Assembly (NCBI GenBank): GCA_022566735.1 | Contig: JADFIG010000017.1 | Location: 1 to 64,000 of the forward strand | Reading direction: 5' to 3' | Source of the DNA: Pseudomonadota bacterium | GTDB lineage: Bacteria > Pseudomonadota > Gammaproteobacteria > Burkholderiales > Burkholderiaceae_C | DNA: 64,000 nucleotides | In this document: piece after piece, positions 1-64,000 of the stretch | Layout of the letters: each line of letters opens with the position of its first letter | Numbering within the stretch: the first letter of the stretch is position 1 | Notes under the pieces: generated by a model | Database searches by the model: none | The model's input: the letters and a program-made list of their open reading frames with translations, nothing else | Told to the model about the DNA's origin: nothing | Position numbers and translations under genes: made by a program

Positions 1-1601
1 ACGACTCTCCTGGCCCACCTGGTCGGCTCCGATCGGCTTTTCGGCAGGGACCTCTTTTGACTCCTGGGTTTAGATATGGTGGCTTGCGCTGCGGCTCGAG
101 AGTTCAGGGCTATCATCGGAAGAGCGGCGAACACCCCGAGAAGTATCCAAGAGATGGTCAGATCCGAGACTCGTCCCACCCCTACCATCTGCTCAAGGGC
201 GCGGCCAGCAACCAAACAGATCAAGCCAATCAATACCAGCTTGTAGACTGGAGAATATTCTTCTCCTCGCCGAATCAGCAAATATCCGCCTACTGCGACA
301 ACGGCCCCTACTACCGCCAAGGAGCTCACCAACCCCAGTACACCCTGCTCCACCGTCTGGTTGATGTAGTAATTGTGGGCATTATGCGCCTCCATAATGC
401 GGAGATCTTCCCCTCGAGGAAGGCTTTCCATCAAATAGGCGTAGCGGTAAAGGTCGGGGCCGTATCCTATCAGCACTCGTAACCAGTTAAGGCTGAGGGG
501 TTCTGACTCGGTCCAGGCATGGCTCGTGGCGAGCCTCCAGGAGGTCTCCCAAATCTCCAGGCGATCTTGCATGCTGCCCCCACCAGCCTGCCCAGTAATG
601 CTTCCAAACCTGGCTACTACCGTATCTCCAGTCTTATCTTGGGTTTCTGATGGTCTAAAAAGCGGGTCGATAGTCCAAACGAAAGCAGCCATCAGCGCGC
701 CCGTTAGCACCACTACCAGTCCGGTTCGCAGCAAGACTCTTCTTCCCAAGAAGGCTGCGACCAGAGCCAGGAACATGCCTACACTCAAGATTGTACCCAG
801 CCACGGCCCTCGGCTAAGGGTGAACATTATCGCCAGGCCCTGCACTCCCAGTACCGAAACCCACAGCCCCATCCGCGCCCAAAATCGGGAAGTGTTAAGT
901 GGGTCCTTCAGCCTAGCTGTAGCCAACGTCAGAGACACGCCGATGGTCATAAGCAGCACGGACGCCGCGAAGATGGGATTGCCAGCGGTAGAACTCACCC
1001 GGACTTGACCCGGCGTTTCGAGCAGGGCGAAGGGGTCATCCGAATAGTGTTGTATGACACCAAAGGCGCCGAACAGGACACCCATCAGCACGACAACGCC
1101 TAACAGGCGCCACAGTTGAGCCGAGGTTCTTAGATGCGTTGCGACAATGGCGAAAAGTAGTATGTAGGAGATCAGGGTGTAGGCGCTATAGCCGTCTTGT
1201 CCCGGAATAGCTCCCCATAGACTTACCGCCAGAGATGCGGAAAGGACAGTGGTCAGTATTATGGTCGCAGTGGTGAAGATCACCGCCAATGTCAGCCACC
1301 GAGTGGGGCGTTGTTTCAGCCAGCGGACCATTCGGCTTACCTGAAGAGCGGGGTTCAAGCTGAGCTTCGTGTTTGAGGATAGCCCAGTAAAGGTCCATGG
1401 TCGAGATAGGCTCCACTCAACCATCCAAAGTATCACCATCAAGGCCACAAGTATTCTGAGAGTGGCGATCTTGAGTAAGGCTGCTTCGCCGGTTACAACC
1501 TCAGACACCAGGTAACCTCGGCTGACCGCCACCAAGGGAATGAGCAGGATGGCCGCAAGCCATAGGAACTCCAGGCCTCGCCTGGACCATTGAGCCAGCA
1601 T
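1..1601 (-). CDS. O-antigen ligase/polymerase-like membrane protein, 3' end beyond window
   Basis: Reading the minus strand from the ATG at 1601 gives an uninterrupted frame of about 533 codons that runs off the left edge. The product is very hydrophobic, with roughly ten membrane segments, and begins MLAQWSRRGLEFLWLAAILL. A long loop around residues 290-400 contains the motif MEAHNAHNYYINQTVEQG, like the H-N-x-Y loop of Wzy/WaaL-type O-antigen ligases and polymerases (Wzy_C family). It would act in the inner membrane on lipid-linked polysaccharide. Base composition is far lower in GC than the rest of the window and codon choice differs (many ATA, AGG, CTA, AGC codons). The frame is open upstream of the chosen ATG across the composition break near 1650, so the true start may be lost. 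Family call fairly sure, exact function not. Confidence 0.7.
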   Translation of the reverse strand, partial: MLAQWSRRGLEFLWLAAILLIPLVAVSRGYLVSEVVTGEAALLKIATLRILVALMVILWMVEWSLSRPWTFTGLSSNTKLSLNPALQVSRMVRWLKQRPTRWLTLAVIFTTATIILTTVLSASLAVSLWGAIPGQDGYSAYTLISYILLFAIVATHLRTSAQLWRLLGVVVLMGVLFGAFGVIQHYSDDPFALLETPGQVRVSSTAGNPIFAASVLLMTIGVSLTLATARLKDPLNTSRFWARMGLWVSVLGVQGLAIMFTLSRGPWLGTILSVGMFLALVAAFLGRRVLLRTGLVVVLTGALMAAFVWTIDPLFRPSETQDKTGDTVVARFGSITGQAGGGSMQDRLEIWETSWRLATSHAWTESEPLSLNWLRVLIGYGPDLYRYAYLMESLPRGEDLRIMEAHNAHNYYINQTVEQGVLGLVSSLAVVGAVVAVGGYLLIRRGEEYSPVYKLVLIGLICLVAGRALEQMVGVGRVSDLTISWILLGVFAALPMIALNSRAAAQATISKPRSQKRSLPKSRSEPTRWARRV

Positions 1602-1932
1602 GAAAGAGGTTTGAGGACAGAATACTTCTGAGGGTCGGCGGGCCGGACCCGGCGCCGGCGCCGCGGTTCTGGTTGAAGGCGTTGACGCGGAAGCGCGCCA
1701 GGCCCTGGATCTCGAACGAAAAGTCGACCTCCAGCGTCTCTTCGTAGTGCTTGCGCTGCACGTCGTTCATGATGTCGTACACCATGTCGTGGACCTGTTT
1801 GTGGTCCAGCGCATCGACGTTGATGCGGCGCACATCGCCATGCACCCGGATCATCGGCGGCAGTCCGGCCGAGAGGTGCAGGTCGGATGCCTTGTTTTTG
1901 ACCGAGAACGCAAGCAGCTGGGTGATATCCAT
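1501..1932 (-). pseudogene. pilT: pilT N-terminal fragment (twitching motility ATPase), truncated
   Basis: PilT is the hexameric ATPase that retracts type IV pili. The frame starts at ATG 1932 with MDITQLLAFSVKNKASDLHL and follows PilT through SAGLPPMIRVHGD and FEIQGLARFRVNAFNQNRGA. That is about 94 residues, the PAS-like N-terminal domain only. After position ~1651 the frame reads unrelated sequence to a stop at 1501. The Walker A, Asp box, Walker B and His box of the usual ~345-residue protein are all missing. The gene is divergent from yggS with 37 bp between, a common Burkholderiales arrangement, so this end is native. The loss is due to the composition break near 1650, so the gene may be intact in the living organism. 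Confidence 0.85.
1640..1651. other. Abrupt composition break inside pilT (chimeric or rearranged junction)
   Basis: To the right of about 1651 the minus strand encodes normal PilT up to the conserved NQNRGAGA. To the left the PilT sequence stops being recognisable, GC falls sharply, and a foreign-looking frame begins within about 50 bp. No inverted repeat, target-site duplication, integrase or tRNA is visible at the join. The join lies in a GGCGCC-rich stretch, which could also help misassembly. An assembly chimera is the simplest reading; a genuine insertion is the alternative. Confidence 0.65.
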
Positions 1933-1969
1933 GGATGATGTGGGCTGGCACGACGGAACGTGAACCATT

Positions 1970-2656
1970 ATGGCGACGATCGGAGAGAAGCTACAACTCG
2001 TTAGAGGCAGGATTGCCCAGGCTGTTTCGGAATTTGGACGTGCACCGGGCAGCGTGACCCTGTTGGCGGTCAGCAAGACGTTTCCAGCCGTAACGGTGCG
2101 CGAGGCCGTGGCCGCCGGCCAGCGCGAGTTCGGCGAGAACTACGTGCAGGAAGCCCTCGACAAGATCGCCGAACTGGCCGACCTGCGCAGCCGGATCACC
2201 TGGCACCTCATCGGGCCGCTGCAGAGCAACAAGACGCGCGTGGTCGCCGAGGCCTTCGACTGGGTGCACACCATCGACCGGCTCAAGATCGCCCAGCGCC
2301 TCAGCGAACAGCGCCCCGCCCACCTGCCGCCGCTGCAGGTCTGCGTGCAGGTCAACACCAGCGGGGAAGACAGCAAGAGCGGCGTGGCCCCGGCCGAGGC
2401 GCTGGCACTGGCCCGCGCGGTGGCGGCCCTGCCCCGCCTGCAGTTGCGCGGCGTGATGGGCCTGCCCGCGCCGTCGCCAGACCCCGAGGAGCAACGGCGG
2501 CAGTTGCACGCGGTGCGTGTCGTTTTTGATCTCCTGCGTTCCGAGGGTATCCCCCTGGACACCCTGTCCATGGGCATGAGCGCAGACCTCGAAGCCGCCA
2601 TCGAGCAAGGGTCAACCCTGGTCAGGGTGGGAACGGCCCTATTCGGGCAACGTTGA
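1970..2656 (+). CDS. yggS: YggS/PLPBP family pyridoxal phosphate homeostasis protein
   Basis: Cytoplasmic PLP-binding protein that helps balance free vitamin B6 and affects amino-acid metabolism; it has an alanine-racemase-like barrel but no known catalytic activity. The 228-residue length is normal for the family. The PLP lysine is expected at K36 in LLAVSKTFP. Other family signatures are FGENYVQEA, WHLIGPLQSNK, VNTSGEDSKSG, LRGVMGL and the C-terminal phosphate-binding part MGMSADLEAAIEQGSTLVRV. It is divergent from the pilT fragment and precedes a two-component pair and proC; yggS and proC are often linked. The ATG at 1970 fits the family N terminus. Confidence 0.95.
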   Translation: MATIGEKLQLVRGRIAQAVSEFGRAPGSVTLLAVSKTFPAVTVREAVAAGQREFGENYVQEALDKIAELADLRSRITWHLIGPLQSNKTRVVAEAFDWVHTIDRLKIAQRLSEQRPAHLPPLQVCVQVNTSGEDSKSGVAPAEALALARAVAALPRLQLRGVMGLPAPSPDPEEQRRQLHAVRVVFDLLRSEGIPLDTLSMGMSADLEAAIEQGSTLVRVGTALFGQR

Positions 2657-2693
2657 TCGCCCACTAAGATGCCGGCCTGAGGAAAATCTGAGT

Positions 2694-3437
2694 ATGGAAG
2701 TGTCTGCCTCGCCCCCTCCCTCACCCCACTACCTGCTGGTCGACGATCACAGCCTGATCCGCGAAGGCATGATGCAGGCCATCCGCAACCTGGCCCCGAC
2801 AGCGCGCTTCTCGCAGGCCAATTCGCTGCAGACCGCCCTGGCCCGGCTGGACGAGGCCGCCGCCACCGACCCGATCGACGTCGTGCTGCTCGACCTGGGC
2901 CTGCCCGACAGCCGCGGCGTGGCCACCTTGCAGGCCGTGCGCGCGGCAGCCCCGACGCAGCGCATCGGCATCATCACCGGCCAGGCCGACGTGCAGGTGG
3001 CCCTGGAGTGCATCCACCACGGGGCCTCCTGCTTCATCCCCAAGCTCGCCGAGATCGACGGCTTCACCGCGGCCCTGCAGGCCCTGGTCGAAGGCCGCCT
3101 GCACTTCCCCTCGGAGCTGCTGTCGCCCAGCGAGGTGGACTTCCCCACGCCGGACGAGGCCTCCCAGCCGCGCACGATCCGCCTGACGCCGCGCCAGAAG
3201 GACGTGCTGCAGTGGATCCTCAAGGGCTGCACCAACCAGGCCATCGCCACGGGCCTGGGCATCAGCGCCGAGACGGTCAAGCTGCACGTCAGCGCCATCT
3301 TCCGCGCCTATGGCGTGCACAGCCGCACGCAGCTGGTGCTGCTGTGCTCGCGCAGCCCCCAGGCCGCCAGCCCGCAGGCCGACGCGGGCGACGAGGGCCC
3401 CGACCCCGCACACGATCCGCAACGGGACCGCGCGTGA
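2694..3437 (+). CDS. LuxR/NarL-family response regulator
   Basis: Receiver plus DNA-binding regulator of 247 residues. The N-terminal receiver (about residues 12-135) has the acidic pair D17/D18 in LLVDDHS, the phospho-acceptor D67 in LLDLGLPDS and the conserved lysine K117 in FIPKLAE. The C-terminal LuxR helix-turn-helix (about 160-220) carries LTPRQKDVLQWILKGCTNQA and SAETVKLHVSAIFRAYGV. The stop overlaps the GTG start of the histidine kinase (GTGA), so the two are probably translated together and form one signalling pair. An AGGAAA 12 nt before the ATG may serve as ribosome site. The signal and target genes cannot be read from the sequence. Confidence 0.92.
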   Translation: MEVSASPPPSPHYLLVDDHSLIREGMMQAIRNLAPTARFSQANSLQTALARLDEAAATDPIDVVLLDLGLPDSRGVATLQAVRAAAPTQRIGIITGQADVQVALECIHHGASCFIPKLAEIDGFTAALQALVEGRLHFPSELLSPSEVDFPTPDEASQPRTIRLTPRQKDVLQWILKGCTNQAIATGLGISAETVKLHVSAIFRAYGVHSRTQLVLLCSRSPQAASPQADAGDEGPDPAHDPQRDRA

Positions 3438-5320
3438 GCATCCTGCGGCGGTCGCTGCGGGGGCTGTCGCCCATCGAGGCGCGCATCGACCTGCAGCTGC
3501 TGCACGACAGCTGGCGGCATTCGCCCGGCTCGATCCTGGCGCAGCTGTGCGCCTTGCTGGTGCTGGGCTGGATGGTCCGCGACTGGCCGATGGCGCACTG
3601 GCGCTGGGTGCTGCCGGCCTTCGGTCACCTGGTCGTGTGGGCCACGGTGGGCATGCTGACGCGGCACTTCCACCGCTTCGGCATCACGGAATCGGGCTAC
3701 GGACGCTGGCGCACCCGGCTGCTGATCTGGCACGCGCTGGAAGGCACGATGTGGGGCTGCATCGCCGTGGTCCTGCTGGCCTCGGCGACGCCGGAGTGGC
3801 GCATGGCCATCGTGGCCGCCCTCATCGTCTATGGCTACACCATCATGCTGGTCACCATCCACGACTGGGCGGTGGCCTTCATGGGCAGCGTGCCGGTGTT
3901 GCTGCTGGTGGCCGGCAAGCTCTTCAACGAATCCCCCACCAGCTCGCACTTCCTGGGCCTGGTGCTGGTGGTGTCGCTGCTGACCTGCATGGGCGTGTCG
4001 CTGAGCGTGAACCGGCGGCTGCGCGAGGCCGTGCTGCTGCGCCATGAGAACGCCGGCCTGGTGCTGCAGTTGCGCGACGAGATCAACAAGGTGACCGAAG
4101 CCAAGGCCCGCGCCGAAGCGGCCGACCGGCTCAAGGGCGAGTTCTTCGCGGCCGCCAGCCACGACCTGCGCCAGCCCCTGCACGTGATGATGCTGCTGAG
4201 CAGCGCGCTCAAGCCCTGGATCACGCAGGAAGATGGCCTGAACCTGCTGCGCAAGCTGCAGACGGCGCTGGGCTCGCTGGGCGCGATGTTCGAGCAGATG
4301 TTCTTCGTGGCGCGCGTGGATGCGCAGCGGGTGGACTACCGCGCCGAGGCCCTGCCGCTGGCCGAGATGTGGGCGCGGCTGGACAGCGAGTTCTCGGTGC
4401 TGTGTGACAGCCAGGGCCTGCGCTGGCACCTGGAGCCGACCAGCGAGTGGGTGCAGACCGACGGCTATGTGCTGGAGCGGATCCTGCGCAACCTGCTCAA
4501 CAACGCGGTGCGCTACACCGAGCACGGCGACGTGCGGCTGCGCGCCCGCAAACGCGGCCCCTGGGTGATCTGCCAGGTGTGGGACACCGGCGTGGGCATC
4601 CAGCGCCAGCACCGCCACCGCATCTTCGACGACTACTTCCAGGCGCACAACGAGGGCCGCCTCAGCAGCGAAGGCCTGGGCCTGGGGCTGGCCGTGGTGC
4701 GCCGCCTCAGCCTGCTGGGGCCGACGCCGGTGACGGTGCTGTCGCGGCCGGGGCGGGGTTCCTGCTTCAGCGTGCGGCTGCCGCGGCTGATCCCGGCGGC
4801 CATGATCCCGCCCGCCCCGACGGAGGCCGGCGACCCGGCCGCAGCGCCCTCCCGGGGCCTCACACCGGTCCCTCGGCCACGCCAGCCCGAGGCCTTGGCA
4901 CGTGCGCCGCAGCGCCAGGGCCGGGGCGTGGTGGTGCTGGTGGAAGACGACCCGCAGGTGCGCGACAGCACCGCGCTGGTCCTGCAGCAGGCGGGCTGGC
5001 TGGTGGCCGGATCCCCCACGCCGGACGAGGCCGTGGCCCTGATCGTGGCCATGCAGGACGACGGCCGCATGCCCGAAGGCGAGATGCCCGCGGCCCTGCT
5101 CAGCGACCAGCGCCTGGGCCTGAGCATCACGGGCCTGCAGGCCTTGCAGCAGCTGCGCTACGAGTTTGGCGAGGACCTGCCCGCCTTCTTGCTGACCGGC
5201 GAAGCCACCGAGGGCCTGACGGCCGATGCCGCCCGGGCCCGCGTGCAGCTGCTGCACAAGCCCATCGAGGCCGAGCGGCTGGTGCAGGTGCTGGCCGCGT
5301 CAACCGCGGATGCGGCATGA
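3434..5320 (+). CDS. Hybrid sensor histidine kinase with C-terminal receiver
   Basis: The start is the GTG at 3434, which overlaps the preceding stop. The frame stays open further upstream, but that part is only a shadow of the response regulator. The 628-residue product has 5-6 membrane segments in residues ~35-190 with no large periplasmic domain, so it probably senses something in the membrane. A short coiled linker leads to the HisKA domain with phospho-acceptor H243 in AASHDLRQPLH. The HATPase_c domain (~residues 340-455) has NLLNNAVRYT and GLGLGLAVVRRL. After a proline-rich linker a C-terminal receiver (497-628) contains the acidic pair in LVEDDPQ, D558 in LLSDQRLG and K609. Phosphotransfer to the adjacent regulator is inferred. 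Its stop overlaps the proC start. Confidence 0.92.
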   Translation: MSILRRSLRGLSPIEARIDLQLLHDSWRHSPGSILAQLCALLVLGWMVRDWPMAHWRWVLPAFGHLVVWATVGMLTRHFHRFGITESGYGRWRTRLLIWHALEGTMWGCIAVVLLASATPEWRMAIVAALIVYGYTIMLVTIHDWAVAFMGSVPVLLLVAGKLFNESPTSSHFLGLVLVVSLLTCMGVSLSVNRRLREAVLLRHENAGLVLQLRDEINKVTEAKARAEAADRLKGEFFAAASHDLRQPLHVMMLLSSALKPWITQEDGLNLLRKLQTALGSLGAMFEQMFFVARVDAQRVDYRAEALPLAEMWARLDSEFSVLCDSQGLRWHLEPTSEWVQTDGYVLERILRNLLNNAVRYTEHGDVRLRARKRGPWVICQVWDTGVGIQRQHRHRIFDDYFQAHNEGRLSSEGLGLGLAVVRRLSLLGPTPVTVLSRPGRGSCFSVRLPRLIPAAMIPPAPTEAGDPAAAPSRGLTPVPRPRQPEALARAPQRQGRGVVVLVEDDPQVRDSTALVLQQAGWLVAGSPTPDEAVALIVAMQDDGRMPEGEMPAALLSDQRLGLSITGLQALQQLRYEFGEDLPAFLLTGEATEGLTADAARARVQLLHKPIEAERLVQVLAASTADAA

Positions 5321-6168
5321 TGCCGGGCATGAACAGCACCTCCTCCCCGACCGACCTGAGCACCGCCGACATCGCCTTCATCGGCGGCGGCAACATGGCC
5401 ACGGCCATCATCGGCGGCCTGCTGCGCCAGGGGCGCGCGCCGGCCAGCATCCTCGTCGTCGACCCCAGCGCCGAGCAGCGTGCCCGCCTGCAAGCGCTGG
5501 GCCTGCGCACCGCCGCCGCGCCCGACACGGCCTTGTCTCAGGCCGCCACCGTGGTGTGGGCGGTCAAGCCGCAGCAGTTCAAGGACGCCGCAGCGACCTG
5601 CGCCGCACTGACGCCCCAGGCCCTGCACTTCAGCGTGATGGCCGGCCTGCGCACCGACGACATCGCCCGCCTGCTGGGCACGCCGCGCATCGTGCGCTCC
5701 ATGCCCAACACCCCGGCCCTGGTCGGCCAGGGCATGACGGGCCTGTTCGCCCGCCCCGAGGTGACGGCCGCCGAGCGCGACGCCATCGCCCGCATGGTGG
5801 CACCCACCGGCCAGCTGATGTGGGTGGACCGCGAGGCCCAGCTGGACGCCGTCACGGCGCTGTCCGGCTCGGGCCCGGCCTATGTCTTCTACTTCATCGA
5901 AGCCATGGTGCAGGCCGCCGAGGACATGGGCCTGAGCGCCGAACAGGGACGCCAGCTGGCGCAAGCCACCTTCGCCGGGGCCACCGCGCTGGCCTCGCAG
6001 TCCAGCGAAACGCCGGCGGTGCTGCGCGAGCGCGTGACCTCCAAGGGCGGCACCACCCACGCGGCCATCACGCGGCTGGAGGACGGTGGCGTCAAGGCCA
6101 TCTTCGTGGCGGCCATGCGGGCTGCCGAGAAGCGGGCGGGCGAGCTGGGCGACGAGTTCGGGCGCTGA
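5317..6168 (+). CDS. proC: Pyrroline-5-carboxylate reductase
   Basis: Catalyses the last step of proline synthesis, reducing 1-pyrroline-5-carboxylate to proline with NAD(P)H in the cytoplasm. The Rossmann signature FIGGGNMATAIIGGLL is near the N terminus. WAVKPQQF, MPNTPALVGQGMTG, VTALSGSGPAYVF and RERVTSKGGTTHAAI mark the catalytic and dimerisation parts. Length is about 283 residues, normal for the family. ATGATG at 5317/5320 overlaps the TGA of the histidine kinase; a third ATG at 5329 would give a more typical start, so the exact start is uncertain by four codons. The overlap suggests co-translation with the two-component genes, though no functional link is obvious. Confidence 0.95.
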   Translation: MMPGMNSTSSPTDLSTADIAFIGGGNMATAIIGGLLRQGRAPASILVVDPSAEQRARLQALGLRTAAAPDTALSQAATVVWAVKPQQFKDAAATCAALTPQALHFSVMAGLRTDDIARLLGTPRIVRSMPNTPALVGQGMTGLFARPEVTAAERDAIARMVAPTGQLMWVDREAQLDAVTALSGSGPAYVFYFIEAMVQAAEDMGLSAEQGRQLAQATFAGATALASQSSETPAVLRERVTSKGGTTHAAITRLEDGGVKAIFVAAMRAAEKRAGELGDEFGR

Positions 6169-6243
6169 CACCCGATTCACACACCCGCCACAGAGGCCGC
6201 GCATCATCCGCGTCCTGGCGCGTTCGGCGTCGCACCGCCCCGC

Positions 6244-7713
6244 ATGGAGATGAGGCCCGGCCCCCACCCCGACCAGCTTTGCCAGCAAGCCCAGGCCCGG
6301 TACGCCCAGGGCCAGCTGGCCACCGCCGCCGAGCTGCTGCAGCAGGCGCTGGCCATCGCGCCGCGGCACCTGGCCGCCTTGTGGGGCGCCGGGCAACTGG
6401 CCCTGCAGATGGGCGCACCGGAACGTGCCGTGGCGCTGCTGACACGCCTGCTCAAGCTGGCGCCACAGCACCTCGATGGCTACAACAGCCGCGGTGCGGC
6501 CCAGCTGGCCTTGCGCGAGCCCGCCCTGGCCCTGCGCAACTTCGACAAGGTCATCGACATCGCCCCCCAGGCCGCACACGGCCATGTGAACCGGGGCGTG
6601 GCCCTGCTGGCCATGCACCAGCCCGAGCAGGCCCTGGCGGCCCTCGACCAGGCCCTGGCCCTGCAGCCGCAGGATGCGTCGGCGCACGGCAACCGCGGCA
6701 ACGCCTTGTCCCGGCTGCACCGCTGGGACGAGGCCCTGGCCGCGTTCGACACCGCCCTGGCCCTCCAGCCCGGGCAGCACCTGGCGCGCTGGAACATCGG
6801 CATGACGCTGCTGCGCCTGGGGCGCTGGCACGAAGGCTGGCGGCAGTCGGAAGCGCGCCTGGACCTCTTCCAGGCCCAGGGCTGGCGCCCGCCTTCCACC
6901 GCGCCGCGCTGGGATGGCCTGTCGCCCCTGGTCGGCCAGCGGGTGCTGGTCTTCAGTGAACAAGGGCTGGGGGACACCTTGCAGTTCAGCCGCTTCGTGC
7001 CCCTGCTGCAGGGCCTGGGCGCACAGGTCGTCTTCAGCGTGCAAGCGCCGCTGCAGGGCCTGATGTCGCGGCACCTGCCCGGCGTCGAGGTGGTGCCGCG
7101 AGATGCGCCCCTGCCCGCCCACGACCTGCACATCCCGCTGATGAGCCTGCCGCTGGCCCTGGCCTGCGACGACACCCGCCTGCCCCCACCGCTGGCGCTG
7201 CAACCCGACCCGCAGCGCATGGCCGCCTGGCGGGAGCGGCTGGGGCCAGGCCGCAAAGCGCGCGTCGGCGTGGTCTGGAGCGGCAACCCGCAGCAAAGCG
7301 ACGACATCCACCGCAGCCTGCCGCTGCGGACGCTGAGGCCCTGGCTGTCCGACGGCATCGACTGGGTCAGCCTGCAGGCCGAGGTCCAGCCGTGGGACCT
7401 GCCCCACCTGCCAGGCAGCGGGCTGCGTCACTTTGGCGAGCAGCTCCAGTCCTTCGAGGACACGGCCGCCTTGTGCGCCCACATGGACGCGGTCGTCTCC
7501 GTGTGCACCAGCGTGGCCCACCTGGCCGGCACCCTGGGGCGGCCGCTGTGCCTGCTGGCCGCGCACACGGCCGACTGGCGCTGGCTGCTGGCGCGGCAGG
7601 ACAGCCCGTGGTATCCCTCGGCCACCATCCTGCGGCAGGACCGGCCGGGCGATTGGGACAGCGCGCTGGCGCAACTTGGGGCGCAACTTGGGGCCCACCT
7701 GCCCCCCACCTGA
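6244..7713 (+). CDS. TPR protein with C-terminal glycosyltransferase family 9-like domain
   Basis: A 489-residue cytoplasmic protein. Residues ~10-200 are five to six tetratricopeptide repeats (for example LNFDKVIDIAPQ-type and ALAALDQALALQPQDASAHG units). Residues ~225-480 resemble a GT-B/heptosyltransferase-like (GT9) fold, with VLVFSEQGLGDTLQFSRFVP, VGVVWSGNP, LAGTLGRP and a final DSPWYPSATILRQD. Such TPR-GT9 fusions occur in many proteobacteria and are thought to glycosylate proteins or surface polymers; the substrate here is unknown. It follows proC by 75 bp and converges on ubiA. No clear ribosome site precedes the ATG at 6244; an ATG at 6250 is an alternative. Confidence 0.8.
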   Translation: MEMRPGPHPDQLCQQAQARYAQGQLATAAELLQQALAIAPRHLAALWGAGQLALQMGAPERAVALLTRLLKLAPQHLDGYNSRGAAQLALREPALALRNFDKVIDIAPQAAHGHVNRGVALLAMHQPEQALAALDQALALQPQDASAHGNRGNALSRLHRWDEALAAFDTALALQPGQHLARWNIGMTLLRLGRWHEGWRQSEARLDLFQAQGWRPPSTAPRWDGLSPLVGQRVLVFSEQGLGDTLQFSRFVPLLQGLGAQVVFSVQAPLQGLMSRHLPGVEVVPRDAPLPAHDLHIPLMSLPLALACDDTRLPPPLALQPDPQRMAAWRERLGPGRKARVGVVWSGNPQQSDDIHRSLPLRTLRPWLSDGIDWVSLQAEVQPWDLPHLPGSGLRHFGEQLQSFEDTAALCAHMDAVVSVCTSVAHLAGTLGRPLCLLAAHTADWRWLLARQDSPWYPSATILRQDRPGDWDSALAQLGAQLGAHLPPT

Positions 7714-7752
7714 AGGCCCGCCCGGCCCTGCGCGCAGCAGCGCCGTCGAGCC

Positions 7753-8673
7753 TCAGGCTCCGCCCGCCAGCCCCTGCACCAGCCGGTCCGCCACCACGCC
7801 CAGCCACACCGTCAGGCCCAGCCAGTGGTTGAGGCGAAACGCCTGGAAGCAAGGCATGCGCTCGCGGCCCTTGATGAGCCAGCCATGCCACAGCGCCTGG
7901 GCCGCGGCGGCCACCAGCGCGAGGTCCCAGGCCCAGCCCAGGTTCAGCAGCACGCCGACCTGCCACCAGCAGGTCAGGCAGATGGCGTAGAAGCCCATGA
8001 TGCCGGCCACATCGAAGCGGCCCAGCGTGATGGCCGAGGTGCGCATGCCGATCTTGAGGTCGTCGTTGCGGTCGACCATGGCGTACTCGGTGTCATAGGC
8101 CAGCACCCAGGCCAGGTTGCCCACCACCAGCCACCAGGCCGCGGCCGGCACCTCACCCTGCAGCGCCGTGAAGGCCATGGGGATGCCGAAGCTGAAGGCC
8201 ACGCCCAGCACCGCCTGCGGCATCGCGAAGAAGCGCTTGGTGAAGGGGTAGATGACCGTCACCGCCAGCGCGCCGAAGGACCACAGCACCGTCGGCAGGT
8301 TGGTGGTGAGCACCAGCCCGAAGGACAGCAGCGTGAGCACGCCGCCCACCGCCAGGGCCTCTTTCACCGACACGCGGCCGCTGGTGATGGGCCGCTGCGC
8401 CGTGCGCTCGACGTGGCGGTCGAAGTCGCGGTCGGCCACGTCGTTGACCGCGCAACCGGCGCTGCGCATCAGGATGGTGCCCAGCGTGAACACCGCCAGC
8501 AGGTGCCAGCCCGGGAAGCCCCCGGCCGCCAGCCACAGCGCCGCCAGCGTCGGCCACAGCAGCAGCAGCCAGCCTTGCGGCCGATTCCAGCGGATCAGGT
8601 CGAGGTACAGCGACCAGCGATCGCGCCAGCTCGGACCGGGCGGGGTCAAGGGGGACATGGCGGAGGGGTTCAC
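7753..8673 (-). CDS. ubiA: 4-hydroxybenzoate polyprenyltransferase
   Basis: Integral membrane prenyltransferase that attaches the polyprenyl tail to 4-hydroxybenzoate in ubiquinone synthesis. The two aspartate-rich motifs that bind Mg-diphosphate are present: [15 protein letters not shown] around residues 77-91 and [16 protein letters not shown] around 198-213. About eight hydrophobic segments fill the rest, and 306 residues is a normal length. The GTG at 8673 has GGGAG 9 nt upstream; the ATG at 8658 (MSPLTPP) is a weaker alternative. The gene begins 18 bp after the outer-membrane efflux gene on the same strand, so it may be co-transcribed with the efflux operon although the functions are unrelated. 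Confidence 0.95.
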
Positions 8674-8691
8674 GGGGTTGCGCTCCCAGGA

Positions 8692-10230
8692 TTATCGATC
8701 CGCCCAGCCACCGCCCAGCGCCTTGTAGACGCTGATGTGGGCCAGTTGCCGCTGCAGTTGCGCCGAGATGTGGGCCTGCTGCGCCGTGAACAGGGCGCGC
8801 TGCGCGTCCAGCAAGTCGAGCTGGCTGGCCACGCCGCTGTCGTAGCGCAAGGTCGACAGCTTCAGGCGCGCGGCCTCGGCCTGCGCCTGGGCCAGCTGGG
8901 CCTCGGCCTGCTCGGCATAGGTGCGGCGCGCCACCAGGGCATCGGCCACCTCGCGGAAGGCGCTCTGCACGGCCTTGTCGTACTGGGCGATGGCGATGTC
9001 GCGCCTGGCCACGGCGCTGTCCACGCCCGCGGCCGTGCGGCCCGCATCGAAGATCGGCGCCAGCAGGCTGCCACCGAAGCTCCAGGCGAAGCGGCCCTCG
9101 TCGAACAGGCCCGACAGCGAGTTGCTGGCGGCCCCCGCACTGCCCGTCAGGCTGATGCGCGGGAAGCGGGCGGCGCGCGCGGCCCCGATGTTGGCATTGG
9201 CCGAGATCAGCGCCTGCTCGGCCTGGGCCACGTCCGGACGCTGCAGCAGCACCTCGGACGACAGCCCCACCGGCAGCTCGCTGAGGCCCGGCCACAGGCT
9301 GGCCTGCACGAACTGGGCGGGGTCCTTCAGCGCATCCTGGCCAGCTTGCCCGGCAGCCTCACCCGACGCACCGGCAACGGGCAGCTTCACCTCGGGCGGC
9401 AGCCACCCGGCCGGCACCGGCTTGCCCACCAGCAAGGCCAGGGCCTGCAGGTCCTGGGCCACGGCACGCAGGGCCTGGGCGCGGGCCACGCGGGCGGCTT
9501 CCACCTGGGACTGGCCGGAGCGCAAGTCCAGCTCATTGAGCACGCCGTTGTCGAACTTCAGCTGCAGCAGCTTGAGCGAGTCCTGGCGGGTGGCCAGGGT
9601 CTGCTCGGCCAGGGCCAGTTGCCAGCGGTCGGCCCACAGCGTGTAGTAACCCGAGGCCACCGAGGCCACCAGGCTGATGTGCACCGAGCGGCGCGCCTCT
9701 TCGGAGGCCAGCACCTGCGCCGCTGCCGCATCGCTCAGGGCCTGGACGCGGCCGAACAAATCCAGCTCGAACGCGGGGATGGCCAGGCCGCCCGTGACCG
9801 TGGTGCCCAGGCGGTAGGGCGAGGCGGTCGAGGGCTGACGCGTGCCGCTGACGCTGGCGTTGACCGTGGGCAGCTGGTCGGCCCGCTGGATCTGATACGC
9901 CGCACGCATCTGCTCGATGTTGAGGATGGCCACGCGCAGGTCGCGGTTGTGGGCCAGGGCCTCGCCGACCAGCGATTGCAGGCGCGCATCGGGGAAATAA
10001 CTGCGCCAGGGCACATCGGCGACGGCCGGCGCGGGAGCCGCATCCGACGCAGCACCCGCCACCGGCGCGCCACCGGCCAGCGCCTGGGGCACGGCCAGCT
10101 CAGGACGCTGGTAGGTCGGGGTCAACGAGCAAGCCTGGAGCATGGCCATGGCGGCCAGCGCCAGCAGGGACACGCGCACGCGACCCACACGCACGGCACG
10201 GCCCGCAGCCTTGTTCTTGTTCTCAACCAT
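8692..10230 (-). CDS. Outer-membrane efflux lipoprotein of an RND pump (OprM/NodT family)
   Basis: TolC-like outer-membrane channel that completes the tripartite exporter. The signal peptide ends in the lipobox LQAC, with the lipidated cysteine at residue 34, followed by SLTPTYQRPEL, a typical NodT-family start. Two OEP repeats fill residues ~70-500, with RRSVHISLVASVASGYYTL, the conserved QRPDVAQAEQ and NIGAARAARFPRISLTGSAG. The 512 residues are slightly longer than OprM (~485). The ATG at 10230 lies inside the 3' end of the pump gene (8-bp overlap) and is preceded by AGGAGG, so the two are coupled. Substrate unknown. Confidence 0.95.
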   Translation of the reverse strand: MVENKNKAAGRAVRVGRVRVSLLALAAMAMLQACSLTPTYQRPELAVPQALAGGAPVAGAASDAAPAPAVADVPWRSYFPDARLQSLVGEALAHNRDLRVAILNIEQMRAAYQIQRADQLPTVNASVSGTRQPSTASPYRLGTTVTGGLAIPAFELDLFGRVQALSDAAAAQVLASEEARRSVHISLVASVASGYYTLWADRWQLALAEQTLATRQDSLKLLQLKFDNGVLNELDLRSGQSQVEAARVARAQALRAVAQDLQALALLVGKPVPAGWLPPEVKLPVAGASGEAAGQAGQDALKDPAQFVQASLWPGLSELPVGLSSEVLLQRPDVAQAEQALISANANIGAARAARFPRISLTGSAGAASNSLSGLFDEGRFAWSFGGSLLAPIFDAGRTAAGVDSAVARRDIAIAQYDKAVQSAFREVADALVARRTYAEQAEAQLAQAQAEAARLKLSTLRYDSGVASQLDLLDAQRALFTAQQAHISAQLQRQLAHISVYKALGGGWADR

Positions 10231-13200
10231 GCACTTCCTCCTTGCCTTCGGCGGCCTCGGCCAGCGCAGCCTGCGAGGGCTTGGCCGGGAACCAGCGACG
10301 GATCACCACAAAGAACACCGGCACGAAGAACACCGCCAGCACGGTGGCCGCGATCATGCCGCTCATCACGCCGGTGCCGATGGCACGCTGGCTGGCCGAG
10401 CCCGCCCCGGTCGACACCACCAGGGGCAGCACGCCCAGGATGAAGGCCACCGACGTCATGATGATCGGGCGGAAGCGCAGGTGGCAGGCCTGCAGCGTGG
10501 CTTCCAGCACGCCCATGCCCTTGGCCTGCAGCTCGCGGGCGAACTCGATGATCAGGATGGCGTTCTTGGCCGACAGGCCGATGATGGTGATCAGGCCGAC
10601 CTTGAAGAAGACGTCGTTGGGCAGGTCGCGCAGGTTGGCCCCCAGCAGCGAGCCCAGCACGCCCAGGGGCACCACCAGCATCACCGCAGCGGGGATCGAC
10701 CAGCTCTCGTACAGCGCGGCCAGGCACAGGAACACGGCCAGCAGCGAGAACACCAGCAGCGTCGTGGCCTGCGAGCCAGACAGCTGCTCTTCGCGCGACA
10801 GGCCCGTCCACTCGATGCCGATGCCCGCAGGCAGCTTGGCGGCCAGGGCCTCCATCTCGGCCATCGCCTGGCCCGTGCTGAAGCCCGCGGCCGCGTCACC
10901 GGCAATGCGCATGGCCGGGTAGCCGTTGTAGCGCACGGCCTGCATCTGCCCGGTCACCCAGCGGGTGGTGACGAAGGCCGACAGCGGCACGCTCTGGCCC
11001 TGGTTGTTGGTCACGTTGATCTGCAGGATCTGCTCGGGCTGCATGCGCGCCTTGGCATCGGCCTGCACCACCACGCGCTGCATGCGCGCCCGGTTGGGGA
11101 AGTCGTTGATGTAGCTCGACCCCAGGGCCGTGGACAGCGCCGCGCTCAGGCTGTCGAAGGGCACGCCCAGGGCATAGGCCTTGTCGCGGTCGATCTCCAG
11201 CTGCAGTTGCGGTGCGTCTTCCAGGCCATCGGGACGCAGGCCGGTGATGACCTTGCTGTCGCGGGCCATGCCCAGCAGCTGGTTGCGTGCGGCCAGCAGG
11301 GCGTCGTGGCCGAGGGCGCCGCGGTCCTGCAGGCGCAGCGAGAAGCCGGTGGCGTTGCCCAGCTCGCGGATGGGCGGCGGGTTGAGCGGGTAGATGAAGG
11401 CATCGCGCACCCCCATCAGCGCGCCGAAGGCCCGCTTGGCCAGGGCCTGCGAAGTGTGTTCCTCACCCTTGCGCTCATCGAAGTCCTTCAGCGTGACGAA
11501 GGCCAGGGCCGCGTTCTGGCCCGTGCCCGAGAAGCTGAAGCCGACCACGCCCACGACGGACTGCACCTCCGGCTGCTTCAGGAAGAACTGCTCGACCTGG
11601 CCGATGACGGACTCGGTGCGCGGCGCCGTGGCACCCGGGGGCAGCTGCACGTTGACGATCAGGTTGCCCTGGTCCTCGTTGGGCAGGAAGGCCGAGGGCA
11701 TGCGCACGTACAGCCAGCCCACCACACCGACGATGACCGCATACACGATCAGCACCCGGCCGCCGCGTCGCACCAGCTTGGCCGCCATGCCTTCGTAGCC
11801 ATGGGTGGTCGAGGTGAAGAAGCGGTTGAACCAGCCGAAGAAGCCGCCCTTTTCATGGTGGTCATGGGGCACCGGCTTGAGCAGCGTGGCGCACAGCGCC
11901 GGTGTCAGCGTCAGCGCCAGGAAGGCCGAGAACAGCATCGAGGCGACCATCGACAGCGAGAACTGCCGGTAGATGTTGCCCACCGAGCCGGCAAAGAAGG
12001 CCATCGGGATGAACACCGACACCAGCACCACCGTGATGCCGACGATGGCGCCACTGATCTGGCCCATCGCCTTCTTCGTGGCCTCGTACGGGCTCAGGCC
12101 TTCCTGCGCCATCAGGCGCTCGACGTTCTCCACCACCACGATGGCATCGTCCACCAGGATGCCGATGGCCAGCACCATGCCGAACATCGTCAGCACGTTG
12201 ATGGAAAAGCCCGCCACCAGCATCACGCCGAAGGTGCCCAGCAGGGCCACCGGCACCACCAGCGTCGGGATCAGGGTGTAGCGGATGTTCTGCAGGAACA
12301 GGTACATCACCAGGAAGACCAGCACCACGGCCTCGACCAGGGTCTCGACCACCTGGCTGATGGAGATCTCGATGAAGCCCGAGGTGTCGTAGGGGAAGGA
12401 GTAATCCACGCCCTGCGGGAAGTACTTCTTGAGCTGGACCATGCGCTCCTTGACCAGCCGTGCCGACTCCAGCGCATTGCCGGTGGGCGACAGCTGCACG
12501 CCCATGCCCAGCGCCGGCTTGCCGTTCAGGCGCGCGTAGGTGCCGTAGGTCTGGGCGCCCAGCTCCATGCGGGCCACGTCCTTGAGGCGCACGGTCGAGC
12601 CGTCGCTCTTGGCGCGCAGCACGATGTTGGCGAACTGGTCGGTGTTCTCCAGCTGGCCGTTGACCACCACGGTGGCCGTCATGGTCTGGTCGACCAGGTT
12701 GGGCCGGTCGCCCAGCGCGCCCGCCGGCACCAGGCTGTTCTGCGCCTTGATGGCGTTGTTGACATCGGCCAGGCTCAGGCCATAGGACACCAGCTTGGCC
12801 GGGTCCACCCAGATGCGCATGGCGCGCTCGGTGCCGAACAGCGTGACCTGACCGATGCCGGCCACGCGCTGCAACTCGGGCAGCACGTTGCGCGAGGCGT
12901 AGTCGCCCAGGGCCACCGGGTCATAGGCCGGGTTGGTGGACGACAGCATCACGAACAACAGCGTGTTGCTGCGCGACTTGTCCACCTTCACGCCCTGCTG
13001 CGTCACGGCCGCGGGCAAGCGTGGCGTGGCTCGCGACAGGCGGTTCTGCACATCCACCTGGGCCAGGTCGATGTTGGTGCCCGTCTCGAAGGTCACGGTG
13101 ATGCTGCCGGTGCCGTTGGCCTGGCTGACCGACTCCATGTAGGCCATGCCGGGCGAGCCGTTGAGCTCCTGCTCGATGACGCTGATGACGCTCTCGTCCA

Positions 13201-13369
13201 GGGTCTTGGCCGAAGCGCCGGGGTAGGTGGCACTGATGACGACCGAGGGCGGCGCCACGGTCGGGTACTGCGCGATGGGCAGCTTGGTGATGGCGACGCC
13301 GCCGAACACCAGGATGAACAAGGCGATGACCCACGCGAAGATGGGCCGGTCGATGAAGAAACGGGACAT
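10223..13369 (-). CDS. RND multidrug efflux pump, AcrB/MexB type
   Basis: Inner-membrane proton/drug antiporter, 1048 residues, the usual length for the HAE1 family. It begins MSRFFIDRPIFAWVIALFI. It contains YPTVAPPSVVISATYPGASA, the proton-relay aspartate pair in GILVDDAIVVVENVERLM, and the late segment GLSAKNAILIIEFARELQ followed by RFRPIIMTSVAFILGVLP. Twelve membrane helices and two large periplasmic loops are evident. It lies between the adaptor gene (32 bp upstream) and the outer-membrane factor (8-bp overlap). Close to AcrB/MexB/AdeB-type multidrug pumps; export of hydrophobic drugs or solvents is the family expectation. No regulator gene lies next to the operon. Confidence 0.97.
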   Translation of the reverse strand: MSRFFIDRPIFAWVIALFILVFGGVAITKLPIAQYPTVAPPSVVISATYPGASAKTLDESVISVIEQELNGSPGMAYMESVSQANGTGSITVTFETGTNIDLAQVDVQNRLSRATPRLPAAVTQQGVKVDKSRSNTLLFVMLSSTNPAYDPVALGDYASRNVLPELQRVAGIGQVTLFGTERAMRIWVDPAKLVSYGLSLADVNNAIKAQNSLVPAGALGDRPNLVDQTMTATVVVNGQLENTDQFANIVLRAKSDGSTVRLKDVARMELGAQTYGTYARLNGKPALGMGVQLSPTGNALESARLVKERMVQLKKYFPQGVDYSFPYDTSGFIEISISQVVETLVEAVVLVFLVMYLFLQNIRYTLIPTLVVPVALLGTFGVMLVAGFSINVLTMFGMVLAIGILVDDAIVVVENVERLMAQEGLSPYEATKKAMGQISGAIVGITVVLVSVFIPMAFFAGSVGNIYRQFSLSMVASMLFSAFLALTLTPALCATLLKPVPHDHHEKGGFFGWFNRFFTSTTHGYEGMAAKLVRRGGRVLIVYAVIVGVVGWLYVRMPSAFLPNEDQGNLIVNVQLPPGATAPRTESVIGQVEQFFLKQPEVQSVVGVVGFSFSGTGQNAALAFVTLKDFDERKGEEHTSQALAKRAFGALMGVRDAFIYPLNPPPIRELGNATGFSLRLQDRGALGHDALLAARNQLLGMARDSKVITGLRPDGLEDAPQLQLEIDRDKAYALGVPFDSLSAALSTALGSSYINDFPNRARMQRVVVQADAKARMQPEQILQINVTNNQGQSVPLSAFVTTRWVTGQMQAVRYNGYPAMRIAGDAAAGFSTGQAMAEMEALAAKLPAGIGIEWTGLSREEQLSGSQATTLLVFSLLAVFLCLAALYESWSIPAAVMLVVPLGVLGSLLGANLRDLPNDVFFKVGLITIIGLSAKNAILIIEFARELQAKGMGVLEATLQACHLRFRPIIMTSVAFILGVLPLVVSTGAGSASQRAIGTGVMSGMIAATVLAVFFVPVFFVVIRRWFPAKPSQAALAEAAEGKEEVHG

Positions 13370-13401
13370 GCGGACTCCTTCGGCGTGACGTCGGCAGCGC
13401 T

Positions 13402-14643
13402 TCAGCGCGAGGCCGCGGAGGCAGGCGTGCCCGTCGACGCACCCATCGACGCATTCTGTGCCGGAGCCTGCCAGGGCACGGCCTTCACAGGCGCCTTCGG
13501 GTTCATCATCTTCTGGAAGCCATCGACCATGACCTGGTCACCGTCCTTGAGACCGCCCAGCACCACCCACTGGTTGCCACGCGCGCCGCCCAGCTTGATC
13601 GGGCGCGGCGTGACCATGCCATCGGCGCCCACCACCATGACGGTGTCGGCCTGCGAGGAGCGGGTCACGGCCTGCTGGGGCAGCAGGAAGCCGCCGTCCA
13701 CCTGGGCCTGCTCCAGGCGCACACGCACATACATGCCCGGCAGCAAGAGGCCTTGCGGGTTGGGCAGCTCGGCGCGCAGCGAGACCTGGCCCGAGGTGGT
13801 GTCCACCGTCAGGTCGGAGAACAGCAGCTTGCCCGGCAACGGGTACTCGCGGCCATCGTCGGTGACGATGCGCACGCTGGCCGCCTGCTCACCGGCCTTC
13901 TTCAGCGCGCCGCTGGCCAGGGCCTGGCGCAGCTTCATCACCTCGTTGGCCGACTGCGTGAAGTTCACGTACAGGGGGTTGATCTGCTGCACCACGGCCA
14001 GCTGGGTCACCTCGCCCTGGCCCACCAGCGCGCCTTCGGTCACCAGCGCACGGCCGATGCGACCGGCGATCGGCGAGCTCACGCTGGCGTAGCCGAGGTT
14101 GATGCGCGCGGTCTGCACAGCCGCCTTGGCCGAAGCGACATCGGCGTTGGCCTGGCGCTCGGCCACCTGGGCGTTGAGGAAGTCCTGCGGGCTGATGGCC
14201 TTGGCCGCCTGCAGCGGCTCGTAGCGCTTGACCAGGGCGGAGGCCTGGGCCAGGTTGGCCTCGGCGCGGGCCTGGGTGGCCTGGGCGCTGTCCAGCGCGG
14301 CCTGGTAGGTGGCGGGATCGATCTGGAACAGGGCCTGGCCGGCCTTCACGTCCGAACCCTCGGTGAACAGGCGGCGCTGCAGGATGCCGGCCACGCGGGC
14401 GCGGACCTGCGCGGTGCGGAAGGCTTCCAGGCGACCGGGCAGCTCGGTGACCACCGGCACGGACTGCAACTGCACCGTCACCACACCCACCTGGGGCGGC
14501 GGCATGGCCGACTTGGCCGCGGCAGCGGGTGCACCGCCCTGCCCGCCAGAGTCCTTGCCGCACCCGACCAACGCCACCGCGACGGCCGCGGACAGCACCC
14601 ACGTGTTGACACCTGCCCAAACTCCCAGACTGCGACGTGCCAT
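13402..14643 (-). CDS. RND efflux periplasmic adaptor lipoprotein, AcrA/MexA type
   Basis: Membrane-fusion protein that bridges the pump and the outer-membrane channel. The ATG at 14643 is chosen because GAGGTG lies 5 nt upstream; a GTG two codons earlier is less likely. The signal peptide ends in VALVGCGKD, a lipobox. Domains in order: VVTELPGRLEAFRTAQVRAR (membrane-proximal/lipoyl), a helical hairpin rich in Ala/Gln (QATQARAEANLAQASALVKR), lipoyl return ISSPIAGR-like VSSPIAGRIGRALVTEGALV, beta-barrel LLFSDLTVDTTSGQVSLRAE and a C-terminal domain. About 413 residues. First gene of the adaptor-pump-channel operon. Confidence 0.95.
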   Translation of the reverse strand: MARRSLGVWAGVNTWVLSAAVAVALVGCGKDSGGQGGAPAAAAKSAMPPPQVGVVTVQLQSVPVVTELPGRLEAFRTAQVRARVAGILQRRLFTEGSDVKAGQALFQIDPATYQAALDSAQATQARAEANLAQASALVKRYEPLQAAKAISPQDFLNAQVAERQANADVASAKAAVQTARINLGYASVSSPIAGRIGRALVTEGALVGQGEVTQLAVVQQINPLYVNFTQSANEVMKLRQALASGALKKAGEQAASVRIVTDDGREYPLPGKLLFSDLTVDTTSGQVSLRAELPNPQGLLLPGMYVRVRLEQAQVDGGFLLPQQAVTRSSQADTVMVVGADGMVTPRPIKLGGARGNQWVVLGGLKDGDQVMVDGFQKMMNPKAPVKAVPWQAPAQNASMGASTGTPASAASR

Positions 14644-14694
14644 GTTCACCTCGTAAATATTTGCCTAGTCAATGTTTGGCACGGATGATAGCGA

Positions 14695-14707
14695 CGTTTT
14701 GAAAACG
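14695..14707. promoter_or_regulatory. Small palindrome upstream of the efflux operon
   Basis: CGTTTT-G-AAAACG is a perfect inverted repeat with 6-bp arms, about 50 bp upstream of the adaptor start. On the minus strand a TATCAT hexamer follows it closely. Such a site could be a TetR-type operator, but no TetR gene is in the window and the -35 is unclear. Confidence 0.3.
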
Positions 14708-14789
14708 GTTTGTTAAGTTCACAGCAATCGCCCCGCGTGAACACAGACTTTTTGCAGCTTTTCCCGCACACCCCTCCCGGGGGCGGTTT

Positions 14790-15455
14790 TCAGGCAGGCG
14801 CCACGGCCCCGTCGCTGGATTCGTCCAGGGCCGGCGCATCCGCCAGGTGGCCATCGTCCGACCAGCCCACCATGGTCAAACCGTCCGGGCTGTAGAGCAA
14901 GCGGTTGATGGTGGCGTTGCCGATGGTCCAGCTGCGCGGCACCTCCAGCGCCACCCCGTTGGCGGCACGGTAGAAGCAGTCGAGCACACCACCGTGCGCC
15001 ACCAGCACCACGGTCTGGCCCAGGTGCTGCTGCGCCAGGCGGCGCAAGGCGGCCAGGCAACGGTCGTAGAAGCCTTGCAGCGTTTCACCGCCGTGGGGGC
15101 CATAGGCCGGGTCACGGGAGCGCCAGCGCTGCGACTGGTCGGGCCAGCGGCTGCTGATCTCGGCGTGGGTCAGGCCTTCGAGTTCACCGAAGTGGCGCTC
15201 GCGCAGGCTGGCATCGAGGTGAACCGCCACGCCACAGGCCCGGCCGATGGCGCGCGCCGTCTCGGCAGCGCGTTGCAGGTCGGAGCTGTAGATGGCGTGC
15301 ACGCCCTCGGCCGCCACCGCGTCGCCCACCTGGCGGGCCTGCCAGCGGCCGACCTCGTTGAGGGGCACATCGGTGTGACCCTGGATGCGCGAGATGCGGT
15401 TCCAGGCGGTTTCGCCGTGGCGCACGGCGATCAGGCGGGTGACGAGGTCGGACAT
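14790..15455 (-). CDS. Histidine phosphatase family protein (phosphoglycerate mutase-like)
   Basis: Cytoplasmic branch-1 histidine phosphatase of 221 residues. The phospho-histidine motif is VRHGETAWN (R12, H13). YSSDLQRAAETARAIG, LRERHFGELEGLTHAEI and the second catalytic histidine in VLVAHGGVLDCFYR follow. Members include GpmB, CobC and broad-range sugar phosphatases, so the true substrate is not fixed. It starts 31 bp after the stop of the DUF1840 gene and may share its transcript. Confidence 0.88.
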   Translation of the reverse strand: MSDLVTRLIAVRHGETAWNRISRIQGHTDVPLNEVGRWQARQVGDAVAAEGVHAIYSSDLQRAAETARAIGRACGVAVHLDASLRERHFGELEGLTHAEISSRWPDQSQRWRSRDPAYGPHGGETLQGFYDRCLAALRRLAQQHLGQTVVLVAHGGVLDCFYRAANGVALEVPRSWTIGNATINRLLYSPDGLTMVGWSDDGHLADAPALDESSDGAVAPA

Positions 15456-15486
15456 GGCGGCGTGGCTGCGTGGTGGCCTGGACGCG

Positions 15487-15846
15487 TCAGACGCCCCAGA
15501 CGACGGGCTTGCCCTCGGCCAGGGCCTGCTCGATCAGGCGCACCAGGGGCGCGGCCCGCTGGCGCAGGCTGACCGGCTCGTCCTGGAAAGACAGGGTGGG
15601 ACGCTCGCCACCCGCTTCATCCAGCGATTCACCCGCCCCCCCACCGGGCGCATCCACCGCGGGCGGCGGCACCGCGTCGCGGGGGTCCGGCAATTCGCGC
15701 AGCTTCTGCAATGCGGCCGGCATCTCGGCCACCGCCAGGATGCCGGGCGACTCGGCGGTCTTGCCCAGCAGCCTCAGCAGCGCTTCGGCATGCTTGTTCA
15801 GCATGACGAGGTCGCCGGTGGCTTGGGATTTGAAGGTGATGGTCAT
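15487..15846 (-). CDS. DUF1840 family small protein
   Basis: A 119-residue cytoplasmic protein starting MTITFKSQATGDLVMLNKHA, the characteristic start of the DUF1840 family found in betaproteobacteria. Conserved features are LLRLLGK, GILAVAEMPAAL and the C-terminal LVRLIEQALAEGKPVVWGV. Residues ~55-85 are a low-complexity proline/glycine/alanine linker. The function of the family is unknown. It lies 28 bp downstream of the coiled-coil gene and upstream of the histidine phosphatase. Confidence 0.85.
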   Translation of the reverse strand: MTITFKSQATGDLVMLNKHAEALLRLLGKTAESPGILAVAEMPAALQKLRELPDPRDAVPPPAVDAPGGGAGESLDEAGGERPTLSFQDEPVSLRQRAAPLVRLIEQALAEGKPVVWGV

Positions 15847-15874
15847 GGGGGGAGTGTAGGCGTTGCCGCCCGAC

Positions 15875-16543
15875 TCACCGAACCGTCGGCTCGACGGGCT
15901 TGACCTTGGCGGCTTCGATGCGCTGACCGTAAGCCGCCTTGAAATTCTCCAGTTTCACGCGACCCGTCTGGACGAAAGGTTCGTTGGCAGACAGCACCTC
16001 GCCGATGCCTTTTGCCTCATAGCGGGCCAGCAACTCCTGGCCCAAGCTCACCAGGGACTGGTTGTCGGCCGTGCAACGCTGCAACTGCTGGCCAAGTTGC
16101 TGACCCTCCTGGGTCAGGCGGGCCTCTGTGGCGACAGCCTTTTCCTGGGCGCTCCTGGACGCGGCCTGCTGGGCCTGCTGCTTCTCGGCCAGGGCCGCCA
16201 GTTCGGCCTTGAGGCGCTCGTTGTCGGCCTTGAGCTTGTCCAGGTCCTTCTCCAGGGTGGCGACCTTGCGCTGTGCGCTGCCCGCCGTGGCCCGTTGCTT
16301 TTGCAACTCCCCCTCTTGCGCCTTCAGGCTCTGCTCTGCCTTCTGGCGGGCCTGCTCGGCCTGGGCCTGGGCGTCCTGGGCCTGCTGTTGCTGCTGCTGG
16401 ATCTGGCGCATCTGCAGGCGCAGTCGCTTGGTCTGCTCAGCGTCCTTGTCGGCCTGGGCGAAAGCGAGCGGCGCGCACATGGCCATGGCCACGGCGAGCA
16501 GGCCCGTCACGAGGCGGAGCTTGGGTTGGTCAGAAGCGCACAT
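15875..16543 (-). CDS. Periplasmic coiled-coil protein, last gene of the TonB/porin operon
   Basis: A 222-residue protein with a signal peptide (LVTGLLAVAMAMCAPLAFAQ, cleavage near residue 30). A long Gln/Ala/Lys-rich coiled coil covers residues ~32-155 (for example RQIQQQQQQAQDAQAQAEQA and LEKDLDKLKADNERLKAELA). A short conserved-looking C-terminal part follows, LLARYEAKGIGEVLSANEPF and QTGRVKLENFKAAYGQRI. The ATG at 16543 lies inside the 3' end of the porin gene (14-bp overlap), so translation is probably coupled to the porin. It may tether or organise the porin or envelope; that is inference. Similar YbgF/CpoB-like coiled coils accompany Tol-Pal, an ExbBD-related system. Confidence 0.8.
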   Translation of the reverse strand: MCASDQPKLRLVTGLLAVAMAMCAPLAFAQADKDAEQTKRLRLQMRQIQQQQQQAQDAQAQAEQARQKAEQSLKAQEGELQKQRATAGSAQRKVATLEKDLDKLKADNERLKAELAALAEKQQAQQAASRSAQEKAVATEARLTQEGQQLGQQLQRCTADNQSLVSLGQELLARYEAKGIGEVLSANEPFVQTGRVKLENFKAAYGQRIEAAKVKPVEPTVR

Positions 16544-18266
16544 TGAGATCCACCATCAGCGTGTTGACCTTGAACGAGGACGTGGGGAAGTTGCTGTTCA
16601 AGGTGGGGTCGATGTTCTCTGCCGCCATGTAGCGCATGCCCAGAAGGGTGTTGCGGTACAGGCCGTAGTTCAGGCCGACGGTGTAGCCACGGATGTTCGT
16701 GCCACCCAGGCCGAGGTCGCTGTCGGTGAACGCGTCCAGCACGGCGTCCGAGCCCACATGGCGATAGGCCAGCTGCACCTGCCAGTCATCGGCATCCCGC
16801 ACGTCCAGGGCACCAACTGCGAACTTGAGCTGGTAGCCGTCACGGCGACCACCCGGGTTGACGTTGCTGTAGAACGTGGCGTCGGCACGGCGACGGAAGT
16901 CAGACAGGCTGAAGGCTGTGTTGTTGGCGTACTCGGCCGCCACCATGATGTTGAAGGGGCTGAAGTGCGTGAACTCGGCCGAGGCCGTCAGCACGAGGGG
17001 TTTGAAGCGGTAGGCCAGGCCCCAAGTGGGCTTGATCAGGTCGCTGAGCGACCCAAACAGCAGAGGGTTGGTTTCGAAGACAGTGTTGCCGCGCTGGCGC
17101 AAGCCCACCGGGTACTCACTGCGGCCATAACGCAAGCCAGCCGAGATCCCGGTGTTGCCGTTCGAGGGGTTCACGAACTGCTCGTAATCGGTCTCGGACC
17201 GGCCTTCGATGTTGTTGTACTGGTAGTAGGCCAAACCCAGCTTCACGCGGGTGCGGGAATCGAGCTCCAGGGCGGTGCCCAGCTGGGCGCCCCACAGCGA
17301 GCGCGAATTCTTGCTCGGCTGTGATGCTTCGCGCAGGGGGAAGTAGCCCACGGTCAGGAACGGTGCAAAGCCATCGTCGACGACCGGGCGGCGGAAGCTG
17401 GCCGCAAAGCCTTCAAAGTTGATGTTCTCGCTCCAGGTCATCTCCGTGCTGAACCAGGGGTTGGGAATGCGCCCACCCTGGATGCTCACCCACTCGGCGG
17501 GGTCCAGGCGCACGAAGGCGCGGTCGACGAACAACTGGTACTTGTTGAAGTTCTGGCCCATCGTCTGGTTGGTCGAGACGCGGTCGGTGGCGTTGCCCGT
17601 GGCCAGGCGCACGCCCACACCCACTTCGTCCGTCACCTTGGCCGTCAAGCCCAGGCGCAGACGCAGGCGTTCGCGGGTGCGCGCACTCTGGGTGTCGGCC
17701 GTGGGCAAGAGGTCGCCACCATCGTTCACTGCAAAGGCAGCGAAATCCGGGGCCCGGCTGATGCCGTTGGCGTCCTGAGCCTCGGCCAGCATGTATGTCT
17801 GCGCTGGCGTGTTGTTGCCGCTCTGGCTGTCGTGCTGGTAACGCAGACGCAGGTCGCCGTCGATCTTGATGCTGTTGACCCAGGCCGGCGCATTGGGCAC
17901 GCCCCAGCGCTCGGCTCGCGCCTGGGCCACGACCTCTTCCTTGACCTCGTCACGGATCTGGGCGCGCACGCTGTCAGGCACATAGGGCACGCGCAGGATG
18001 GGCTTGCCATCGGGCGTCACGCTGGGCTTCGGTGCCGGGTTGGCCGCCGCTGCCGCCTGGGCCTTCTGCTCGGCCGAACGCACCAGGGCATCGGCCTTGT
18101 CGCGGCTGAGCACGCCTTGTTCAACCAGGGCGTCGATGAGCGCGCGGGTGGTCTCCCTCAGGCTTTCCAGCGACTCGCGCTCGCCCGCGTGCGCGGGCAA
18201 GGCCAGTGCGAGTCCCATCAGCAATGCGCCGACGGCGGTGGGACGGAATGTGGGTCGGTTGTTCAT
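16530..18266 (-). CDS. Putative porin (Porin_5-like outer-membrane beta-barrel)
   Basis: A 578-residue outer-membrane protein. The signal peptide ends at about residue 27 (ALPAHA). A helical/coiled N-terminal part (~30-125, ESLRETTRALIDALVEQGVL; RDEVKEEVVAQARAERWG) precedes a barrel that starts at SIKIDGDLRLRYQHDSQSG and ends in the typical aromatic terminus LMVDLNVRF. Many alternating amphipathic strands are visible. The length and the helical N terminus match the family annotated as 'putative porin' (PF16930-like). It sits 20 bp after the tonB-like gene in an ExbB/ExbD/TonB operon, where a TonB-dependent receptor would be expected but none is present. Confidence 0.85.
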   Translation of the reverse strand: MNNRPTFRPTAVGALLMGLALALPAHAGERESLESLRETTRALIDALVEQGVLSRDKADALVRSAEQKAQAAAAANPAPKPSVTPDGKPILRVPYVPDSVRAQIRDEVKEEVVAQARAERWGVPNAPAWVNSIKIDGDLRLRYQHDSQSGNNTPAQTYMLAEAQDANGISRAPDFAAFAVNDGGDLLPTADTQSARTRERLRLRLGLTAKVTDEVGVGVRLATGNATDRVSTNQTMGQNFNKYQLFVDRAFVRLDPAEWVSIQGGRIPNPWFSTEMTWSENINFEGFAASFRRPVVDDGFAPFLTVGYFPLREASQPSKNSRSLWGAQLGTALELDSRTRVKLGLAYYQYNNIEGRSETDYEQFVNPSNGNTGISAGLRYGRSEYPVGLRQRGNTVFETNPLLFGSLSDLIKPTWGLAYRFKPLVLTASAEFTHFSPFNIMVAAEYANNTAFSLSDFRRRADATFYSNVNPGGRRDGYQLKFAVGALDVRDADDWQVQLAYRHVGSDAVLDAFTDSDLGLGGTNIRGYTVGLNYGLYRNTLLGMRYMAAENIDPTLNSNFPTSSFKVNTLMVDLNVRF

Positions 18267-18285
18267 GATGTCCTAGTCAGTCGGT

Positions 18286-18981
18286 TCAGCCGCTCATGCG
18301 GTTGGTCAGTTGCAAGCGCATGGGCCAGACCATGTTCGAAGGAGGCGGGTTGCGGAAGCCCTGAAACCGCGTCATCGCCTTGCGCAGGAGTTCGTCGGTG
18401 TCGTGGTTGCCCGAGGTGCTCAGCAGCTCGAACCGTTCGACGGTGCCGTCCGCACGCAGCCACAGCGCCATGGGCACCTTGTAGTCGCCTGCGCGGCGCA
18501 AGCCGTCCTCCCGGTTGAGGTGCGCCTGCAGTTCACGCTTGGCCGCATTGCCATACGAGGACGCTGCCAGGCGGTCACCCACGGTGCCTCCCCCGCCGCT
18601 GCCGATCGCGCCCTTTTCGTATTCCTTGCTGACGGTACCGGCAGAGAAGGCACTGGGCCCATCCCCAGCAGCGCCTTCCATCTTGAGCTGCTGCGGCTCG
18701 GGCGGAGCCTCCACCGGCTTTTGCTCTTGTGGCTGCGGCTTGTTTTCTTCCGGCTTGGGCTCGGGCTTCTTTTCTTCCTTGGGCGGCGGCGGAGGCGGCG
18801 GGGGCGTGTCAGGCAGCACCGCGATCTTGACGTTCTGGCGCTTGGGGCCGTCGCCGCCCTTGCCCATCATGCTGCGCACAAGGAAGCCGCCGGCCACCAG
18901 GGCCAGCACCAGCAAGGCGGGCACGAAGAAGCGCTTGACGCCGCCTTCGGGAGCGCCACGGTCCGTGTCAGTGGCAGCCAT
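18286..18981 (-). CDS. tonB: TonB-like energy transducer
   Basis: A 231-residue bitopic protein. One membrane segment at ~17-37 (FFVPALLVLALVAGGFLVRS) is followed by a proline/lysine/glutamate-rich spacer with eight consecutive prolines (PPPPPPPPKEEKKPEPKPEE) that would span the periplasm. The C-terminal ~90 residues resemble TonB_C, with KRELQAHLNREDGLRRAGDY and VPMALWLRADGTVERFELLS. The SxxxH motif common in the TonB membrane helix is not obvious. It starts 1 bp after the upstream exbD stop and is followed by the porin. Energy transfer from ExbB/ExbD to an outer-membrane partner is the family role. Confidence 0.85.
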   Translation of the reverse strand: MAATDTDRGAPEGGVKRFFVPALLVLALVAGGFLVRSMMGKGGDGPKRQNVKIAVLPDTPPPPPPPPKEEKKPEPKPEENKPQPQEQKPVEAPPEPQQLKMEGAAGDGPSAFSAGTVSKEYEKGAIGSGGGGTVGDRLAASSYGNAAKRELQAHLNREDGLRRAGDYKVPMALWLRADGTVERFELLSTSGNHDTDELLRKAMTRFQGFRNPPPSNMVWPMRLQLTNRMSG

Positions 18982-18982
18982 C

Positions 18983-19384
18983 TCAGGTTCCGATCTTGGA
19001 AGTGACCAGTCCCATGGACACCTCCAGCTTGTTGCACAGGTCGATCACGGTGACCACCTGGGCGTATTGCGAACGGGCATCGCCCTTGATGGCGACGCTC
19101 ATCTTGGGGTCGCGTTGCTTGGCCTGCGCCAGCTCGCTTTCCAGCTGCGCGGGCGTCACGGGCACACCGTTGAGCATCAGCTGGCCCCCGGCCATGACCT
19201 GCACGACCTTGAGCTCGTGCTTCTCGGTGCTGGGCTTGTTGCTGGGCTTGGGCATGCTGATGCTCAGGCCCTGCACCGACGCCGTCGTCATCAGGATGAA
19301 GACGACCAGCAGCACGTACGCCAGGTCGAGCATGGGCGTGACGTTGATGCTGTCGTAGGGTTTGGTTTCGCCTTGAACCTGCAT
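18983..19384 (-). CDS. exbD: ExbD-like proton-channel subunit (second copy)
   Basis: A 133-residue membrane protein. The start is ATG 19384 (MQVQGETKPYDSINVTPMLD); a longer frame to 19447 overlaps the other exbD and is unlikely. One N-terminal membrane segment carries the proton-binding aspartate in NVTPMLDLAYVLLVVFILM. A periplasmic domain follows (ELKVVQVMAGGQLMLNGVPV; DLCNKLEVSMGLVTSKIG). ExbD forms the core of the ExbB/ExbD motor that uses proton flow to power TonB. It is 7 bp downstream of another exbD and 1 bp upstream of tonB. Confidence 0.93.
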   Translation of the reverse strand: MQVQGETKPYDSINVTPMLDLAYVLLVVFILMTTASVQGLSISMPKPSNKPSTEKHELKVVQVMAGGQLMLNGVPVTPAQLESELAQAKQRDPKMSVAIKGDARSQYAQVVTVIDLCNKLEVSMGLVTSKIGT

Positions 19385-19391
19385 GGCTACC

Positions 19392-19799
19392 TCATTGAAC
19401 GCGCTTGGTGGCCAGGCCGATTTCGGTGATGTCGAGGCGCTTGGCAATCTCCAGCACCTGCATCACCTTCTCGTACTGGGCCGCCGCGTCGGCCTTGAGC
19501 ACGACGGGCAACGCGGGGTTGGCGGCCTTGTACTGCGCCAGGTTGCTCTGGAGCTCGTCCAGGCTGACCGGGTAGGCGTCCAGGTAGACCTGACCATCGG
19601 CCGTGATGGTGATGCCCTTGGTCTGCGGCTTGGCGAGGTTGTTGGCCGCCTGCGTGAGCGGCGGCGTCACCTTCACGCCCTGCACCGAGGCCGTGGTCAT
19701 GATGATGAACACGACCAGCAGCACATAGGCCAGGTCCAGCATGGGCGTGACGTTGATGTCGTCGTACGCCTGCAGGTCGCCCTTGACGTCACCAGCCAT
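19392..19799 (-). CDS. exbD: ExbD-like proton-channel subunit (first copy)
   Basis: A 135-residue protein with the same plan as its neighbour. The aspartate motif is again NVTPMLDLAYVLLVVFI, followed by IMTTASVQGVKVTPPLTQAA and a periplasmic part with TKGITITADGQVYLDAYPVS and EKVMQVLEIAKRLDITEIGL. The two copies are nearly identical through the membrane segment but diverge strongly in the periplasmic domain, so they are probably not interchangeable. It starts 1 bp after the stop of the DUF2341-ExbB gene. Confidence 0.93.
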   Translation of the reverse strand: MAGDVKGDLQAYDDINVTPMLDLAYVLLVVFIIMTTASVQGVKVTPPLTQAANNLAKPQTKGITITADGQVYLDAYPVSLDELQSNLAQYKAANPALPVVLKADAAAQYEKVMQVLEIAKRLDITEIGLATKRVQ

Positions 19800-19800
19800 G

Positions 19801-21507
19801 TCAGCGGGCTCCGTGGGTTTCTGCCACGCGGGTCACGAACTCGTCGACGAAGATGCTCATGTCCGACGAGATGTTCTTGATGCGGGCGGCCAGGTAGTTG
19901 TAGCCAAACAGCGCCGGGATGGCGACGCCCAGGCCGGCCACGGTGGCCAGCAGTGCGGCCGCGATGCCGGGGGCGATGGCGTTGACGTTCACGTCGCCAG
20001 CGGCGGCGATGGCCGCGAAGGTGATCATCACGCCCACCACGGTGCCGAGCAGGCCCAGGAAGGGGCCGCCCGAGATGGCGATGGTCAGCAGCACGATCTT
20101 GCTGTTGAGGGTGTGGCTCTCGCGGACCAGGTCGGCGTCGACCGCGGCCTTGACGGCGTCGATGGAGGCACCGGACAGCGGGGCCGCACCGGCCTTGCCC
20201 ACGTCACGCTTGTTGAGCTCGCGCAGGCCGGCGCTGTAGAGGCGGGCCAGCTGCGAGTGCTTCAGACCATCGGACTCCACCGTCAGGATGTCCTGGGCGT
20301 TGCGGAAGGCGTTCAGGAACTTCATGTTGTCCTTGTCGGCGCGACCCACCAGCACGGCCTTGTCGTACATCACCCAGGCGGCGATCACGAACATGATGCC
20401 CAGGATGATGATGACGACCCAGGCGTCGGTGGTGAGGTTGTCGATCAGGATGGCGAAGTGACCCTTCTCGCCATGGCCGGCGTCGGCATCGGCGGTGTCA
20501 GGGGTCTGGGTGTTGGCCAGCACCAGCTTGGCGTCCGAGCTCTGTGCGGCGTGGGCGAACTTGACCCAGTCGGCGCTGCGCACGGTGGTGGCGACTTCCA
20601 GCTGGTCGAGCAGGCCGGTCAGGCCTTGACCGACGGACACGGCGCCTTCGATCGGGGCCACGGTGGCAGGCACATCGGCCTGAGCCGCCTGGGCGCCGTT
20701 GACGTACAGGGTCAGCTTGCCATTGCCCACGGTCACGGCCAGGTGGGCCCAGGCAGCGGTCGGCAGCTCGCCACCGGCGGCGGTGGCCGAACCCAGCGTG
20801 GCAGAGGCCTTGCCGTTGTCCAGCGTCAGGGCCAGCGGGCCTTGCTTGAACAGGGCGCCGGTGACGGCTTCGGGCTTGAACCACAGGCTGACGCTGTAGG
20901 GACCGGAGCCGCCAGCCTTGAGCTTGTCGGCGGTCCAGCTGATGGCCTGGCCGTCCAGCTTGGCCGCCGCGCCGATCAGGCCGTTGGCCTCGCGGGTGAC
21001 GGCAGCGGCGGACTTGATCTGCGCTGCGGCGTCATCGGCGGTCTCGCCGGTCTTGCCAGCGAAGGTGATGGCCGCGGCCATGGCACCGTCGAAGATGGCG
21101 GGGCTGGTGGCTTCGGCGGCAGCGGCTTCGTTGCCGGCGTACACATGAACGATGTTCTTGTCGGTGCCCGGCAGGGTGTTGGGCAGCTGCACCCAGACCA
21201 CGCCCAGCTCGTTGGCGCCATCGAAGCGCTCCACCCAGAACTTCAGCGGGGTCTTGTCATCGGCGGCCACGACGCGCAGGTCGCTGCCATCGGGCTTGGC
21301 GCCCAGGAAATCGAAGTTGCCGGAGTGCAGGCGCACCGGCACGACCACGCCAGACAGGGCCTCCTTCGTCTCGACCCCTTGGGCAGAGGTGTTCAGGACC
21401 ACCTTGGTGCGTTGCTTGAAATCGCCGTTCCACCAGGCGTGGGCCAGGGTGGGAATGCAGATGGCTGCGGCCAGCAGCGAGGTGGTGAGGGTGCGCTTGA
21501 TCTTCAT
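19801..21507 (-). CDS. exbB: DUF2341-LamG-ExbB fusion (MotA/TolQ/ExbB proton channel with lectin-like domain)
   Basis: A 568-residue protein combining two parts. Residues 1-24 are a signal peptide ending in AHA, then WWNGDFKQRTKVVLN opens a DUF2341 domain (~25-125). Residues ~135-310 look like a LamG/concanavalin-type jelly roll (AITFAGKTG, YSVSLWFKPEAVTGALFKQG, AWAHLAVTVGNGKLTLYVNG). Residues ~355-568 are a complete ExbB/TolQ channel: DAWVVIIILGIMFVIAAWVM, cytoplasmic NAFRNAQDILTVESDGL, then SGGPFLGLLGTVVGVMITFA and GIAAALLATVAGLGVAIPAL. The lectin-like part would be periplasmic. The gene opens the exbB-exbD-exbD-tonB-porin-coiled-coil operon. No normal ribosome site is visible; a hairpin sits 10 nt before the ATG. 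Confidence 0.9.
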   Translation of the reverse strand: MKIKRTLTTSLLAAAICIPTLAHAWWNGDFKQRTKVVLNTSAQGVETKEALSGVVVPVRLHSGNFDFLGAKPDGSDLRVVAADDKTPLKFWVERFDGANELGVVWVQLPNTLPGTDKNIVHVYAGNEAAAAEATSPAIFDGAMAAAITFAGKTGETADDAAAQIKSAAAVTREANGLIGAAAKLDGQAISWTADKLKAGGSGPYSVSLWFKPEAVTGALFKQGPLALTLDNGKASATLGSATAAGGELPTAAWAHLAVTVGNGKLTLYVNGAQAAQADVPATVAPIEGAVSVGQGLTGLLDQLEVATTVRSADWVKFAHAAQSSDAKLVLANTQTPDTADADAGHGEKGHFAILIDNLTTDAWVVIIILGIMFVIAAWVMYDKAVLVGRADKDNMKFLNAFRNAQDILTVESDGLKHSQLARLYSAGLRELNKRDVGKAGAAPLSGASIDAVKAAVDADLVRESHTLNSKIVLLTIAISGGPFLGLLGTVVGVMITFAAIAAAGDVNVNAIAPGIAAALLATVAGLGVAIPALFGYNYLAARIKNISSDMSIFVDEFVTRVAETHGAR

Positions 21508-21516
21508 GATCAGACC

Positions 21517-21542
21517 GGTGAAGAAAAACCAGTATCTTCACC
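21517..21542 (-). promoter_or_regulatory. Hairpin immediately upstream of the ExbB fusion start
   Basis: A perfect 8-bp stem GGTGAAGA/TCTTCACC with a 10-nt U-rich loop ends 10 nt before the ATG at 21507. No Shine-Dalgarno sequence lies between the hairpin and the start. It could be a translation-control element of the TonB operon or a terminator of the preceding low-GC gene; the U-run is in the loop rather than after the stem, which speaks against a classic terminator. Confidence 0.45.
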
Positions 21543-21633
21543 GACTACTGTTGCAACCCTCACCCGCAGCGCACCGCCAAATGGCTCATTGCGCGAGTAT
21601 TTTTATTCACGCCGCTGACACAGTCCGGCTGCC

Positions 21634-22986
21634 TTACTGCCAGGACGCCAACGGCGCCGTGAATGAGTTACGGTCAAAGCCATAATCAAAAACGCTGGCC
21701 GTCCCAGCAGGAGGTGTTGCCTGCCCAGAATAACCAAATGTGGCAGCAAACCATCCTGCGTCAACAAATCCGTAATAATCCGCTCGCATATACTTATATC
21801 CCGCACTGTAGACGAAATCGTACACACCACCCTTAAGCCCCGGGTGAGTCATTTTGTACAAAACACGCCCATTTGGTGGCGTTGACACGAATGCAAAATC
21901 AAGCGGAGACACACCACCAAGCCGCACAAATCGGAAGTTTCTATCTGCGGAAATTTTTGCGTACTTTGGATCCCTGTCAGCCAAATTCTCCAATGGCAAC
22001 ACGCCCATGGCGTAACCAGGACTAGACAAGCACCGCCTCACATCCAGGGCACGAACGCCCTCCGAGACCTGATATGACTGCAAACCAGAATCAATCCCAT
22101 AGTTATTTGCATCTGCGGCCGCGATAGCGCCGCCCGCGACCCCATCTCCACCACTGTAAATGTGCAAAAAATACTCATCCGAAGCTGCCTGCACACCAAA
22201 TTTGTCTGCAAACTTGCAAACCATCAATTTGCCAACCGGCACACCAAGCGCGCCTGCAGCATCATTTTTCATCGAGTTAAATGCGTCCGACACAATGCTG
22301 GTGTACTGAGCCTTGCTGATGCTGGGCTGGTATTTTGACAATCGATCATCCTCTCCATCAGGAACAACGATTCCTTGAGCCTTCTGAAGAGCTTTATACA
22401 GATCCAGGCTAACAGCCACCCCAAACAAAACCTGCACCGACGATCTCGCAGCTGACCGCGCGTGTGGGTCCACAAATTCATCCGCAGGAACAATGGATGA
22501 AAAATAATCATCAGGCGCACGACTCACACTCCCATCCACGCCCGCATAAGTAGCAGTCAAAAAATCAATCACCCCCCCGCCATTGAATCGATATATACCA
22601 TCCACCAAATTCACGGAAACAACACTATAGGGCCCAAACCTTCTATCACTGCAGGCCACAACAAACTTGTGACTGTAGGTGCTTTTATAAAACTCGGAAG
22701 CTTCTGCTTTCCATCCCCCAAGCGGGAAAACCCCACCCTTCGCCCCAAGATCCACAGGCAACGCATCCGGCGTAAAGGTAAAAACTCGCGCGGAGGCGGG
22801 CGTCTGATAGTAGTTTCCGCCAGAATCTTTGGGCGATTGACACATATTAACCAGAGATATTACAACAGTATCCTCCATTGCCGAATCCCCGGACAAATAT
22901 GCCGCATCTAACGTGGAAAACGTCGACGCGTCAACGTTAGCACAAAATACCAAAGAGGCAGCAATCACACCTGATAATTTTTTCAT
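21634..22986 (-). CDS. Secreted protein, low-GC paralogue of the protein at 37504-38715
   Basis: A 450-residue protein with a signal peptide (MKKLSGVIAASLVFCANVDA). Family unknown to me. It is paralogous to the 403-residue protein at 37504-38715: both share LFGVAVS.DLY.ALQ.AQG, QPSISKAQYTSIVSDAFN, YFL..Y.GGDG..GGA, YGIDSGL.SYQVSEG and CLS.PGYA.GVLPLEN in the same order. The overall size and secretion suggest a periplasmic binding-like or surface protein, but I see no diagnostic motif. Sampled lines are about half GC, far below the neighbours, so it looks horizontally acquired or relaxed. AAGGATCG precedes the ATG. It lies between the tpsA gene and the TonB operon on the same strand. Confidence 0.75.
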   Translation of the reverse strand: MKKLSGVIAASLVFCANVDASTFSTLDAAYLSGDSAMEDTVVISLVNMCQSPKDSGGNYYQTPASARVFTFTPDALPVDLGAKGGVFPLGGWKAEASEFYKSTYSHKFVVACSDRRFGPYSVVSVNLVDGIYRFNGGGVIDFLTATYAGVDGSVSRAPDDYFSSIVPADEFVDPHARSAARSSVQVLFGVAVSLDLYKALQKAQGIVVPDGEDDRLSKYQPSISKAQYTSIVSDAFNSMKNDAAGALGVPVGKLMVCKFADKFGVQAASDEYFLHIYSGGDGVAGGAIAAADANNYGIDSGLQSYQVSEGVRALDVRRCLSSPGYAMGVLPLENLADRDPKYAKISADRNFRFVRLGGVSPLDFAFVSTPPNGRVLYKMTHPGLKGGVYDFVYSAGYKYMRADYYGFVDAGWFAATFGYSGQATPPAGTASVFDYGFDRNSFTAPLASWQ

Positions 22987-23940
22987 GATCGATCCTTTTT
23001 ACGTAGGAGCGACCAGACTGCCCGGCGTTCATGACGTATTTTTTACCGAGGACTATGAAAAGGCGAAGCAAGGCACTCCGGCGCCCTGAAAAAGACTGCA
23101 AAAGAGTTCGCCAATGTGCGCAGCGCGATTCTGAGTACCCGGGACAATGGCCGCATCAAGCAAAGCGCCCCCGGATCGGAAAGCGCGACGAGATGGCCAG
23201 GGGGGGCAGACGCTCGAGTTCGAGTCGCAGGTTGCGTCTTATAACTACCCATGACAAGCGCAGCTGGCCGCCATTTCCGGCGAAGCCGCTGCTGCGCATC
23301 CGCCCATCCAATAACGGTTCGCGCCAGGGTAGACGAACGTAGGGGGCTCAACGCACAACATTGTGGCATTCCATGATTTCGCACTGGCACGAGCATTAGC
23401 CGGTGGCACCAATGCACGCAGGCATGACCAGTTCACGCTTGCGTTGTTGCAAATCGAGTCATATGTACTTGCGGCGTTCTTAACAAGGCGTCATTTTCGA
23501 ATTCTGCATCAACCTGCAAGTCGGAAACAAATGGATGCCCTGATTGACCCGGACATAGTCCTGGGTCAGCCCCCTTGGGTACAAAGGGGTGTTCACGCCA
23601 CATTGACCGAACTCGATTGACTTGCGCAAACAAAAGGGCGACACGGAATTGCTGTGCCTAGCGCGCTCTTCCCACATTACTTGAACACACACGCCCGCCA
23701 CTATATAACTTGCCGTAAAGCGTCCACAATGAATGGGCAATCTGCGCTGCCGCTCACCTTTCGACACACACACGCCACCTCTGCGCCAAACTCGATCCAC
23801 TTCAGTGCAAGCCCGATTTTCTATACCGAGAGCCGGCCCTTACGCCTCCTGCATTCCGATTGCCTCTGATCAAGTCTTGTCGCCGAAAGACGAACGCTCA
23901 GCGCGCCTCGATTTCTGCGCTGCGAATCAGCAGTCTCATA
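22987..23940. other. 954-bp gap of lower GC, no gene recognised
   Basis: Between the end of the tpsA-like gene and the start of the low-GC secreted protein. Composition is intermediate. Several frames of 60-140 codons exist on both strands, but none has a ribosome site, recognisable motif or consistent codon use, and they overlap one another. No transposase remnant, tRNA, terminal repeat or clear terminator was seen. It should hold the promoter of the gene at 21634-22986. It may be an eroded insertion. Confidence 0.5.
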
Positions 23941-26900
23941 TCAACGATCTCGTTTTTCATCCAATTCTCTTTTGCTATTGGCATCACCTGCTGCCGTGGC
24001 CGCGCCCTGGTCACCAAAGCCCAACAGGTCCACCGTCATCACGGAGTTGCTGGCCTGCTTGGACTTGTTGTCGCTGGCCTGAGCCACCTGGGTCACGCCT
24101 GCGGCGGTGTCAGCCACCTTGGGCGTCAGGCTGATGCTGACGGTGGGTGCCGGCGGTGCCGCCACGCCCGAAGCGCCACCGATGTTGTCTCCGCCCTTGA
24201 CGGTCGGAGCCACGATGCTGATGTTGGCGTCGCCCTTGATGAAGGCGTCCAGCGCGCGGATTTCGCCGTTGGGCGCGTACAGACCGATCACCGGCGTCAT
24301 GTCAGAGGGTGTCTGCACCTTCTGGAAGCCGCTGCCGCTGGTGGGCGGGTTGCCCTTGGATTCGACCAAGCCTGTCAGGACGTTGAACACACGGCTCGGC
24401 ACGTCTGCCGCGACACTGGTGTTCGAGCCCTTGCCCGAGTCGATGCTGCCATGCACGGAGTAGATCAGCAGGTTGCCCCGGCCCAGCGAAATTACCTTCT
24501 GGTCCCCCGCGAGGAAATCGCCTTGGCTGAGCGAGCGGAAGCTGCCGCCCAGGAAGTTGATGAATCCCCCTGGAGCGCCAGCCGCCGTGGGCAGGCCCGC
24601 AACGATCTGGCCCGAGGCCAGCACGTCAATGCCACCCAGGCTGTCATCGGCGCGGCCCAGCGCCGTGCCACCCCCCTGACCCAGGTTATGCACACGCGAC
24701 TGACCCACGTTGACATCACCCTCGCTGCGGAAGGTGCGGCCATGGCCAGCCAGGTCTGCCACGGCTTCGGCTACGGCAAACAGGGCCTGACGACGCAGCT
24801 TGCGGCTGGCTTCTTCGGTGGCGTCCGTCGACACGGCAATGGCGTTGGCTGCCGCCGCCGCCTGCTGGATCTGCGCCCACATGGCTTCCTGCTTCTTGCG
24901 CTGGAAGGCCGTCGAGCGGTAGTACGCAGGCGACTTGCCCGCGTCCTCCGGCAGGTAGAGCGCTGCGAAGGTAGCGTTCTGGAAGGTTTGCACTGCCTCG
25001 ACCTGACGCGCCTCACTGAGTTGGCCAAAAGCGGCGAATGCATCGCTGTCGCTCAGCGAAGCCCAGCTGCCGCCGCTGGGCAGCAAGCCGCTGTCCGTCA
25101 AGGCTTGGTTCACGGCATCACGCAAACCGGCCTGGTTGCCATAGCGGGATTGCAGCTCACCGATGTTGACCGTCTTGGCAACACCTGCGGCCACCGTGAT
25201 CTTGGCGGAGGCAGCTGGCAGCGCGGAGTTCACCGCGTTGCCCAGGGCCACCACACCGTTCATCTGACCAAGCTCAATGTCGCGACCGGCTTCAAGCACC
25301 AACGCACCAGGCCCGCCAAGGGCTACCGTGCGTGGGTTGTCGCTCCTTGCCACCTGGATGCCAGTGATATCACGACCCGCTGACAGACGCGTCACATCGG
25401 CTTCATCGAAGTTCTGGCCCAGGAAGTTGGGATTGACGATGTCACGACCGGCGACGATTTCGGTGGGGCGAGGGGTGCGCAGGTAGGAAAAAGCTTCACG
25501 CTTGAGCTCGTTGCCAGAGGCAGACGTCAAGGAGTCAATGACATCAGAGAACACCACATCACGGCCAGCATAGAGGCGCACAACATTCTGATTTTGCGCT
25601 TGCCCCAGATCGGCTATTGGCTTTTGCGTGAGGATGCTCTCTTGGCTTGCATCGGACTGAAACGCGTACGGGATCAGACCGGGGCTCTTCGCGGGGTCCG
25701 ATGCAGAAAGTTCAGTGGTCAAGGTAGCCAATGGCCGGCTGATGCCAACTGCGGTGAAAGTCGTTGGCGCATTCACCGAAGGCAGACCGCCCGCTGAAAC
25801 CTGGTTGGCATCCAGCAATTGCAGCTTGGCCTGCATCACCACGTCGTTCGCGGCGTACACGTTCACATCAGACTGGGCACTCGGTGCCACGTACAGCTGC
25901 GCGCCTCCTGAGCTGTTCGTCGCTGCAGTTGCACCCTGCACGTAGCGGCCACTGCCGTCGATTCGCACATCACCACCCAAGCTCACCAGACTGAGGTTCG
26001 GAGGCAGCACCAACGCGAGTTGTGCCGCCTGAGTGCCCCGTGGCGCAGAGTTAGTTTCAATCAGCTTCTGCACAGGCGAGAACGTGGTCAGCAGGAGCTT
26101 GAAATTCTCGCTGTCAGGCGCCAGGGTCACGTTGCGCTTGAGCGAACTCAGCGATGCGCCGGCATCGGCGGCATAGGTGTAGTAAACGGAAGCGCGGGTG
26201 TTGGTCAGCCCCGTCGAGGCCGTGCTGGCAAGGAAAGGAATGGCCGTGGGGTTGAAGATGTGAGAGACCGTGAGGTCATCCACTGCGCTCACAGACCAGT
26301 GGCCATCCATCACTCCCAGCATGGCACCAGGGGCAACCAGCTTGCCAGACACAGGTGTTGTGTTTGGCACTTGCCTGTCGTCGCCTGCCAAAAGGCTGCC
26401 ACCCGCGCTCAGTCGGCCCTCGCCACGGCCCAGGAAATACAGGCCGCCGCGGATGTCGCCACCTGCGCTCACCGTGACGTCGCCGCCATTGAGCACCTTC
26501 AGGCTTGACGACTGAACATTGCCGCTGGCATCCACATTCAGCACCGAGCGAGCGCTGGTGGGCGCCACCACAGCCAGGTTACTGATGTCCGTGCCTGCGG
26601 TGATGCTCACATTGCCGCCACCGAACGAGCCAAATCCTTGGCGGAAATCGTTGAAGCGGCTGAACCAGGCCACAGGCACATTGGCGGATACCTGGGATGA
26701 TCCCAAGGCCCCTCCGTGGACAAAGTAGTTGCCCGTACCTTGGAGCAATTGCTGACGAACCTTCTTTTCCTTGCCATTGTCGAAGGACACGCTCTCAAAG
26801 CTGCCGACCTCTGCGCCGGCGAACACCGTCAAGCGCTCACCTCGTTCGGTGAACACCGAGGACGCCGTCGGATACGCACCCGTAGCACCCGTAGCAGCGT

Positions 26901-29900
26901 TGATGGACTGCGAGGTGTTCGCCACGGCGAACACCTCGGTCGCGGCCAGCGAAGACAAGCCACCCGTCACATAGATGGACGAGGGCGTGGTCGTGGTCGC
27001 AGCCATCAAGCGCACATCACCCGAGGCATGCACGTCGATCGAGCCCGTGGTGGTGCGGATCAGTTTGTTGCTGGCCAGCGTGAAGTGGCCCTTGCTGGCA
27101 TCCGCCTGAGTCGCGTTCACGTTGGCGGATGTCAGATCAGCACCGGCCACGAAGCGCAGGCTGGCGCCTTCACCGGCTTGCACCGTGGCACTGGTGGTGG
27201 CCCCACTCAGTCCAGAGCTGACACTGCCGTTCACGTTCAAATCACCTGCGGCTCGCACCGTCAGGTTCATGGGCTGGTTGCCCGCCGTGCCCGGGGCTGC
27301 GGCCATCTGAATGTCCTGTGCCGTGGTGCCAACGGCGAAGCTGCCCGTGGCACTCCGTGCAACGATTTCGGCCTCGGCACGCACGCCGGCGTTGGCCGTG
27401 CCAGACAGGCCTGCCTTGGCGAGGATGGCCGTCTGGTTGGCGCTGCTGGCGAAGTCGGTGGCATGCGTCTGCAAGCCATCGGTGCCAGTCATGCCCCAAG
27501 CCGTGGTGGTCGTCGCGCCACTGACCAGGCTGGTTTTGGTGGTGTCGTCATACACCCGCACGCCGTCGAGTTGGACACGCCCTGCCTGCAAGGTGGCAGG
27601 CGCGCTGCCGCTGATCCTTTCGACGTTCATGCCGCCGGTGTAAGCGCCCTGGGCCGTTTGTGTTTGGCGCGCACGCAGCACGATGCGACCATCCTTGTCG
27701 TCGCCTTCGCTGTCAGCCACCACCGTGGCGGCACCCAGCTGGATGGTGCCCTGGCTGGAAGCCAGCAGCACATCGCCACCGTTGGCACCGTCGCGGGTGG
27801 AGCGGGCCTCGATGTGGGCGCCATCGTTGAGCGTCAGGTCACCTTGCGATTGCAGTTGCACCACGCCGCCAGCGGCGGTGGTCGCATCGATCCTGGCCTG
27901 GGAGCCCAGGGCCAGGCCACCGGTGTCGGCGGTCAGGGCCACCATGGCAGCCTTGACCTGCTCGTTCAGGCTCAGGTTGCCGTCGCGCTGGCGCACGTTG
28001 AACTCACGCAGCGCGCTGCCATCGGCATTGCGGCTGGCAACCGCCAGCTGGTCCAGTCCGTTCTGGGCCTGGGCAGCGTTGGCGGCGGCAGCCGTGGCCG
28101 CGGCTTGCGTCAGGGCGAGCTGGCGGGTGTCCACCGCCACGGTGCCGCTCTGGCCGGCCGCGCCGGAGACGTCGAGCCTGGCTTGCTGGCCCAACAGCAC
28201 CTGGCCATTGGCACCCGTGGCCTTGAGGGAGATCGAGCCGGCGGCCGGCGCGTCACCGGTGACGCCGCTCGGGATGGTCGGCGCAGCGGCGGACAGCGTG
28301 CCGTCCACCACGATGGCGCCCTGACGGGCTTCTGCCGTCAACTGGCCGCCACCGCTGGCCACGGCGTAGGTGTCGCTGACCTGGCGGAGCCGCCCTGCGA
28401 CGCTGGTGTTCGAGCCTGCGGCAAAGACCAGGGCTTCGGCAGGAGCGCCATTGTCACCACGGGCCACCAGGTTGAGGCGGCCGGCTTCGATGTCGATGTT
28501 GCCCTGCTGCTGGATGGTGCGGGCCTCCAGGCCCAGCTTGCCACCTGCGCCCAGCGATTCGTTCAGGGTGTGGCCGCCCGTGGCGCGTTGCACGGTGAGG
28601 TCACCTTGCGCCGTCAGTTGCTGCTTGGCGTCCGAGGCGGCCGTCACGCGCGCGGCGCTCAGGGTCACATCACCTTGTGCCTGGGTGCTGCCCTGACCGC
28701 TGAAGACGATGTCGCCCTGGCTGTTCAGCATCGTCCTGGCGAAACCCAGACGCTGCCCGGCGGTGCCCGATGCCGCCACGGTGATGCCACCGGTGTGACC
28801 GTCGGTGGACTTCGGCGTGGCTTGCAGCGCCAGCTGGCCCACGCCCGCCTGGCCATCGGCTGCCAGGCCGCTGCTGTTGCGCAGCACCAACTCCTGGGCC
28901 TTGACCGTCGTCACAGCCTGAGCCGCAGCTTCCGCGGTGGCGTCCTTGGTGGCCACGCCCAGCAGCTGAGGCGCATCCAGCGTCAACTGCTTCGTGCCTG
29001 CACCGCCCAGCTGGGTGCCACCCGCAAAGGCCATGCTGCCGGCGCTGGCGCGCAGGGCCAGTCGTTCGGCTTGGTTGAGTCGGTTCAACAGGTCACCCTT
29101 GACCTGCAAGGCGTCGGCAGGAGCGGCAGCGGCATCGCCCACCACCATGCTGCCGGCACCCAGGCCCAGCGACTGGGCGTTGAGCACCGTGCTGTCAGCC
29201 AGCTTGGTCGTGCCGGTGCTGTCCAACTGCACCGAAGCGCCACTCAGCACCACGCTCTTCGCGCCGGTCTGGTCGCTGCCCACGCTCAAGGTGGCGGGAT
29301 TGCCCACAGTGGCGCCGGTCACCGTGATGTCGGTGGCTGCGCGCTGGCCCACTTGCAACAGAGCGCCATCGCCCTGAACCTTGTAGCTGCGGCTGGCACC
29401 ATCGTCCTTGCCCGTCGAGGCAATCGTCATGCCCGGATCGACGGTGACACTGCGAGTGGCCACCGCCATCAGTTCACCCGAAGTGCTGAGGGTGCTGCCC
29501 TCAGCGTCTCCCACAAAGGCCACGCTGCTGGCCTTGCGGGTCACGCTGACGCTGCCATCGCTGAGCGTGGTGCGCACACCGCCCAGCAGCACGCTGTCGG
29601 CACCCAGGGCGTTCAGCTGATCCAGCCCCACGACACCCGCTGCGGTGGCCACCTGCGGCAGCGCACTGCGGACTTCGATGTCGGGCATGGCGAGATCGAA
29701 CTCACCAGCCTTCAGCCCATCCTTGCCCTTGAAGTTGAAGCGGGCCTGCCAGTTGAACGCGGCATCGGCGCTCAGGGACACGCGACCGCCATCGCCCGGC
29801 AGGGCCAGGGTCACGCCGTCCTTGGCGGCACGCTCACGCTGGAATTCGTTGCCAGACACCACGGTGATGTCGGACTTGGCACGGAAAGCCGATTCGGGTT

Positions 29901-32900
29901 CCAGCACCAGGGCCTGGCGTTGGTCATTGCCACCGTTCTGGGCCGTGCCCGTGCTGGTGCGATAGCCCGAGACGATGACCGAACCATCGTCGTTCTTGAG
30001 CGCCACAGGGATGGAGCGCTTCACGTTCAGGCTGGTGCTGCTGACAAGCACGGCACCCGGCAGGATGCCGTAGCGCGCGTCCAGCAGGGTGTAGGTGCCC
30101 GCCGCCAGCACTTTGTTGCCGGTGGTGATGGTGACCTGGTCACCCGCCTTCAGGTCGGTGCCGATCTGCTTGGTGCGAGCGCGGATGTCGCTGTCGTAAG
30201 GGGCAAAGTCATAGCCATAGCTGGGCAGCACGGCGAACACGCCTTCGCGCAGGTAGGTGTCGGTGGTGCCGCCCACGCCCGCGTTGAACTGCCAGGCGGC
30301 GATGTCGCCACCGGCCTGCGCCTCCACGGTGGACGAGGCGCTCAGGCTGAGGGTCTTGCCGTTGAGCAGGATCTGCTTGGTGATGGGCAGGTTGGTGATG
30401 TCCTGCACGACGTTGTCGGTGTCCGGCACGTCGCCCGTGACCTGCCCTTGGGACGAGTACACCCACTTGGAGTTGTTGACGGTCATGCCCACGGGCACGG
30501 TCACGCCATCGGCCGAGATCGACAGGGCGGCACGATCACCCAGGGTGAGCTTGTCGGCGGTGACCTCGATGCTGCCCACCGGCTGGCGGATCACGCCATC
30601 GAGGTTGACGTTGGTGGCCTGGAGCTTCAGCGTGGCCAGGGCCGACAGCGGCGTCTGGCTGGTGCTGCCGGCGGCGGGCGCCAGCACATTCAGGGTGCTG
30701 CCGCTCGTGCCCAGCACGGCGAAGTTCGACAGGGTGGTGGCGTACACCTGACCGGCCGTCAGGTTCAGTTCACCCTGGAAGCTGAACTTGCCGTGCATGG
30801 TGCGGTCGCCGGTCAGCGAGGCCGTCAGGGGGCTCTGCCCGATGAAGCGGATCTCGCCGTTCTGGCGGTTCAGGCTGGTGGCGGCGGTGCGGCCCAGGGT
30901 GGCCTGGAGGTCCACCCGCTTGGCGCCTTGCACGGCCGTGTCGCCGTTGACCTCGATCAGGCCGGCCTGCACGTCCAGCCAGCGGTCGCCGCTGAGCGTG
31001 CGCTGGCTGGCGGCGACCGTGTCGGTCGTGCCGCCCTTGGAGGTGACGGGCCCCATGGCCACGTGGTGGGCCTGGATGACATGGTCTGCCGCGGTCTTGG
31101 CTGCACCGGACGCCACCTCATCGGCCACCACGGTGATGGTGAACTCAGGCGTCTGCGTCACGGTCGTCTTGAGCTTGTTGGTCAGCTCCACCACCGGCGC
31201 GTCCAACACCACCGACTGCAGGCGCGTGCGGTTCTCTGCTGCCTTCAGGCTGACGCCAGCGTTGAGCTGGATGGTGTCATCGGCGCGCAACTGCACCTGG
31301 TCGAAGCCCGAGTTGTTCAGCAACTCGGCCGACACCACACCCTCGCCGAACAGGCGGCCGTTGTTGCTCAGCTGCTTGGCCGATGCCTGGGTGTCGGTGA
31401 TGCGGATGGAGCGCTTGCCCGCCTGGGCGCCGCTGGGGTAGGCCTGTCCTGTCGACTGGACGTTGTCGATGGTGCCTTCCCGGCTCAGTGCGATGTGGAT
31501 GGTGCCGCCCGCCACGCTGGCGTCGGGCGCCTTCGCTTCCACCTTGCCCAGCAGGCTGAAGCCATCGGTGGACATGATGTTCAGTGTGCCGGCGGCCGCG
31601 CTGATGCGGCTGGCAGGTGTGGTGAGCTCACGGCTGAGGAAGCCGGATGCACCATTGAGGCGGATGGTGGCACCTGCGTCCATCAGCAGCTGGCCGCGCA
31701 CGGCCTCGCCGTCCTCGCCGCCCAGGGTCACGGTGCCCCCGGCCAGAACCTCGCCCACCAGGGGGTGCCGCAGGCCCAGCAGCTTGGTCATGACGCTGCG
31801 CTTTTCCACGGCCTTGACAGCCCCGGAGACGTCGATCAGCGACTCATCGCGCAGGTGGATGGCCTGGCCTGCGACGTAGCCATAGTCCTCGAACTCGGTG
31901 TTGTTTCGCACGCCGCGCTCGCCCGAGATGCTCAGGCTCACATCGCCAGCCAGCGCACGCAGGGTGCCGGCCATGTCGATGCTGCCGCCGGCTTGCAGCG
32001 TGATGCCACCGCCCAGGCCCGTGTCGATCACGGCGCCCTTGCCGATGCGCACATTGGCGCCCTCACCCGCGGCAAAGCCATTGCGGGCTTCGCCAGCTGC
32101 AGCCGGCTCGGTCGAGGCCTTCAAGGTCAGGCGCGTGCCATTGCGCAGACCCGTTTCCAGCGTGGTCAGCGCGTAGGTGGCGCCCGTCAGGTAGCTGTAC
32201 GCAGACGACAGGGACTGCATGTTGACCAGCACCGGCCTCACCTGCGTGCCGGCCAGCACGTCCACGTCACCCAGCGAAGTCACCTGCAGGTTGCCGAAGC
32301 CGCGGTCGGCGTACAGGCCGGTGCTCAGGCTGAAGGCGCCGTCTCGCGTGCCGCCCAGCACGACGCTGGACAGGCCGTCGAGCTTCAGCGTGCCGCCGCC
32401 AGAGAAATCGAAGCCGGAGAGGGTGCCCGCCAGGGTCAGTTCGCCTTCGGGCATGGCGCCACCGGCAGCGGAGGCCCCGCTGTTCACCTTCAGGCTGACA
32501 GTGCCTGCGCGTCCCTTGATCAGGCTGCCGTTGGTGCCACGCCAGGCCGTACCGGACACATCCACCGCACTGCCCTGGGCCAGTTCGATGTCGCCAAAGG
32601 CCGTCAGGCTGACGCTGCCACCCTTGAGCGCCGGGGCCGGCGACTGGCTGCCAACCACGCGGTCGTCACGGCGGGTGCCCGCGGCATCCAGTCGGCTGCC
32701 GGAGGTCAGGATCACGTCGCCCGCCTGGGCCGTCACGCCAATGCTGCCACCCGGCACGGTGATGCCGCCATTGACCACCACATCGCCTTCACGGGCCTTG
32801 GCCTGGAAGCTGCCACCCGCTGCCAGTTGCAGGCTGGGCGCATCCTGCGTGGCGGCCTGGCCATACTGGACGCGATCTGCGAGCAGCGACACGCCAGCCA

Positions 32901-35691
32901 GTCCGCCACGCTGCAGTTGCGAGGTCGACAACGTCGTGGTCGTGCCCACCTGGGCCAGCAGTTGCGCCCAGGCTTCGCTGCCCATGTCCGCGGAAATGCG
33001 GGGCGCAGACAAGGACTGGCCGGTGATGCTCACCGAGGACACCAGCGAGGCCAGTGCCTTGGACGCGCTTTCGGTGCCGATTTCATGACCCACCACCAGC
33101 AAGCCCGCGGTGGGGCGCAGGCTGGCGAAGAGGTGCGGCTGGTAACCGGACGCCGCTTCGCCGTCTTCCTTGGTCAGCAGCTGGGACAAGCGCACGGTGC
33201 GGTCATTGGCGCGCAGGTCATCGAGACCCGCCCAGACCGGCGACGAGGAGGCGTCTTTGGCCTGCAGCATCGAGTTCAGGCCCGGATCGCGCCCAGCCTC
33301 CTGCGCCGAGCTGCGCTGCGCTTCGCTCATGCGCACGGAACCATCCAGCACGGCACCGAGGGAGGCCACGGGCGCGCCCAGCACGGCCGCACCGGCGCTC
33401 TTGCCGACGAACTGCCCAGGCAGCACGCTCGGCGCGGGCAGGTTCAGGCCGCCCAGGCCGAAGCGGACCAGGTCGTCGGCGCTGGTGCGCGACGGGTCCG
33501 AGATGAAGGCGTCATAGACGACATCGCGCCGCGCGTCATTGGCCAGGGTGATGAGGCCATTGCGCACCAGCACCGACGACACCAGGGCGCCGGCGTCGTA
33601 CGTGACAGAGCCGCCGCTGAAGTCGACGCGGGCGTCCGGGTCCAGCATCAGCGCGCCTTGCGACAGCATGCGGACCAGGCCACCGCTGGTGGACATCTCC
33701 GCTGCGGTGTAGCGCAGGTTGCTGTAATAGCCGCTGGTGTCACCCAAGCTCACCAAACCGCGGGCATCGGCCATCACCGTCTGGCGGTAGACCACACCTG
33801 CGCGCTGCAGCGGCGAATCCGCCAGCTCGATGGAGAACAGCTGCGCCTTCAGCTGGCTGCGCTGCGCGGGCAGCAGCAGGTTGTCCAGGCCCGAGGCGTC
33901 CACCACCGCGCCCGCTTCCATCAGGATGCGGCTGCCGTCTTTCACGGCCCCGGTGTTGTCGCCCAGGCGCAGCGGCGAATCCTGCCAATCCTTGGCCGCC
34001 AGGATGTTGATTTCACCGCCGGGTGCCTGCACGCGCGAACCGCTGCGCAGCGTGATGTCGTTGCCCAGGATGTCGATGCGCGAGCGGTAGAAGGTGTTGC
34101 CGCTGGTCTGCACCGACAGCTCGGCCAGGTCGTAGGCCGCCTTGTCGCTCAGGTACTTGGCCAGGTCGGCCTGGTACTTGGCCTTGACCGCGTCGGTGGC
34201 GTCCTCGGCCGGCACCGTCGGGCGGGTGGGCTCGGCCAGCGAGGCCGGAACGCGCAGCACCTCGTCGGGGTTCACGCCGATCTTGTTGAGCACCACGGTG
34301 GAGGTCTGCCCATCACCCTGCACCACACCCACGACCTGTTGCGAGGCCACGGTCTTGCCATCGGCGCTCACGAGGCCATCGGACGACGGCAGCACCTCGG
34401 TGAGGCTGCCCGCGCCCAGCTCCACCGAGCCCAGGGTCTTGGCCTTGCGCACACCGCCGTCATCGAAGGTGTCCTTCATGGCCTGCAGGAAGATGCCGCC
34501 GTTCTGCGCCTTCACCGCGGTGGTGGCCGTCAGCTGGCCCTTCTGGCGGATGGCCGCACCCACCAGGTTGATGGTGCCCTTGTCGGCACGCACCAGGCCG
34601 CTCGTGTAGGCGCCGCCTTCGCGCACGTTCTCCACCGTGCCCAGGGGCGTGGCGTCGGTGTTCAGGCCGGTTTCGCCATGGGCCTGGGCCGTGACCACAT
34701 CGGCCTTGATGCCGTCCAGGGTGGCATCGGTGAAATTGTCCACAGCCACCAGCAGGCCGCGCTGGGCCGTGTCGGTGGGGGCGTACAGGTACACGGTCTT
34801 GCCGGCCGCCAGGATGGTCTGCCCGGAAGGCGACTCGATCAGCCCCTTGTTGACCACGCGGGGCGCCACCATGATGACCCGGCCACCCGACAGGGACTGG
34901 ATGACCGCGCCAGGCTCCGTGGCCACGAAGCCGGCCGTCTGGGCCTCATCGCCACCGAACACCGCCCGGCCGTCGCGCCACTGGTACAGGTTCAGCGCCT
35001 TGGCATCGTTCATGTCGGTGAGGTTGCCCATGGCGTTCTGCGCGATGCTCAGCGCCGTGGCCACCAGGCTGCCCGTGTTCACGCGGGCGTTCTTGCCGAA
35101 GATGATGCCCGCACCGTTTTCGATCATCACCTCGCCATTGCCCTGCAGCGCCCCGTCGATCAAGGACGGGCTGGCGCCACGCACCTTGTTGAGCGCCCGG
35201 CCACCCGTGGGCTGTTCGAAGCGCACGGTGTAGCCCTTGCCGATGTCGAAGCTGTCCCAGTTGACGACGATGGCGCCGCTTTGCTGCAAGACCCGCATCA
35301 GGTAGGCATCGGTCTGCGTCGGGTCTTTGACCTCGAACAGCCCCTTGTTCTCGCCCGCGTACGTGGCCGACAGCACCGGCAGGTTGGGACGGCCGCTGGC
35401 CAGCACCTGCGACACCATGTCCGACACCGAACGCGAGGGCGAGAACGCGCGCGCCGGCAGCGCCGAGGTGCTCAGGCGCGTGGCCCCCATGGCACTGGAG
35501 ACCGCCCCCGCTGACACCATCTGCGACTGCGCCTGCGCCACCGACCCGATCAGCATGGACACGGCGCCGGCCACGGCCACGGCACGCGTCTGGCCGCCAC
35601 CGGCCTTGCCGGCACTGCGGGCATGTTCTGCGGCGGGAACGCGCATGCCGCGGCGGCGGTCGAACACAAGGCGGTGGACGTGCTTGTTCAT
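23941..35691 (-). CDS. TpsA-like filamentous haemagglutinin family exoprotein with DUF3739-type C terminus
   Basis: A 3916-residue secreted protein, the largest gene here. The start MNKHVHRLVFDRRRGMRV is an ESPR-like extended signal, with cleavage expected near residue 54 (VAQA|QS). A TPS/haemagglutination-activity-like domain follows (~95-330, with LNKVRGASPSLIDG and GIIFGKNARVNTGSLVATAL). The bulk is beta-helix-type sequence rich in G, T, S, N and A (repeated turns such as VQLDGVRVYD, GGDVTVSAGGDIRGG, LSAGRDITGIQVARSDNP). The C-terminal ~900 residues contain repeated 'AGRDI' turns typical of DUF3739-associated haemagglutinin-family proteins, ending in a charged tail. It starts 42 bp after tpsB and would be secreted through it as an adhesin or matrix protein. 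Substrate or ligand unknown. Confidence 0.9.
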   Translation of the reverse strand: MNKHVHRLVFDRRRGMRVPAAEHARSAGKAGGGQTRAVAVAGAVSMLIGSVAQAQSQMVSAGAVSSAMGATRLSTSALPARAFSPSRSVSDMVSQVLASGRPNLPVLSATYAGENKGLFEVKDPTQTDAYLMRVLQQSGAIVVNWDSFDIGKGYTVRFEQPTGGRALNKVRGASPSLIDGALQGNGEVMIENGAGIIFGKNARVNTGSLVATALSIAQNAMGNLTDMNDAKALNLYQWRDGRAVFGGDEAQTAGFVATEPGAVIQSLSGGRVIMVAPRVVNKGLIESPSGQTILAAGKTVYLYAPTDTAQRGLLVAVDNFTDATLDGIKADVVTAQAHGETGLNTDATPLGTVENVREGGAYTSGLVRADKGTINLVGAAIRQKGQLTATTAVKAQNGGIFLQAMKDTFDDGGVRKAKTLGSVELGAGSLTEVLPSSDGLVSADGKTVASQQVVGVVQGDGQTSTVVLNKIGVNPDEVLRVPASLAEPTRPTVPAEDATDAVKAKYQADLAKYLSDKAAYDLAELSVQTSGNTFYRSRIDILGNDITLRSGSRVQAPGGEINILAAKDWQDSPLRLGDNTGAVKDGSRILMEAGAVVDASGLDNLLLPAQRSQLKAQLFSIELADSPLQRAGVVYRQTVMADARGLVSLGDTSGYYSNLRYTAAEMSTSGGLVRMLSQGALMLDPDARVDFSGGSVTYDAGALVSSVLVRNGLITLANDARRDVVYDAFISDPSRTSADDLVRFGLGGLNLPAPSVLPGQFVGKSAGAAVLGAPVASLGAVLDGSVRMSEAQRSSAQEAGRDPGLNSMLQAKDASSSPVWAGLDDLRANDRTVRLSQLLTKEDGEAASGYQPHLFASLRPTAGLLVVGHEIGTESASKALASLVSSVSITGQSLSAPRISADMGSEAWAQLLAQVGTTTTLSTSQLQRGGLAGVSLLADRVQYGQAATQDAPSLQLAAGGSFQAKAREGDVVVNGGITVPGGSIGVTAQAGDVILTSGSRLDAAGTRRDDRVVGSQSPAPALKGGSVSLTAFGDIELAQGSAVDVSGTAWRGTNGSLIKGRAGTVSLKVNSGASAAGGAMPEGELTLAGTLSGFDFSGGGTLKLDGLSSVVLGGTRDGAFSLSTGLYADRGFGNLQVTSLGDVDVLAGTQVRPVLVNMQSLSSAYSYLTGATYALTTLETGLRNGTRLTLKASTEPAAAGEARNGFAAGEGANVRIGKGAVIDTGLGGGITLQAGGSIDMAGTLRALAGDVSLSISGERGVRNNTEFEDYGYVAGQAIHLRDESLIDVSGAVKAVEKRSVMTKLLGLRHPLVGEVLAGGTVTLGGEDGEAVRGQLLMDAGATIRLNGASGFLSRELTTPASRISAAAGTLNIMSTDGFSLLGKVEAKAPDASVAGGTIHIALSREGTIDNVQSTGQAYPSGAQAGKRSIRITDTQASAKQLSNNGRLFGEGVVSAELLNNSGFDQVQLRADDTIQLNAGVSLKAAENRTRLQSVVLDAPVVELTNKLKTTVTQTPEFTITVVADEVASGAAKTAADHVIQAHHVAMGPVTSKGGTTDTVAASQRTLSGDRWLDVQAGLIEVNGDTAVQGAKRVDLQATLGRTAATSLNRQNGEIRFIGQSPLTASLTGDRTMHGKFSFQGELNLTAGQVYATTLSNFAVLGTSGSTLNVLAPAAGSTSQTPLSALATLKLQATNVNLDGVIRQPVGSIEVTADKLTLGDRAALSISADGVTVPVGMTVNNSKWVYSSQGQVTGDVPDTDNVVQDITNLPITKQILLNGKTLSLSASSTVEAQAGGDIAAWQFNAGVGGTTDTYLREGVFAVLPSYGYDFAPYDSDIRARTKQIGTDLKAGDQVTITTGNKVLAAGTYTLLDARYGILPGAVLVSSTSLNVKRSIPVALKNDDGSVIVSGYRTSTGTAQNGGNDQRQALVLEPESAFRAKSDITVVSGNEFQRERAAKDGVTLALPGDGGRVSLSADAAFNWQARFNFKGKDGLKAGEFDLAMPDIEVRSALPQVATAAGVVGLDQLNALGADSVLLGGVRTTLSDGSVSVTRKASSVAFVGDAEGSTLSTSGELMAVATRSVTVDPGMTIASTGKDDGASRSYKVQGDGALLQVGQRAATDITVTGATVGNPATLSVGSDQTGAKSVVLSGASVQLDSTGTTKLADSTVLNAQSLGLGAGSMVVGDAAAAPADALQVKGDLLNRLNQAERLALRASAGSMAFAGGTQLGGAGTKQLTLDAPQLLGVATKDATAEAAAQAVTTVKAQELVLRNSSGLAADGQAGVGQLALQATPKSTDGHTGGITVAASGTAGQRLGFARTMLNSQGDIVFSGQGSTQAQGDVTLSAARVTAASDAKQQLTAQGDLTVQRATGGHTLNESLGAGGKLGLEARTIQQQGNIDIEAGRLNLVARGDNGAPAEALVFAAGSNTSVAGRLRQVSDTYAVASGGGQLTAEARQGAIVVDGTLSAAAPTIPSGVTGDAPAAGSISLKATGANGQVLLGQQARLDVSGAAGQSGTVAVDTRQLALTQAAATAAAANAAQAQNGLDQLAVASRNADGSALREFNVRQRDGNLSLNEQVKAAMVALTADTGGLALGSQARIDATTAAGGVVQLQSQGDLTLNDGAHIEARSTRDGANGGDVLLASSQGTIQLGAATVVADSEGDDKDGRIVLRARQTQTAQGAYTGGMNVERISGSAPATLQAGRVQLDGVRVYDDTTKTSLVSGATTTTAWGMTGTDGLQTHATDFASSANQTAILAKAGLSGTANAGVRAEAEIVARSATGSFAVGTTAQDIQMAAAPGTAGNQPMNLTVRAAGDLNVNGSVSSGLSGATTSATVQAGEGASLRFVAGADLTSANVNATQADASKGHFTLASNKLIRTTTGSIDVHASGDVRLMAATTTTPSSIYVTGGLSSLAATEVFAVANTSQSINAATGATGAYPTASSVFTERGERLTVFAGAEVGSFESVSFDNGKEKKVRQQLLQGTGNYFVHGGALGSSQVSANVPVAWFSRFNDFRQGFGSFGGGNVSITAGTDISNLAVVAPTSARSVLNVDASGNVQSSSLKVLNGGDVTVSAGGDIRGGLYFLGRGEGRLSAGGSLLAGDDRQVPNTTPVSGKLVAPGAMLGVMDGHWSVSAVDDLTVSHIFNPTAIPFLASTASTGLTNTRASVYYTYAADAGASLSSLKRNVTLAPDSENFKLLLTTFSPVQKLIETNSAPRGTQAAQLALVLPPNLSLVSLGGDVRIDGSGRYVQGATAATNSSGGAQLYVAPSAQSDVNVYAANDVVMQAKLQLLDANQVSAGGLPSVNAPTTFTAVGISRPLATLTTELSASDPAKSPGLIPYAFQSDASQESILTQKPIADLGQAQNQNVVRLYAGRDVVFSDVIDSLTSASGNELKREAFSYLRTPRPTEIVAGRDIVNPNFLGQNFDEADVTRLSAGRDITGIQVARSDNPRTVALGGPGALVLEAGRDIELGQMNGVVALGNAVNSALPAASAKITVAAGVAKTVNIGELQSRYGNQAGLRDAVNQALTDSGLLPSGGSWASLSDSDAFAAFGQLSEARQVEAVQTFQNATFAALYLPEDAGKSPAYYRSTAFQRKKQEAMWAQIQQAAAAANAIAVSTDATEEASRKLRRQALFAVAEAVADLAGHGRTFRSEGDVNVGQSRVHNLGQGGGTALGRADDSLGGIDVLASGQIVAGLPTAAGAPGGFINFLGGSFRSLSQGDFLAGDQKVISLGRGNLLIYSVHGSIDSGKGSNTSVAADVPSRVFNVLTGLVESKGNPPTSGSGFQKVQTPSDMTPVIGLYAPNGEIRALDAFIKGDANISIVAPTVKGGDNIGGASGVAAPPAPTVSISLTPKVADTAAGVTQVAQASDNKSKQASNSVMTVDLLGFGDQGAATAAGDANSKRELDEKRDR

Positions 35692-35733
35692 GATGGGTTT
35701 CCTGCGGTGGCGACGAGACGAAAGGGCGGGGAC

Positions 35734-37401
35734 TCAGAAAGACTGCTGGACGCTGAGGTCCAGGCGGTAGCGGCGATCGGCCTTGGGGCCGCTGGCGAAG
35801 GCGCGCGCACCGTTGTCGGTCGGGCGCTGGGTGTCGAAATTCACGCGGGACAGATCGAGCCCTGCCTGCAGCCCGCTGTCACTGAAGAAGCGCAGGCCCA
35901 GGCCCACGCTGCCCATGTGCGTGCGCGACACCTGGGTGAGCTGCGGGTTGATGATGTGGACGAAGCCGCGGTCGGCGAACACCAGGGCGGTGGAGCGGAT
36001 GCTGCCCACGTTCAGCCAGACCGGGGAGACCAGCTCGATGCGGGAGTTCCAGCCATCGTCACCGGTCTGCTCGTAGTCGTAGTAGCCGCGCAAGGTGCCG
36101 TTGCCGCCCAGGGCGTACTGCTCGCTGCTGGGCAACGCGCCCGTGGCCAGCTGCACATCGGCGCTGAGGTTGAGGCGCCAGTTGCCCAGCACGGGGCGGG
36201 CATGGCCCACGGCGATCTGCACGGCGGCGAAGTCGGCGCTGGCACCGGCGCGCTTGCAGTCGAACTGCTCCAGGAACACGCCGTCGCAGTTGACCTTGCG
36301 GCCGCCGAACGAGTTGCTGCTCAGCTTGGCCGAGGTGCTCAGTGTGCTCACCACATCGCCCGCGCCGTTGTGCGTCAGGCTGTAGCCCGCACCGAACAGG
36401 GAGTAGCGGGTGGGCGGGCGCTGGACGATCTGTCCGTCCTTGAAGGTGTTGAAGTCGCGGTTGTGCTTGTAGTCCACCGCGGCGTAGACGCTGTGGCGCA
36501 CAGGCCAGTTCAAGGGGCTGAGGCGGCGCGTCCAGCGCAGGCCATAGAAATCGCCCTTGGTCAGCGTGGACGACGGGCCGGTGCCACTGACGCGCGTGAG
36601 CGTGTCGCTGTTGCTGTGGGTGGCCGACAGCATCAGGTCGTCACGGCCCGACAGGGGCACACCGTAGAGCAGCGAGAAGACGTTGCTGTCCTTGGGACGG
36701 TAAGGCGCGTACTGCCAGCTCAGGCCCAGGGTGTGGCCGCGCTGGAAGAGGTTGTTGGTGCCCACGGAAGCCGAGATGCGGCCGCGGGAGGTGTTGTAGC
36801 TTTGCGCGTTGCTGTACTGGACGCTGCCGAAGAAGGGGGACTTGTCTTCCACCTTCAGGTCCACGTCGATGCCCTGGCCGCCCTCGCTGGCATTGACCAG
36901 GGGCGTGACCTGCAACTGGGCGCTCTGCACTTCGGCCAGCTGCTTTTGCAGCGAGGGGAAGTGCGGCACGGTGCCTTCCTTGAGGGCCGGCACGGCGGCC
37001 TGGATGCGGCTGGGCAGGTTGTGTTCGGCGCCGGTGACGGTGACCTTGCCCAAGGGGGCTTCGACCACTTCCAGGCGCACCTCGCCACGGTCCACCTGCT
37101 GGTTGGGCAGGCTCACCACGACGGAGAGGTAGCCGGCGTCCTGGTAGGCCTTTTCGAGCGCGCTGCGCGCCTGCTCGACATCGGAGAAACGGCGCTCCGG
37201 GCCCATGAAGGGCGCCACGATGCGCTCCACCACGGCGGAGGGCAGCAGGGTGTTGCCCTCGATCACGTACTCGTACACGTCGAACACAGGCTCGGCGGCG
37301 GCGGCGGTCTGCGCCCATGCGGCAGCGCCTGGCCAAACCAACGCGGCGGCCAGCAGGAGCCTGGCGCAAGGGCCCACGGTGTTGACGGGTACTTTTTTCA
37401 T
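35734..37401 (-). CDS. TpsB transporter (ShlB/FhaC/HecB family, POTRA domains plus 16-stranded barrel)
   Basis: A 555-residue outer-membrane transporter for two-partner secretion. The signal peptide ends near residue 31 (GAAAWAQ). POTRA-type domains cover ~38-190 (FDVYEYVIEGNTLLPSAVVE; RGEVRLEVVEAPLGKVTVTG; GIDVDLKVEDKSPFFGSVQY). The barrel contains the family hallmark in GGNGTLRGYYDYEQTGDDGW, the L6-loop (V/L)RGY motif, and ends LDLSVQQSF with terminal phenylalanine. It lies directly upstream of the giant tpsA gene on the same strand, so the pair is a standard TPS operon. It has no obvious ribosome site. The upstream gap holds two hairpins and little room for a promoter, so reads from the preceding gene may supply transcription. 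Confidence 0.93.
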   Translation of the reverse strand: MKKVPVNTVGPCARLLLAAALVWPGAAAWAQTAAAAEPVFDVYEYVIEGNTLLPSAVVERIVAPFMGPERRFSDVEQARSALEKAYQDAGYLSVVVSLPNQQVDRGEVRLEVVEAPLGKVTVTGAEHNLPSRIQAAVPALKEGTVPHFPSLQKQLAEVQSAQLQVTPLVNASEGGQGIDVDLKVEDKSPFFGSVQYSNAQSYNTSRGRISASVGTNNLFQRGHTLGLSWQYAPYRPKDSNVFSLLYGVPLSGRDDLMLSATHSNSDTLTRVSGTGPSSTLTKGDFYGLRWTRRLSPLNWPVRHSVYAAVDYKHNRDFNTFKDGQIVQRPPTRYSLFGAGYSLTHNGAGDVVSTLSTSAKLSSNSFGGRKVNCDGVFLEQFDCKRAGASADFAAVQIAVGHARPVLGNWRLNLSADVQLATGALPSSEQYALGGNGTLRGYYDYEQTGDDGWNSRIELVSPVWLNVGSIRSTALVFADRGFVHIINPQLTQVSRTHMGSVGLGLRFFSDSGLQAGLDLSRVNFDTQRPTDNGARAFASGPKADRRYRLDLSVQQSF

Positions 37402-37421
37402 ATTCGGGAGATCACAAAAGA

Positions 37422-37444
37422 ACAGTCCCCGAGGAGGGGACTGT
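37422..37444 (-). terminator. Rho-independent-type hairpin between the secreted-protein gene and tpsB
   Basis: ACAGTCCCC and GGGGACTGT form a perfect 9-bp stem with a 5-nt loop. On the minus strand it is followed by TTCTTTTGTG, a U-rich tail. It lies 60 bp after the stop of the gene at 37504-38715 and 20 bp before the tpsB start. Confidence 0.7.
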
Positions 37445-37459
37445 CGTGTTCACACCAGT

Positions 37460-37482
37460 CACCGCCCCACAAAGGGGCGGTG
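37460..37482 (-). terminator. Second hairpin in tandem, upstream of tpsB
   Basis: CACCGCCCC and GGGGCGGTG form a 9-bp perfect stem with a 5-nt loop, 21 bp after the stop at 37504. On the minus strand the following bases (ACTGGTGTGAAC) are not U-rich, so alone it is a weak terminator; it may protect the mRNA end or work with the next hairpin. Confidence 0.5.
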
Positions 37483-37503
37483 CTGCGGGTCAGTTCAAGA
37501 GAA

Positions 37504-38715
37504 TTACTCGAAGGTGACGGGCGAGGTGTTGGAACCACGCTTGGCGGCGCTCAGGCTGTTGCCGAACAGGCCGTTCAGGTCCACGGTGCCCAGCTTGGCG
37601 TCGATGGCGTTGACCACGGCGGTGCCGTTGGCGGTGTGGCCGTACTTCTGCGAGGTGAACCAGAAGTCGTACTTGCCAGCCTTGGCGGAAGCGGTGCTCT
37701 TGCCAGCCACAGCTTCGTTGCCGTCGTAGGCGGCGACGCCGTTGATCTTGACATAGCGCCACTTGCGGTCAGCGCGCTGGCCGCCCGAGCGGGTGGTCAG
37801 GTCAGGGTAGTTTTCCAGCGACAGCACGCCGACGGCGTAACCAGCGTTGCTCAGGCAGGTGCGGGCGTTGCCGGTGCCAGCGCCTTCGGCGACTTCATAC
37901 GAGGGCAGGCCGGAGTCAGCACCGTAGGTGGCTTGGTCAGCCGGAGCCAGGGCACCGGCGGCGGCACCGTCACCACCGATGTAGGCGTTCAGGAAGTACT
38001 GGTTGGAGGAAGCCTGGGTGCCCGAGGTGGACACGCGGCGGCAAACGGTCAGCTTGTCGCCAGCGGCGCCCACGCCCAGGATGGCGTTGATGTCTTGCTT
38101 GGCGGTGTTGAAAGCGTCAGACACGATGGAGGTGTACTGGGCCTTGGTGATGCTGGGCTGGCAAGCCTGGGTCAGGCTGTCCACGCCGCAGCCGGTCAGG
38201 CCTTGGGCGGCTTGCAGGGCGGTGTACAGGTCGGGGCTGACGGCCACGCCGAACACTTGGCTGAAGGAAGCGGCGCTGGTGGCGGGAGCAGCCGACAGGC
38301 CGGCGTTGGCCAGTTCAGAGGCGGGGAAAGCGGCAGCGTCGATGTCCAGGAAGCCGCCTTCGGACTTGCGGGCAGCGGTCAGGGCGGTGTTGGGGTTGGC
38401 AGCGGCCACGTCCACGAACACGTCGGTGGCGTTGCCGGCCGAGGTGGTCACGGCGGTGAAGGAGCCGCCCGACACGTTGAAGGACACGGCGTCCACGCCG
38501 GGGATGCCGGTGAAGTTGACCGAGCACTTGACGGCGAACTTGTTGGTGTCAGAGGTGTTGGTGTAGGTGGTGGCGGTGCCGGAGCACAGCGAGGTCAGGG
38601 CCGAACGGTAGTTGGCCGAGGTGGCGGAAGCGCCGGCCAGGTACACGGTGGCGGCTTGGGCTTGGGCGGCGACCAGGGTCACGGCGGCGGCCAGGGCGAT
38701 CTTGGTGAATTGCAT
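37504..38715 (-). CDS. Secreted protein, paralogue of the protein at 21634-22986
   Basis: A 403-residue protein. ATG 38715 is chosen because GGAG lies 6-10 nt upstream; a TTG four codons earlier is unlikely. The signal peptide is MQFTKIALAAAVTLVAAQAQ (cleavage near A21). The mature part begins ATVYLAGASATSANYRSAL and resembles the overall layout of periplasmic binding-protein-like polypeptides, but no ligand motif is clear. It shares long conserved blocks with the protein at 21634-22986 (VFGVAVSPDLYTALQAAQG; QPSITKAQYTSIVSDAFNTA; CLSNAGYAVGVLSLENYPDL). Codon use is strongly biased to a few G/C-ending codons, suggesting high expression. Two hairpins follow the stop, then tpsB. Role unknown; the context suggests a surface or envelope partner. 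Confidence 0.85.
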   Translation of the reverse strand: MQFTKIALAAAVTLVAAQAQAATVYLAGASATSANYRSALTSLCSGTATTYTNTSDTNKFAVKCSVNFTGIPGVDAVSFNVSGGSFTAVTTSAGNATDVFVDVAAANPNTALTAARKSEGGFLDIDAAAFPASELANAGLSAAPATSAASFSQVFGVAVSPDLYTALQAAQGLTGCGVDSLTQACQPSITKAQYTSIVSDAFNTAKQDINAILGVGAAGDKLTVCRRVSTSGTQASSNQYFLNAYIGGDGAAAGALAPADQATYGADSGLPSYEVAEGAGTGNARTCLSNAGYAVGVLSLENYPDLTTRSGGQRADRKWRYVKINGVAAYDGNEAVAGKSTASAKAGKYDFWFTSQKYGHTANGTAVVNAIDAKLGTVDLNGLFGNSLSAAKRGSNTSPVTFE

Positions 38716-38774
38716 GGAGAGCTCCAAAGGGATGGGAGAGAGACAAAAAGGCGAAAGGGAACAGCTTCGACCCG

Positions 38775-38796
38775 GCAGGACCTTTTCAGGCCCTGC
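38775..38796 (-). terminator. Possible hairpin after the PEP-CTERM gene
   Basis: GCAGGACC and GGCCCTGC pair with one mismatch around a 6-nt loop, about 50 bp after the PEP-CTERM stop. A smaller GCCCC/GGGGC stem lies at 38799-38812. No U-run follows either on the minus strand, so termination is uncertain. Confidence 0.3.
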
Positions 38797-38845
38797 CTGC
38801 CCCTCACGGGGCGCGGGTCACATCAGGGCCTTGCGACCCGATGAA

Positions 38846-39721
38846 TCAGGCGCGGCGGCGGCGGGCAACAGCACCGACCACAGCCAGACCGGAAACCAGC
38901 AGGGCGTAGGTGGTGGGCTCAGGCACTGCGGAAATGGTCAGCGTGCCGTTGGCGGCGCTCAGCGACACGACGTATTGCATTTCGAACTTGGCCTTGTTGC
39001 CGTCGACCACATACAGGGAAGCAGTGTTGGAGGCCAGGGTTTCACCGTTCAGGACGTTGTTGCTGCGCCATTCGTTGCCGAAAGCGTCGCCGGCCATGGC
39101 GTAGCCGTTGGCGCGGGTGGTGGCGCCGTCAGCAGCGGTGAAGGTGTAAGCGCCGTTGTTGGCAGCGTCAGCGGTGATGGTGCCCTTGTAGCCAGTGATC
39201 GTGCTTTGCAGAGGCGTGAAGATGTCGTTGGCCTTGCCACCTGCAATCGCTTGCAGGCCGGTAGCTTGGCTCGACAGGAACGAGTTGGTGTTGTGGGCAG
39301 TACCGGTCACGATGCTGCGCAGGTTGGCACCGAAGCCGACGGTGTCAAACGCGGTGACAACGAATTGCAGGTCAGCGGCGTCGGAATTGGCCAGCAGGGT
39401 GTTCCAGGCGGCGGTCCAGCTGTTGTTGCCGTAGGCGCTGGTGGTCACGCCATTGACCGTGATGGTGTTGGTGTTGAAGTTGAACTGGAGGGCAGAGTTC
39501 AGACCAGCCAGCGAGGTGGCTGCCACGCCCGTACCGTTGCCGGTGGCGCCGATCAGGTCGTCCATGGTCAGGCCCAGGTCGAACACGCCAGCGGTGGTGG
39601 TGCCGCCCAGCTTGTCATAGGCGATCATGACCAGGGAACCATTGCCACCGGTGGCGATGGCGGCGTTGGCGGTGCCAGCGGCGACCAGGGCCACGGCTGC
39701 GGCGATGTGTTGCAGTTTCAT
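38846..39721 (-). CDS. PEP-CTERM sorting domain protein, secreted
   Basis: A 291-residue protein with a signal peptide (MKLQHIAAAVALVAAGTANA) and the tripartite PEP-CTERM tail: VPEPTTYALLV, a hydrophobic helix, then RRRRA. This tail is the recognition signal of exosortase (EpsH/XrtA-type) processing, linked to exopolysaccharide-producing biofilm bacteria. The body (GNGSLVMIAYDKLGGTTTAG; NSWTAAWNTLLANSDAADLQ) is Thr/Asn/Gly-rich with no domain I recognise. GGAGAAAGCAAATG gives a strong ribosome site. No exosortase gene is in the window; an EpsA-like regulator is 1.2 kb upstream on the same strand. Confidence 0.93.
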   Translation of the reverse strand: MKLQHIAAAVALVAAGTANAAIATGGNGSLVMIAYDKLGGTTTAGVFDLGLTMDDLIGATGNGTGVAATSLAGLNSALQFNFNTNTITVNGVTTSAYGNNSWTAAWNTLLANSDAADLQFVVTAFDTVGFGANLRSIVTGTAHNTNSFLSSQATGLQAIAGGKANDIFTPLQSTITGYKGTITADAANNGAYTFTAADGATTRANGYAMAGDAFGNEWRSNNVLNGETLASNTASLYVVDGNKAKFEMQYVVSLSAANGTLTISAVPEPTTYALLVSGLAVVGAVARRRRA

Positions 39722-40042
39722 TTGCTTTCTCCGTATGAGATGGGAATTGATTCAGGCGAACTCGTCGGGGTGGTGTCACCCCTGAGCCCTGCGAAGTCTC
39801 TCCGCCACGTGTGACACCCTTGGGGATGTCCCGGGGGTGGCGACTGATCCTTTTGGCGGTTGGAGGCCCATCGCCAGGCCACTGAAGCAAAGGTAACCAT
39901 CCGAGATGACGAAGGGCCGCCCTGCTGCCAGGGTGGCCCGTGGTCCGATCGGATCAATTTGCTTGCAAACCCCGCATGGCGGATTCACCGTGCGCCGATT
40001 GACCCCCTCCATTCAAGGGGGTCGCAGGGAACCCCCTTCGTG
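39722..40042 (-). promoter_or_regulatory. 321-bp gap upstream of the PEP-CTERM gene with an inverted repeat
   Basis: GGTGTCAC occurs at 39772-39779 on the plus strand and again at 39811-39818 on the minus strand, an inverted pair 31 bp apart; the first copy lies inside a local palindrome GGGGTG-GTGT-CACCCC. The pair is 50-100 bp upstream of the PEP-CTERM start and could be an operator. I looked for a sigma-54 promoter (TGGC-N8-TTGC type) and did not find a good one. No gene is evident in the gap. Confidence 0.35.
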
Positions 40043-40942
40043 TCAGGGAGACACAGGCAGCGGGTCGGCCGGCCGGTCGATCAGCACCTGGGTGAGGGGG
40101 TGTGTGACGGGCGCGCCACGCTCACGCAACCAGGCCACCGCCTCGAAGTGGCGGTTCAGGGCCGCGGTGTGCACCGCATTGAGGCCATGGCGGTCCACGC
40201 TGCCCGCCGGCACGCCGGCATCCACCAGCGCGGCCATGGCCTCGATGTGCCCGGTGCCCGCTGCTTCCTGCAAGGCGTGGCGGCCAGCGTGGCTCAAAGC
40301 CAGAGGCTGGGCCCCGGCCTTGAGCAGGCTGCGCACGGCCCTCACATGGCCCTCACGGGCGGCCAGGTGCAGGGGCGCCAGGCCCTGGCTGCCCCACAGC
40401 TCGGGGTCGGCCCCGGCGCGCAGCAGCTCCTGCACCACCAGGTCATTGCCACTCACCGCGGCCGCCCCCAGGGGGGTGTGGCCGTGCAGGCCACGGCGGT
40501 CGACATCGGCACCGCGGCGCAGCAACTCGCGCACGGCGTCGAGGCGCCCCTGGCGAGCGGCCAGGGTCAGCAGGGTGGCGCCATCGCGGTCACGCACATC
40601 GGGCGCGGGCGAGGCGGCTTTGATGGCGTCCAGCCACTCCGTCCAGCGACCGGCCCGGGCATGGGCGAACAGCACGGGCAGCGCGCCTTGCAGGGGCTGC
40701 AGCTGTGCGGCCGTCTCGGGGCCACCCCGGGCAATGGCCGCGAACACGGCATCGTCCACAGGCTGGTTGCTGGCTGGCGCGGCAGCAGGCTGGGCCTGGT
40801 CGATCCAGACCGTCACGTCGCGCGAGCCCACGGCATCCACGCGCCAGGGCGGTGCCACCTGGGCCTGGGCCGATGCGGCCACATGAAGGCCCAGCACAAA
40901 AAACGACAGGGGCCGAAGCCCCTTGCGATGCACGGAAGACAT
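40043..40942 (-). CDS. Ankyrin-repeat protein, probably periplasmic
   Basis: A 299-residue protein. ATG 40942 (MSSVHRKGLRPLSFFVLGLH) is chosen because it gives a signal peptide ending AASAQAQ; the frame remains open upstream only as a shadow of the regulator gene. Residues ~115-290 form five to six ankyrin repeats (DRDGATLLTLAARQGRLDAV; GHTPLGAAAVSGNDLVVQEL; GLAPLHLAAREGHVRAVRSL; GRHALQEAAGTGHIEAMAAL). Ankyrins mediate protein-protein contacts; the partner is unknown. It starts 11 bp after the EpsA-like regulator stop and should be co-transcribed with it. Confidence 0.85.
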   Translation of the reverse strand: MSSVHRKGLRPLSFFVLGLHVAASAQAQVAPPWRVDAVGSRDVTVWIDQAQPAAAPASNQPVDDAVFAAIARGGPETAAQLQPLQGALPVLFAHARAGRWTEWLDAIKAASPAPDVRDRDGATLLTLAARQGRLDAVRELLRRGADVDRRGLHGHTPLGAAAVSGNDLVVQELLRAGADPELWGSQGLAPLHLAAREGHVRAVRSLLKAGAQPLALSHAGRHALQEAAGTGHIEAMAALVDAGVPAGSVDRHGLNAVHTAALNRHFEAVAWLRERGAPVTHPLTQVLIDRPADPLPVSP

Positions 40943-40953
40943 GGCTTGATCTT

Positions 40954-41781
40954 TCAGTAATGAGACTCGCTGAACTGCATGTGGGCCGAGCCCAGGGCGT
41001 TCATGGTCATGGCCTTGGCCACGGCCTGGGCGCGGTTGGCGGCGCCGAGCTTGCGCAGGATCTTCTGCACGTGGTTCTTGACGGTGAGCGCGCTGATGCC
41101 GAGCTTTTCGCTGATCTGCTGGTTGCTCAGGCCGTCGCGCACCCACAGCAGGATCTCGCGTTCGCGTTCGGTGATGGGGGTGGCGCGGGGCAGGCCCTGG
41201 CCGGCCACGATGAAGGAGGCGCTGCGGCCGGAGTCCATCTGGCGCTCGGTGACGCACACGCGCTGGTAGGCCATGTGCACGCAGGGCAGCAGCATGTCCA
41301 TGGCCTGCAGCGAGGCGTCGCCGTAGTCGGCGCGCGGCTGGGTGAACATGAAGAAGCTCTCCAGTTCGTCGGGGCGACCGGGACGGGTCAGGCCGTGCAG
41401 CAGGATCTGGTCGTAGCCCAGGTCGGTCAGGGCGGTGGTCAGGGGCTGGGGCAGCACGTCGCGCTGCAGGGAGAGCATCGCCGACTGGCCGCGGCCCTTG
41501 CGCCAGATGCTGAGGGCCGTCTGCATGACTTCCGAGCGCATGCTGCGCAGGCCCTGGAGCACGGACTCGGGCAGCGGGATGCTGTTGAAGATGTCGAAGA
41601 CGACGTCGCGCTGGTCGCGGTCATAGGAGCCGCAGATGCTGATCTTGTGGGGCAGCCAGCGCTGGAAGTCGCCCTGCGTCCAGACGAAGAACTGGTGGCG
41701 TCGACACACTTGCGGCGCGGCTTCGATGACGCGCAGCAGCACTTCCGACTGGTCGGGGGCGATGGAGGTGATCGACGTCAT
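40954..41781 (-). CDS. epsA: EpsA-like LuxR-family regulator of the PEP-CTERM/exopolysaccharide type
   Basis: A 275-residue transcription regulator. The N-terminal ~190 residues lack an autoinducer-domain signature and contain RRHQFFVWTQGDFQRWLPH, a start like that of EpsA regulators associated with XrtB/PEP-CTERM systems. The C-terminal LuxR helix-turn-helix is clear: ITEREREILLWVRDGLSNQQ and ISALTVKNHVQKILRKLGAA. It probably controls exopolysaccharide and PEP-CTERM genes, including the neighbour at 38846-39721. It is first in an operon with the ankyrin gene. A degenerate Pho-box-like repeat lies upstream at 41820-41838. Confidence 0.8.
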   Translation of the reverse strand: MTSITSIAPDQSEVLLRVIEAAPQVCRRHQFFVWTQGDFQRWLPHKISICGSYDRDQRDVVFDIFNSIPLPESVLQGLRSMRSEVMQTALSIWRKGRGQSAMLSLQRDVLPQPLTTALTDLGYDQILLHGLTRPGRPDELESFFMFTQPRADYGDASLQAMDMLLPCVHMAYQRVCVTERQMDSGRSASFIVAGQGLPRATPITEREREILLWVRDGLSNQQISEKLGISALTVKNHVQKILRKLGAANRAQAVAKAMTMNALGSAHMQFSESHY

Positions 41782-41819
41782 GATGCCAGGGGGTTGATAT
41801 GGTCAGTTTAGGTAGGCCG

Positions 41820-41838
41820 AATGACGATTTGTTGACGA
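41820..41838 (-). promoter_or_regulatory. Degenerate Pho-box-like direct repeat upstream of epsA
   Basis: On the minus strand TCGTCAACAAATCGTCATT has two TCGTCA units 11 bp apart with an A/T-rich centre, like the PhoB box layout, but both units deviate from CTGTCA in the first two bases. A TAAACT hexamer follows 9-10 bp later, about 40 bp upstream of the start. Weak by itself; more interesting because a much better box lies at 51811-51828. Confidence 0.35.
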
Positions 41839-41849
41839 AACTTCACGAA

Positions 41850-42365
41850 TCAGGGCCGGGCCGGGCTGTTGATGGCCGCGGCGGCGGGGGTCGATGCCGC
41901 GCCCTCGCCGCCTGGCGCCGCGCCTTCGGCGACCTCGAAGCGCCACTCGGCATAGGTGAGGGTGCCGACCGGCGCGAGCAGGGGCACTTTGCGGGAGCGG
42001 CTGAACACGCCGACGATGCCGCCGTTGGCGTCCTTGAGCAGGCCCCATTCGCGGCTGTTGGTGATGGGGTCGCGCCAGACGCGGCGCAGGTGGCGCACGA
42101 CCTGGCCGCTGCGGCGGTCTTCGAGCAGGTCTTCCAGGCGCGCGGGCGAGCGGCTGCTGCCCTGGCTGACGGGCACGGCGGCGTAGGCTTCGAGGGCGGT
42201 GCGGATCTGCTCGCCGCGGTACTTCAGCTCGGTGTCGCGCTCGCGGCGCGATTCCAGCAGCCAGGCGCGCGACAGGGCCATGAGCATGACGCCGCTGATG
42301 GCCACCCACAGCAGCACCGTCAGGTAGGTGAAGCCGCGGCTGCGGTGGGCCCTGCCCTGCCTCAT
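41850..42365 (-). CDS. Type II secretion/type IV pilus-like pseudopilin (third of the cluster)
   Basis: A 171-residue prepilin-like protein. ATG 42365 gives MRQGRAHRSRGFTYLTVLLW: a basic leader ending in Gly before Phe, the prepilin peptidase cleavage site, though the usual Glu at +5 is replaced (G|FTYLTVLLWVAISGVMLM). The soluble part includes LLESRRERDTELKYRGEQIR and WRDPITNSREWGLLKDANGG, typical of minor GspG/PulG-like pseudopilins. Last gene of the secretion operon. Missing Glu5 suggests a minor, tip-located subunit (inference). Confidence 0.8.
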   Translation of the reverse strand: MRQGRAHRSRGFTYLTVLLWVAISGVMLMALSRAWLLESRRERDTELKYRGEQIRTALEAYAAVPVSQGSSRSPARLEDLLEDRRSGQVVRHLRRVWRDPITNSREWGLLKDANGGIVGVFSRSRKVPLLAPVGTLTYAEWRFEVAEGAAPGGEGAASTPAAAAINSPARP

Positions 42366-42375
42366 CGCAGCGGCC

Positions 42376-42771
42376 TCACCAACTGCTGTAGGGCTGGCCG
42401 TCCTGGCCACGGCCGGCCGCGCCGCTGCGCACATCGGCCACGCGGCCCTGCATGGCGCTGCCGGGCTTGGGGCCCAGCATCTGCCAGCTGTCGCGGCGGC
42501 CGGTGAGCGGGTCTTCGGGGACCTGGCGCAGGTAGCCGCGGGTGACGAGCTCGTCGAGCGAATCGGGGTAGAGGCCGCGGTCGGCGGCGTACTTGTCGAT
42601 GGCGTCGCGCATGACGTTGAGCGAGGTCTTGAGCGTGGCCTCGCGGGCGTTGTCCACCGAGCGGAAGTAGCGCGGCGCGACCAGGCTGGCCAGCAGGGCC
42701 ACGATGGCCAGCACCACGATGAGCTCGATGAGGGTGAAGCCGCTGAGGCCGCGGCGGCGTGGGGTGTTCAT
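42376..42771 (-). CDS. GspG-like pseudopilin (second of the cluster)
   Basis: A 131-residue pseudopilin. Start ATG 42771 (MNTPRRRGLSGFTLIELIVV) gives an 11-residue leader and perfect cleavage site G|FTLIE with Glu5. The globular part has DAIDKYAADRGLYPDSLDEL and VPEDPLTGRRDSWQMLGPKP, the GspG/PulG layout. Lies 10 bp upstream of the last pseudopilin gene and directly downstream of the next one. Confidence 0.88.
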   Translation of the reverse strand: MNTPRRRGLSGFTLIELIVVLAIVALLASLVAPRYFRSVDNAREATLKTSLNVMRDAIDKYAADRGLYPDSLDELVTRGYLRQVPEDPLTGRRDSWQMLGPKPGSAMQGRVADVRSGAAGRGQDGQPYSSW

Positions 42772-42800
42772 GGCGGAGGTCATGGGCAAAGCGGCACGCA

Positions 42801-43451
42801 TCACCACTCGCGGTAAGGCACGCCGTCCAGGCCGGTGCCATCGGCACGCGAGTGGACATCGAACACATCGGCGCCCGGCGCGGGGGATTCGGGCGGGCTG
42901 GCGTAGCTGCGCAGGCCCCAGCTCTGGGCGGCGGGCACGGCCGGGTCGGCAAAGGGGTCGCGCGGGATGCGGCGCAGGAAATAGACCATGGTGCCGGGCT
43001 TGACCGCGCCGCCCAGGGCGCCTGCGGAGGCCGCGGTCGCCGGGGTGGGGGTGGCTTTGGGGTCGGTGGCCTTGGGGTCGGCGGCTTTGGTCGCTGCTGT
43101 GGCGGGTGTGGCTGCACCTGCCCCTGCCGCTGCCCCCGCGGCACCGGCCTTGCCCGGGGCCAGGCGGGGCACGCCCTTGACGAGCGCGTCCAGCGAGGGC
43201 GGGTAGCCGCTGTCATCGGGCCGCTTGGCGATCTCGCCGTCGTCGGCGGCCTTCTTGTAGGCGTCGATGGCGCGGCGCAGGGTGCGCAGCGACTCGCGCA
43301 GCTCGGCCTCCTGGCTGCGCCGCTTGTGCAGGGCCATCAGGGGCATGGCGGCGCTGGCCAGGATGCCCACGATCATCACCACCACCACCATCTCGATGAG
43401 GGTGAAGCCCCGCGGGCGGCGCGGGCCGGCGCGGCGCTCAGTGGAATTCAT
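42801..43451 (-). CDS. GspG-like pseudopilin with alanine/proline-rich insert (first of the cluster)
   Basis: A 216-residue pseudopilin. Start ATG 43451 (MNSTERRAGPRRPRG) gives leader and cleavage site G|FTLIEMVVVVMIVG. After RRAIDAYKKAADDGEIAKRP an unusual low-complexity linker of about 50 residues (Ala/Pro/Thr/Lys, with repeated ATPATAATKAADPKATDPKA) splits the globular domain before VYFLRRIPRDPFADPAVPAA. The start overlaps the gspD stop by 14 bp, so translation is coupled. Confidence 0.85.
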   Translation of the reverse strand: MNSTERRAGPRRPRGFTLIEMVVVVMIVGILASAAMPLMALHKRRSQEAELRESLRTLRRAIDAYKKAADDGEIAKRPDDSGYPPSLDALVKGVPRLAPGKAGAAGAAAGAGAATPATAATKAADPKATDPKATPTPATAASAGALGGAVKPGTMVYFLRRIPRDPFADPAVPAAQSWGLRSYASPPESPAPGADVFDVHSRADGTGLDGVPYREW

Positions 43452-45669
43452 TGCCACCGCCGCTGTCGATGATGGGCTGGGAGGGTGGTTCGACCTGGTT
43501 GGGGTCGCCATCGGCCGGGTCGGGCAAGGCGGGGTTGCGCACGCGCAGGCGCAGCGGCTCGCCGCCTTCCATGGCCACGGTGGTTTCGCTGAAGGACACG
43601 TCGGGCTTGGCGCGCAGCATCAGCGGCTTGCGGCCGCGCGGCGGCACGGTCACGGCGATGCGGCCGGACTCGCCACCGGCGGTGGTGATGTCGACGACGC
43701 TGGTGTCCACGGTGACGGTGGTGTTGAGGGGCTGGGCCGTGGGGTTGCTGACCATGACCTGGAAGGCCGCACCGGGCATGACCTCTTCCGGCCCGGTCAC
43801 GCCCAGCACCGGCGCACCCGCGGCGGCGGCGCGGCCGCTGTCCATGGGGCGCGGGCCCCCCGCGTTGCCCAGCGCGCTGCCGGCGGTGGGGATGACGGCG
43901 GAGGCGCTGTCGCGCAGGCGCATCGGCATGGCGCCGGGCTGCGACTCGGTGCCCGAGGGCGACATGGCGGTGGCCAGCGAGGGCTGCACCACGTTGCGCA
44001 CCACGCGCGGCGTGACCAGCAGGATGACCTCGGTCTTGTCGCGCGTGTCCTTGGTGGTGCCGAAGAGGCGGCCGGCGATCGGCAGCTCGTGCAGGCCGGG
44101 CACGCCGGCGGAGTTGCGGGTCTCGTTGTCGTTGATGAGGCCGGCGAGGATCTGGGTTTCGCCGTCGCGGATGCGCAGCGTGGTCGAGGCCTGGCGCGTG
44201 CCGATCTGGTAGGCCACGGAGCCCTGCGGGCCTTCGACCTGCTTGGTCACGCTGCTGACTTCGAGGGCGACCTTGATGGTGACGTCGTTGTCGAGTTGCA
44301 CCTGCGGCTCGACTTCGAGCTTGAGGCCGACGTCCAGGTAGTTCACCGAGGCCGACACGCCCACGTTGGCCGTGGAGGTGGTGGTGAAGACGGGCAGCTT
44401 CTCGCCCAGCAGGACCTTGGCCTTCTCGCGGTTGCGGGCGCGGATGGAGGGGTTGGCCAGCAGGTTGCTCAGGCCGCGCGAGCTCTTGAGCGTGGCGATG
44501 GCCGCCGGGTTGGCGGTGCTCCAGCGCAGGCCGCTGACCGAGGAGATGGCCGTGGCGCTGCCTGGGAGGCCGTAGTTGGCGACATCGGGCAGGCTCAGGC
44601 CGATTTCGTCGACCTTGCTGCTGGAGACTTCCATGACCTCCAGCTCCAGCACGACCTCGGCCTCGGCGACATCGAGGTTCTGGATGAGCCGGTCGATGAG
44701 GCGCACCACCTCGGGCGTGTCGCGCACGACCAGCAGGTTCAGGCGCTCGTCGATGAAGATGTCGCGCGTCTTGGCCACCGTGCGCACCAGGGTCTGGGCC
44801 TGCTTGGGGTCGGTGTTGGTGAGGAAGTAGCTCTTGGTGACCGTCTCCAGCACGTCGCGCTGCTTTTGCTGCGTGGACGGGAAGACGAGCACGGTGTTGT
44901 CGTTGAGCAGGCGGTAGCCGAGCTGCTGGGTGCTGAGGATGACGCGCAGGGCCTCGTCGACCGAGAGGTTGCGCAGGAAGACCGTGGTCTTGGTGTCGCC
45001 GCGCACGTCCTTGTCGAAGACGAAATTGAGGTTGGCGGCGCGGGCCAGGGCCTCGAAGACGCTCTTGAGCGGGGCTTCGCGGAACTCCAGCGTGACGGGC
45101 TTGGTGCCGACGGCCAGCGTCTGGGTGGCCTGGCTGCGGGCCTGGCTGGCGCGGACCTCCTCGACCCGGGCCAGCAGGGCGCGGGCGCGCGCGTTGCCGG
45201 GCTCTTCGCCCAGCAGGTCGCGCAGGGTGGCTTCGGCGCGCTCGTAGGTCTTGGCCTCGACGGCGGCCTGGGCCTCCTTGAACAGGCGCACGCGGCGCTG
45301 CAGGCGCTCGACCTCGGCGCGCAGGGCCTGGGTGCGCGGGTGCTGCGGCGCGGCCTGGGCCATGCGGCTGACGGCGCGCTTGAATTCGTCGGTCTGGCCG
45401 GCGTCGCGGGCGGCCGTGGCCTGGGCCGAGAGCGCGGCCACGGCGCGGTCCTGCTCGCGGATGAGGGCCAGGCGCAGGGTGCGGTCGTCGGGGCGCTCCT
45501 TGAGGGCGCCTTGCAGGCGCTCGACGGCGGATTCGTGCTGCCCGCCGCGCGACAGCATCTCGGCTTCTTCGATGGCCGCGGGGCTGGCGCAGGCGCCCAG
45601 CAGCAGGCTCAGGGCCAGGCTGGCACACAGCAGGCGCGTGCGTTGGAGTTTGAACGGGCTCATGGTCAT
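43438..45669 (-). CDS. gspD: GspD/PulD-like secretin with C-terminal cohesin-like extension
   Basis: Outer-membrane secretin, 743 residues. ATG 45669 overlaps the previous stop (ATGA). The lipobox LGAC puts the lipidated cysteine at residue 27. Residues ~35-150 are a TPR-like helical part (HESAVERLQGALKERPDDRT). Ring-building N domains follow (VTLEFREAPLKSVFEALARA; YFLTNTDPKQAQTLVRTVAK). The secretin core has LLANPSIRARNREKAKVLLG, YLDVGLKLEVEPQVQLDNDV and GLHELPIAGRLFGTTKDTRD. After about residue 610 an extra beta domain (VLGVTGPEEVMPGAAFQVMV) resembles cohesin-like modules seen in some secretins. TPR plus secretin plus cohesin is the plan of type II-like systems distinct from classic GspD. 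Confidence 0.93.
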   Translation of the reverse strand: MTMSPFKLQRTRLLCASLALSLLLGACASPAAIEEAEMLSRGGQHESAVERLQGALKERPDDRTLRLALIREQDRAVAALSAQATAARDAGQTDEFKRAVSRMAQAAPQHPRTQALRAEVERLQRRVRLFKEAQAAVEAKTYERAEATLRDLLGEEPGNARARALLARVEEVRASQARSQATQTLAVGTKPVTLEFREAPLKSVFEALARAANLNFVFDKDVRGDTKTTVFLRNLSVDEALRVILSTQQLGYRLLNDNTVLVFPSTQQKQRDVLETVTKSYFLTNTDPKQAQTLVRTVAKTRDIFIDERLNLLVVRDTPEVVRLIDRLIQNLDVAEAEVVLELEVMEVSSSKVDEIGLSLPDVANYGLPGSATAISSVSGLRWSTANPAAIATLKSSRGLSNLLANPSIRARNREKAKVLLGEKLPVFTTTSTANVGVSASVNYLDVGLKLEVEPQVQLDNDVTIKVALEVSSVTKQVEGPQGSVAYQIGTRQASTTLRIRDGETQILAGLINDNETRNSAGVPGLHELPIAGRLFGTTKDTRDKTEVILLVTPRVVRNVVQPSLATAMSPSGTESQPGAMPMRLRDSASAVIPTAGSALGNAGGPRPMDSGRAAAAGAPVLGVTGPEEVMPGAAFQVMVSNPTAQPLNTTVTVDTSVVDITTAGGESGRIAVTVPPRGRKPLMLRAKPDVSFSETTVAMEGGEPLRLRVRNPALPDPADGDPNQVEPPSQPIIDSGGGNEFH

Positions 45670-46394
45670 TTCATCGAGACGGTCTGGCTTTGCTGCAGGG
45701 GCAGGTAGGTCAGGCTCATGGATCGGTCCTGGATGCGGTCGACGCGCCACTGGCCTTCGATGACATCGCCTTCCTTGACCACCCAGGTGGCCACGGGACC
45801 GGCGAGCACGGCGCGCTGGATGGGACGTGCGACGCGCACAGGGGCTGAGGCGGCAGATGCGGCGGCAGAAGCCGCGCTCGCCGCGGGGGTGGCGGCAGGC
45901 GCTTGGGCGGCCGCGGCGCTCACGGTCTCGTCGTTGACGCGACCGATCCATGCGTGCGGGAAGCGCGGGGCCATGGGCGGCGGTGGCGGCGGCGCGGCCG
46001 CCACCTTGACGGGCGGCGGCGGCGGCGGGGCCATCGAGGCCCAGGCGGAAGGGGCCGCCTTTGTCATCGGGCGGGGTGGCGGCAAGGCTTCGGACTCTGC
46101 CGTTCTGAGGCGCCAAGCCTGGACGCCCTCGCTCAAAGCGGCATCGGTCCAGGGCGCGGCGGCAAGTGCAACGCCGGATGCGGCACGGGCGGCAGGCGCG
46201 GGGCGGTCGCTGCGCTCGCCACGGCGGGCGGTGTCGGTCGAGGGGCCGTTCGAGGGGCCAGCGCGGTCGCGCGAGCGGTCCCGGCCGCCGCGCTGGTCGG
46301 AAGCGGCCAGCTCGACGCCATCGTCTTGCTGCATGGCGGCCCAGCCGGCACCGAGCACGGCCACCGCCAGGGCGATCTTCAAAGCTGCACGCAT
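45666..46394 (-). CDS. GspC/PilP-like inner-membrane component of the secretion operon
   Basis: A 242-residue protein with one N-terminal membrane segment (MRAALKIALAVAVLGAGWAA), a long low-complexity Pro/Ala linker (MAPPPPPPVKVAAAPPPPPP) and a small C-terminal domain with FPHAWIGRVNDETVSA and WVVKEGDVIEGQWRVDRIQD. That layout and its place just before the secretin fit a GspC- or PilP-like protein linking the inner-membrane platform to GspD. It starts 1 bp after the preceding stop and its stop overlaps the gspD start. Function inferred from position and plan. Confidence 0.7.
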   Translation of the reverse strand: MRAALKIALAVAVLGAGWAAMQQDDGVELAASDQRGGRDRSRDRAGPSNGPSTDTARRGERSDRPAPAARAASGVALAAAPWTDAALSEGVQAWRLRTAESEALPPPRPMTKAAPSAWASMAPPPPPPVKVAAAPPPPPPMAPRFPHAWIGRVNDETVSAAAAQAPAATPAASAASAAASAASAPVRVARPIQRAVLAGPVATWVVKEGDVIEGQWRVDRIQDRSMSLTYLPLQQSQTVSMK

Positions 46395-46395
46395 C

Positions 46396-47025
46396 TCAAT
46401 GCCCCCTGTCCTGACGCCACCACAGCGACACGCTGACCTGGGCCTTGACCTGGTCGCTCATGGGGTCGGCGCGCTGGATGTCGAGCGCGTCGATGCTCAG
46501 CGCGGGCTGGCGCAGCAAGGCGTCGATCCAGGTGCGCAAGGCGGGGTAGCTGGTCTGCACGGGCAGCACCATGCGCTGGCGCCACAGGCCCTGCGCGCTG
46601 CCTGGGCTGCCTGGGTTGCCGCTTGGTGCCGGGGCCTTGTCCAGCCAGTTCTCGAACTCGCCACGCAGTTGCACCGAGCCCAGCGCGATGCCCGCATCGG
46701 CGGCGGACTGCAGCACACCGCGCTGCAGCGCCAGGCGGGCGGCGGCATCGGGCAGGCCCTCCCACAGCACGGCCCAGACGGCGCGCGGGCCGGCGCGGGG
46801 GTCCACACCACCCGCGGCAGCGGACGCGGCGCTGGCGGACGCGGCGGCGGCATCGGCACGGGCCTGCAGCTCGTGGCGCAGGCGGCGTGCCTCGGATTCG
46901 GTGCGCTGCACCTGCTCTTGCTGCGCGGGCAGCCAGGCGCGCTCCAGCCAGGCCACGCCCAGCAGGCAGGCCAGGCCGACCAGCCCGGGCCAGCCCAGGC
47001 GCTTGAGCCACAGCAGCGCGTTCAT
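46396..47025 (-). CDS. GspM/PilO-like inner-membrane component
   Basis: A 209-residue protein with an N-terminal membrane helix (WPGLVGLACLLGVAWLERAW), a coiled coil (QVQRTESEARRLRHELQARA) and a C-terminal ferredoxin-like half ending QVKAQVSVSLWWRQDRGH. This is the plan of PilO/GspM. ATG 47025 overlaps the upstream stop at 47022 (ATGA), so translation is coupled. It probably pairs with the preceding PilN-like protein. Confidence 0.72.
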   Translation of the reverse strand: MNALLWLKRLGWPGLVGLACLLGVAWLERAWLPAQQEQVQRTESEARRLRHELQARADAAAASASAASAAAGGVDPRAGPRAVWAVLWEGLPDAAARLALQRGVLQSAADAGIALGSVQLRGEFENWLDKAPAPSGNPGSPGSAQGLWRQRMVLPVQTSYPALRTWIDALLRQPALSIDALDIQRADPMSDQVKAQVSVSLWWRQDRGH

Positions 47026-47660
47026 GGCATGCCTCCGGTGGTGACGACGTCGGCGCGCCAGGCGTAGTTGCCCTGCGCCGTGGCGAAGGGGGCGCTCAGG
47101 GGCTCGCGGGCACGCAGCATGGCTTGCGGGCCCAGCGCCTCCAGCCATTGCAGGGCGGCGTTGTCGTCGATGACGGCGGCCTGCAGCTTGAGCTCGGGCT
47201 GCACGCCTTCGTTGCTGGCCAGGGTGGAGAGGTCCAGGCTGAAGCGCAGCAGCACGGCGTGTTGCTTGAGGGAGGCGGCGTCGACGTGGTCGAGCGTGTC
47301 GGACCAGGGGTGGCCCAGCCACTGGGCCAGTTGCGCGGCGTGGCGCCAGCCTTCGCCGCCGAGCTCGGGCGCGGTGGCGGCGCGGGCCTCCTGTGCCGCC
47401 GATGCGGCCTGGGCCTGCACGCTGAGCTGGCGGTCGCCACGCTGCAGGCGCTTGACCACGGCCTGGGCCTCGGCCAGCTCGTCCTGCACGGCAGCGGCGC
47501 GGTCGGCGCCATGCAGGCAGGCCACGACGCCCAGGGCCAGCAGCGCCCAGCCCCAGAAGCTGGTGCGCACGCGGGGGCCCAGGAAGTTCAGGCCTTCGGC
47601 CCAGCCGGGCTGGCGGCGCGCCGCGCTGGTGGATGTGGGCAGACTCATCATGCGGCTCAT
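47022..47660 (-). CDS. PilN/GspL C-terminal-like inner-membrane component
   Basis: A 212-residue protein. A basic cytoplasmic start (ATG 47660, MSRMMSLPTSTSAARRQPGW) precedes one membrane helix (SFWGWALLALGVVACLHGAD) and a coiled coil (VQDELAEAQAVVKRLQRGDR). A periplasmic part follows with FSLDLSTLASNEGVQPELKL. This matches PilN or the C-terminal half of GspL. Start and stop overlap both neighbours by the ATGA motif. Confidence 0.68.
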   Translation of the reverse strand: MSRMMSLPTSTSAARRQPGWAEGLNFLGPRVRTSFWGWALLALGVVACLHGADRAAAVQDELAEAQAVVKRLQRGDRQLSVQAQAASAAQEARAATAPELGGEGWRHAAQLAQWLGHPWSDTLDHVDAASLKQHAVLLRFSLDLSTLASNEGVQPELKLQAAVIDDNAALQWLEALGPQAMLRAREPLSAPFATAQGNYAWRADVVTTGGMP

Positions 47661-48484
47661 GCGGCCACCTCCGCGTTCAGCGTCCACGCCAGGGCCCCGA
47701 CGGCATCGGCATCGGCTGCCGGGCTCAGCGTGTGCAGCAGCTCGGGCAGCGGCAGCGCCGGGTCCGCGACCTCGCCAGGCACGCCCGGCACACCGTCAGG
47801 GACCACCTCGGACCACACCCGCACCAGCACCCAGCGGCCCTCGCGCACGGCGGCCTGGGCCTGGGTGAGCAGGCCGGGCTCGGACCAGGCCCACTGGCGC
47901 AGGCTGCCTTCGGGCTGGGTCGCGGCGGGGGTGTCTTGCTGCAGGGTGTCCCAGGCCCGCTGCAGGCCCTCGGCCCACCAGGGCAGGGCCGCCTGCAGGC
48001 TCAGGCCGCGCTCGCGGGCGACCTCGCGCAGGCCGGCGATCAGGGCCCGCGGCACGGCGCAGACCAGCTTGACCTCGCCATGCACCAGCTCGACCAGTTG
48101 CCAGTCGGCAGCGATCTGCTCGGGCTCGATGCCGAAGTAATGCGCCCATTGCTGGGCGGCCAGCTCGCGGGCCTGGGCCGCGCTGGTGGCTTCGGGGGTG
48201 GCGCAGCACAGCAGCCAGCGGCTGGAGAGCTGCACCGCCACGTGCACGCCTTCGTGCGCATCGGCCCAGGCATCGAAGGCGTCCAGCGCGGTGTCGATGG
48301 CCGCGGCCTCGCCCGGCAGGTGGGGCGGGGCCAGCAGGGCCACGTCCAGCGGCCGCCAGGTGCTGCGCAGGCGGGCCTGCAGGCGGCGCCATTGGCGCGA
48401 GGCCAGGGCCTGCCAGCCGCCCGCCGCAGGGCCGGTGGACACGTCGGTGGCGGGGTGGGTGGGGGGAACTGCTTGCACCGCCAT
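47657..48484 (-). CDS. PilM/GspL cytoplasmic-domain-like protein of the secretion operon
   Basis: A 275-residue soluble protein (start ATG 48484; GGAG precedes it, formed by the end of gspE). It has no membrane segment. Its place between the ATPase gene and the PilN-like gene suggests a PilM-like, actin-fold-related cytoplasmic scaffold, but the canonical nucleotide-binding motifs of PilM are not visible and similarity is weak. Recognisable stretches include VHVAVQLSSRWLLCCATPEA and LVHGEVKLVCAVPRALIAGL. Call rests mainly on gene order. Confidence 0.55.
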   Translation of the reverse strand: MAVQAVPPTHPATDVSTGPAAGGWQALASRQWRRLQARLRSTWRPLDVALLAPPHLPGEAAAIDTALDAFDAWADAHEGVHVAVQLSSRWLLCCATPEATSAAQARELAAQQWAHYFGIEPEQIAADWQLVELVHGEVKLVCAVPRALIAGLREVARERGLSLQAALPWWAEGLQRAWDTLQQDTPAATQPEGSLRQWAWSEPGLLTQAQAAVREGRWVLVRVWSEVVPDGVPGVPGEVADPALPLPELLHTLSPAADADAVGALAWTLNAEVAA

Positions 48485-48486
48485 GC

Positions 48487-50076
48487 TCACTCCGCCAGCG
48501 TCACGCGGTTGAGTTCTTCCAGGGTGGATTCGCCGCGCTGCACACAGGCCAGGGCCGATTCGCGCAGCAGGCGGGTGCCACTGGCGCGGGCGTGGGCCTT
48601 GATCTTGATGAGCGAGGCGCGGGTGACGATGAGGTCGCGCAGGGTGTCGTCCATGAGCAGGATTTCGGAGATGGCCTTGCGGCCGCGGTAGCCGGTGTCG
48701 CGGCAGTGCGCGCAGCCGACCGCCTTGAAGAAGGTGCCGTGGGTGTCCAGCGGCAGCTGGGCGAGGCGCAGGTCGGAGGCCGAGGGCTGCCAGGGCACGG
48801 CGCAGTGCGTGCACAGCTTGCGCATCAGGCGCTGGGCCACGACGCCGTTGAGCGCCGACACCATGTTGTAGAGGTCCACGCCCATGTGCATGAAGCGGCC
48901 GACCACGTCGAAGACGTTGTTGGCGTGGATGGTGGACAGCACCAGGTGGCCCGTGAGCGCGGCTTGCGAGGCGATCTGGGCCGTCTCGGCATCGCGGATT
49001 TCACCGACCATGACGCGGTCCGGGTCGTGGCGCAGGATGCTGCGCAGGCCGCGGGCAAAGGTCAGGCCCTTCTTCTCGTTGACGGGGATCTGCACCACGC
49101 CGCCGAGCTGGTACTCGACCGGGTCTTCGATGGTGATGATCTTGTCGTCGCCGGTGTTGATCTCCTGCACCACGGCGTACAGCGTCGTCGTCTTGCCGCT
49201 GCCGGTCGGGCCGGTCACCAGCAGCATGCCGTAGGGCTTGCTGGCCAGGCGGCGCACCACGTCGGCATCGTCGGCATCGAAGCCCAGGCCTTCCAGGCTG
49301 AGCGCGGCGGACTCTTCCGACAGGCGCGAGCGGTCCAGGATGCGCAGCACGGCGTCTTCGCCAAAGCTGCTGGGCATGATGGAGACGCGGAAGTCGACCT
49401 CGCGCACCCCGCTGTCGGCCGACTGCTGCACGCGCAGCTTGAAGCGGCCGTCTTGCGGCAGGCGCCGCTCGCCGATGTCGAGCTCGGCCATCACCTTCAG
49501 GCGCGAGACCAGCTGCTCGGCCACCTCGCGCGAGCCGACATCGCCCACGTGCACCATCACGCCGTCCAGGCGGTGGCGGATGACCATGCCGGTGGCGGTC
49601 GATTCCAGGTGCAGGTCGCTGGCCTGGGCCTTGAGCGCATCGAACAGCGTGGCGTCCAGCAGGCGCACGACCTGGCTGCTTTCGCGCGCGATGGTGTCGA
49701 CCGACAGGGCATGGACCTCGGCGCCCCCCTCGGCACCACCGCCCTCGCCTTCGGCCTGGAGCAGCGTGCCGCGGGCCTCGAAAGCCTGCTCGCCCTGGGC
49801 CAGCCACAGCGCCAGGGTGTCGTCGTCGATGTGGCGCCAGCGCAGCGGCTGGGCCACGGCCCGGCCCACGGCCTCGCGCAGCAGCACGTCCTCGGGCTGG
49901 GGGCTCAGGGCCCACAGCTGCTGGGCGGCATCGCGGACCACGACCACGCGCAGGCGCAAGGCGCGCGCCAGCGGCCAGATGCGCCAGTCGGGCGTCCAGT
50001 CGAGCACGCCCTCGATCGGGGTGACCTTGGTGGATGGGTGGGCGGGTTGGCCGCTGGCCTGGAGTTGGGCGCTCAT
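48487..50076 (-). CDS. gspE: GspE/PilB-family secretion ATPase
   Basis: A 529-residue cytoplasmic hexameric ATPase that powers pseudopilus assembly. The N-terminal ~150 residues are divergent. The core has LFDALKAQASDLHLESTATG, the Walker A GPTGSGKTTTLYAV, Asp box region IITIEDPVEYQL, Walker B region LRSILRHDPDRVMVGEIRD and His box LTGHLVLSTIHANN. A zinc-binding tetracysteine follows (CTHC ... CAHC), as in GspE. ATG 50076 lies 10 bp downstream of gspF. All catalytic motifs are intact. Confidence 0.96.
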   Translation of the reverse strand: MSAQLQASGQPAHPSTKVTPIEGVLDWTPDWRIWPLARALRLRVVVVRDAAQQLWALSPQPEDVLLREAVGRAVAQPLRWRHIDDDTLALWLAQGEQAFEARGTLLQAEGEGGGAEGGAEVHALSVDTIARESSQVVRLLDATLFDALKAQASDLHLESTATGMVIRHRLDGVMVHVGDVGSREVAEQLVSRLKVMAELDIGERRLPQDGRFKLRVQQSADSGVREVDFRVSIMPSSFGEDAVLRILDRSRLSEESAALSLEGLGFDADDADVVRRLASKPYGMLLVTGPTGSGKTTTLYAVVQEINTGDDKIITIEDPVEYQLGGVVQIPVNEKKGLTFARGLRSILRHDPDRVMVGEIRDAETAQIASQAALTGHLVLSTIHANNVFDVVGRFMHMGVDLYNMVSALNGVVAQRLMRKLCTHCAVPWQPSASDLRLAQLPLDTHGTFFKAVGCAHCRDTGYRGRKAISEILLMDDTLRDLIVTRASLIKIKAHARASGTRLLRESALACVQRGESTLEELNRVTLAE

Positions 50077-50086
50077 CGTGTGTGCC

Positions 50087-51229
50087 TCACTGGATCTGGT
50101 CGGCCACCTGGAAGATGGGCAGGTACATCAGGACCACGATGGCGCCGATCAGCACACCCATGATCAGCATGAGCGCCGGGCTCACCACCTTGCCGACCCA
50201 CTCGGTGAAGCGGGCCAGCTCCTCGTCGTAGAAGGTGGCGGCGCGGTCCAGCATGGGGCCGAGCTCGCCGGACTGTTCGCCCACGCGCATCATGCGCACC
50301 GACACGGGCGTGGTCAGGTGATGGCGCTGCAGCGCGTCCGACAGGCGCGCGCCTTCGCGGACACGGCGCGTGGCCTGCATCAGCGAGGGGCGCAGCGAGG
50401 GCCCGACGAGCTCCAGCGAGGCTTCCAGCGCCGGCACCACGGCCACGCCGGCCTGCAGCAGCAGGCCCAGGGTGCGGTAGAGCGAGGCCAGCTCGATGAG
50501 GCGCAGGCGCGGGCCGATGACGGGCGTGCGCCACAGGCGCTCGGACACCGCCGCGCGCACCACCGGCGCCTTCCAGGCCGACACCGCCGCCGCCACCAGC
50601 GCCACCAGGCCGCCGATGGCCAGCCAGGGGTGGTCGCCCACGCCCTTGCCGATGGTCAGCAGCACGGCCGAGGCCCAGGGCATCTCGCCGCCCATGCCCT
50701 CGTAGATGTCGGCAAAGCGCGGCACCACGAACACCGTCAGGAAGCTGATGACGATCAGGCTGGCGCCGATCAGGATGGCCGGGTAGATGGCCGCGCTGAC
50801 CAGCTGGTCGCGCAGGCCCGTCAACCAGGCCAGGTAGGCCGCGTGCTGGCGCAGGGCCTGGGCGGTCTGGCCGGTGCGCTGGCTGGCTTCGATGGAGGCG
50901 ATCAGCAGCGAGCTGAAGGACTGCGGCTGCTGGCGCATGGCCTGCGACAGGGTGCGGCCTTCGGAGAGGTCCGTCGTCAGGGAGGCCAGCACGCGCGCCA
51001 CCTCGGGCGACTCTTCCTTTTCGCGCAGCGTCGTCAGCGCTTCGTACAGCGGGATGCCTGCGTCCAGCAGCACGGCCAGCTCCTGGCAGAACAGGCGGCG
51101 CGGGAACTCGGTGCGCCCACGCGAGACCTGCTGGCCCTGCAGGCGCGTGATCAGTCCCTGCAGCCCCTGGGCCGGTGCGGCAGCGGCACGGCGGGAGCGG
51201 GGGACAGGGCGGGCATGGGCACGGCTCAT
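50087..51229 (-). CDS. gspF: GspF/PilC-family inner-membrane platform protein
   Basis: A 380-residue polytopic protein with the two tandem GspF domains (residues ~40-165 and ~245-370). The first has FCQELAVLLDAGIPLYEALT and the second LYRTLGLLLQAGVAVVPALE with MMRVGEQSGELGPMLDRAAT. Membrane helices are at about AILIGASLIVISFLTVFVVP, WLAIGGLVALVAAAVSAW and VSPALMLIMGVLIGAIVVLM. It anchors the ATPase and feeds pseudopilins. Starts 3 bp after the gspG stop. Confidence 0.95.
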   Translation of the reverse strand: MSRAHARPVPRSRRAAAAPAQGLQGLITRLQGQQVSRGRTEFPRRLFCQELAVLLDAGIPLYEALTTLREKEESPEVARVLASLTTDLSEGRTLSQAMRQQPQSFSSLLIASIEASQRTGQTAQALRQHAAYLAWLTGLRDQLVSAAIYPAILIGASLIVISFLTVFVVPRFADIYEGMGGEMPWASAVLLTIGKGVGDHPWLAIGGLVALVAAAVSAWKAPVVRAAVSERLWRTPVIGPRLRLIELASLYRTLGLLLQAGVAVVPALEASLELVGPSLRPSLMQATRRVREGARLSDALQRHHLTTPVSVRMMRVGEQSGELGPMLDRAATFYDEELARFTEWVGKVVSPALMLIMGVLIGAIVVLMYLPIFQVADQIQ

Positions 51230-51232
51230 GGC

Positions 51233-51742
51233 TCACCAGTTGGTGATGTCCTGGTCTTCGCCGTCACCGCCTTCGCGGCCGTCCTTGCCCAGCGAATAGA
51301 GGTCGTAATCGCCGTGCTCGCCCGGCGCCTTGTACTGGTACTCGCGGCCCCACGGGTCCTTGGGCACCGCCTTGCGCAGGTAAGGGCCCCACCAGCGGGA
51401 CTCGTCGGCCGGCTTGACCCACAGCGAGGCCAGGCCCTGCTCGGTGCTGGGGTAGTGGCCGGTGTCCAGGCGGTATTGGTCGAGCGCCTTGCCCAGGCCA
51501 TCGAGCTGGGCCGTGGCCGTCTTGGCTTCCGATTTGCCGATCTGCTTGAAGAACTGCGGCCCCACATAGCCCGCCAGCAGGCCGATGATGACCAGCACCA
51601 CCAGCAGCTCCAGCAGGGTGAAGCCGCGCTGGGCGCGGGGGGCCACGGCGGCCTGGATGTCGGCGGGGGCGGCGGGTGCAGCAGAAACAGCAGGGACGAG
51701 TTCAACCCGCACCTGGCTGCGAGGCGCTCGGCAAATGTTCAT
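51233..51742 (-). CDS. gspG: Major pseudopilin GspG with an unusually long leader
   Basis: A 169-residue major pseudopilin, first gene of the secretion operon. The cleavage site G|FTLLELLVVLVIIGLLAG is canonical with Glu5. The globular domain has DQYRLDTGHYPSTEQGLASL, WGPYLRKAVPKDPWGREYQY and a calcium-loop-type end (GDYDLYSLGKDGREGGDGED), all typical of GspG. The leader before the cleavage site is about 40 residues (MNICRAPRSQVRVELVPAVS...) instead of the usual 6-15. GGAAGG lies 12 nt before ATG 51742. A Pho box is 70 bp upstream. Confidence 0.95.
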   Translation of the reverse strand: MNICRAPRSQVRVELVPAVSAAPAAPADIQAAVAPRAQRGFTLLELLVVLVIIGLLAGYVGPQFFKQIGKSEAKTATAQLDGLGKALDQYRLDTGHYPSTEQGLASLWVKPADESRWWGPYLRKAVPKDPWGREYQYKAPGEHGDYDLYSLGKDGREGGDGEDQDITNW

Positions 51743-51793
51743 CGGGGGAGATCCTTCCAACGCCGGGCCAGGCCTGGCGACGCATTGGCCGTG

Positions 51794-51828
51794 ATCCTAT
51801 TGGGCTATCCCTGACAGCTTTGTGACAG
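51794..51828 (-). promoter_or_regulatory. Pho box and -10 element driving the secretion operon
   Basis: On the minus strand CTGTCACAAAGCTGTCAG (51828-51811) has two exact CTGTCA units 11 bp apart around AAAG, matching the PhoB consensus CTGTCAT-AAA-T/A-CTGTCAC closely. Eleven bases later comes TAGGAT (51799-51794), a -10-like hexamer. That spacing is the normal one for PhoB-activated promoters, where the box replaces the -35. Transcription would start near 51787, 45 bp before gspG. Confidence 0.78.
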
Positions 51829-51848
51829 GGGGCGCGGCCTCCCCCTGT
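51825..51848. repeat. GC-rich inverted repeat next to the Pho box
   Basis: ACAGGGGG and CCCCCTGT form a perfect 8-bp stem with an 8-nt loop, overlapping the edge of the Pho box and lying about 80 bp upstream of the phosphodiesterase start. There is no U-run on either side and no gene ends here, so it is not a terminator; it may be an operator for the divergent gene. Confidence 0.35.
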
Positions 51849-51925
51849 TCACGCAGGCGACACACGGCCTGCCTAGCCTGCACAACACAACACAACGCCG
51901 TCCCCCGGCACAAGGAGCCCTCGAC

Positions 51926-53107
51926 ATGACCACGCCCCTCCTCACCTCGCTGACCGCCCTCGCCCTGGCCGCCGCTGCCAGCCTGGCCCAGGCCCACGAC
52001 GGCCACGGCGACCGCGAGCAAGCCGCCTCGGCCGGCCCCATCGTCATCGGCCACCGCGGCGCGTCGGGCTATGTGCCCGAGCACACCCTGGCCTCGTACT
52101 GGCTGGCCATCGAGCAGGGCGCCGACTACGTCGAGCCGGACCTGGTCTCCACCAAGGACGGCGTGCTGGTGGCCCGCCACGAGAACGCCATCGCCATCCT
52201 CAACGCCGATGGCAGCATCCGCGAAGCCACCACCGACGTGGCCGAGCGCCCCGAGTTCGCCGACCGCAAGGTCACCAAGCTGATCGACGGCGTGAGCGTC
52301 ACCGGCTGGTTCACCGAAGACTTCACCCTGGCCGAGCTCAAGACCCTGCGCGCCAAGGAGCGCCTGCCCGCGCTGCGCACGGCCAACACCCGCTTCGACC
52401 GCATGTTCGAGGTGCCGACCTTCGACGAGGTGCTGCAACTGGTGGCCCAGGCCAACGAGCGCCGCCGCCAGCAGGCCCTGGCCGAGGGAGGCCCCAGGGC
52501 CGCCGCCCACGTCAAGCCCATCGGCGTCTACCCCGAGACCAAGCACCCCAGCTACTTCGACGGCATCAACCTGTCGCTGGAAGAGCCCCTGCTCAGGAGC
52601 CTGCGCCGCCACGGCTACCACGGCCCGAACGCCGCGGTGTTCATCCAGTCCTTCGAGGTGGGCAACCTCAAGGCCCTGGCCACCCGGACCCGCCTGCCGC
52701 TGATCCAGCTGCTCAACGGCTCGGGCCAGCCCTATGACTTCACCGTGGCCGGCGACAAGCGCACCTACGCCGACCTGGCCAAGCCCGAAGGCCTGAAGGA
52801 AATCGCCACCTACGCCGTGGGCGTGGGCGCCAACACCAACCTGATGATCCCGCTGGTCGGCGGCAAGCTGGGCACACCCACCACGCTGGTGAGCGACGCG
52901 CACGCCGCGGGCCTGAAGGTGCACGGCTGGACCTTCCGCGCCGAAAACAACTTCCTGCCCAACGAGTTCGACAGCAGCGCCAACCCGGCCGAGCTGGGCA
53001 ACCTGGCCGGCCAGGTCAAGGCCTTCCTGGGCCTGGGCATGGACGGCTTCTTCACCGACCACCCCTTCCTGGGCCGCCAGGCCCGCGACGCCTTCGTGGC
53101 GAAGTGA
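51926..53107 (+). CDS. glpQ: Secreted glycerophosphodiester phosphodiesterase
   Basis: Hydrolyses glycerophosphodiesters to an alcohol and glycerol-3-phosphate, a source of phosphate and carbon. The 393-residue protein has a signal peptide (LTALALAAAASLAQA, cleavage near residue 23). Active-site motifs are VIGHRGASGYVPEHTLASY (catalytic His and Arg), DYVEPDLVSTKDGVLVARHE (metal ligands and second His) and, late, HGWTFRAENNF. The length fits the periplasmic GlpQ type. AAGGAG lies ahead of the ATG. It is divergent from the Pho-box-driven secretion operon, which fits a phosphate-starvation role. It might be exported by that system, but that is inference. Confidence 0.93.
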   Translation: MTTPLLTSLTALALAAAASLAQAHDGHGDREQAASAGPIVIGHRGASGYVPEHTLASYWLAIEQGADYVEPDLVSTKDGVLVARHENAIAILNADGSIREATTDVAERPEFADRKVTKLIDGVSVTGWFTEDFTLAELKTLRAKERLPALRTANTRFDRMFEVPTFDEVLQLVAQANERRRQQALAEGGPRAAAHVKPIGVYPETKHPSYFDGINLSLEEPLLRSLRRHGYHGPNAAVFIQSFEVGNLKALATRTRLPLIQLLNGSGQPYDFTVAGDKRTYADLAKPEGLKEIATYAVGVGANTNLMIPLVGGKLGTPTTLVSDAHAAGLKVHGWTFRAENNFLPNEFDSSANPAELGNLAGQVKAFLGLGMDGFFTDHPFLGRQARDAFVAK

Positions 53108-53167
53108 AGCACCGCTGAAGCGCAGCGGCAGGCGGCGGTCTTGACGGGCCGCGGTCTGCCGCGTTCA

Positions 53168-53797
53168 ATGGGCGCCATGCTCGGCGCCCCACGCTTTCAC
53201 CCGCCCACCCACCTGCTCTACCTGCACGGCTTCCGTTCCTCGCCGCACTCCAACAAGGCGCGGATGCTGGGCGCGGCCGTGCAGCAATTGCAGCAGAAAG
53301 GGGTGGACGTGGCCTGGTACTGCCCGCAACTGCCGCCTTCGCCCACACAGACGATGGCCGAGTTGCGCGAGCTGGTGCAGTTGTGGCCCACGGACCGCAT
53401 GGCCGTGATCGGCTCCTCGCTGGGGGGGTTCTACGCCACGGTGCTGGCCGAATCCCTCGGCTGCCGCGCCGCCCTCATCAACCCGGCGGTGGCGCCTGCA
53501 CGCGACCTGGCCCGCCACATCGGCGAGCAGACCGCCTTCCACGACCCGAGCGAGCGCTTCTATTTCCGCGAGGAATTCATCCAGCAATTCGCCCTGCTCG
53601 ACCCCTACCCGCTGAAGCGGCCCGAGCTGTTCTGGGCGCTGATCGCCAAGGGCGACGAGGTGCTGGACTGGCGCGAGATGTTCTCGCACTGCGAAGGGGC
53701 CCAGGTGCAGTTGCTGGACGGCAGCGACCACGCCGTCAGCGATTTCGCCCGACACCTGCCCGGCTTGCTGGCCTGGCTGGGCTGGCCGCAGGACTGA
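53168..53797 (+). CDS. YqiA/YcfP-type alpha/beta-hydrolase esterase
   Basis: A 209-residue cytoplasmic esterase. The start is taken as ATG 53168; ATG 53177 (MLGAPRF) is possible, and a TTG at 53141 is unlikely. Motifs: LLYLHGFRSSPHSNKA (oxyanion region), the nucleophile elbow IGSSLGGFYAT, INPAVAP, and the catalytic histidine in LLDGSDHAVSDF. YqiA proteins hydrolyse short acyl esters; the natural substrate is unknown. It follows glpQ by 60 bp. Confidence 0.88.
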   Translation: MGAMLGAPRFHPPTHLLYLHGFRSSPHSNKARMLGAAVQQLQQKGVDVAWYCPQLPPSPTQTMAELRELVQLWPTDRMAVIGSSLGGFYATVLAESLGCRAALINPAVAPARDLARHIGEQTAFHDPSERFYFREEFIQQFALLDPYPLKRPELFWALIAKGDEVLDWREMFSHCEGAQVQLLDGSDHAVSDFARHLPGLLAWLGWPQD

Positions 53798-53835
53798 GCC
53801 GGGCACCGGGCGCCACGGCCCCGGCCTTCACAGGC

Positions 53836-54090
53836 TCACTGGCTGCGGCGGCGCATCGACCAGGCCACCACGCCCGCACCGGCCAGGGCCAGGGCCCAGG
53901 TGCCGGGCTCGGGGACCTCGCTGACGTTGTTGTAAAGCACCGAACTGGGGTTGCTGAAGCCGCCCGCATTGGGGTTGGCGTGGGCAGGGCCCTGGCTGTG
54001 TTCGGCGGCCTTGTCGCTGGCGGCAAATGCAGGTGCCATGGCAGCGATCAGCGCCAGGACGGTGACGGCGTTGCGGACTTTTCGGCTCAT
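53836..54090 (-). CDS. Small PEP-CTERM sorting domain protein
   Basis: An 84-residue protein. ATG 54090 has GGGGAG upstream; a TTG five codons earlier is unlikely. The signal peptide (AVTVLALIAAMAPAFA) is followed by only about 35 residues (SDKAAEHSQGPAHANPNAGG...) and the tail VPEPGTWALALAGAGVVAWS-MRRRSQ. This is essentially an anchor tail with a short spacer. It is convergent with the esterase gene, 38 bp away. No exosortase nearby. Confidence 0.88.
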   Translation of the reverse strand: MSRKVRNAVTVLALIAAMAPAFAASDKAAEHSQGPAHANPNAGGFSNPSSVLYNNVSEVPEPGTWALALAGAGVVAWSMRRRSQ

Positions 54091-54284
54091 GAAACGACTC
54101 CCCAAGGTGACAGCACGATGATGCGCAGCCTACCGGATGCAGGATCCGGGCCACCCCCCAGGCATGGGTGATGCGCACCAGAATCCGGCAAGAACTGCCA
54201 ATTCCTGCCGCGCCTGCGGGCCGCCGCGCCTCGCCATGGGAGAATCGCCCCCCGAATAGCCAACCTCGCGCACCATCCGTGTCC

Positions 54285-56357
54285 ATGTACGCCCTGTTTG
54301 ACGACGCCGGGAAGTTCCTCGCCGGCCGTGTGATGTCCGAAGCCGATGCCTCGATGCAAGTCGAGCTCGACTCGGGCAAGCGCGTGAAGGTGAAAGCCGC
54401 CAACGTCCTCGTGCGCTTCGCCAAGCCGGCCCCCGCCGAGCTGATGGCGCAGGCCGCGGCGCTGGCCGGTGACATCGACGTGGACCTGGTGTGGGAAACC
54501 GCCCCCGACGACGAGTTCGGCTTCGAGGACCTCGCCCGCGAGTACTTCAGCGCCAGCGCCAGCGCCACCGAGCAGGCCGCCATGCTGATGCGCCTGTTCG
54601 AGACGCCGCACTACTTCCACCGCCGCGGCAAGGGCCGCTTCAAGAAGGCACCGGAAGACATCCTCAAGCAGGCGCTGCTGGCCATCGAGCGCAAGAAGCA
54701 GCAGGCCCTGCAGATCGCGCAATGGGCGCAGGCGCTGGCCGAGGGCCAATGCCCGCAGCCGATCAAGGACGAGCTCTACAAGATCCTGTTCAAGCCGGAC
54801 AAGAACGGCCCGGCCTACAAGGCCGTGGTGGACGCGGCCAAGGCCACGCAGCGCGCGCCGCTGGACCTGCTGAAGGACGCCGGCGCCATCGACAGCCCCT
54901 ACCAGTTCCACTTCAAGCGCTTCCTGTTCGAGCACTTCCCCAAGGGCACGGGTTTCCCGGCGCTGGCGGCCCCGCCCGTCAAGGACGCGCTGCCGCTGGC
55001 CACCGTGCAGGCTTTCTCCATCGACGACTCCATGACGACGGAGATCGACGACGCGCTGTCCGTGCAGGGCCTGGGCACCGGCACCGTCACCTACGGCATC
55101 CACATCGCCGCACCGGGCCTGGCCATCGCCCCGGGCACGCCGGTGGACCAGCTCGGCCGCACGCGCATGTCCACCGTCTACATGCCGGGCCACAAGATCA
55201 CCATGCTGCCTGACGAGGTGGTGCAGGCCTACACGCTGATCGAGGGGCGCGACTGCCCGTCCGTGTCGCTGTACGTCACCTTCGACGAGGCCACGCTGGA
55301 GGTCCGGGGCAGCGAGACGAAGCTGGAGCGCGTGCCCATCGTCGCCAACCTGCGCCACGACAAGCTCGACAGCGTCATCACCAACGCCACGCTCAGCGGC
55401 GAGGCCCCGGCCGATTACGCCTTCGCGCCCGAGCTGGCCTTCGCCTTCCGCCTGGCCCGCCACCTCAAGCTCAAGCGCGAGGAAGTGCGTGGCAAGCCCG
55501 AGACCTTCAACCGCCCGGACTACAGCTTCAAGCTGATCGGCCCGAATGGCGAGAACACCATGGGCGATGGCATCGAGCCGCAGGGCCACGAGCAGGTGCT
55601 CATCGGCACGCGCCAGCGCGGCTCGGCGCTGGACCTCATCGTCGCCGAGGCCATGATCCTGGCCAACAGCACCTGGGGCGGCTGGCTGGCCGAGCTCGGC
55701 GTGCCCGGCATCTACCGCAGCCAGGCCAGCCTGCAGCCGGGCATCAAGGTGCGCATGTCCACCAAGCCCGCGCCGCACGCCGGCATGGGCGTGGCGCAGT
55801 ACACCTGGGCGACCTCGCCGCTGCGCCGCTACGTGGACCTGGTCAACCAGTGGCAGATCATCGCCTGCGCCAGGAACGGCCGCACCGCCGCCCTGGCCGC
55901 GCCCTTCAAGCCGAAGGATGCCGAGCTGTTCGCCATCATCTCCAACTTCGACGGGGCCTACAGCGCCTACAACGGCTTCCAGTCGAGCATGGAGCGCTAC
56001 TGGACGATCAAGTACCTGGGCCAGGAAGGCATCACCGAGCTGGACTGCGCCGTCATGGTCAACGGCCTGGTGCGCGCCGACACCCTGCCCCTGGTCTTCA
56101 AGGCCATCGGCGCCGACAACCTGCCGCGCCACGCCAAGGTGCGGGTGCGCGTCACCGGCGTCGACCTGCTGACCCTGGACGTGCACGCCAGCGTGGTTGC
56201 CCGACTCGATGAGACCGAGGCCGCCGACGGCGACGCCGGCGACGAGGACGGCGACGACAGCGAGGTGCTGGACAATGCCGGTGCGCTGACCCTGGCCATC
56301 GACGTGGCCGATGCCGATGCACCCGAGGCCGCCCCCAACCCGGGCGCCGCTGCCTGA
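54285..56357 (+). CDS. RNase II/R family (RNB domain) exoribonuclease
   Basis: A 690-residue 3'-5' exoribonuclease. ATG 54285 (MYALFDDAGKFLAGRVMSEA) is chosen; upstream in-frame codons show no conservation features. The RNB catalytic centre is FSIDDSMTTEIDDALSVQG, with the expected clustered aspartates. YMPGHKITMLPDEVVQAYTL, RGSALDLIVAEAMILANSTW and VAQYTWATSPLRRYVDLVNQ are the RNA-channel parts. A C-terminal S1-like segment and an acidic Asp/Glu tail (DGDAGDEDGDDSEV) follow. It leads an operon with tonB-like, aroE and mtgA, an order common in Burkholderiales. Confidence 0.92.
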   Translation: MYALFDDAGKFLAGRVMSEADASMQVELDSGKRVKVKAANVLVRFAKPAPAELMAQAAALAGDIDVDLVWETAPDDEFGFEDLAREYFSASASATEQAAMLMRLFETPHYFHRRGKGRFKKAPEDILKQALLAIERKKQQALQIAQWAQALAEGQCPQPIKDELYKILFKPDKNGPAYKAVVDAAKATQRAPLDLLKDAGAIDSPYQFHFKRFLFEHFPKGTGFPALAAPPVKDALPLATVQAFSIDDSMTTEIDDALSVQGLGTGTVTYGIHIAAPGLAIAPGTPVDQLGRTRMSTVYMPGHKITMLPDEVVQAYTLIEGRDCPSVSLYVTFDEATLEVRGSETKLERVPIVANLRHDKLDSVITNATLSGEAPADYAFAPELAFAFRLARHLKLKREEVRGKPETFNRPDYSFKLIGPNGENTMGDGIEPQGHEQVLIGTRQRGSALDLIVAEAMILANSTWGGWLAELGVPGIYRSQASLQPGIKVRMSTKPAPHAGMGVAQYTWATSPLRRYVDLVNQWQIIACARNGRTAALAAPFKPKDAELFAIISNFDGAYSAYNGFQSSMERYWTIKYLGQEGITELDCAVMVNGLVRADTLPLVFKAIGADNLPRHAKVRVRVTGVDLLTLDVHASVVARLDETEAADGDAGDEDGDDSEVLDNAGALTLAIDVADADAPEAAPNPGAAA

Positions 56358-56377
56358 GCCCAGCCCCCGCCACGCCG

Positions 56378-57304
56378 ATGCCCAGCCGCCTGATCGCCCT
56401 CTGGAAATCGCTCAGCCTCCTGCAGGTCTGCCTGGGGGTGTCGGCGGCCCTGCACATCGGCCTGTTCAGCTTCCGCCTGGTCGACCCGGAAGGCTTCAAC
56501 CGCACCTTCCAGGACACGCCGCTGGAAGTCATCCTGGTCAATGCGGGCAGCGAGGCCAAGCCCGACAAGGCGCAGGCGCTGGCCCAGCAGAACCTGGCCG
56601 GCGGCGGTGAGGCCGACCGCGGCCGCGCCACCTCGCCACTGCCGCCTTCGCCCGACAGCGAGGTGGGCGACGCGCTGGAGCAGACCGCCCGCATGATCGA
56701 GCAGATGCAGGCCGAGCAGCAGCAGTTGCTCACCCAGCTGCGCAACGAGCTGGCCGCCCTGCCCCCGCCGCAACCCCACACCACGGCCGATGCCAGGCAG
56801 GCCCACGCCGAGGAAGAGCACCGCCGCCAGCTCACCAAGCTGCTGGCCGAGCTGGAAAAGCGCATCCGCGAAGAAAACGCCCGGCCCAAGAAGCGCTACC
56901 TGAGCCCGGCCACGCTGAAATCGGCCGACGCGCTGTACTACGCGGCCTTCCGCACCCGCGTGGAGCGCGCCGGCACCGAGCACTTCCCCACCGCCAATGG
57001 CCAGAAGCTGTATGGCGAGCTGGTCATGGAGGTCTGGCTCAACCGCCAGGGCAAGGTCGCGGACGCCATCGTCACGCGCAGCTCGGGCAACAAGGCCCTG
57101 GACAAACGCGCCCGCGCCATCGTCAAGGCCATGGGCCAGTTCGACCCCGTGCCGCCCGAAGTCAGCGCCGGCCACGACCTGCTGCTGATCTCCTCGCGCT
57201 TCCGCTTCACCCGCGACGCGGGCATGCAGGCCACCACCACGCAAGCCGTGCCGATCACCGCGCCGCAGCCCCCCGCACCGCCAGCTCCCACCGCCCAGCC
57301 ATGA
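56378..57304 (+). CDS. TonB-family protein of the RNB-aroE-mtgA operon
   Basis: A 308-residue protein with one N-terminal membrane helix ([20 protein letters not shown], containing SxxxH as in TonB). A coiled coil follows ([40 protein letters not shown]). The C-terminal TonB_C-like domain has [20 protein letters not shown] and [20 protein letters not shown]. The ExbB/ExbD partner is not adjacent; the motor at 19-21 kb is a candidate but that cannot be judged here. It overlaps aroE by ATGA. Confidence 0.87.
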
Positions 57305-58173
57305 GCTCCGCCGACCGTCCCCACGATCGTTACGCCGTTGCCGGCAACCCCGTCGCCCACAGCCGCTCGCCGCACATCCACGCGCTGTTCGCGCAACAGA
57401 CCGGCCAGGCCCTGGACTACGGCCGCCTGCTGTGCCCGCTGGACGCCTTTGCCGCGACGGTGCAGGCCTTCGCGGCCGAAGGGGGCCGCGGCTGCAACGT
57501 CACCGTGCCCTTCAAGTTCGAGGCCTTCGCGATGGCCGCGCGCCGCACGCCCCGCGCCGAGCTGGCCCAGGCCGCCAACACCCTGCGCTTCGACAGCGAG
57601 GCGCAAGGCGGCTGGCTGGCCGACAACACCGACGGCATCGGCCTGGTGCGCGACATCACCGTCAACGCCGGCGTGCCGCTGGCCGGCCAGCGCGTGCTGC
57701 TGATCGGCGCCGGTGGCGCCAGCGCGGGGGTGATGGGGCCTTTCATCGAGGCCGGCTGTGCCGAGCTGGTCGTGGCCAACCGCACGGTGGACAAGGCCGA
57801 GGCCCTGGTGGCCCGCCACGCCGACGTCGCCCGCCAGCATGGCGTGCGCCTGCGCACGGCCACGCTGCAAAACCCCGGCGAGGCCTTCGACGTCGTCGTC
57901 AACGGCACGGCGGCCAGCCTCTCTGGCGACGGCGTGCCGGTGGGCCCGCAGGTGCTGCGCGCCGGCGCCCTGGCGCTGGACATGATGTACGGCCCCGCCG
58001 CCCAGGGCTTCCTGGATTGGGCCCGCCAGCACGGTGCGGTGGGCCGCGACGGCCTGGGCATGCTGGTCGAGCAGGCCGCCGAGAGCTTCGCCCTGTGGCG
58101 CGGCGTGCGCCCCGACACCGCCCCGGTGCTGCGCGAGATGCGTGCCCTGGTGGAAGCCCCGGCCCCGCACTGA
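57301..58173 (+). CDS. aroE: Shikimate dehydrogenase
   Basis: Reduces 3-dehydroshikimate to shikimate with NADPH in aromatic amino-acid synthesis. The 290 residues begin with the shikimate-binding [20 protein letters not shown], continue with the catalytic lysine in [12 protein letters not shown] and [11 protein letters not shown], and contain the NADP Rossmann motif [15 protein letters not shown] with [24 protein letters not shown] and [19 protein letters not shown] complete the family pattern. The start overlaps the tonB-like stop. Confidence 0.96.
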
Positions 58174-58206
58174 GCGCCACCCACCGAACCCCGGAGCCCG
58201 AACCCG

Positions 58207-59004
58207 ATGCGCGCAGTCTGGCGGATCTTCGTGCTGCTCGTGCTCAGCGCCCTGAGCCTGCAGCTGTTCTTCCTGGGCCGCATCGCGTGCATGCGCGTGC
58301 TCGACCCGCAATCCACCACCTTCCAGCGCACCGAGATGGCGCGCCTGCTGGCCACGCAAGGCCGCATCGCCTGGAGCCAGGACTGGGTGGACGGCAGCCG
58401 CATCTCCGACAACCTGCGCCGCGCCGTCATCGCCTCGGAGGATGCGAACTTCGTCGATCACCACGGCGTGGAGTGGGATGCGCTGCAGAACGCCTGGAAG
58501 AAGAACACCCAGGCCCAGGCCCGTGCCGAGAAGGTCCGCGCCGACGCGCAGGCCCGCTACCAGCGCGCTGCCGATCGCGCCGCCAGGCGCGGCCGCCCCG
58601 CCCCGCCACCGCCCACGGCCCTGACGGCCACGCCCAAGGTCATCGGCGGCTCGACCATCACCCAGCAACTGGCCAAGAACCTCTTCCTGAGCAGCGAGCG
58701 CAGTTTCCTGCGCAAGGGCCAGGAGTTCGCCATCACCTTCATGCTCGAAGGCCTGCTGGGCAAGGACCGCATCCTCGACATCTACCTCAACAACGTCGAG
58801 TGGGGCGAGGGCGTGTTCGGCGCCCAGGCCGCGTCGCGCCACTACTTCCACGTCGATGCCAGCCAGCTCAGCGCACTGCAGGCCGCGCGGCTGGCCGTGA
58901 TGCTGCCCGCGCCCAAGCGCTTCGAGCAGCAGCCGCGCTCGGGCTACGTGATGGGCCGCTCGGCCACCATCGTGGCCCGCATGGGTGGCGTCGAGCTGCC
59001 CTGA
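58207..59004 (+). CDS. mtgA: Monofunctional peptidoglycan glycosyltransferase with a charged insertion
   Basis: Polymerises lipid II into glycan strands at the inner membrane. The 265-residue GT51 enzyme has an N-terminal membrane anchor (VLLVLSALSLQLFFLGR), the catalytic glutamate in AVIASEDANFVDHHGVEW (E78), GGSTITQQLAKNLFLSSERS, QEFAITFMLEGLLGKDRILD and IYLNNVEWGEGVFGAQAASR. Between the first two motifs, residues ~98-144 are an Ala/Arg/Gln-rich stretch (AQARAEKVRADAQARYQRAA) ending in a Pro run, where E. coli MtgA has only a short connector. Fourth gene of its operon. Confidence 0.93.
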   Translation: MRAVWRIFVLLVLSALSLQLFFLGRIACMRVLDPQSTTFQRTEMARLLATQGRIAWSQDWVDGSRISDNLRRAVIASEDANFVDHHGVEWDALQNAWKKNTQAQARAEKVRADAQARYQRAADRAARRGRPAPPPPTALTATPKVIGGSTITQQLAKNLFLSSERSFLRKGQEFAITFMLEGLLGKDRILDIYLNNVEWGEGVFGAQAASRHYFHVDASQLSALQAARLAVMLPAPKRFEQQPRSGYVMGRSATIVARMGGVELP

Positions 59005-59047
59005 CGCCTTTCCGCCCGACCAGCGCCCTCGCGCCGGCCAGGGGTGC

Positions 59048-59076
59048 TTGACACCGCCCAATGATTCAATGATCAT
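59048..59076 (+). promoter_or_regulatory. Probable arsR promoter
   Basis: TTGACA at 59048-59053 is a perfect -35. Seventeen bases later GATCAT at 59071-59076 is the only -10 candidate and is weak, but it lies inside the palindromic operator. Transcription would then start at about 59083, which is the A of the arsR ATG, so the message may be leaderless. Confidence 0.5.
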
Positions 59077-59080
59077 TGAA
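59065..59080. promoter_or_regulatory. ArsR-type operator palindrome
   Basis: TTCAATGATCATTGAA is a perfect 16-bp palindrome ending 2 bp before the arsR start and overlapping the likely -10. ArsR repressors bind such ATCA/TGAT-containing dyads, so the operon is probably self-repressed and released by As(III). Confidence 0.75.
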
Positions 59081-59082
59081 GT

Positions 59083-59400
59083 ATGGAAGAAAACAAGGCC
59101 ATCCAATCCCTTGCTGCCCTGGCCCAGACCGTGCGCCTGCGCGCCTTCCGCGCCCTGGTCGCGGCCGGGCCGCAAGGGCTGACGCCGGGCCAACTGGCCG
59201 AGCAACTGGAGGTGGCCGCCACCACGCTGTCCTTCCACCTCAAGGAGATGCTGCACGCGGGCCTGGTCAACCAGGAGCGCGACGGCCGCCACCTCATCTA
59301 CCGCGCCGAGTTCGCGCACATGAACGCGCTGCTCGACTACCTGACCGAGCACTGCTGCCAGGGGCAGCCCTGCGAAGCCTCGCGCAACACCTGCTGCTGA
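59083..59400 (+). CDS. arsR: ArsR-family arsenic-responsive repressor
   Basis: A 105-residue winged-helix repressor. The recognition region is GQLAEQLEVAATTLSFHLKE, followed by GLVNQERDGRHLIYRAEF. A C-terminal cysteine cluster EHCCQGQPCE (C91, C92, C97) fits the ArsR subclass that binds As(III) near the C terminus rather than in the recognition helix. The protein ends in a further Cys pair (NTCC). No Shine-Dalgarno sequence precedes ATG 59083. First gene of the arsRIC-aqp operon. Confidence 0.93.
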   Translation: MEENKAIQSLAALAQTVRLRAFRALVAAGPQGLTPGQLAEQLEVAATTLSFHLKEMLHAGLVNQERDGRHLIYRAEFAHMNALLDYLTEHCCQGQPCEASRNTCC

Positions 59401-59420
59401 CACCCCGAAGGAGCCGCCCC

Positions 59421-59942
59421 ATGAAACGCTTCCATGTGCATGTCCACGTGACCGACCTGGCCGCCAACATCGCCTTCTACGCCAAGCTCTTTGGCGCCGA
59501 GCCCGCCCGCGTCGAGGCCGATTACGCCAAGTGGATGCTGGACGACCCGGCCGTCAACTTCGCCATCTCCACCCGCGGCGGCGGTCACACCGGCCTGGAC
59601 CACCTGGGCATCCAGGTGGACAACGCCGCCGACCTGCAGGCCCTCAAGCAACGCGCCGAAGGGGCCGACCTGGCCCTGCTGGACGAAGGCGCCACCACCT
59701 GCTGCTACGCCCGCAGCGACAAGCACTGGGTGCTCGACCCGCAAGGCCTGCCCTGGGAGCACTTCCAGACGCTGGACACCATCCCCGTGTTCCGCGAGGC
59801 GGCGGACACCGCGGCGGCCGCATCCCACACCCCGGCCCAGGCGCCGGCCTGCTGCGCTCCCAGCGCCCCCAGCGCGCCTGTGGTGCCCGCCGGCAAGCCC
59901 GTCGGCATCCCCATCAAGTCGGGCGGCTCCGGCTGCTGCTGA
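59421..59942 (+). CDS. arsI: ArsI/CadI-type VOC-family metalloenzyme (C-As lyase candidate)
   Basis: A 173-residue vicinal-oxygen-chelate protein. The start is ATG 59421 with AAGGAG upstream; a longer frame is a shadow of arsR. Expected metal ligands are H5, H61 (GLDHLGIQVD) and E113 (PWEHFQ); the substrate cysteine pair is C94-C95 in TTCCYARSDKHWVLDP. This pattern matches ArsI, which cleaves methylarsenite C-As bonds with Fe(II) and O2; the related CadI is the alternative. A C-terminal tail of ~45 residues is Ala/Pro-rich and has two extra Cys pairs (APACCAPSA, GSGCC), perhaps for metal binding. Confidence 0.87.
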   Translation: MKRFHVHVHVTDLAANIAFYAKLFGAEPARVEADYAKWMLDDPAVNFAISTRGGGHTGLDHLGIQVDNAADLQALKQRAEGADLALLDEGATTCCYARSDKHWVLDPQGLPWEHFQTLDTIPVFREAADTAAAASHTPAQAPACCAPSAPSAPVVPAGKPVGIPIKSGGSGCC

Positions 59943-59971
59943 CCCCCTCCACGCTGCACCCCACCCGGCCC

Positions 59972-60475
59972 ATGACCACCCACGTCCTCATCCTCTGCAC
60001 CCACAACTCCGCGCGCAGCGTGCTGTCTGAAGGCATGCTCAACCACCTCGCCGGCCTGCTCGGCAAGGACGTGCGGGCGCACAGCGCCGGCAGCGCACCC
60101 AGCGGCCGCCTCAACCCCTTCGCGCTGGAGGCCCTGCACAACGCCGGCATCGACACCAGCGCCTACCGCAGCAAGAGCTGGGACGAGTTCACCACGCCCG
60201 AGGCGCCGCCGCTGTCCATCGTGATCACGGTGTGCGACAGCGCCGCAGCCGAGGCCTGCCCGGTGTTCTTCGGCGGCCAGGGCCAGCCCGTCAAGGTGCA
60301 CTGGGGCTACCCCGACCCGTCCAACGTCGAGGGCGGTGACGAGGGCAAGCGCCGCGCCTTCGAGCTGACACGCCAGGCCATCGGCTACAAGATGCTGCAG
60401 CTGCTGGCCCTGCCCCTGCAGGACATGGACCGCGACGCGCTGCAGGCCGCGCTCAACGCCATCGCGCGGAGCTGA
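59972..60475 (+). CDS. arsC: Arsenate reductase, low-molecular-weight phosphatase type
   Basis: Reduces arsenate to arsenite in the cytoplasm. The 167-residue protein has the CX5R loop LCTHNSARSVLSEG (C9, R15) and SAGSAPSGRLNPFALEALHN. C88 and C96 in TVCDSAAAEACPVFF are candidates for the redox cysteines. VHWGYPDPSNVEGGDEGKRR matches the Asp-Pro catalytic loop. ATG 59972 is 29 bp after arsI; the aquaporin gene starts 3 bp after its stop. Confidence 0.93.
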   Translation: MTTHVLILCTHNSARSVLSEGMLNHLAGLLGKDVRAHSAGSAPSGRLNPFALEALHNAGIDTSAYRSKSWDEFTTPEAPPLSIVITVCDSAAAEACPVFFGGQGQPVKVHWGYPDPSNVEGGDEGKRRAFELTRQAIGYKMLQLLALPLQDMDRDALQAALNAIARS

Positions 60476-60478
60476 ACG

Positions 60479-61165
60479 ATGTCGGCATCGACCTCCCCCA
60501 CGACGGCGCAACGGCTGCTGGCCGAGTTCATCGGCACGGCCTTGCTGCTGGCCGTGGTGATCGGCTCCGGGATCATGGCCGAGCGCCTGAGCGCAGGCAA
60601 CACGGCGGTGGCCCTGCTGGCCAACACCCTGGCGACGGTGGGTGGGCTGTACGTGCTCATCGAGGTGTTCGGGCCGGTCAGCGGCGCGCACTTCAACCCG
60701 GTGGTCAGCGGCGTCATGGCCTTGCGCGGCGAACTGCCCGCAGCCCTGCTGGGCCCGTGCGTGCTGGTGCAACTGGCCGGCGCGGCCTGCGGGGCCTGGC
60801 TGAGCCACGCCATGTTCGAGCTGCCGCTGTGGCAGTGGTCCACCCATGTGCGTGGCGGCTGGGACCACAGCGGCCAGTGGCTGGCCGAAGCGGTGGCCAC
60901 GGCGGGGCTGCTGCTGGTCATCCTGCGGGCACCGGCGGCGCGGGTGCAGGCCATGGTGGCGGCCTACATCGGCGCGGCCTACTGGTTCACGGCCTCCACC
61001 TCCTTCGCCAACCCCGCTGCGGCCTTCGGGCGCATGTTCAGCGACAGCTTCGCGGGCATCGCCCCGGTCAGCGTGCCGGGCTTCGTGGCCGCACAGGTGC
61101 TCGGCGGCCTGCTGGGCTGGGGCCTGGCGCGGGCGCTGGGGTCACGCCAGGACGCCCCCGCCTGA
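60479..61165 (+). CDS. Aquaporin-family channel of the arsenic operon (AqpS-like)
   Basis: A 228-residue MIP-family channel with six membrane helices. The two half-helix motifs are HFNPVV (NPV, residues 73-75, instead of NPA) and FANPAAAFGR (NPA, 178-180, with the filter arginine R185). In ars operons such channels (AqpS in Sinorhizobium) let arsenite or methylated arsenicals leave the cell. No ArsB or Acr3 pump is present, so the channel may be the only exit in this operon. Its stop abuts the alkB stop on the opposite strand with no gap. Confidence 0.9.
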   Translation: MSASTSPTTAQRLLAEFIGTALLLAVVIGSGIMAERLSAGNTAVALLANTLATVGGLYVLIEVFGPVSGAHFNPVVSGVMALRGELPAALLGPCVLVQLAGAACGAWLSHAMFELPLWQWSTHVRGGWDHSGQWLAEAVATAGLLLVILRAPAARVQAMVAAYIGAAYWFTASTSFANPAAAFGRMFSDSFAGIAPVSVPGFVAAQVLGGLLGWGLARALGSRQDAPA

Positions 61166-62362
61166 TCAAGGCCGCACCCGGGCGCGCACGCTGGCCGCGT
61201 AGTCCGCGTACTTCGCCATCAGGGCCTCGCGCCTGGCGGGGTCGAAGCTGATGCGGCCCAGGTCGCCCTGGTAGTGGCGGATGACGCGCTTGTTCATCAC
61301 CGCAAACCACAGCGGCGTGCAGTAGGCCAGCGTGATCATGCCGGCGTAGCCCGAGGGCAGCTGCGGGCTGTCGTCGAAATGGCGCAGGGTCTGGTAGCGG
61401 CGCGTCGGGTTGGCGTGGTGGTCGCTGTGGCGCTGCAGGTGGTAGAGGAACAGGTTGGTGACCGTGTGGTTGCTGTTCCAGGAATGCTCCGGCTGGCAGC
61501 GCTCGTAGCGGCCATCGGCGTTCTTGCGGCGCAGCAGGCCGTAGTGCTCCAGGTAGTTCACCACCTCCAGCAGCGAGAAGCCGTACACCGCCTGGATCAG
61601 CAGGAAGGGCAGCGCGGCCCAGCCCAGCACGGCCAGCAGCCCGCCGAACAGCACGGCCGACATCGCCCAGGACTGCAGGTTCTCGTTGTCGGTGCTCCAG
61701 ACACCCTTGTTGTGGCGCTGCAGGCGCTCGGCTTCGAGGTGCCAGGCCGAGCGCAGGCTGCCCGCGACGGTGCGCGGCCAGAAGGCCCAGAAGGACTCGC
61801 CAAAGCGCGAGCTGGCGGGGTCTTCCGGCGTGGCCACGTTCTTGTGGTGGCCGCGGTTGTGCTCGACGTAGAAGTGGCCGTAGCAGGTCGGCGCCAGCGA
61901 GATGCGGGCCAGCCAGCGGTCGAGCTTGTCCTTCTTGTGACCGAGTTCGTGCGCGGTGTTGATGGCCACGCCGTTGATGATGCCCACGCTGATGGCCAGG
62001 CCCAGCAGGTGGTGCCAGGGCAGGTCCAGCGTGGCGGCCATCCAGGCCCCACCGAGGGTCACGGCGATCTGCAGCGGCACGAAGGCGTAGAGCACCCAGC
62101 TGTAGTAGCGGTCGGCGTCGAGCGCCTGCAGGGCCGCGTCGGGCGGGTTGGCGGCGTCTTCACCGAAGACCCAATCCAGCACCGGCAGGATGAGGTGCAC
62201 GAGCATCACCGGGAACCACAGGGCCCAGACCGACTGGGTCTGCCAGTAGATGGCCAGGGTGACGCCGCCGATGACGGGGATGGCCGGCCCGAGCAGCCAG
62301 AGGTAGCGCTTGGGGTCGGACCAGCGCGCAGCAGGCCGGGGAGAGACGAGGGTTTGGGACAT
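61166..62362 (-). CDS. alkB: Alkane 1-monooxygenase
   Basis: Integral membrane diiron enzyme that hydroxylates the terminal carbon of n-alkanes, using electrons from rubredoxin. The 398-residue protein starts at ATG 62362 with CAGGAG upstream; the longer frame is not supported. Three histidine boxes are present: HELGHKK (H138/H142), EHNRGHHKN (H168/H172/H173) and LQRHSDHHAN (H312/H315/H316), plus the AlkB signature NYLEHYGL (269-276) and SWNSNHT. Six membrane helices are evident. No rubredoxin is fused or adjacent. It is divergent from an AraC-type regulator, a common way AlkB is controlled. Confidence 0.96.
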   Translation of the reverse strand: MSQTLVSPRPAARWSDPKRYLWLLGPAIPVIGGVTLAIYWQTQSVWALWFPVMLVHLILPVLDWVFGEDAANPPDAALQALDADRYYSWVLYAFVPLQIAVTLGGAWMAATLDLPWHHLLGLAISVGIINGVAINTAHELGHKKDKLDRWLARISLAPTCYGHFYVEHNRGHHKNVATPEDPASSRFGESFWAFWPRTVAGSLRSAWHLEAERLQRHNKGVWSTDNENLQSWAMSAVLFGGLLAVLGWAALPFLLIQAVYGFSLLEVVNYLEHYGLLRRKNADGRYERCQPEHSWNSNHTVTNLFLYHLQRHSDHHANPTRRYQTLRHFDDSPQLPSGYAGMITLAYCTPLWFAVMNKRVIRHYQGDLGRISFDPARREALMAKYADYAASVRARVRP

Positions 62363-62570
62363 GCGGGACTCCTGATCGATGGGAGCCAGTGTCGGCAAAC
62401 GCCGCACCCCGTGGAAGCCGCGAACGGCCGGGCCACTTGCGCGAGGCGCCGCCACCGCCCGAGGGCAAACCCGGGTCAGCGCAAGCCGGCCCGCTTGCCG
62501 GCGGATCGCGCTGGAGATCCGGACTTTCGCCCGGTGCGCGGCCCTTGCATCCATGGCATCCTGCGGCAAC

Positions 62571-63557
62571 ATGGACACCCTCAGCCTGATCCTGGACGAC
62601 ATGCACTTCGACGGCGTGGTCTTCGCCTCGTCGCTCAACAACCCGCCCTGGGCCTGGCGGCTGGCCATTCCCGGCGTGGCCTGCGCGCACGTCATCACCC
62701 GCGGTCAGGCCTGGCTGGTCCGTGACGGCGCCGAGCCACTGCCGCTGGACACCGGCGACCTGGTGGTGCTGCCCGGCGGCGTGCCCCACCAGTTGCAGGA
62801 CCGTCCGCACAGCACAGCCGCCGCCCGCGACCTGCTGCCCCACATGGCCCAGGACGTGGCCCATGCCCGCGTGGCCGGCGCATCCGAGGCCGGCACCTGC
62901 GAAGCCGAGGCCGACACCCCCCAGTCCTGCCACCTCATCAGCACCCACGCCCGCTTCGATGTGGACATGGCCGCGCCGCTGGTGCGCGCCCTGCCCCCGG
63001 TGCTGCACGTGCGCGGCCTGGGGGAGGCGCCGCCGCCCTGGCTGGCCGTGGGCCTGCAGTTCCTGGCGCTGGAGGTGTCGCAGCGGCGGCCGGCGCAACA
63101 GGCCATCCTCAACCGCATGGGCGACATCCTGTTCATGCAGTGCATCCGCGACCACGTCGAGTCGGTGCCCGAGGGCTCGGGCAACTGGCTGGCCGCGCTC
63201 AAGGACCGCGCCCTGTCGGGTGCGCTGGCGCAGATGCACCGCGACCCGCGCCACAACTGGACGGTGCCGGAGCTGGCCCAGCACGCCTGCCTGTCACGCT
63301 CGGCGTTTGCCGACCGCTTCACCCAGGCTTTGGGCGAACCACCCCTGACCTACCTGACACGCCACCGCATGCGCCTGGCCGCACGCCAGCTCTCGCACTC
63401 GGCCCTGCCCGTGGGCAAGGTGGCCGACCTGGTGGGTTACGCCTCGGAAGCGGCCTTCAGCCAGGCCTTCAAGCGGGAACACGGGCTGGCGCCATCGGTG
63501 TGGCGCCAGCAGCGCCAGGAACAGCAGCCGGACCCGCGGGTCGAGGCCGCTGCCTGA
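62571..63557 (+). CDS. AraC-family regulator divergent from alkB
   Basis: A 328-residue activator. The N-terminal cupin-type sensor domain (AraC_binding/cupin_6 like) has IPGVACAHVITRGQAWLVRD and LDTGDLVVLPGGVPHQLQD. The C-terminal ~100 residues form the double helix-turn-helix: WTVPELAQHACLSRSAFADR, FTQALGEPPLTYLTRHRM and VADLVGYASEAAFSQAFKRE. ATG 62571 (MDTLSLILDDMHFDG) is preferred; ATG 62553 is six codons earlier and neither has a good ribosome site. Position suggests control of alkB by an alkane or product, which is inference. Confidence 0.9.
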   Translation: MDTLSLILDDMHFDGVVFASSLNNPPWAWRLAIPGVACAHVITRGQAWLVRDGAEPLPLDTGDLVVLPGGVPHQLQDRPHSTAAARDLLPHMAQDVAHARVAGASEAGTCEAEADTPQSCHLISTHARFDVDMAAPLVRALPPVLHVRGLGEAPPPWLAVGLQFLALEVSQRRPAQQAILNRMGDILFMQCIRDHVESVPEGSGNWLAALKDRALSGALAQMHRDPRHNWTVPELAQHACLSRSAFADRFTQALGEPPLTYLTRHRMRLAARQLSHSALPVGKVADLVGYASEAAFSQAFKREHGLAPSVWRQQRQEQQPDPRVEAAA

Positions 63558-63601
63558 ACCCGGGGCAGCAACAGGCCAGCGTCGGGCCAGCGCCCGCCGA
63601 C

Positions 63602-64000
63602 TCAGCGACGCACCGTGCCGCTGCCGCCCAGCAAGGTCGCGACCTTGCGCTTGGGCTTGATGAAGCGCGACAGGCCCCCGCCGTTGCCACCGGCGGCGGC
63701 AGCGGACTCCCTGGCCTCCTTGGCTTCCCAGGCGGCGGGCTCGGCGGAAACCGAAGGCTCGTAGGGCTGGTCGAAGAAGGGGTCGGCCGGGGCACGGCGC
63801 GGGGCCGGGCGGGCGGAGCGGCTGTCGCGGGCTTCGCGCGGGGCAGCGGCGGCCAGGTCAGGGCGGTCGTCCTGCTCCTCGCGGCGGCGGTAGCTGGGGC
63901 GCTCACCGGAGCGGTCACCAAAGCGTTCGCGGCGACCTTCCAGCACGAAGGCCTCGACCTCGGGCTTCTTCTTGATGAGCTTTTCGATGTCGGCCATCAG
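63602..64000 (-). CDS. rhlE: C-terminal tail of a probable RhlE-type DEAD-box RNA helicase, partial
   Basis: The frame is open to the right edge and ends at 63602. The first residues in the window (LMADIEKLIKKKPEVEAFVL) match the region just after the helicase core in RhlE-like proteins. The rest is a typical disordered basic tail, rich in Arg, Asp, Ala and Gly (RERFGDRSGERPSYRRREEQ; RFIKPKRKVATLLGGSGTVR). The catalytic domains lie outside the window, so this call rests on the short match and the tail style. The ATG at 63997 is probably internal, not a start. Confidence 0.6.
   Translation of the reverse strand: MMADIEKLIKKKPEVEAFVLEGRRERFGDRSGERPSYRRREEQDDRPDLAAAAPREARDSRSARPAPRRAPADPFFDQPYEPSVSAEPAAWEAKEARESAAAAGGNGGGLSRFIKPKRKVATLLGGSGTVRR

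Follow-up and report, generated by a model that had tools for sequence, protein, structure and literature searches.

A conserved Pho-type promoter element in front of a type II-like secretion operon in an Aquabacterium-related bacterium

The intergenic stretch 51743-51925 of the window—the whole 64,000 nucleotides of DNA that were analysed—separates gspG on the minus strand from a glycerophosphodiester phosphodiesterase (GDPD) gene on the plus strand and carries a Pho box, CTGTCACAAAGCTGTCAG (51811..51828, minus strand), that faces gspG. Sequence comparison confirms this box as a real conserved promoter element of the Pho type aimed at gspG, and it is quite probably PhoB that controls the promoter of the gspG operon. 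What is observed directly is the sequence of the element, its conservation, its match to pstS promoters, the gene order and the neighbours. By analogy, the whole locus may be a new form of a known phosphate-starvation secretion and surface module, resembling the Pseudomonas hxc-pdt locus. A phosphate-type box kept across most of a freshwater genus suggests surface remodelling and phosphate scavenging via an unusual variant of a secretion system.

The Pho-type promoter of gspG

The box consists of two 7-bp direct repeats with a 4-bp spacer and matches CTGTCATN4CTGTCAT at 12 of the 14 fixed positions, with two mismatches. It sits directly before the -10 element TAGGAT (51794..51799, minus strand), in place of a -35 element, with a gap of 11 nt as against 10 nt in pstS promoters. 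Among relatives, this -10 element is mostly kept as (A/G)ATAGGATCA. The start of gspG at 51742 fits, with a conserved AAGGAT preceding the ATG—an alternative TTG start lies at 51760. Within the window, CTGTCACAAAGCTGTCAG is the sole site with at most three mismatches to CTGTCATN4CTGTCAT; shuffled windows average 3.1 such sites, and the consensus match alone is therefore no better than chance. Hence, the pattern by itself proves nothing, and the plain consensus search of the 64-kb window was set aside as evidence that is uninformative alone.

A weight matrix was trained on 29 Aquabacterium pstS promoter sites, 28 of them distinct. For this, 30 pstS loci were read, 29 of which carry a box of the form CTGTCATN4CTGTCAT 10 nt before TA—with at most five mismatches, box and -10 element counted jointly, and about 145-160 nt upstream of the matched region. 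The better pstS boxes read CTGTCATN4CYGTCAC, followed by TACAGT. As the training sites were chosen with the CTGTCAT consensus, the matrix is partly dependent on it. With this matrix, CTGTCACAAAGCTGTCAG scores 9.28 and ranks first in the 64-kb window, followed at rank 2 by the box of an epsA-like gene with 8.94. Outside the gspG and epsA boxes, three sites of at least 6.0 were found in 1,001,632 strand positions of related loci (L069-L095), the top one at 7.3; from this background count, the epsA boxes were excluded by motif.

In GspF searches, A. commune and two further records match at 90-91% identity, so that the genome belongs to Aquabacterium or lies close to it. The related set comprises 27 loci (L069-L095) with GspF identities of 65-91%, from records named Aquabacterium or at a higher rank. 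The sequence-only reading had expected the box to be conserved among relatives, and 26 of the 27 related loci keep it on the gspG side at up to three mismatches. The exception is L092, where no box upstream of gspG is present at this threshold; L094 carries the box without the -10 element. Matrix scores reach at least 3 in 24 of the 27 loci, those below being L082 (2.7), L091 (2.5) and L092 (-4.8). The gspG-side site ranks first to third in each of the 27 loci, L092 included. As the L092 site ranks second in its own locus even at -4.8, a rank within so short a sequence has little power as a test, and it is the score that counts. On the genome level, 28 of 42 genus genomes contain a single copy of a 35-bp promoter pattern, and the reversed pattern is found in 0 of 42. 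GspF is present in 32 of these genomes, and the pattern is found in 28 of the 32 with GspF and in none of the 10 without it. The first rank with the matrix, the conservation in 26/27 loci and the single occurrence of the 35-bp pattern in 28/42 genomes together lift CTGTCACAAAGCTGTCAG above chance. Position, rank and conservation thereby bear out what had been read from the sequence: a near-consensus Pho box directed at gspG, with 11-bp spacing to TAGGAT.

The divergent gene (51926..53107, plus strand) encodes a secreted glycerophosphodiester phosphodiesterase, as had been claimed, with a PF03009 match and a signal peptide recognized by eye. Glycerophosphodiester phosphodiesterases are a classical kind of Pho-regulon gene, and 12 of the 26 box-bearing loci have a whole phosphodiesterase gene in the divergent position. 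The box might then serve the phosphodiesterase, its orientation toward gspG being accidental and the phosphodiesterase alone being phosphate-controlled—a reading that we consider highly improbable. No GDPD match was found in 13 of the 26 box-bearing loci, two of which (L083 and L081) have less than 1 kb of upstream sequence. In L073, the match next to gspG covers only a C-terminal part of the phosphodiesterase, and the Pho box is intact. The box also persists in loci with UPF0227 or some other gene in the divergent position; being kept without an adjoining phosphodiesterase, it belongs to gspG. Box, spacing and TAGGATCA are all retained in the gspG direction, and in view of this conservation we rejected a role of the box confined to the phosphodiesterase.

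Furthermore, the phosphodiesterase has a weaker conserved box of its own. This weak Pho-like box, TGTTCACGCAGGCGACAC (51846..51863, plus strand), faces the phosphodiesterase 10 nt before TAGCCT (51874-51879). The corresponding motif—TCAY N5 GACACAY, 10 nt before a TAGNCT-like element—is present in 11 of the 12 relatives with a whole divergent GDPD, where its matrix scores are low (-1.7 to 2.9); it was not found in L093, the remaining one.

The secretion operon and the surface genes behind it

All genes of the operon lie on the minus strand. GspG, the major pseudopilin (51233..51742), matches TIGR01710 with 181 bits at a cut-off of 89. It is followed by a GspF-like inner-membrane protein (50087..51229; PF00482), under the GspF equivalog cut-off, and a GspE-like ATPase (48487..50076; PF00437, 421 bits), under the GspE equivalog cut-off. 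The next genes encode an M-like protein, probably the N-terminal half of a GspL-like protein (47657..48484; model pLDDT 80), and an N-like protein (47022..47660), which is assigned by gene order and by its fusion with M and has no significant Pfam match. A PilO/GspM-like protein (46396..47025; PilO 3jc8 at E 2.8e-8, GspM 1uv7 at 0.024; model pLDDT 88) precedes a proline-rich P/C-like protein (45666..46394) with one N-terminal hydrophobic stretch by eye and no Pfam match. The secretin (43438..45669; PF00263, STN, TPR) has a TPR-containing N-terminal part and a lipobox by eye, making it a predicted lipoprotein; by pattern, the lipobox is found in 24 of 24 related loci that reach the secretin. 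The operon continues with minor pseudopilin 1 (42801..43511; PF07963), minor pseudopilin 2 (42376..42807), which shows a prepilin motif by eye and a GspG-like N-terminus by DNA match, and a conserved minor pseudopilin-like ORF 3 (41850..42434; no Pfam match).

Secretin, ATPase and platform protein match PF00263, PF00437 and PF00482 but stay below the cut-offs of TIGR02517, TIGR02533 and TIGR02120. Comparison supports the earlier description of the operon as type II-like. The description as PilMNOP-like and structurally different applies to the O protein, given its PilO profile match. M and N are separate here, but 10 of 25 relatives have them joined in a single GspL-like protein. The difference from T2SS is therefore a matter of degree. 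M and N look like a GspL split in two. Profile searches with the M and P proteins returned no significant relative. The same gene order, G-F-E-...-D-pseudopilin, is also seen in Thauera, Aromatoleum, Hydrogenophaga, Roseateles and others; outside the genus, M, N, O and P are often too diverged to match. Judged from these sequences, the machine appears to be a divergent T2SS-like system rather than a canonical T2SS.

The operon is followed by an epsA-like gene (40954..41781, minus strand) for a LuxR regulator, probably of the XrtB/PEP-CTERM-associated family, with 169.8 bits to TIGR03020, just under the cut-off of 170. Upstream of this gene, the second Pho box, TCGTCAACAAATCGTCAT (41821..41838, minus strand), is placed 10 nt before TAAACT (41805-41810). 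The motif of this box is found in 23 of 23 related loci that reach that far; 20 of the 23 score at least 3, the others 0.7, -3.8 and 0.7, at a background of 0.0026 expected sites scoring at least 3 per 200-bp window.

The surface genes, likewise on the minus strand, were compared with six relatives. A PEP-CTERM protein (38846..39721; PF07589) has matches in five of them, and the sixth, L278, carries a gene with a PEP-CTERM-like tail in the same place. Present in 6/6 are a secreted protein with no family assigned (37504..38718; no Pfam, NCBIfam or PDB match), TpsB of the ShlB/FhaC family (35734..37401; PF03865), the giant TpsA of 3916 aa (23941..35691; PF05860, PF12545), as judged by matches to its first 400 aa, and a DUF2341-LamG-ExbB fusion (19801..21507). 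Beside this fusion lies the first ExbD (19392..19799), and a second ExbD (18983..19384) comes before a TonB-like gene (18286..18981; PF13103, 27.7 bits at a cut-off of 22) and a putative porin of the Porin_5 family (16530..18266; PF16930, 500 bits). The sequence stretches of most of the six relatives stop before TonB and porin. No notable Pho site was seen upstream of the TPS genes. A coiled-coil-like protein is also encoded in the stretch 15875-37401 (minus strand), together with the TPS, ExbB/ExbD, TonB and Porin_5 genes. A 407-aa protein was considered as a DING/PstS relative and rejected, the PDB profile search being without a match.

From these observations, we infer PhoB binding, induction, secretion activity and any cargo. 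When phosphate runs short, the two repeats at 51811-51828 would be occupied by phospho-PhoB, which would replace a -35 element, and the gspG-F-E-M-N-O-P-D-pseudopilin operon would start from TAGGAT. A second PhoB promoter would turn on the epsA-like gene—located between the operon and the surface genes—and the divergent phosphodiesterase would have its own weaker box. The whole locus would act as a phosphate-starvation surface and secretion module like hxc-pdt, with the T2SS-like machine replacing Hxc.

PhoB and candidate Pho sites within and beyond the genus

Tandem repeats of this sort are general for OmpR-type regulators, and the element might be a real conserved promoter that is read by an OmpR-type regulator other than PhoB. 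In line with this, the assembly, which is 89% complete, yielded no PhoB over the cut-off (best profile hit 203.9 bits, cut-off 296.2); the OmpR-type hits below that cut-off number seven. We nevertheless regard another regulator as unlikely: the form of the box equals that of the pstS promoters, PhoB is over the cut-off in 38 of 42 genus genomes, and it is over the cut-off beside gspG in L100, L110, L112, L127 and L147. The absent PhoB was also weighed as proof against control by PhoB. The searches of this assembly found neither PhoU nor the main, high-scoring PstS, and in relatives a distance of about 4 kb separates pstS from phoB; a single assembly gap could therefore explain the missing PhoB. 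G047 (93% complete) counts the other way, as it has the promoter, no PhoB hit and only a weaker PstS. A pstS match exists in 40 of 42 genus genomes.

In support of PhoB, promoters of this form also precede other phosphate genes of this genome. The plain consensus at three mismatches yields 102 sites in the whole genome versus 31 with the reversed pattern and is uninformative alone; an extended pattern yields 32 versus 16, and 18 of these sites were read. Three of the 18 lie upstream of PhoD, PhoX and a PEP-CTERM protein, with matrix scores of 14.3, 19.6 and 17.7. Further read sites precede a PEP-CTERM protein followed by a 5'-nucleotidase (5.4) and a second phosphodiesterase (1.6). The sixth of these read sites, with a score of 8.5, lies before a second T2SS-like operon of the same genome (contig C43, L209:1490-12832), the first gene of which ends in a PEP-CTERM-like tail. 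High scorers without an obvious phosphate gene behind them occur as well in this genome, namely L183 (20.7; no gene seen) and L179 (16.9). The genome holds 18 PEP-CTERM matches, two of them behind read Pho sites by a count made post hoc. At L211:1996-4293, a 765-aa secreted protein with a weak match to CehA/McbA metallohydrolases is divergent from a PEP-CTERM gene, and Pho sites of 4.4 and 17.7 point in both directions.

For the genus genome G013, the extended pattern gives 41 sites versus 26 with the reversed pattern. Among the 19 that were read, one lies before pstS and others before PhoX, two polyphosphate kinases and phnC (by eye). The best G013 site (L246, 30.6) has no obvious phosphate gene. 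This site and that of L179/L181 in the own genome (16.9) are very strong Pho-like sites between genes that by eye are M14-type peptidase and LdcA-like genes.

Beyond the genus, 51 of 53 loci (L096-L148) were examined against a small phosphate-gene panel. A phosphate gene—phoB, phoX, 5'-nucleotidase or PstS—lies within about 6 kb upstream of gspG in 10 of the 51. The other 41 have no panel phosphate gene near gspG, nine of these having less than 6.1 kb upstream. The divergent neighbour of gspG in L127 and L147 is phoB itself (331 and 326 bits), and Pho sites point towards both genes. In these two loci, phoB is followed by genes for short secreted proteins; by pattern, one of those in L127 ends in a PEP-CTERM-like tail. 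L100, L102, L107, L110 and L112 encode a PhoB-type regulator upstream of gspG and in the same orientation, with a PstS-like gene divergent from the regulator. The PhoB scan gave 307 bits for L100, 293 for L102, 313 for L110 and 313 for L112 at the cut-off of 296, so that PhoB is over the curated cut-off in five of six scanned loci; PstS is over its cut-off in both loci scanned for it (L102 and L112). Near gspG, L135 has PhoX and L096 a 5'-nucleotidase, and L111 has PhoX and a phosphodiesterase (L111:6599-7852) that carries its own PEP-CTERM tail near the T2SS-like operon. Sites that face gspG with scores of 6.6-14.4 are found in L099, L111, L112, L127 and L147; a site of 12.3 in L117 points away from gspG. 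The Thauera and Aromatoleum loci have no box at three mismatches. It would seem that an older machine has come under Pho control in Burkholderiales.

Relation to known systems and possible cargo

The Hxc parallel drawn in the sequence-only reading extends further than was claimed, as TPS, ExbB-ExbD-TonB and porin genes follow the operon. According to the available parts of the sources cited here and below, the genes behind the hxc T2SS of P. aeruginosa are lapA, pdtA, phdA, pdtB, exbB2-exbD2-tonB4 and the putative porin PA0696 (PMC7035377, PMC2729926). TPS, ExbB-ExbD-TonB and a putative porin thus adjoin the operon in both systems, an agreement in gene kinds. The predicted lipoprotein secretin has its counterpart in HxcQ, a liposecretin (PMC2996285). 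Hxc proteins of P. aeruginosa increase at low phosphate (PMC9769906), as the phosphate-type promoter would predict for the machine here. In P. fluorescens SBW25, hxcR is not Pi-regulated, though its cargo is (PMC2225411). Unlike in Hxc, GspL often appears to be split here, the O protein fits PilO best, and the T2SS equivalog cut-offs are not reached by D, E and F. In addition, tpsB comes before tpsA, ExbD is encoded twice, and an EpsA-like regulator and a PEP-CTERM protein lie within the locus, in which VreA-VreI-VreR genes were not noticed. No LapA-type phosphatase lies directly beside the operon, its divergent neighbour being GDPD here and GDPD or another gene in relatives.

A T2SS is also tied to a phosphate-starvation surface lipoprotein, ElpS, in Caulobacter crescentus; that system has the full 12 T2SS genes and belongs to another bacterial class, and the accessible part of the article contains no TPS or PEP-CTERM link (PMC2996285). 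For MYXO-CTERM with myxosortase and GlyGly-CTERM with rhombosortase, the tag, a membrane protease and the T2SS are held to cooperate in surface placement (PMC11980579, PMC3237569). PEP-CTERM, in contrast, pairs with exosortase, and here a T2SS-like exporter is suggested only by neighbourhood and shared promoters. With the PEP-CTERM/exosortase system, the locus shares an EpsA-like regulator and PEP-CTERM proteins; the control described for that system is a sigma-54 site with PrsK-PrsR, whereas phosphate control is not mentioned in the portion of the article at hand (Haft 2006, PMC1569441). In Table 2 of the same article, type II secretion protein E is the 34th best profile match. An article on Aquincola states that PepA probably reaches the periplasm through type II secretion (PMC9850573). 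Among the matches listed, no literature was found on phosphate control of a T2SS-like system in Burkholderiales—in a Herbaspirillum phosphate paper (PMC8222739), type II secretion is named in the references only, as far as its available text goes—and none on a T2SS for PEP-CTERM proteins, the nearest being PMC1569441 and PMC9850573.

What the machine carries can be read in several ways. Phosphatases are a plausible cargo by analogy, fitting the Hxc parallel and some neighbours. The operon might also be phosphate-controlled and yet form an adhesive or surface filament or export matrix proteins instead of phosphatases, so that starvation would lead to a biofilm or surface change. An epsA-like gene, a PEP-CTERM protein and a giant TpsA in the same locus speak for this, as does the fact that phosphatases are not constant neighbours. 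The equivalog match of GspG to the T2SS pseudopilin and the presence of PhoX, 5'-nucleotidase or GDPD near gspG in L096, L111 and L135 point the other way, and we hold this reading to be a serious but somewhat less than even possibility.

To our knowledge, the route of PEP-CTERM/exosortase proteins across the outer membrane is not established. PEP-CTERM proteins as cargo are a bolder guess than phosphatases; this guess fits the EpsA-like gene, the neighbours and the C-terminal tags that use a T2SS (PMC11980579, PMC3237569, as far as available). A simple pattern finds an ORF with a PEP-CTERM-like tail in 23 of 80 loci, a count without a background rate. More speculatively still, and with a rather low probability, the machine might be the outer-membrane exporter of exosortase-processed PEP-CTERM proteins in Burkholderiales, with PhoB activating exporter, EpsA and tagged cargo jointly and with some of the cargo being tagged phosphate-scavenging enzymes such as the L111 phosphodiesterase.

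Aquabacterium inhabits biofilms and oligotrophic water, in which phosphate is frequently in short supply. If control of the gspG operon by PhoB holds, the phosphate-starvation secretion and surface module of Pseudomonas would recur in Burkholderiales with another central machine. This would connect phosphate sensing, in a testable way, with a T2SS-like exporter and with PEP-CTERM/exosortase proteins.

As a minor observation, genes at 59083-61165 of the window, about 7 kb from the phosphate-type promoter, look by eye like arsR and like genes for an ArsI-like lyase, arsenate reductase and aquaporin.
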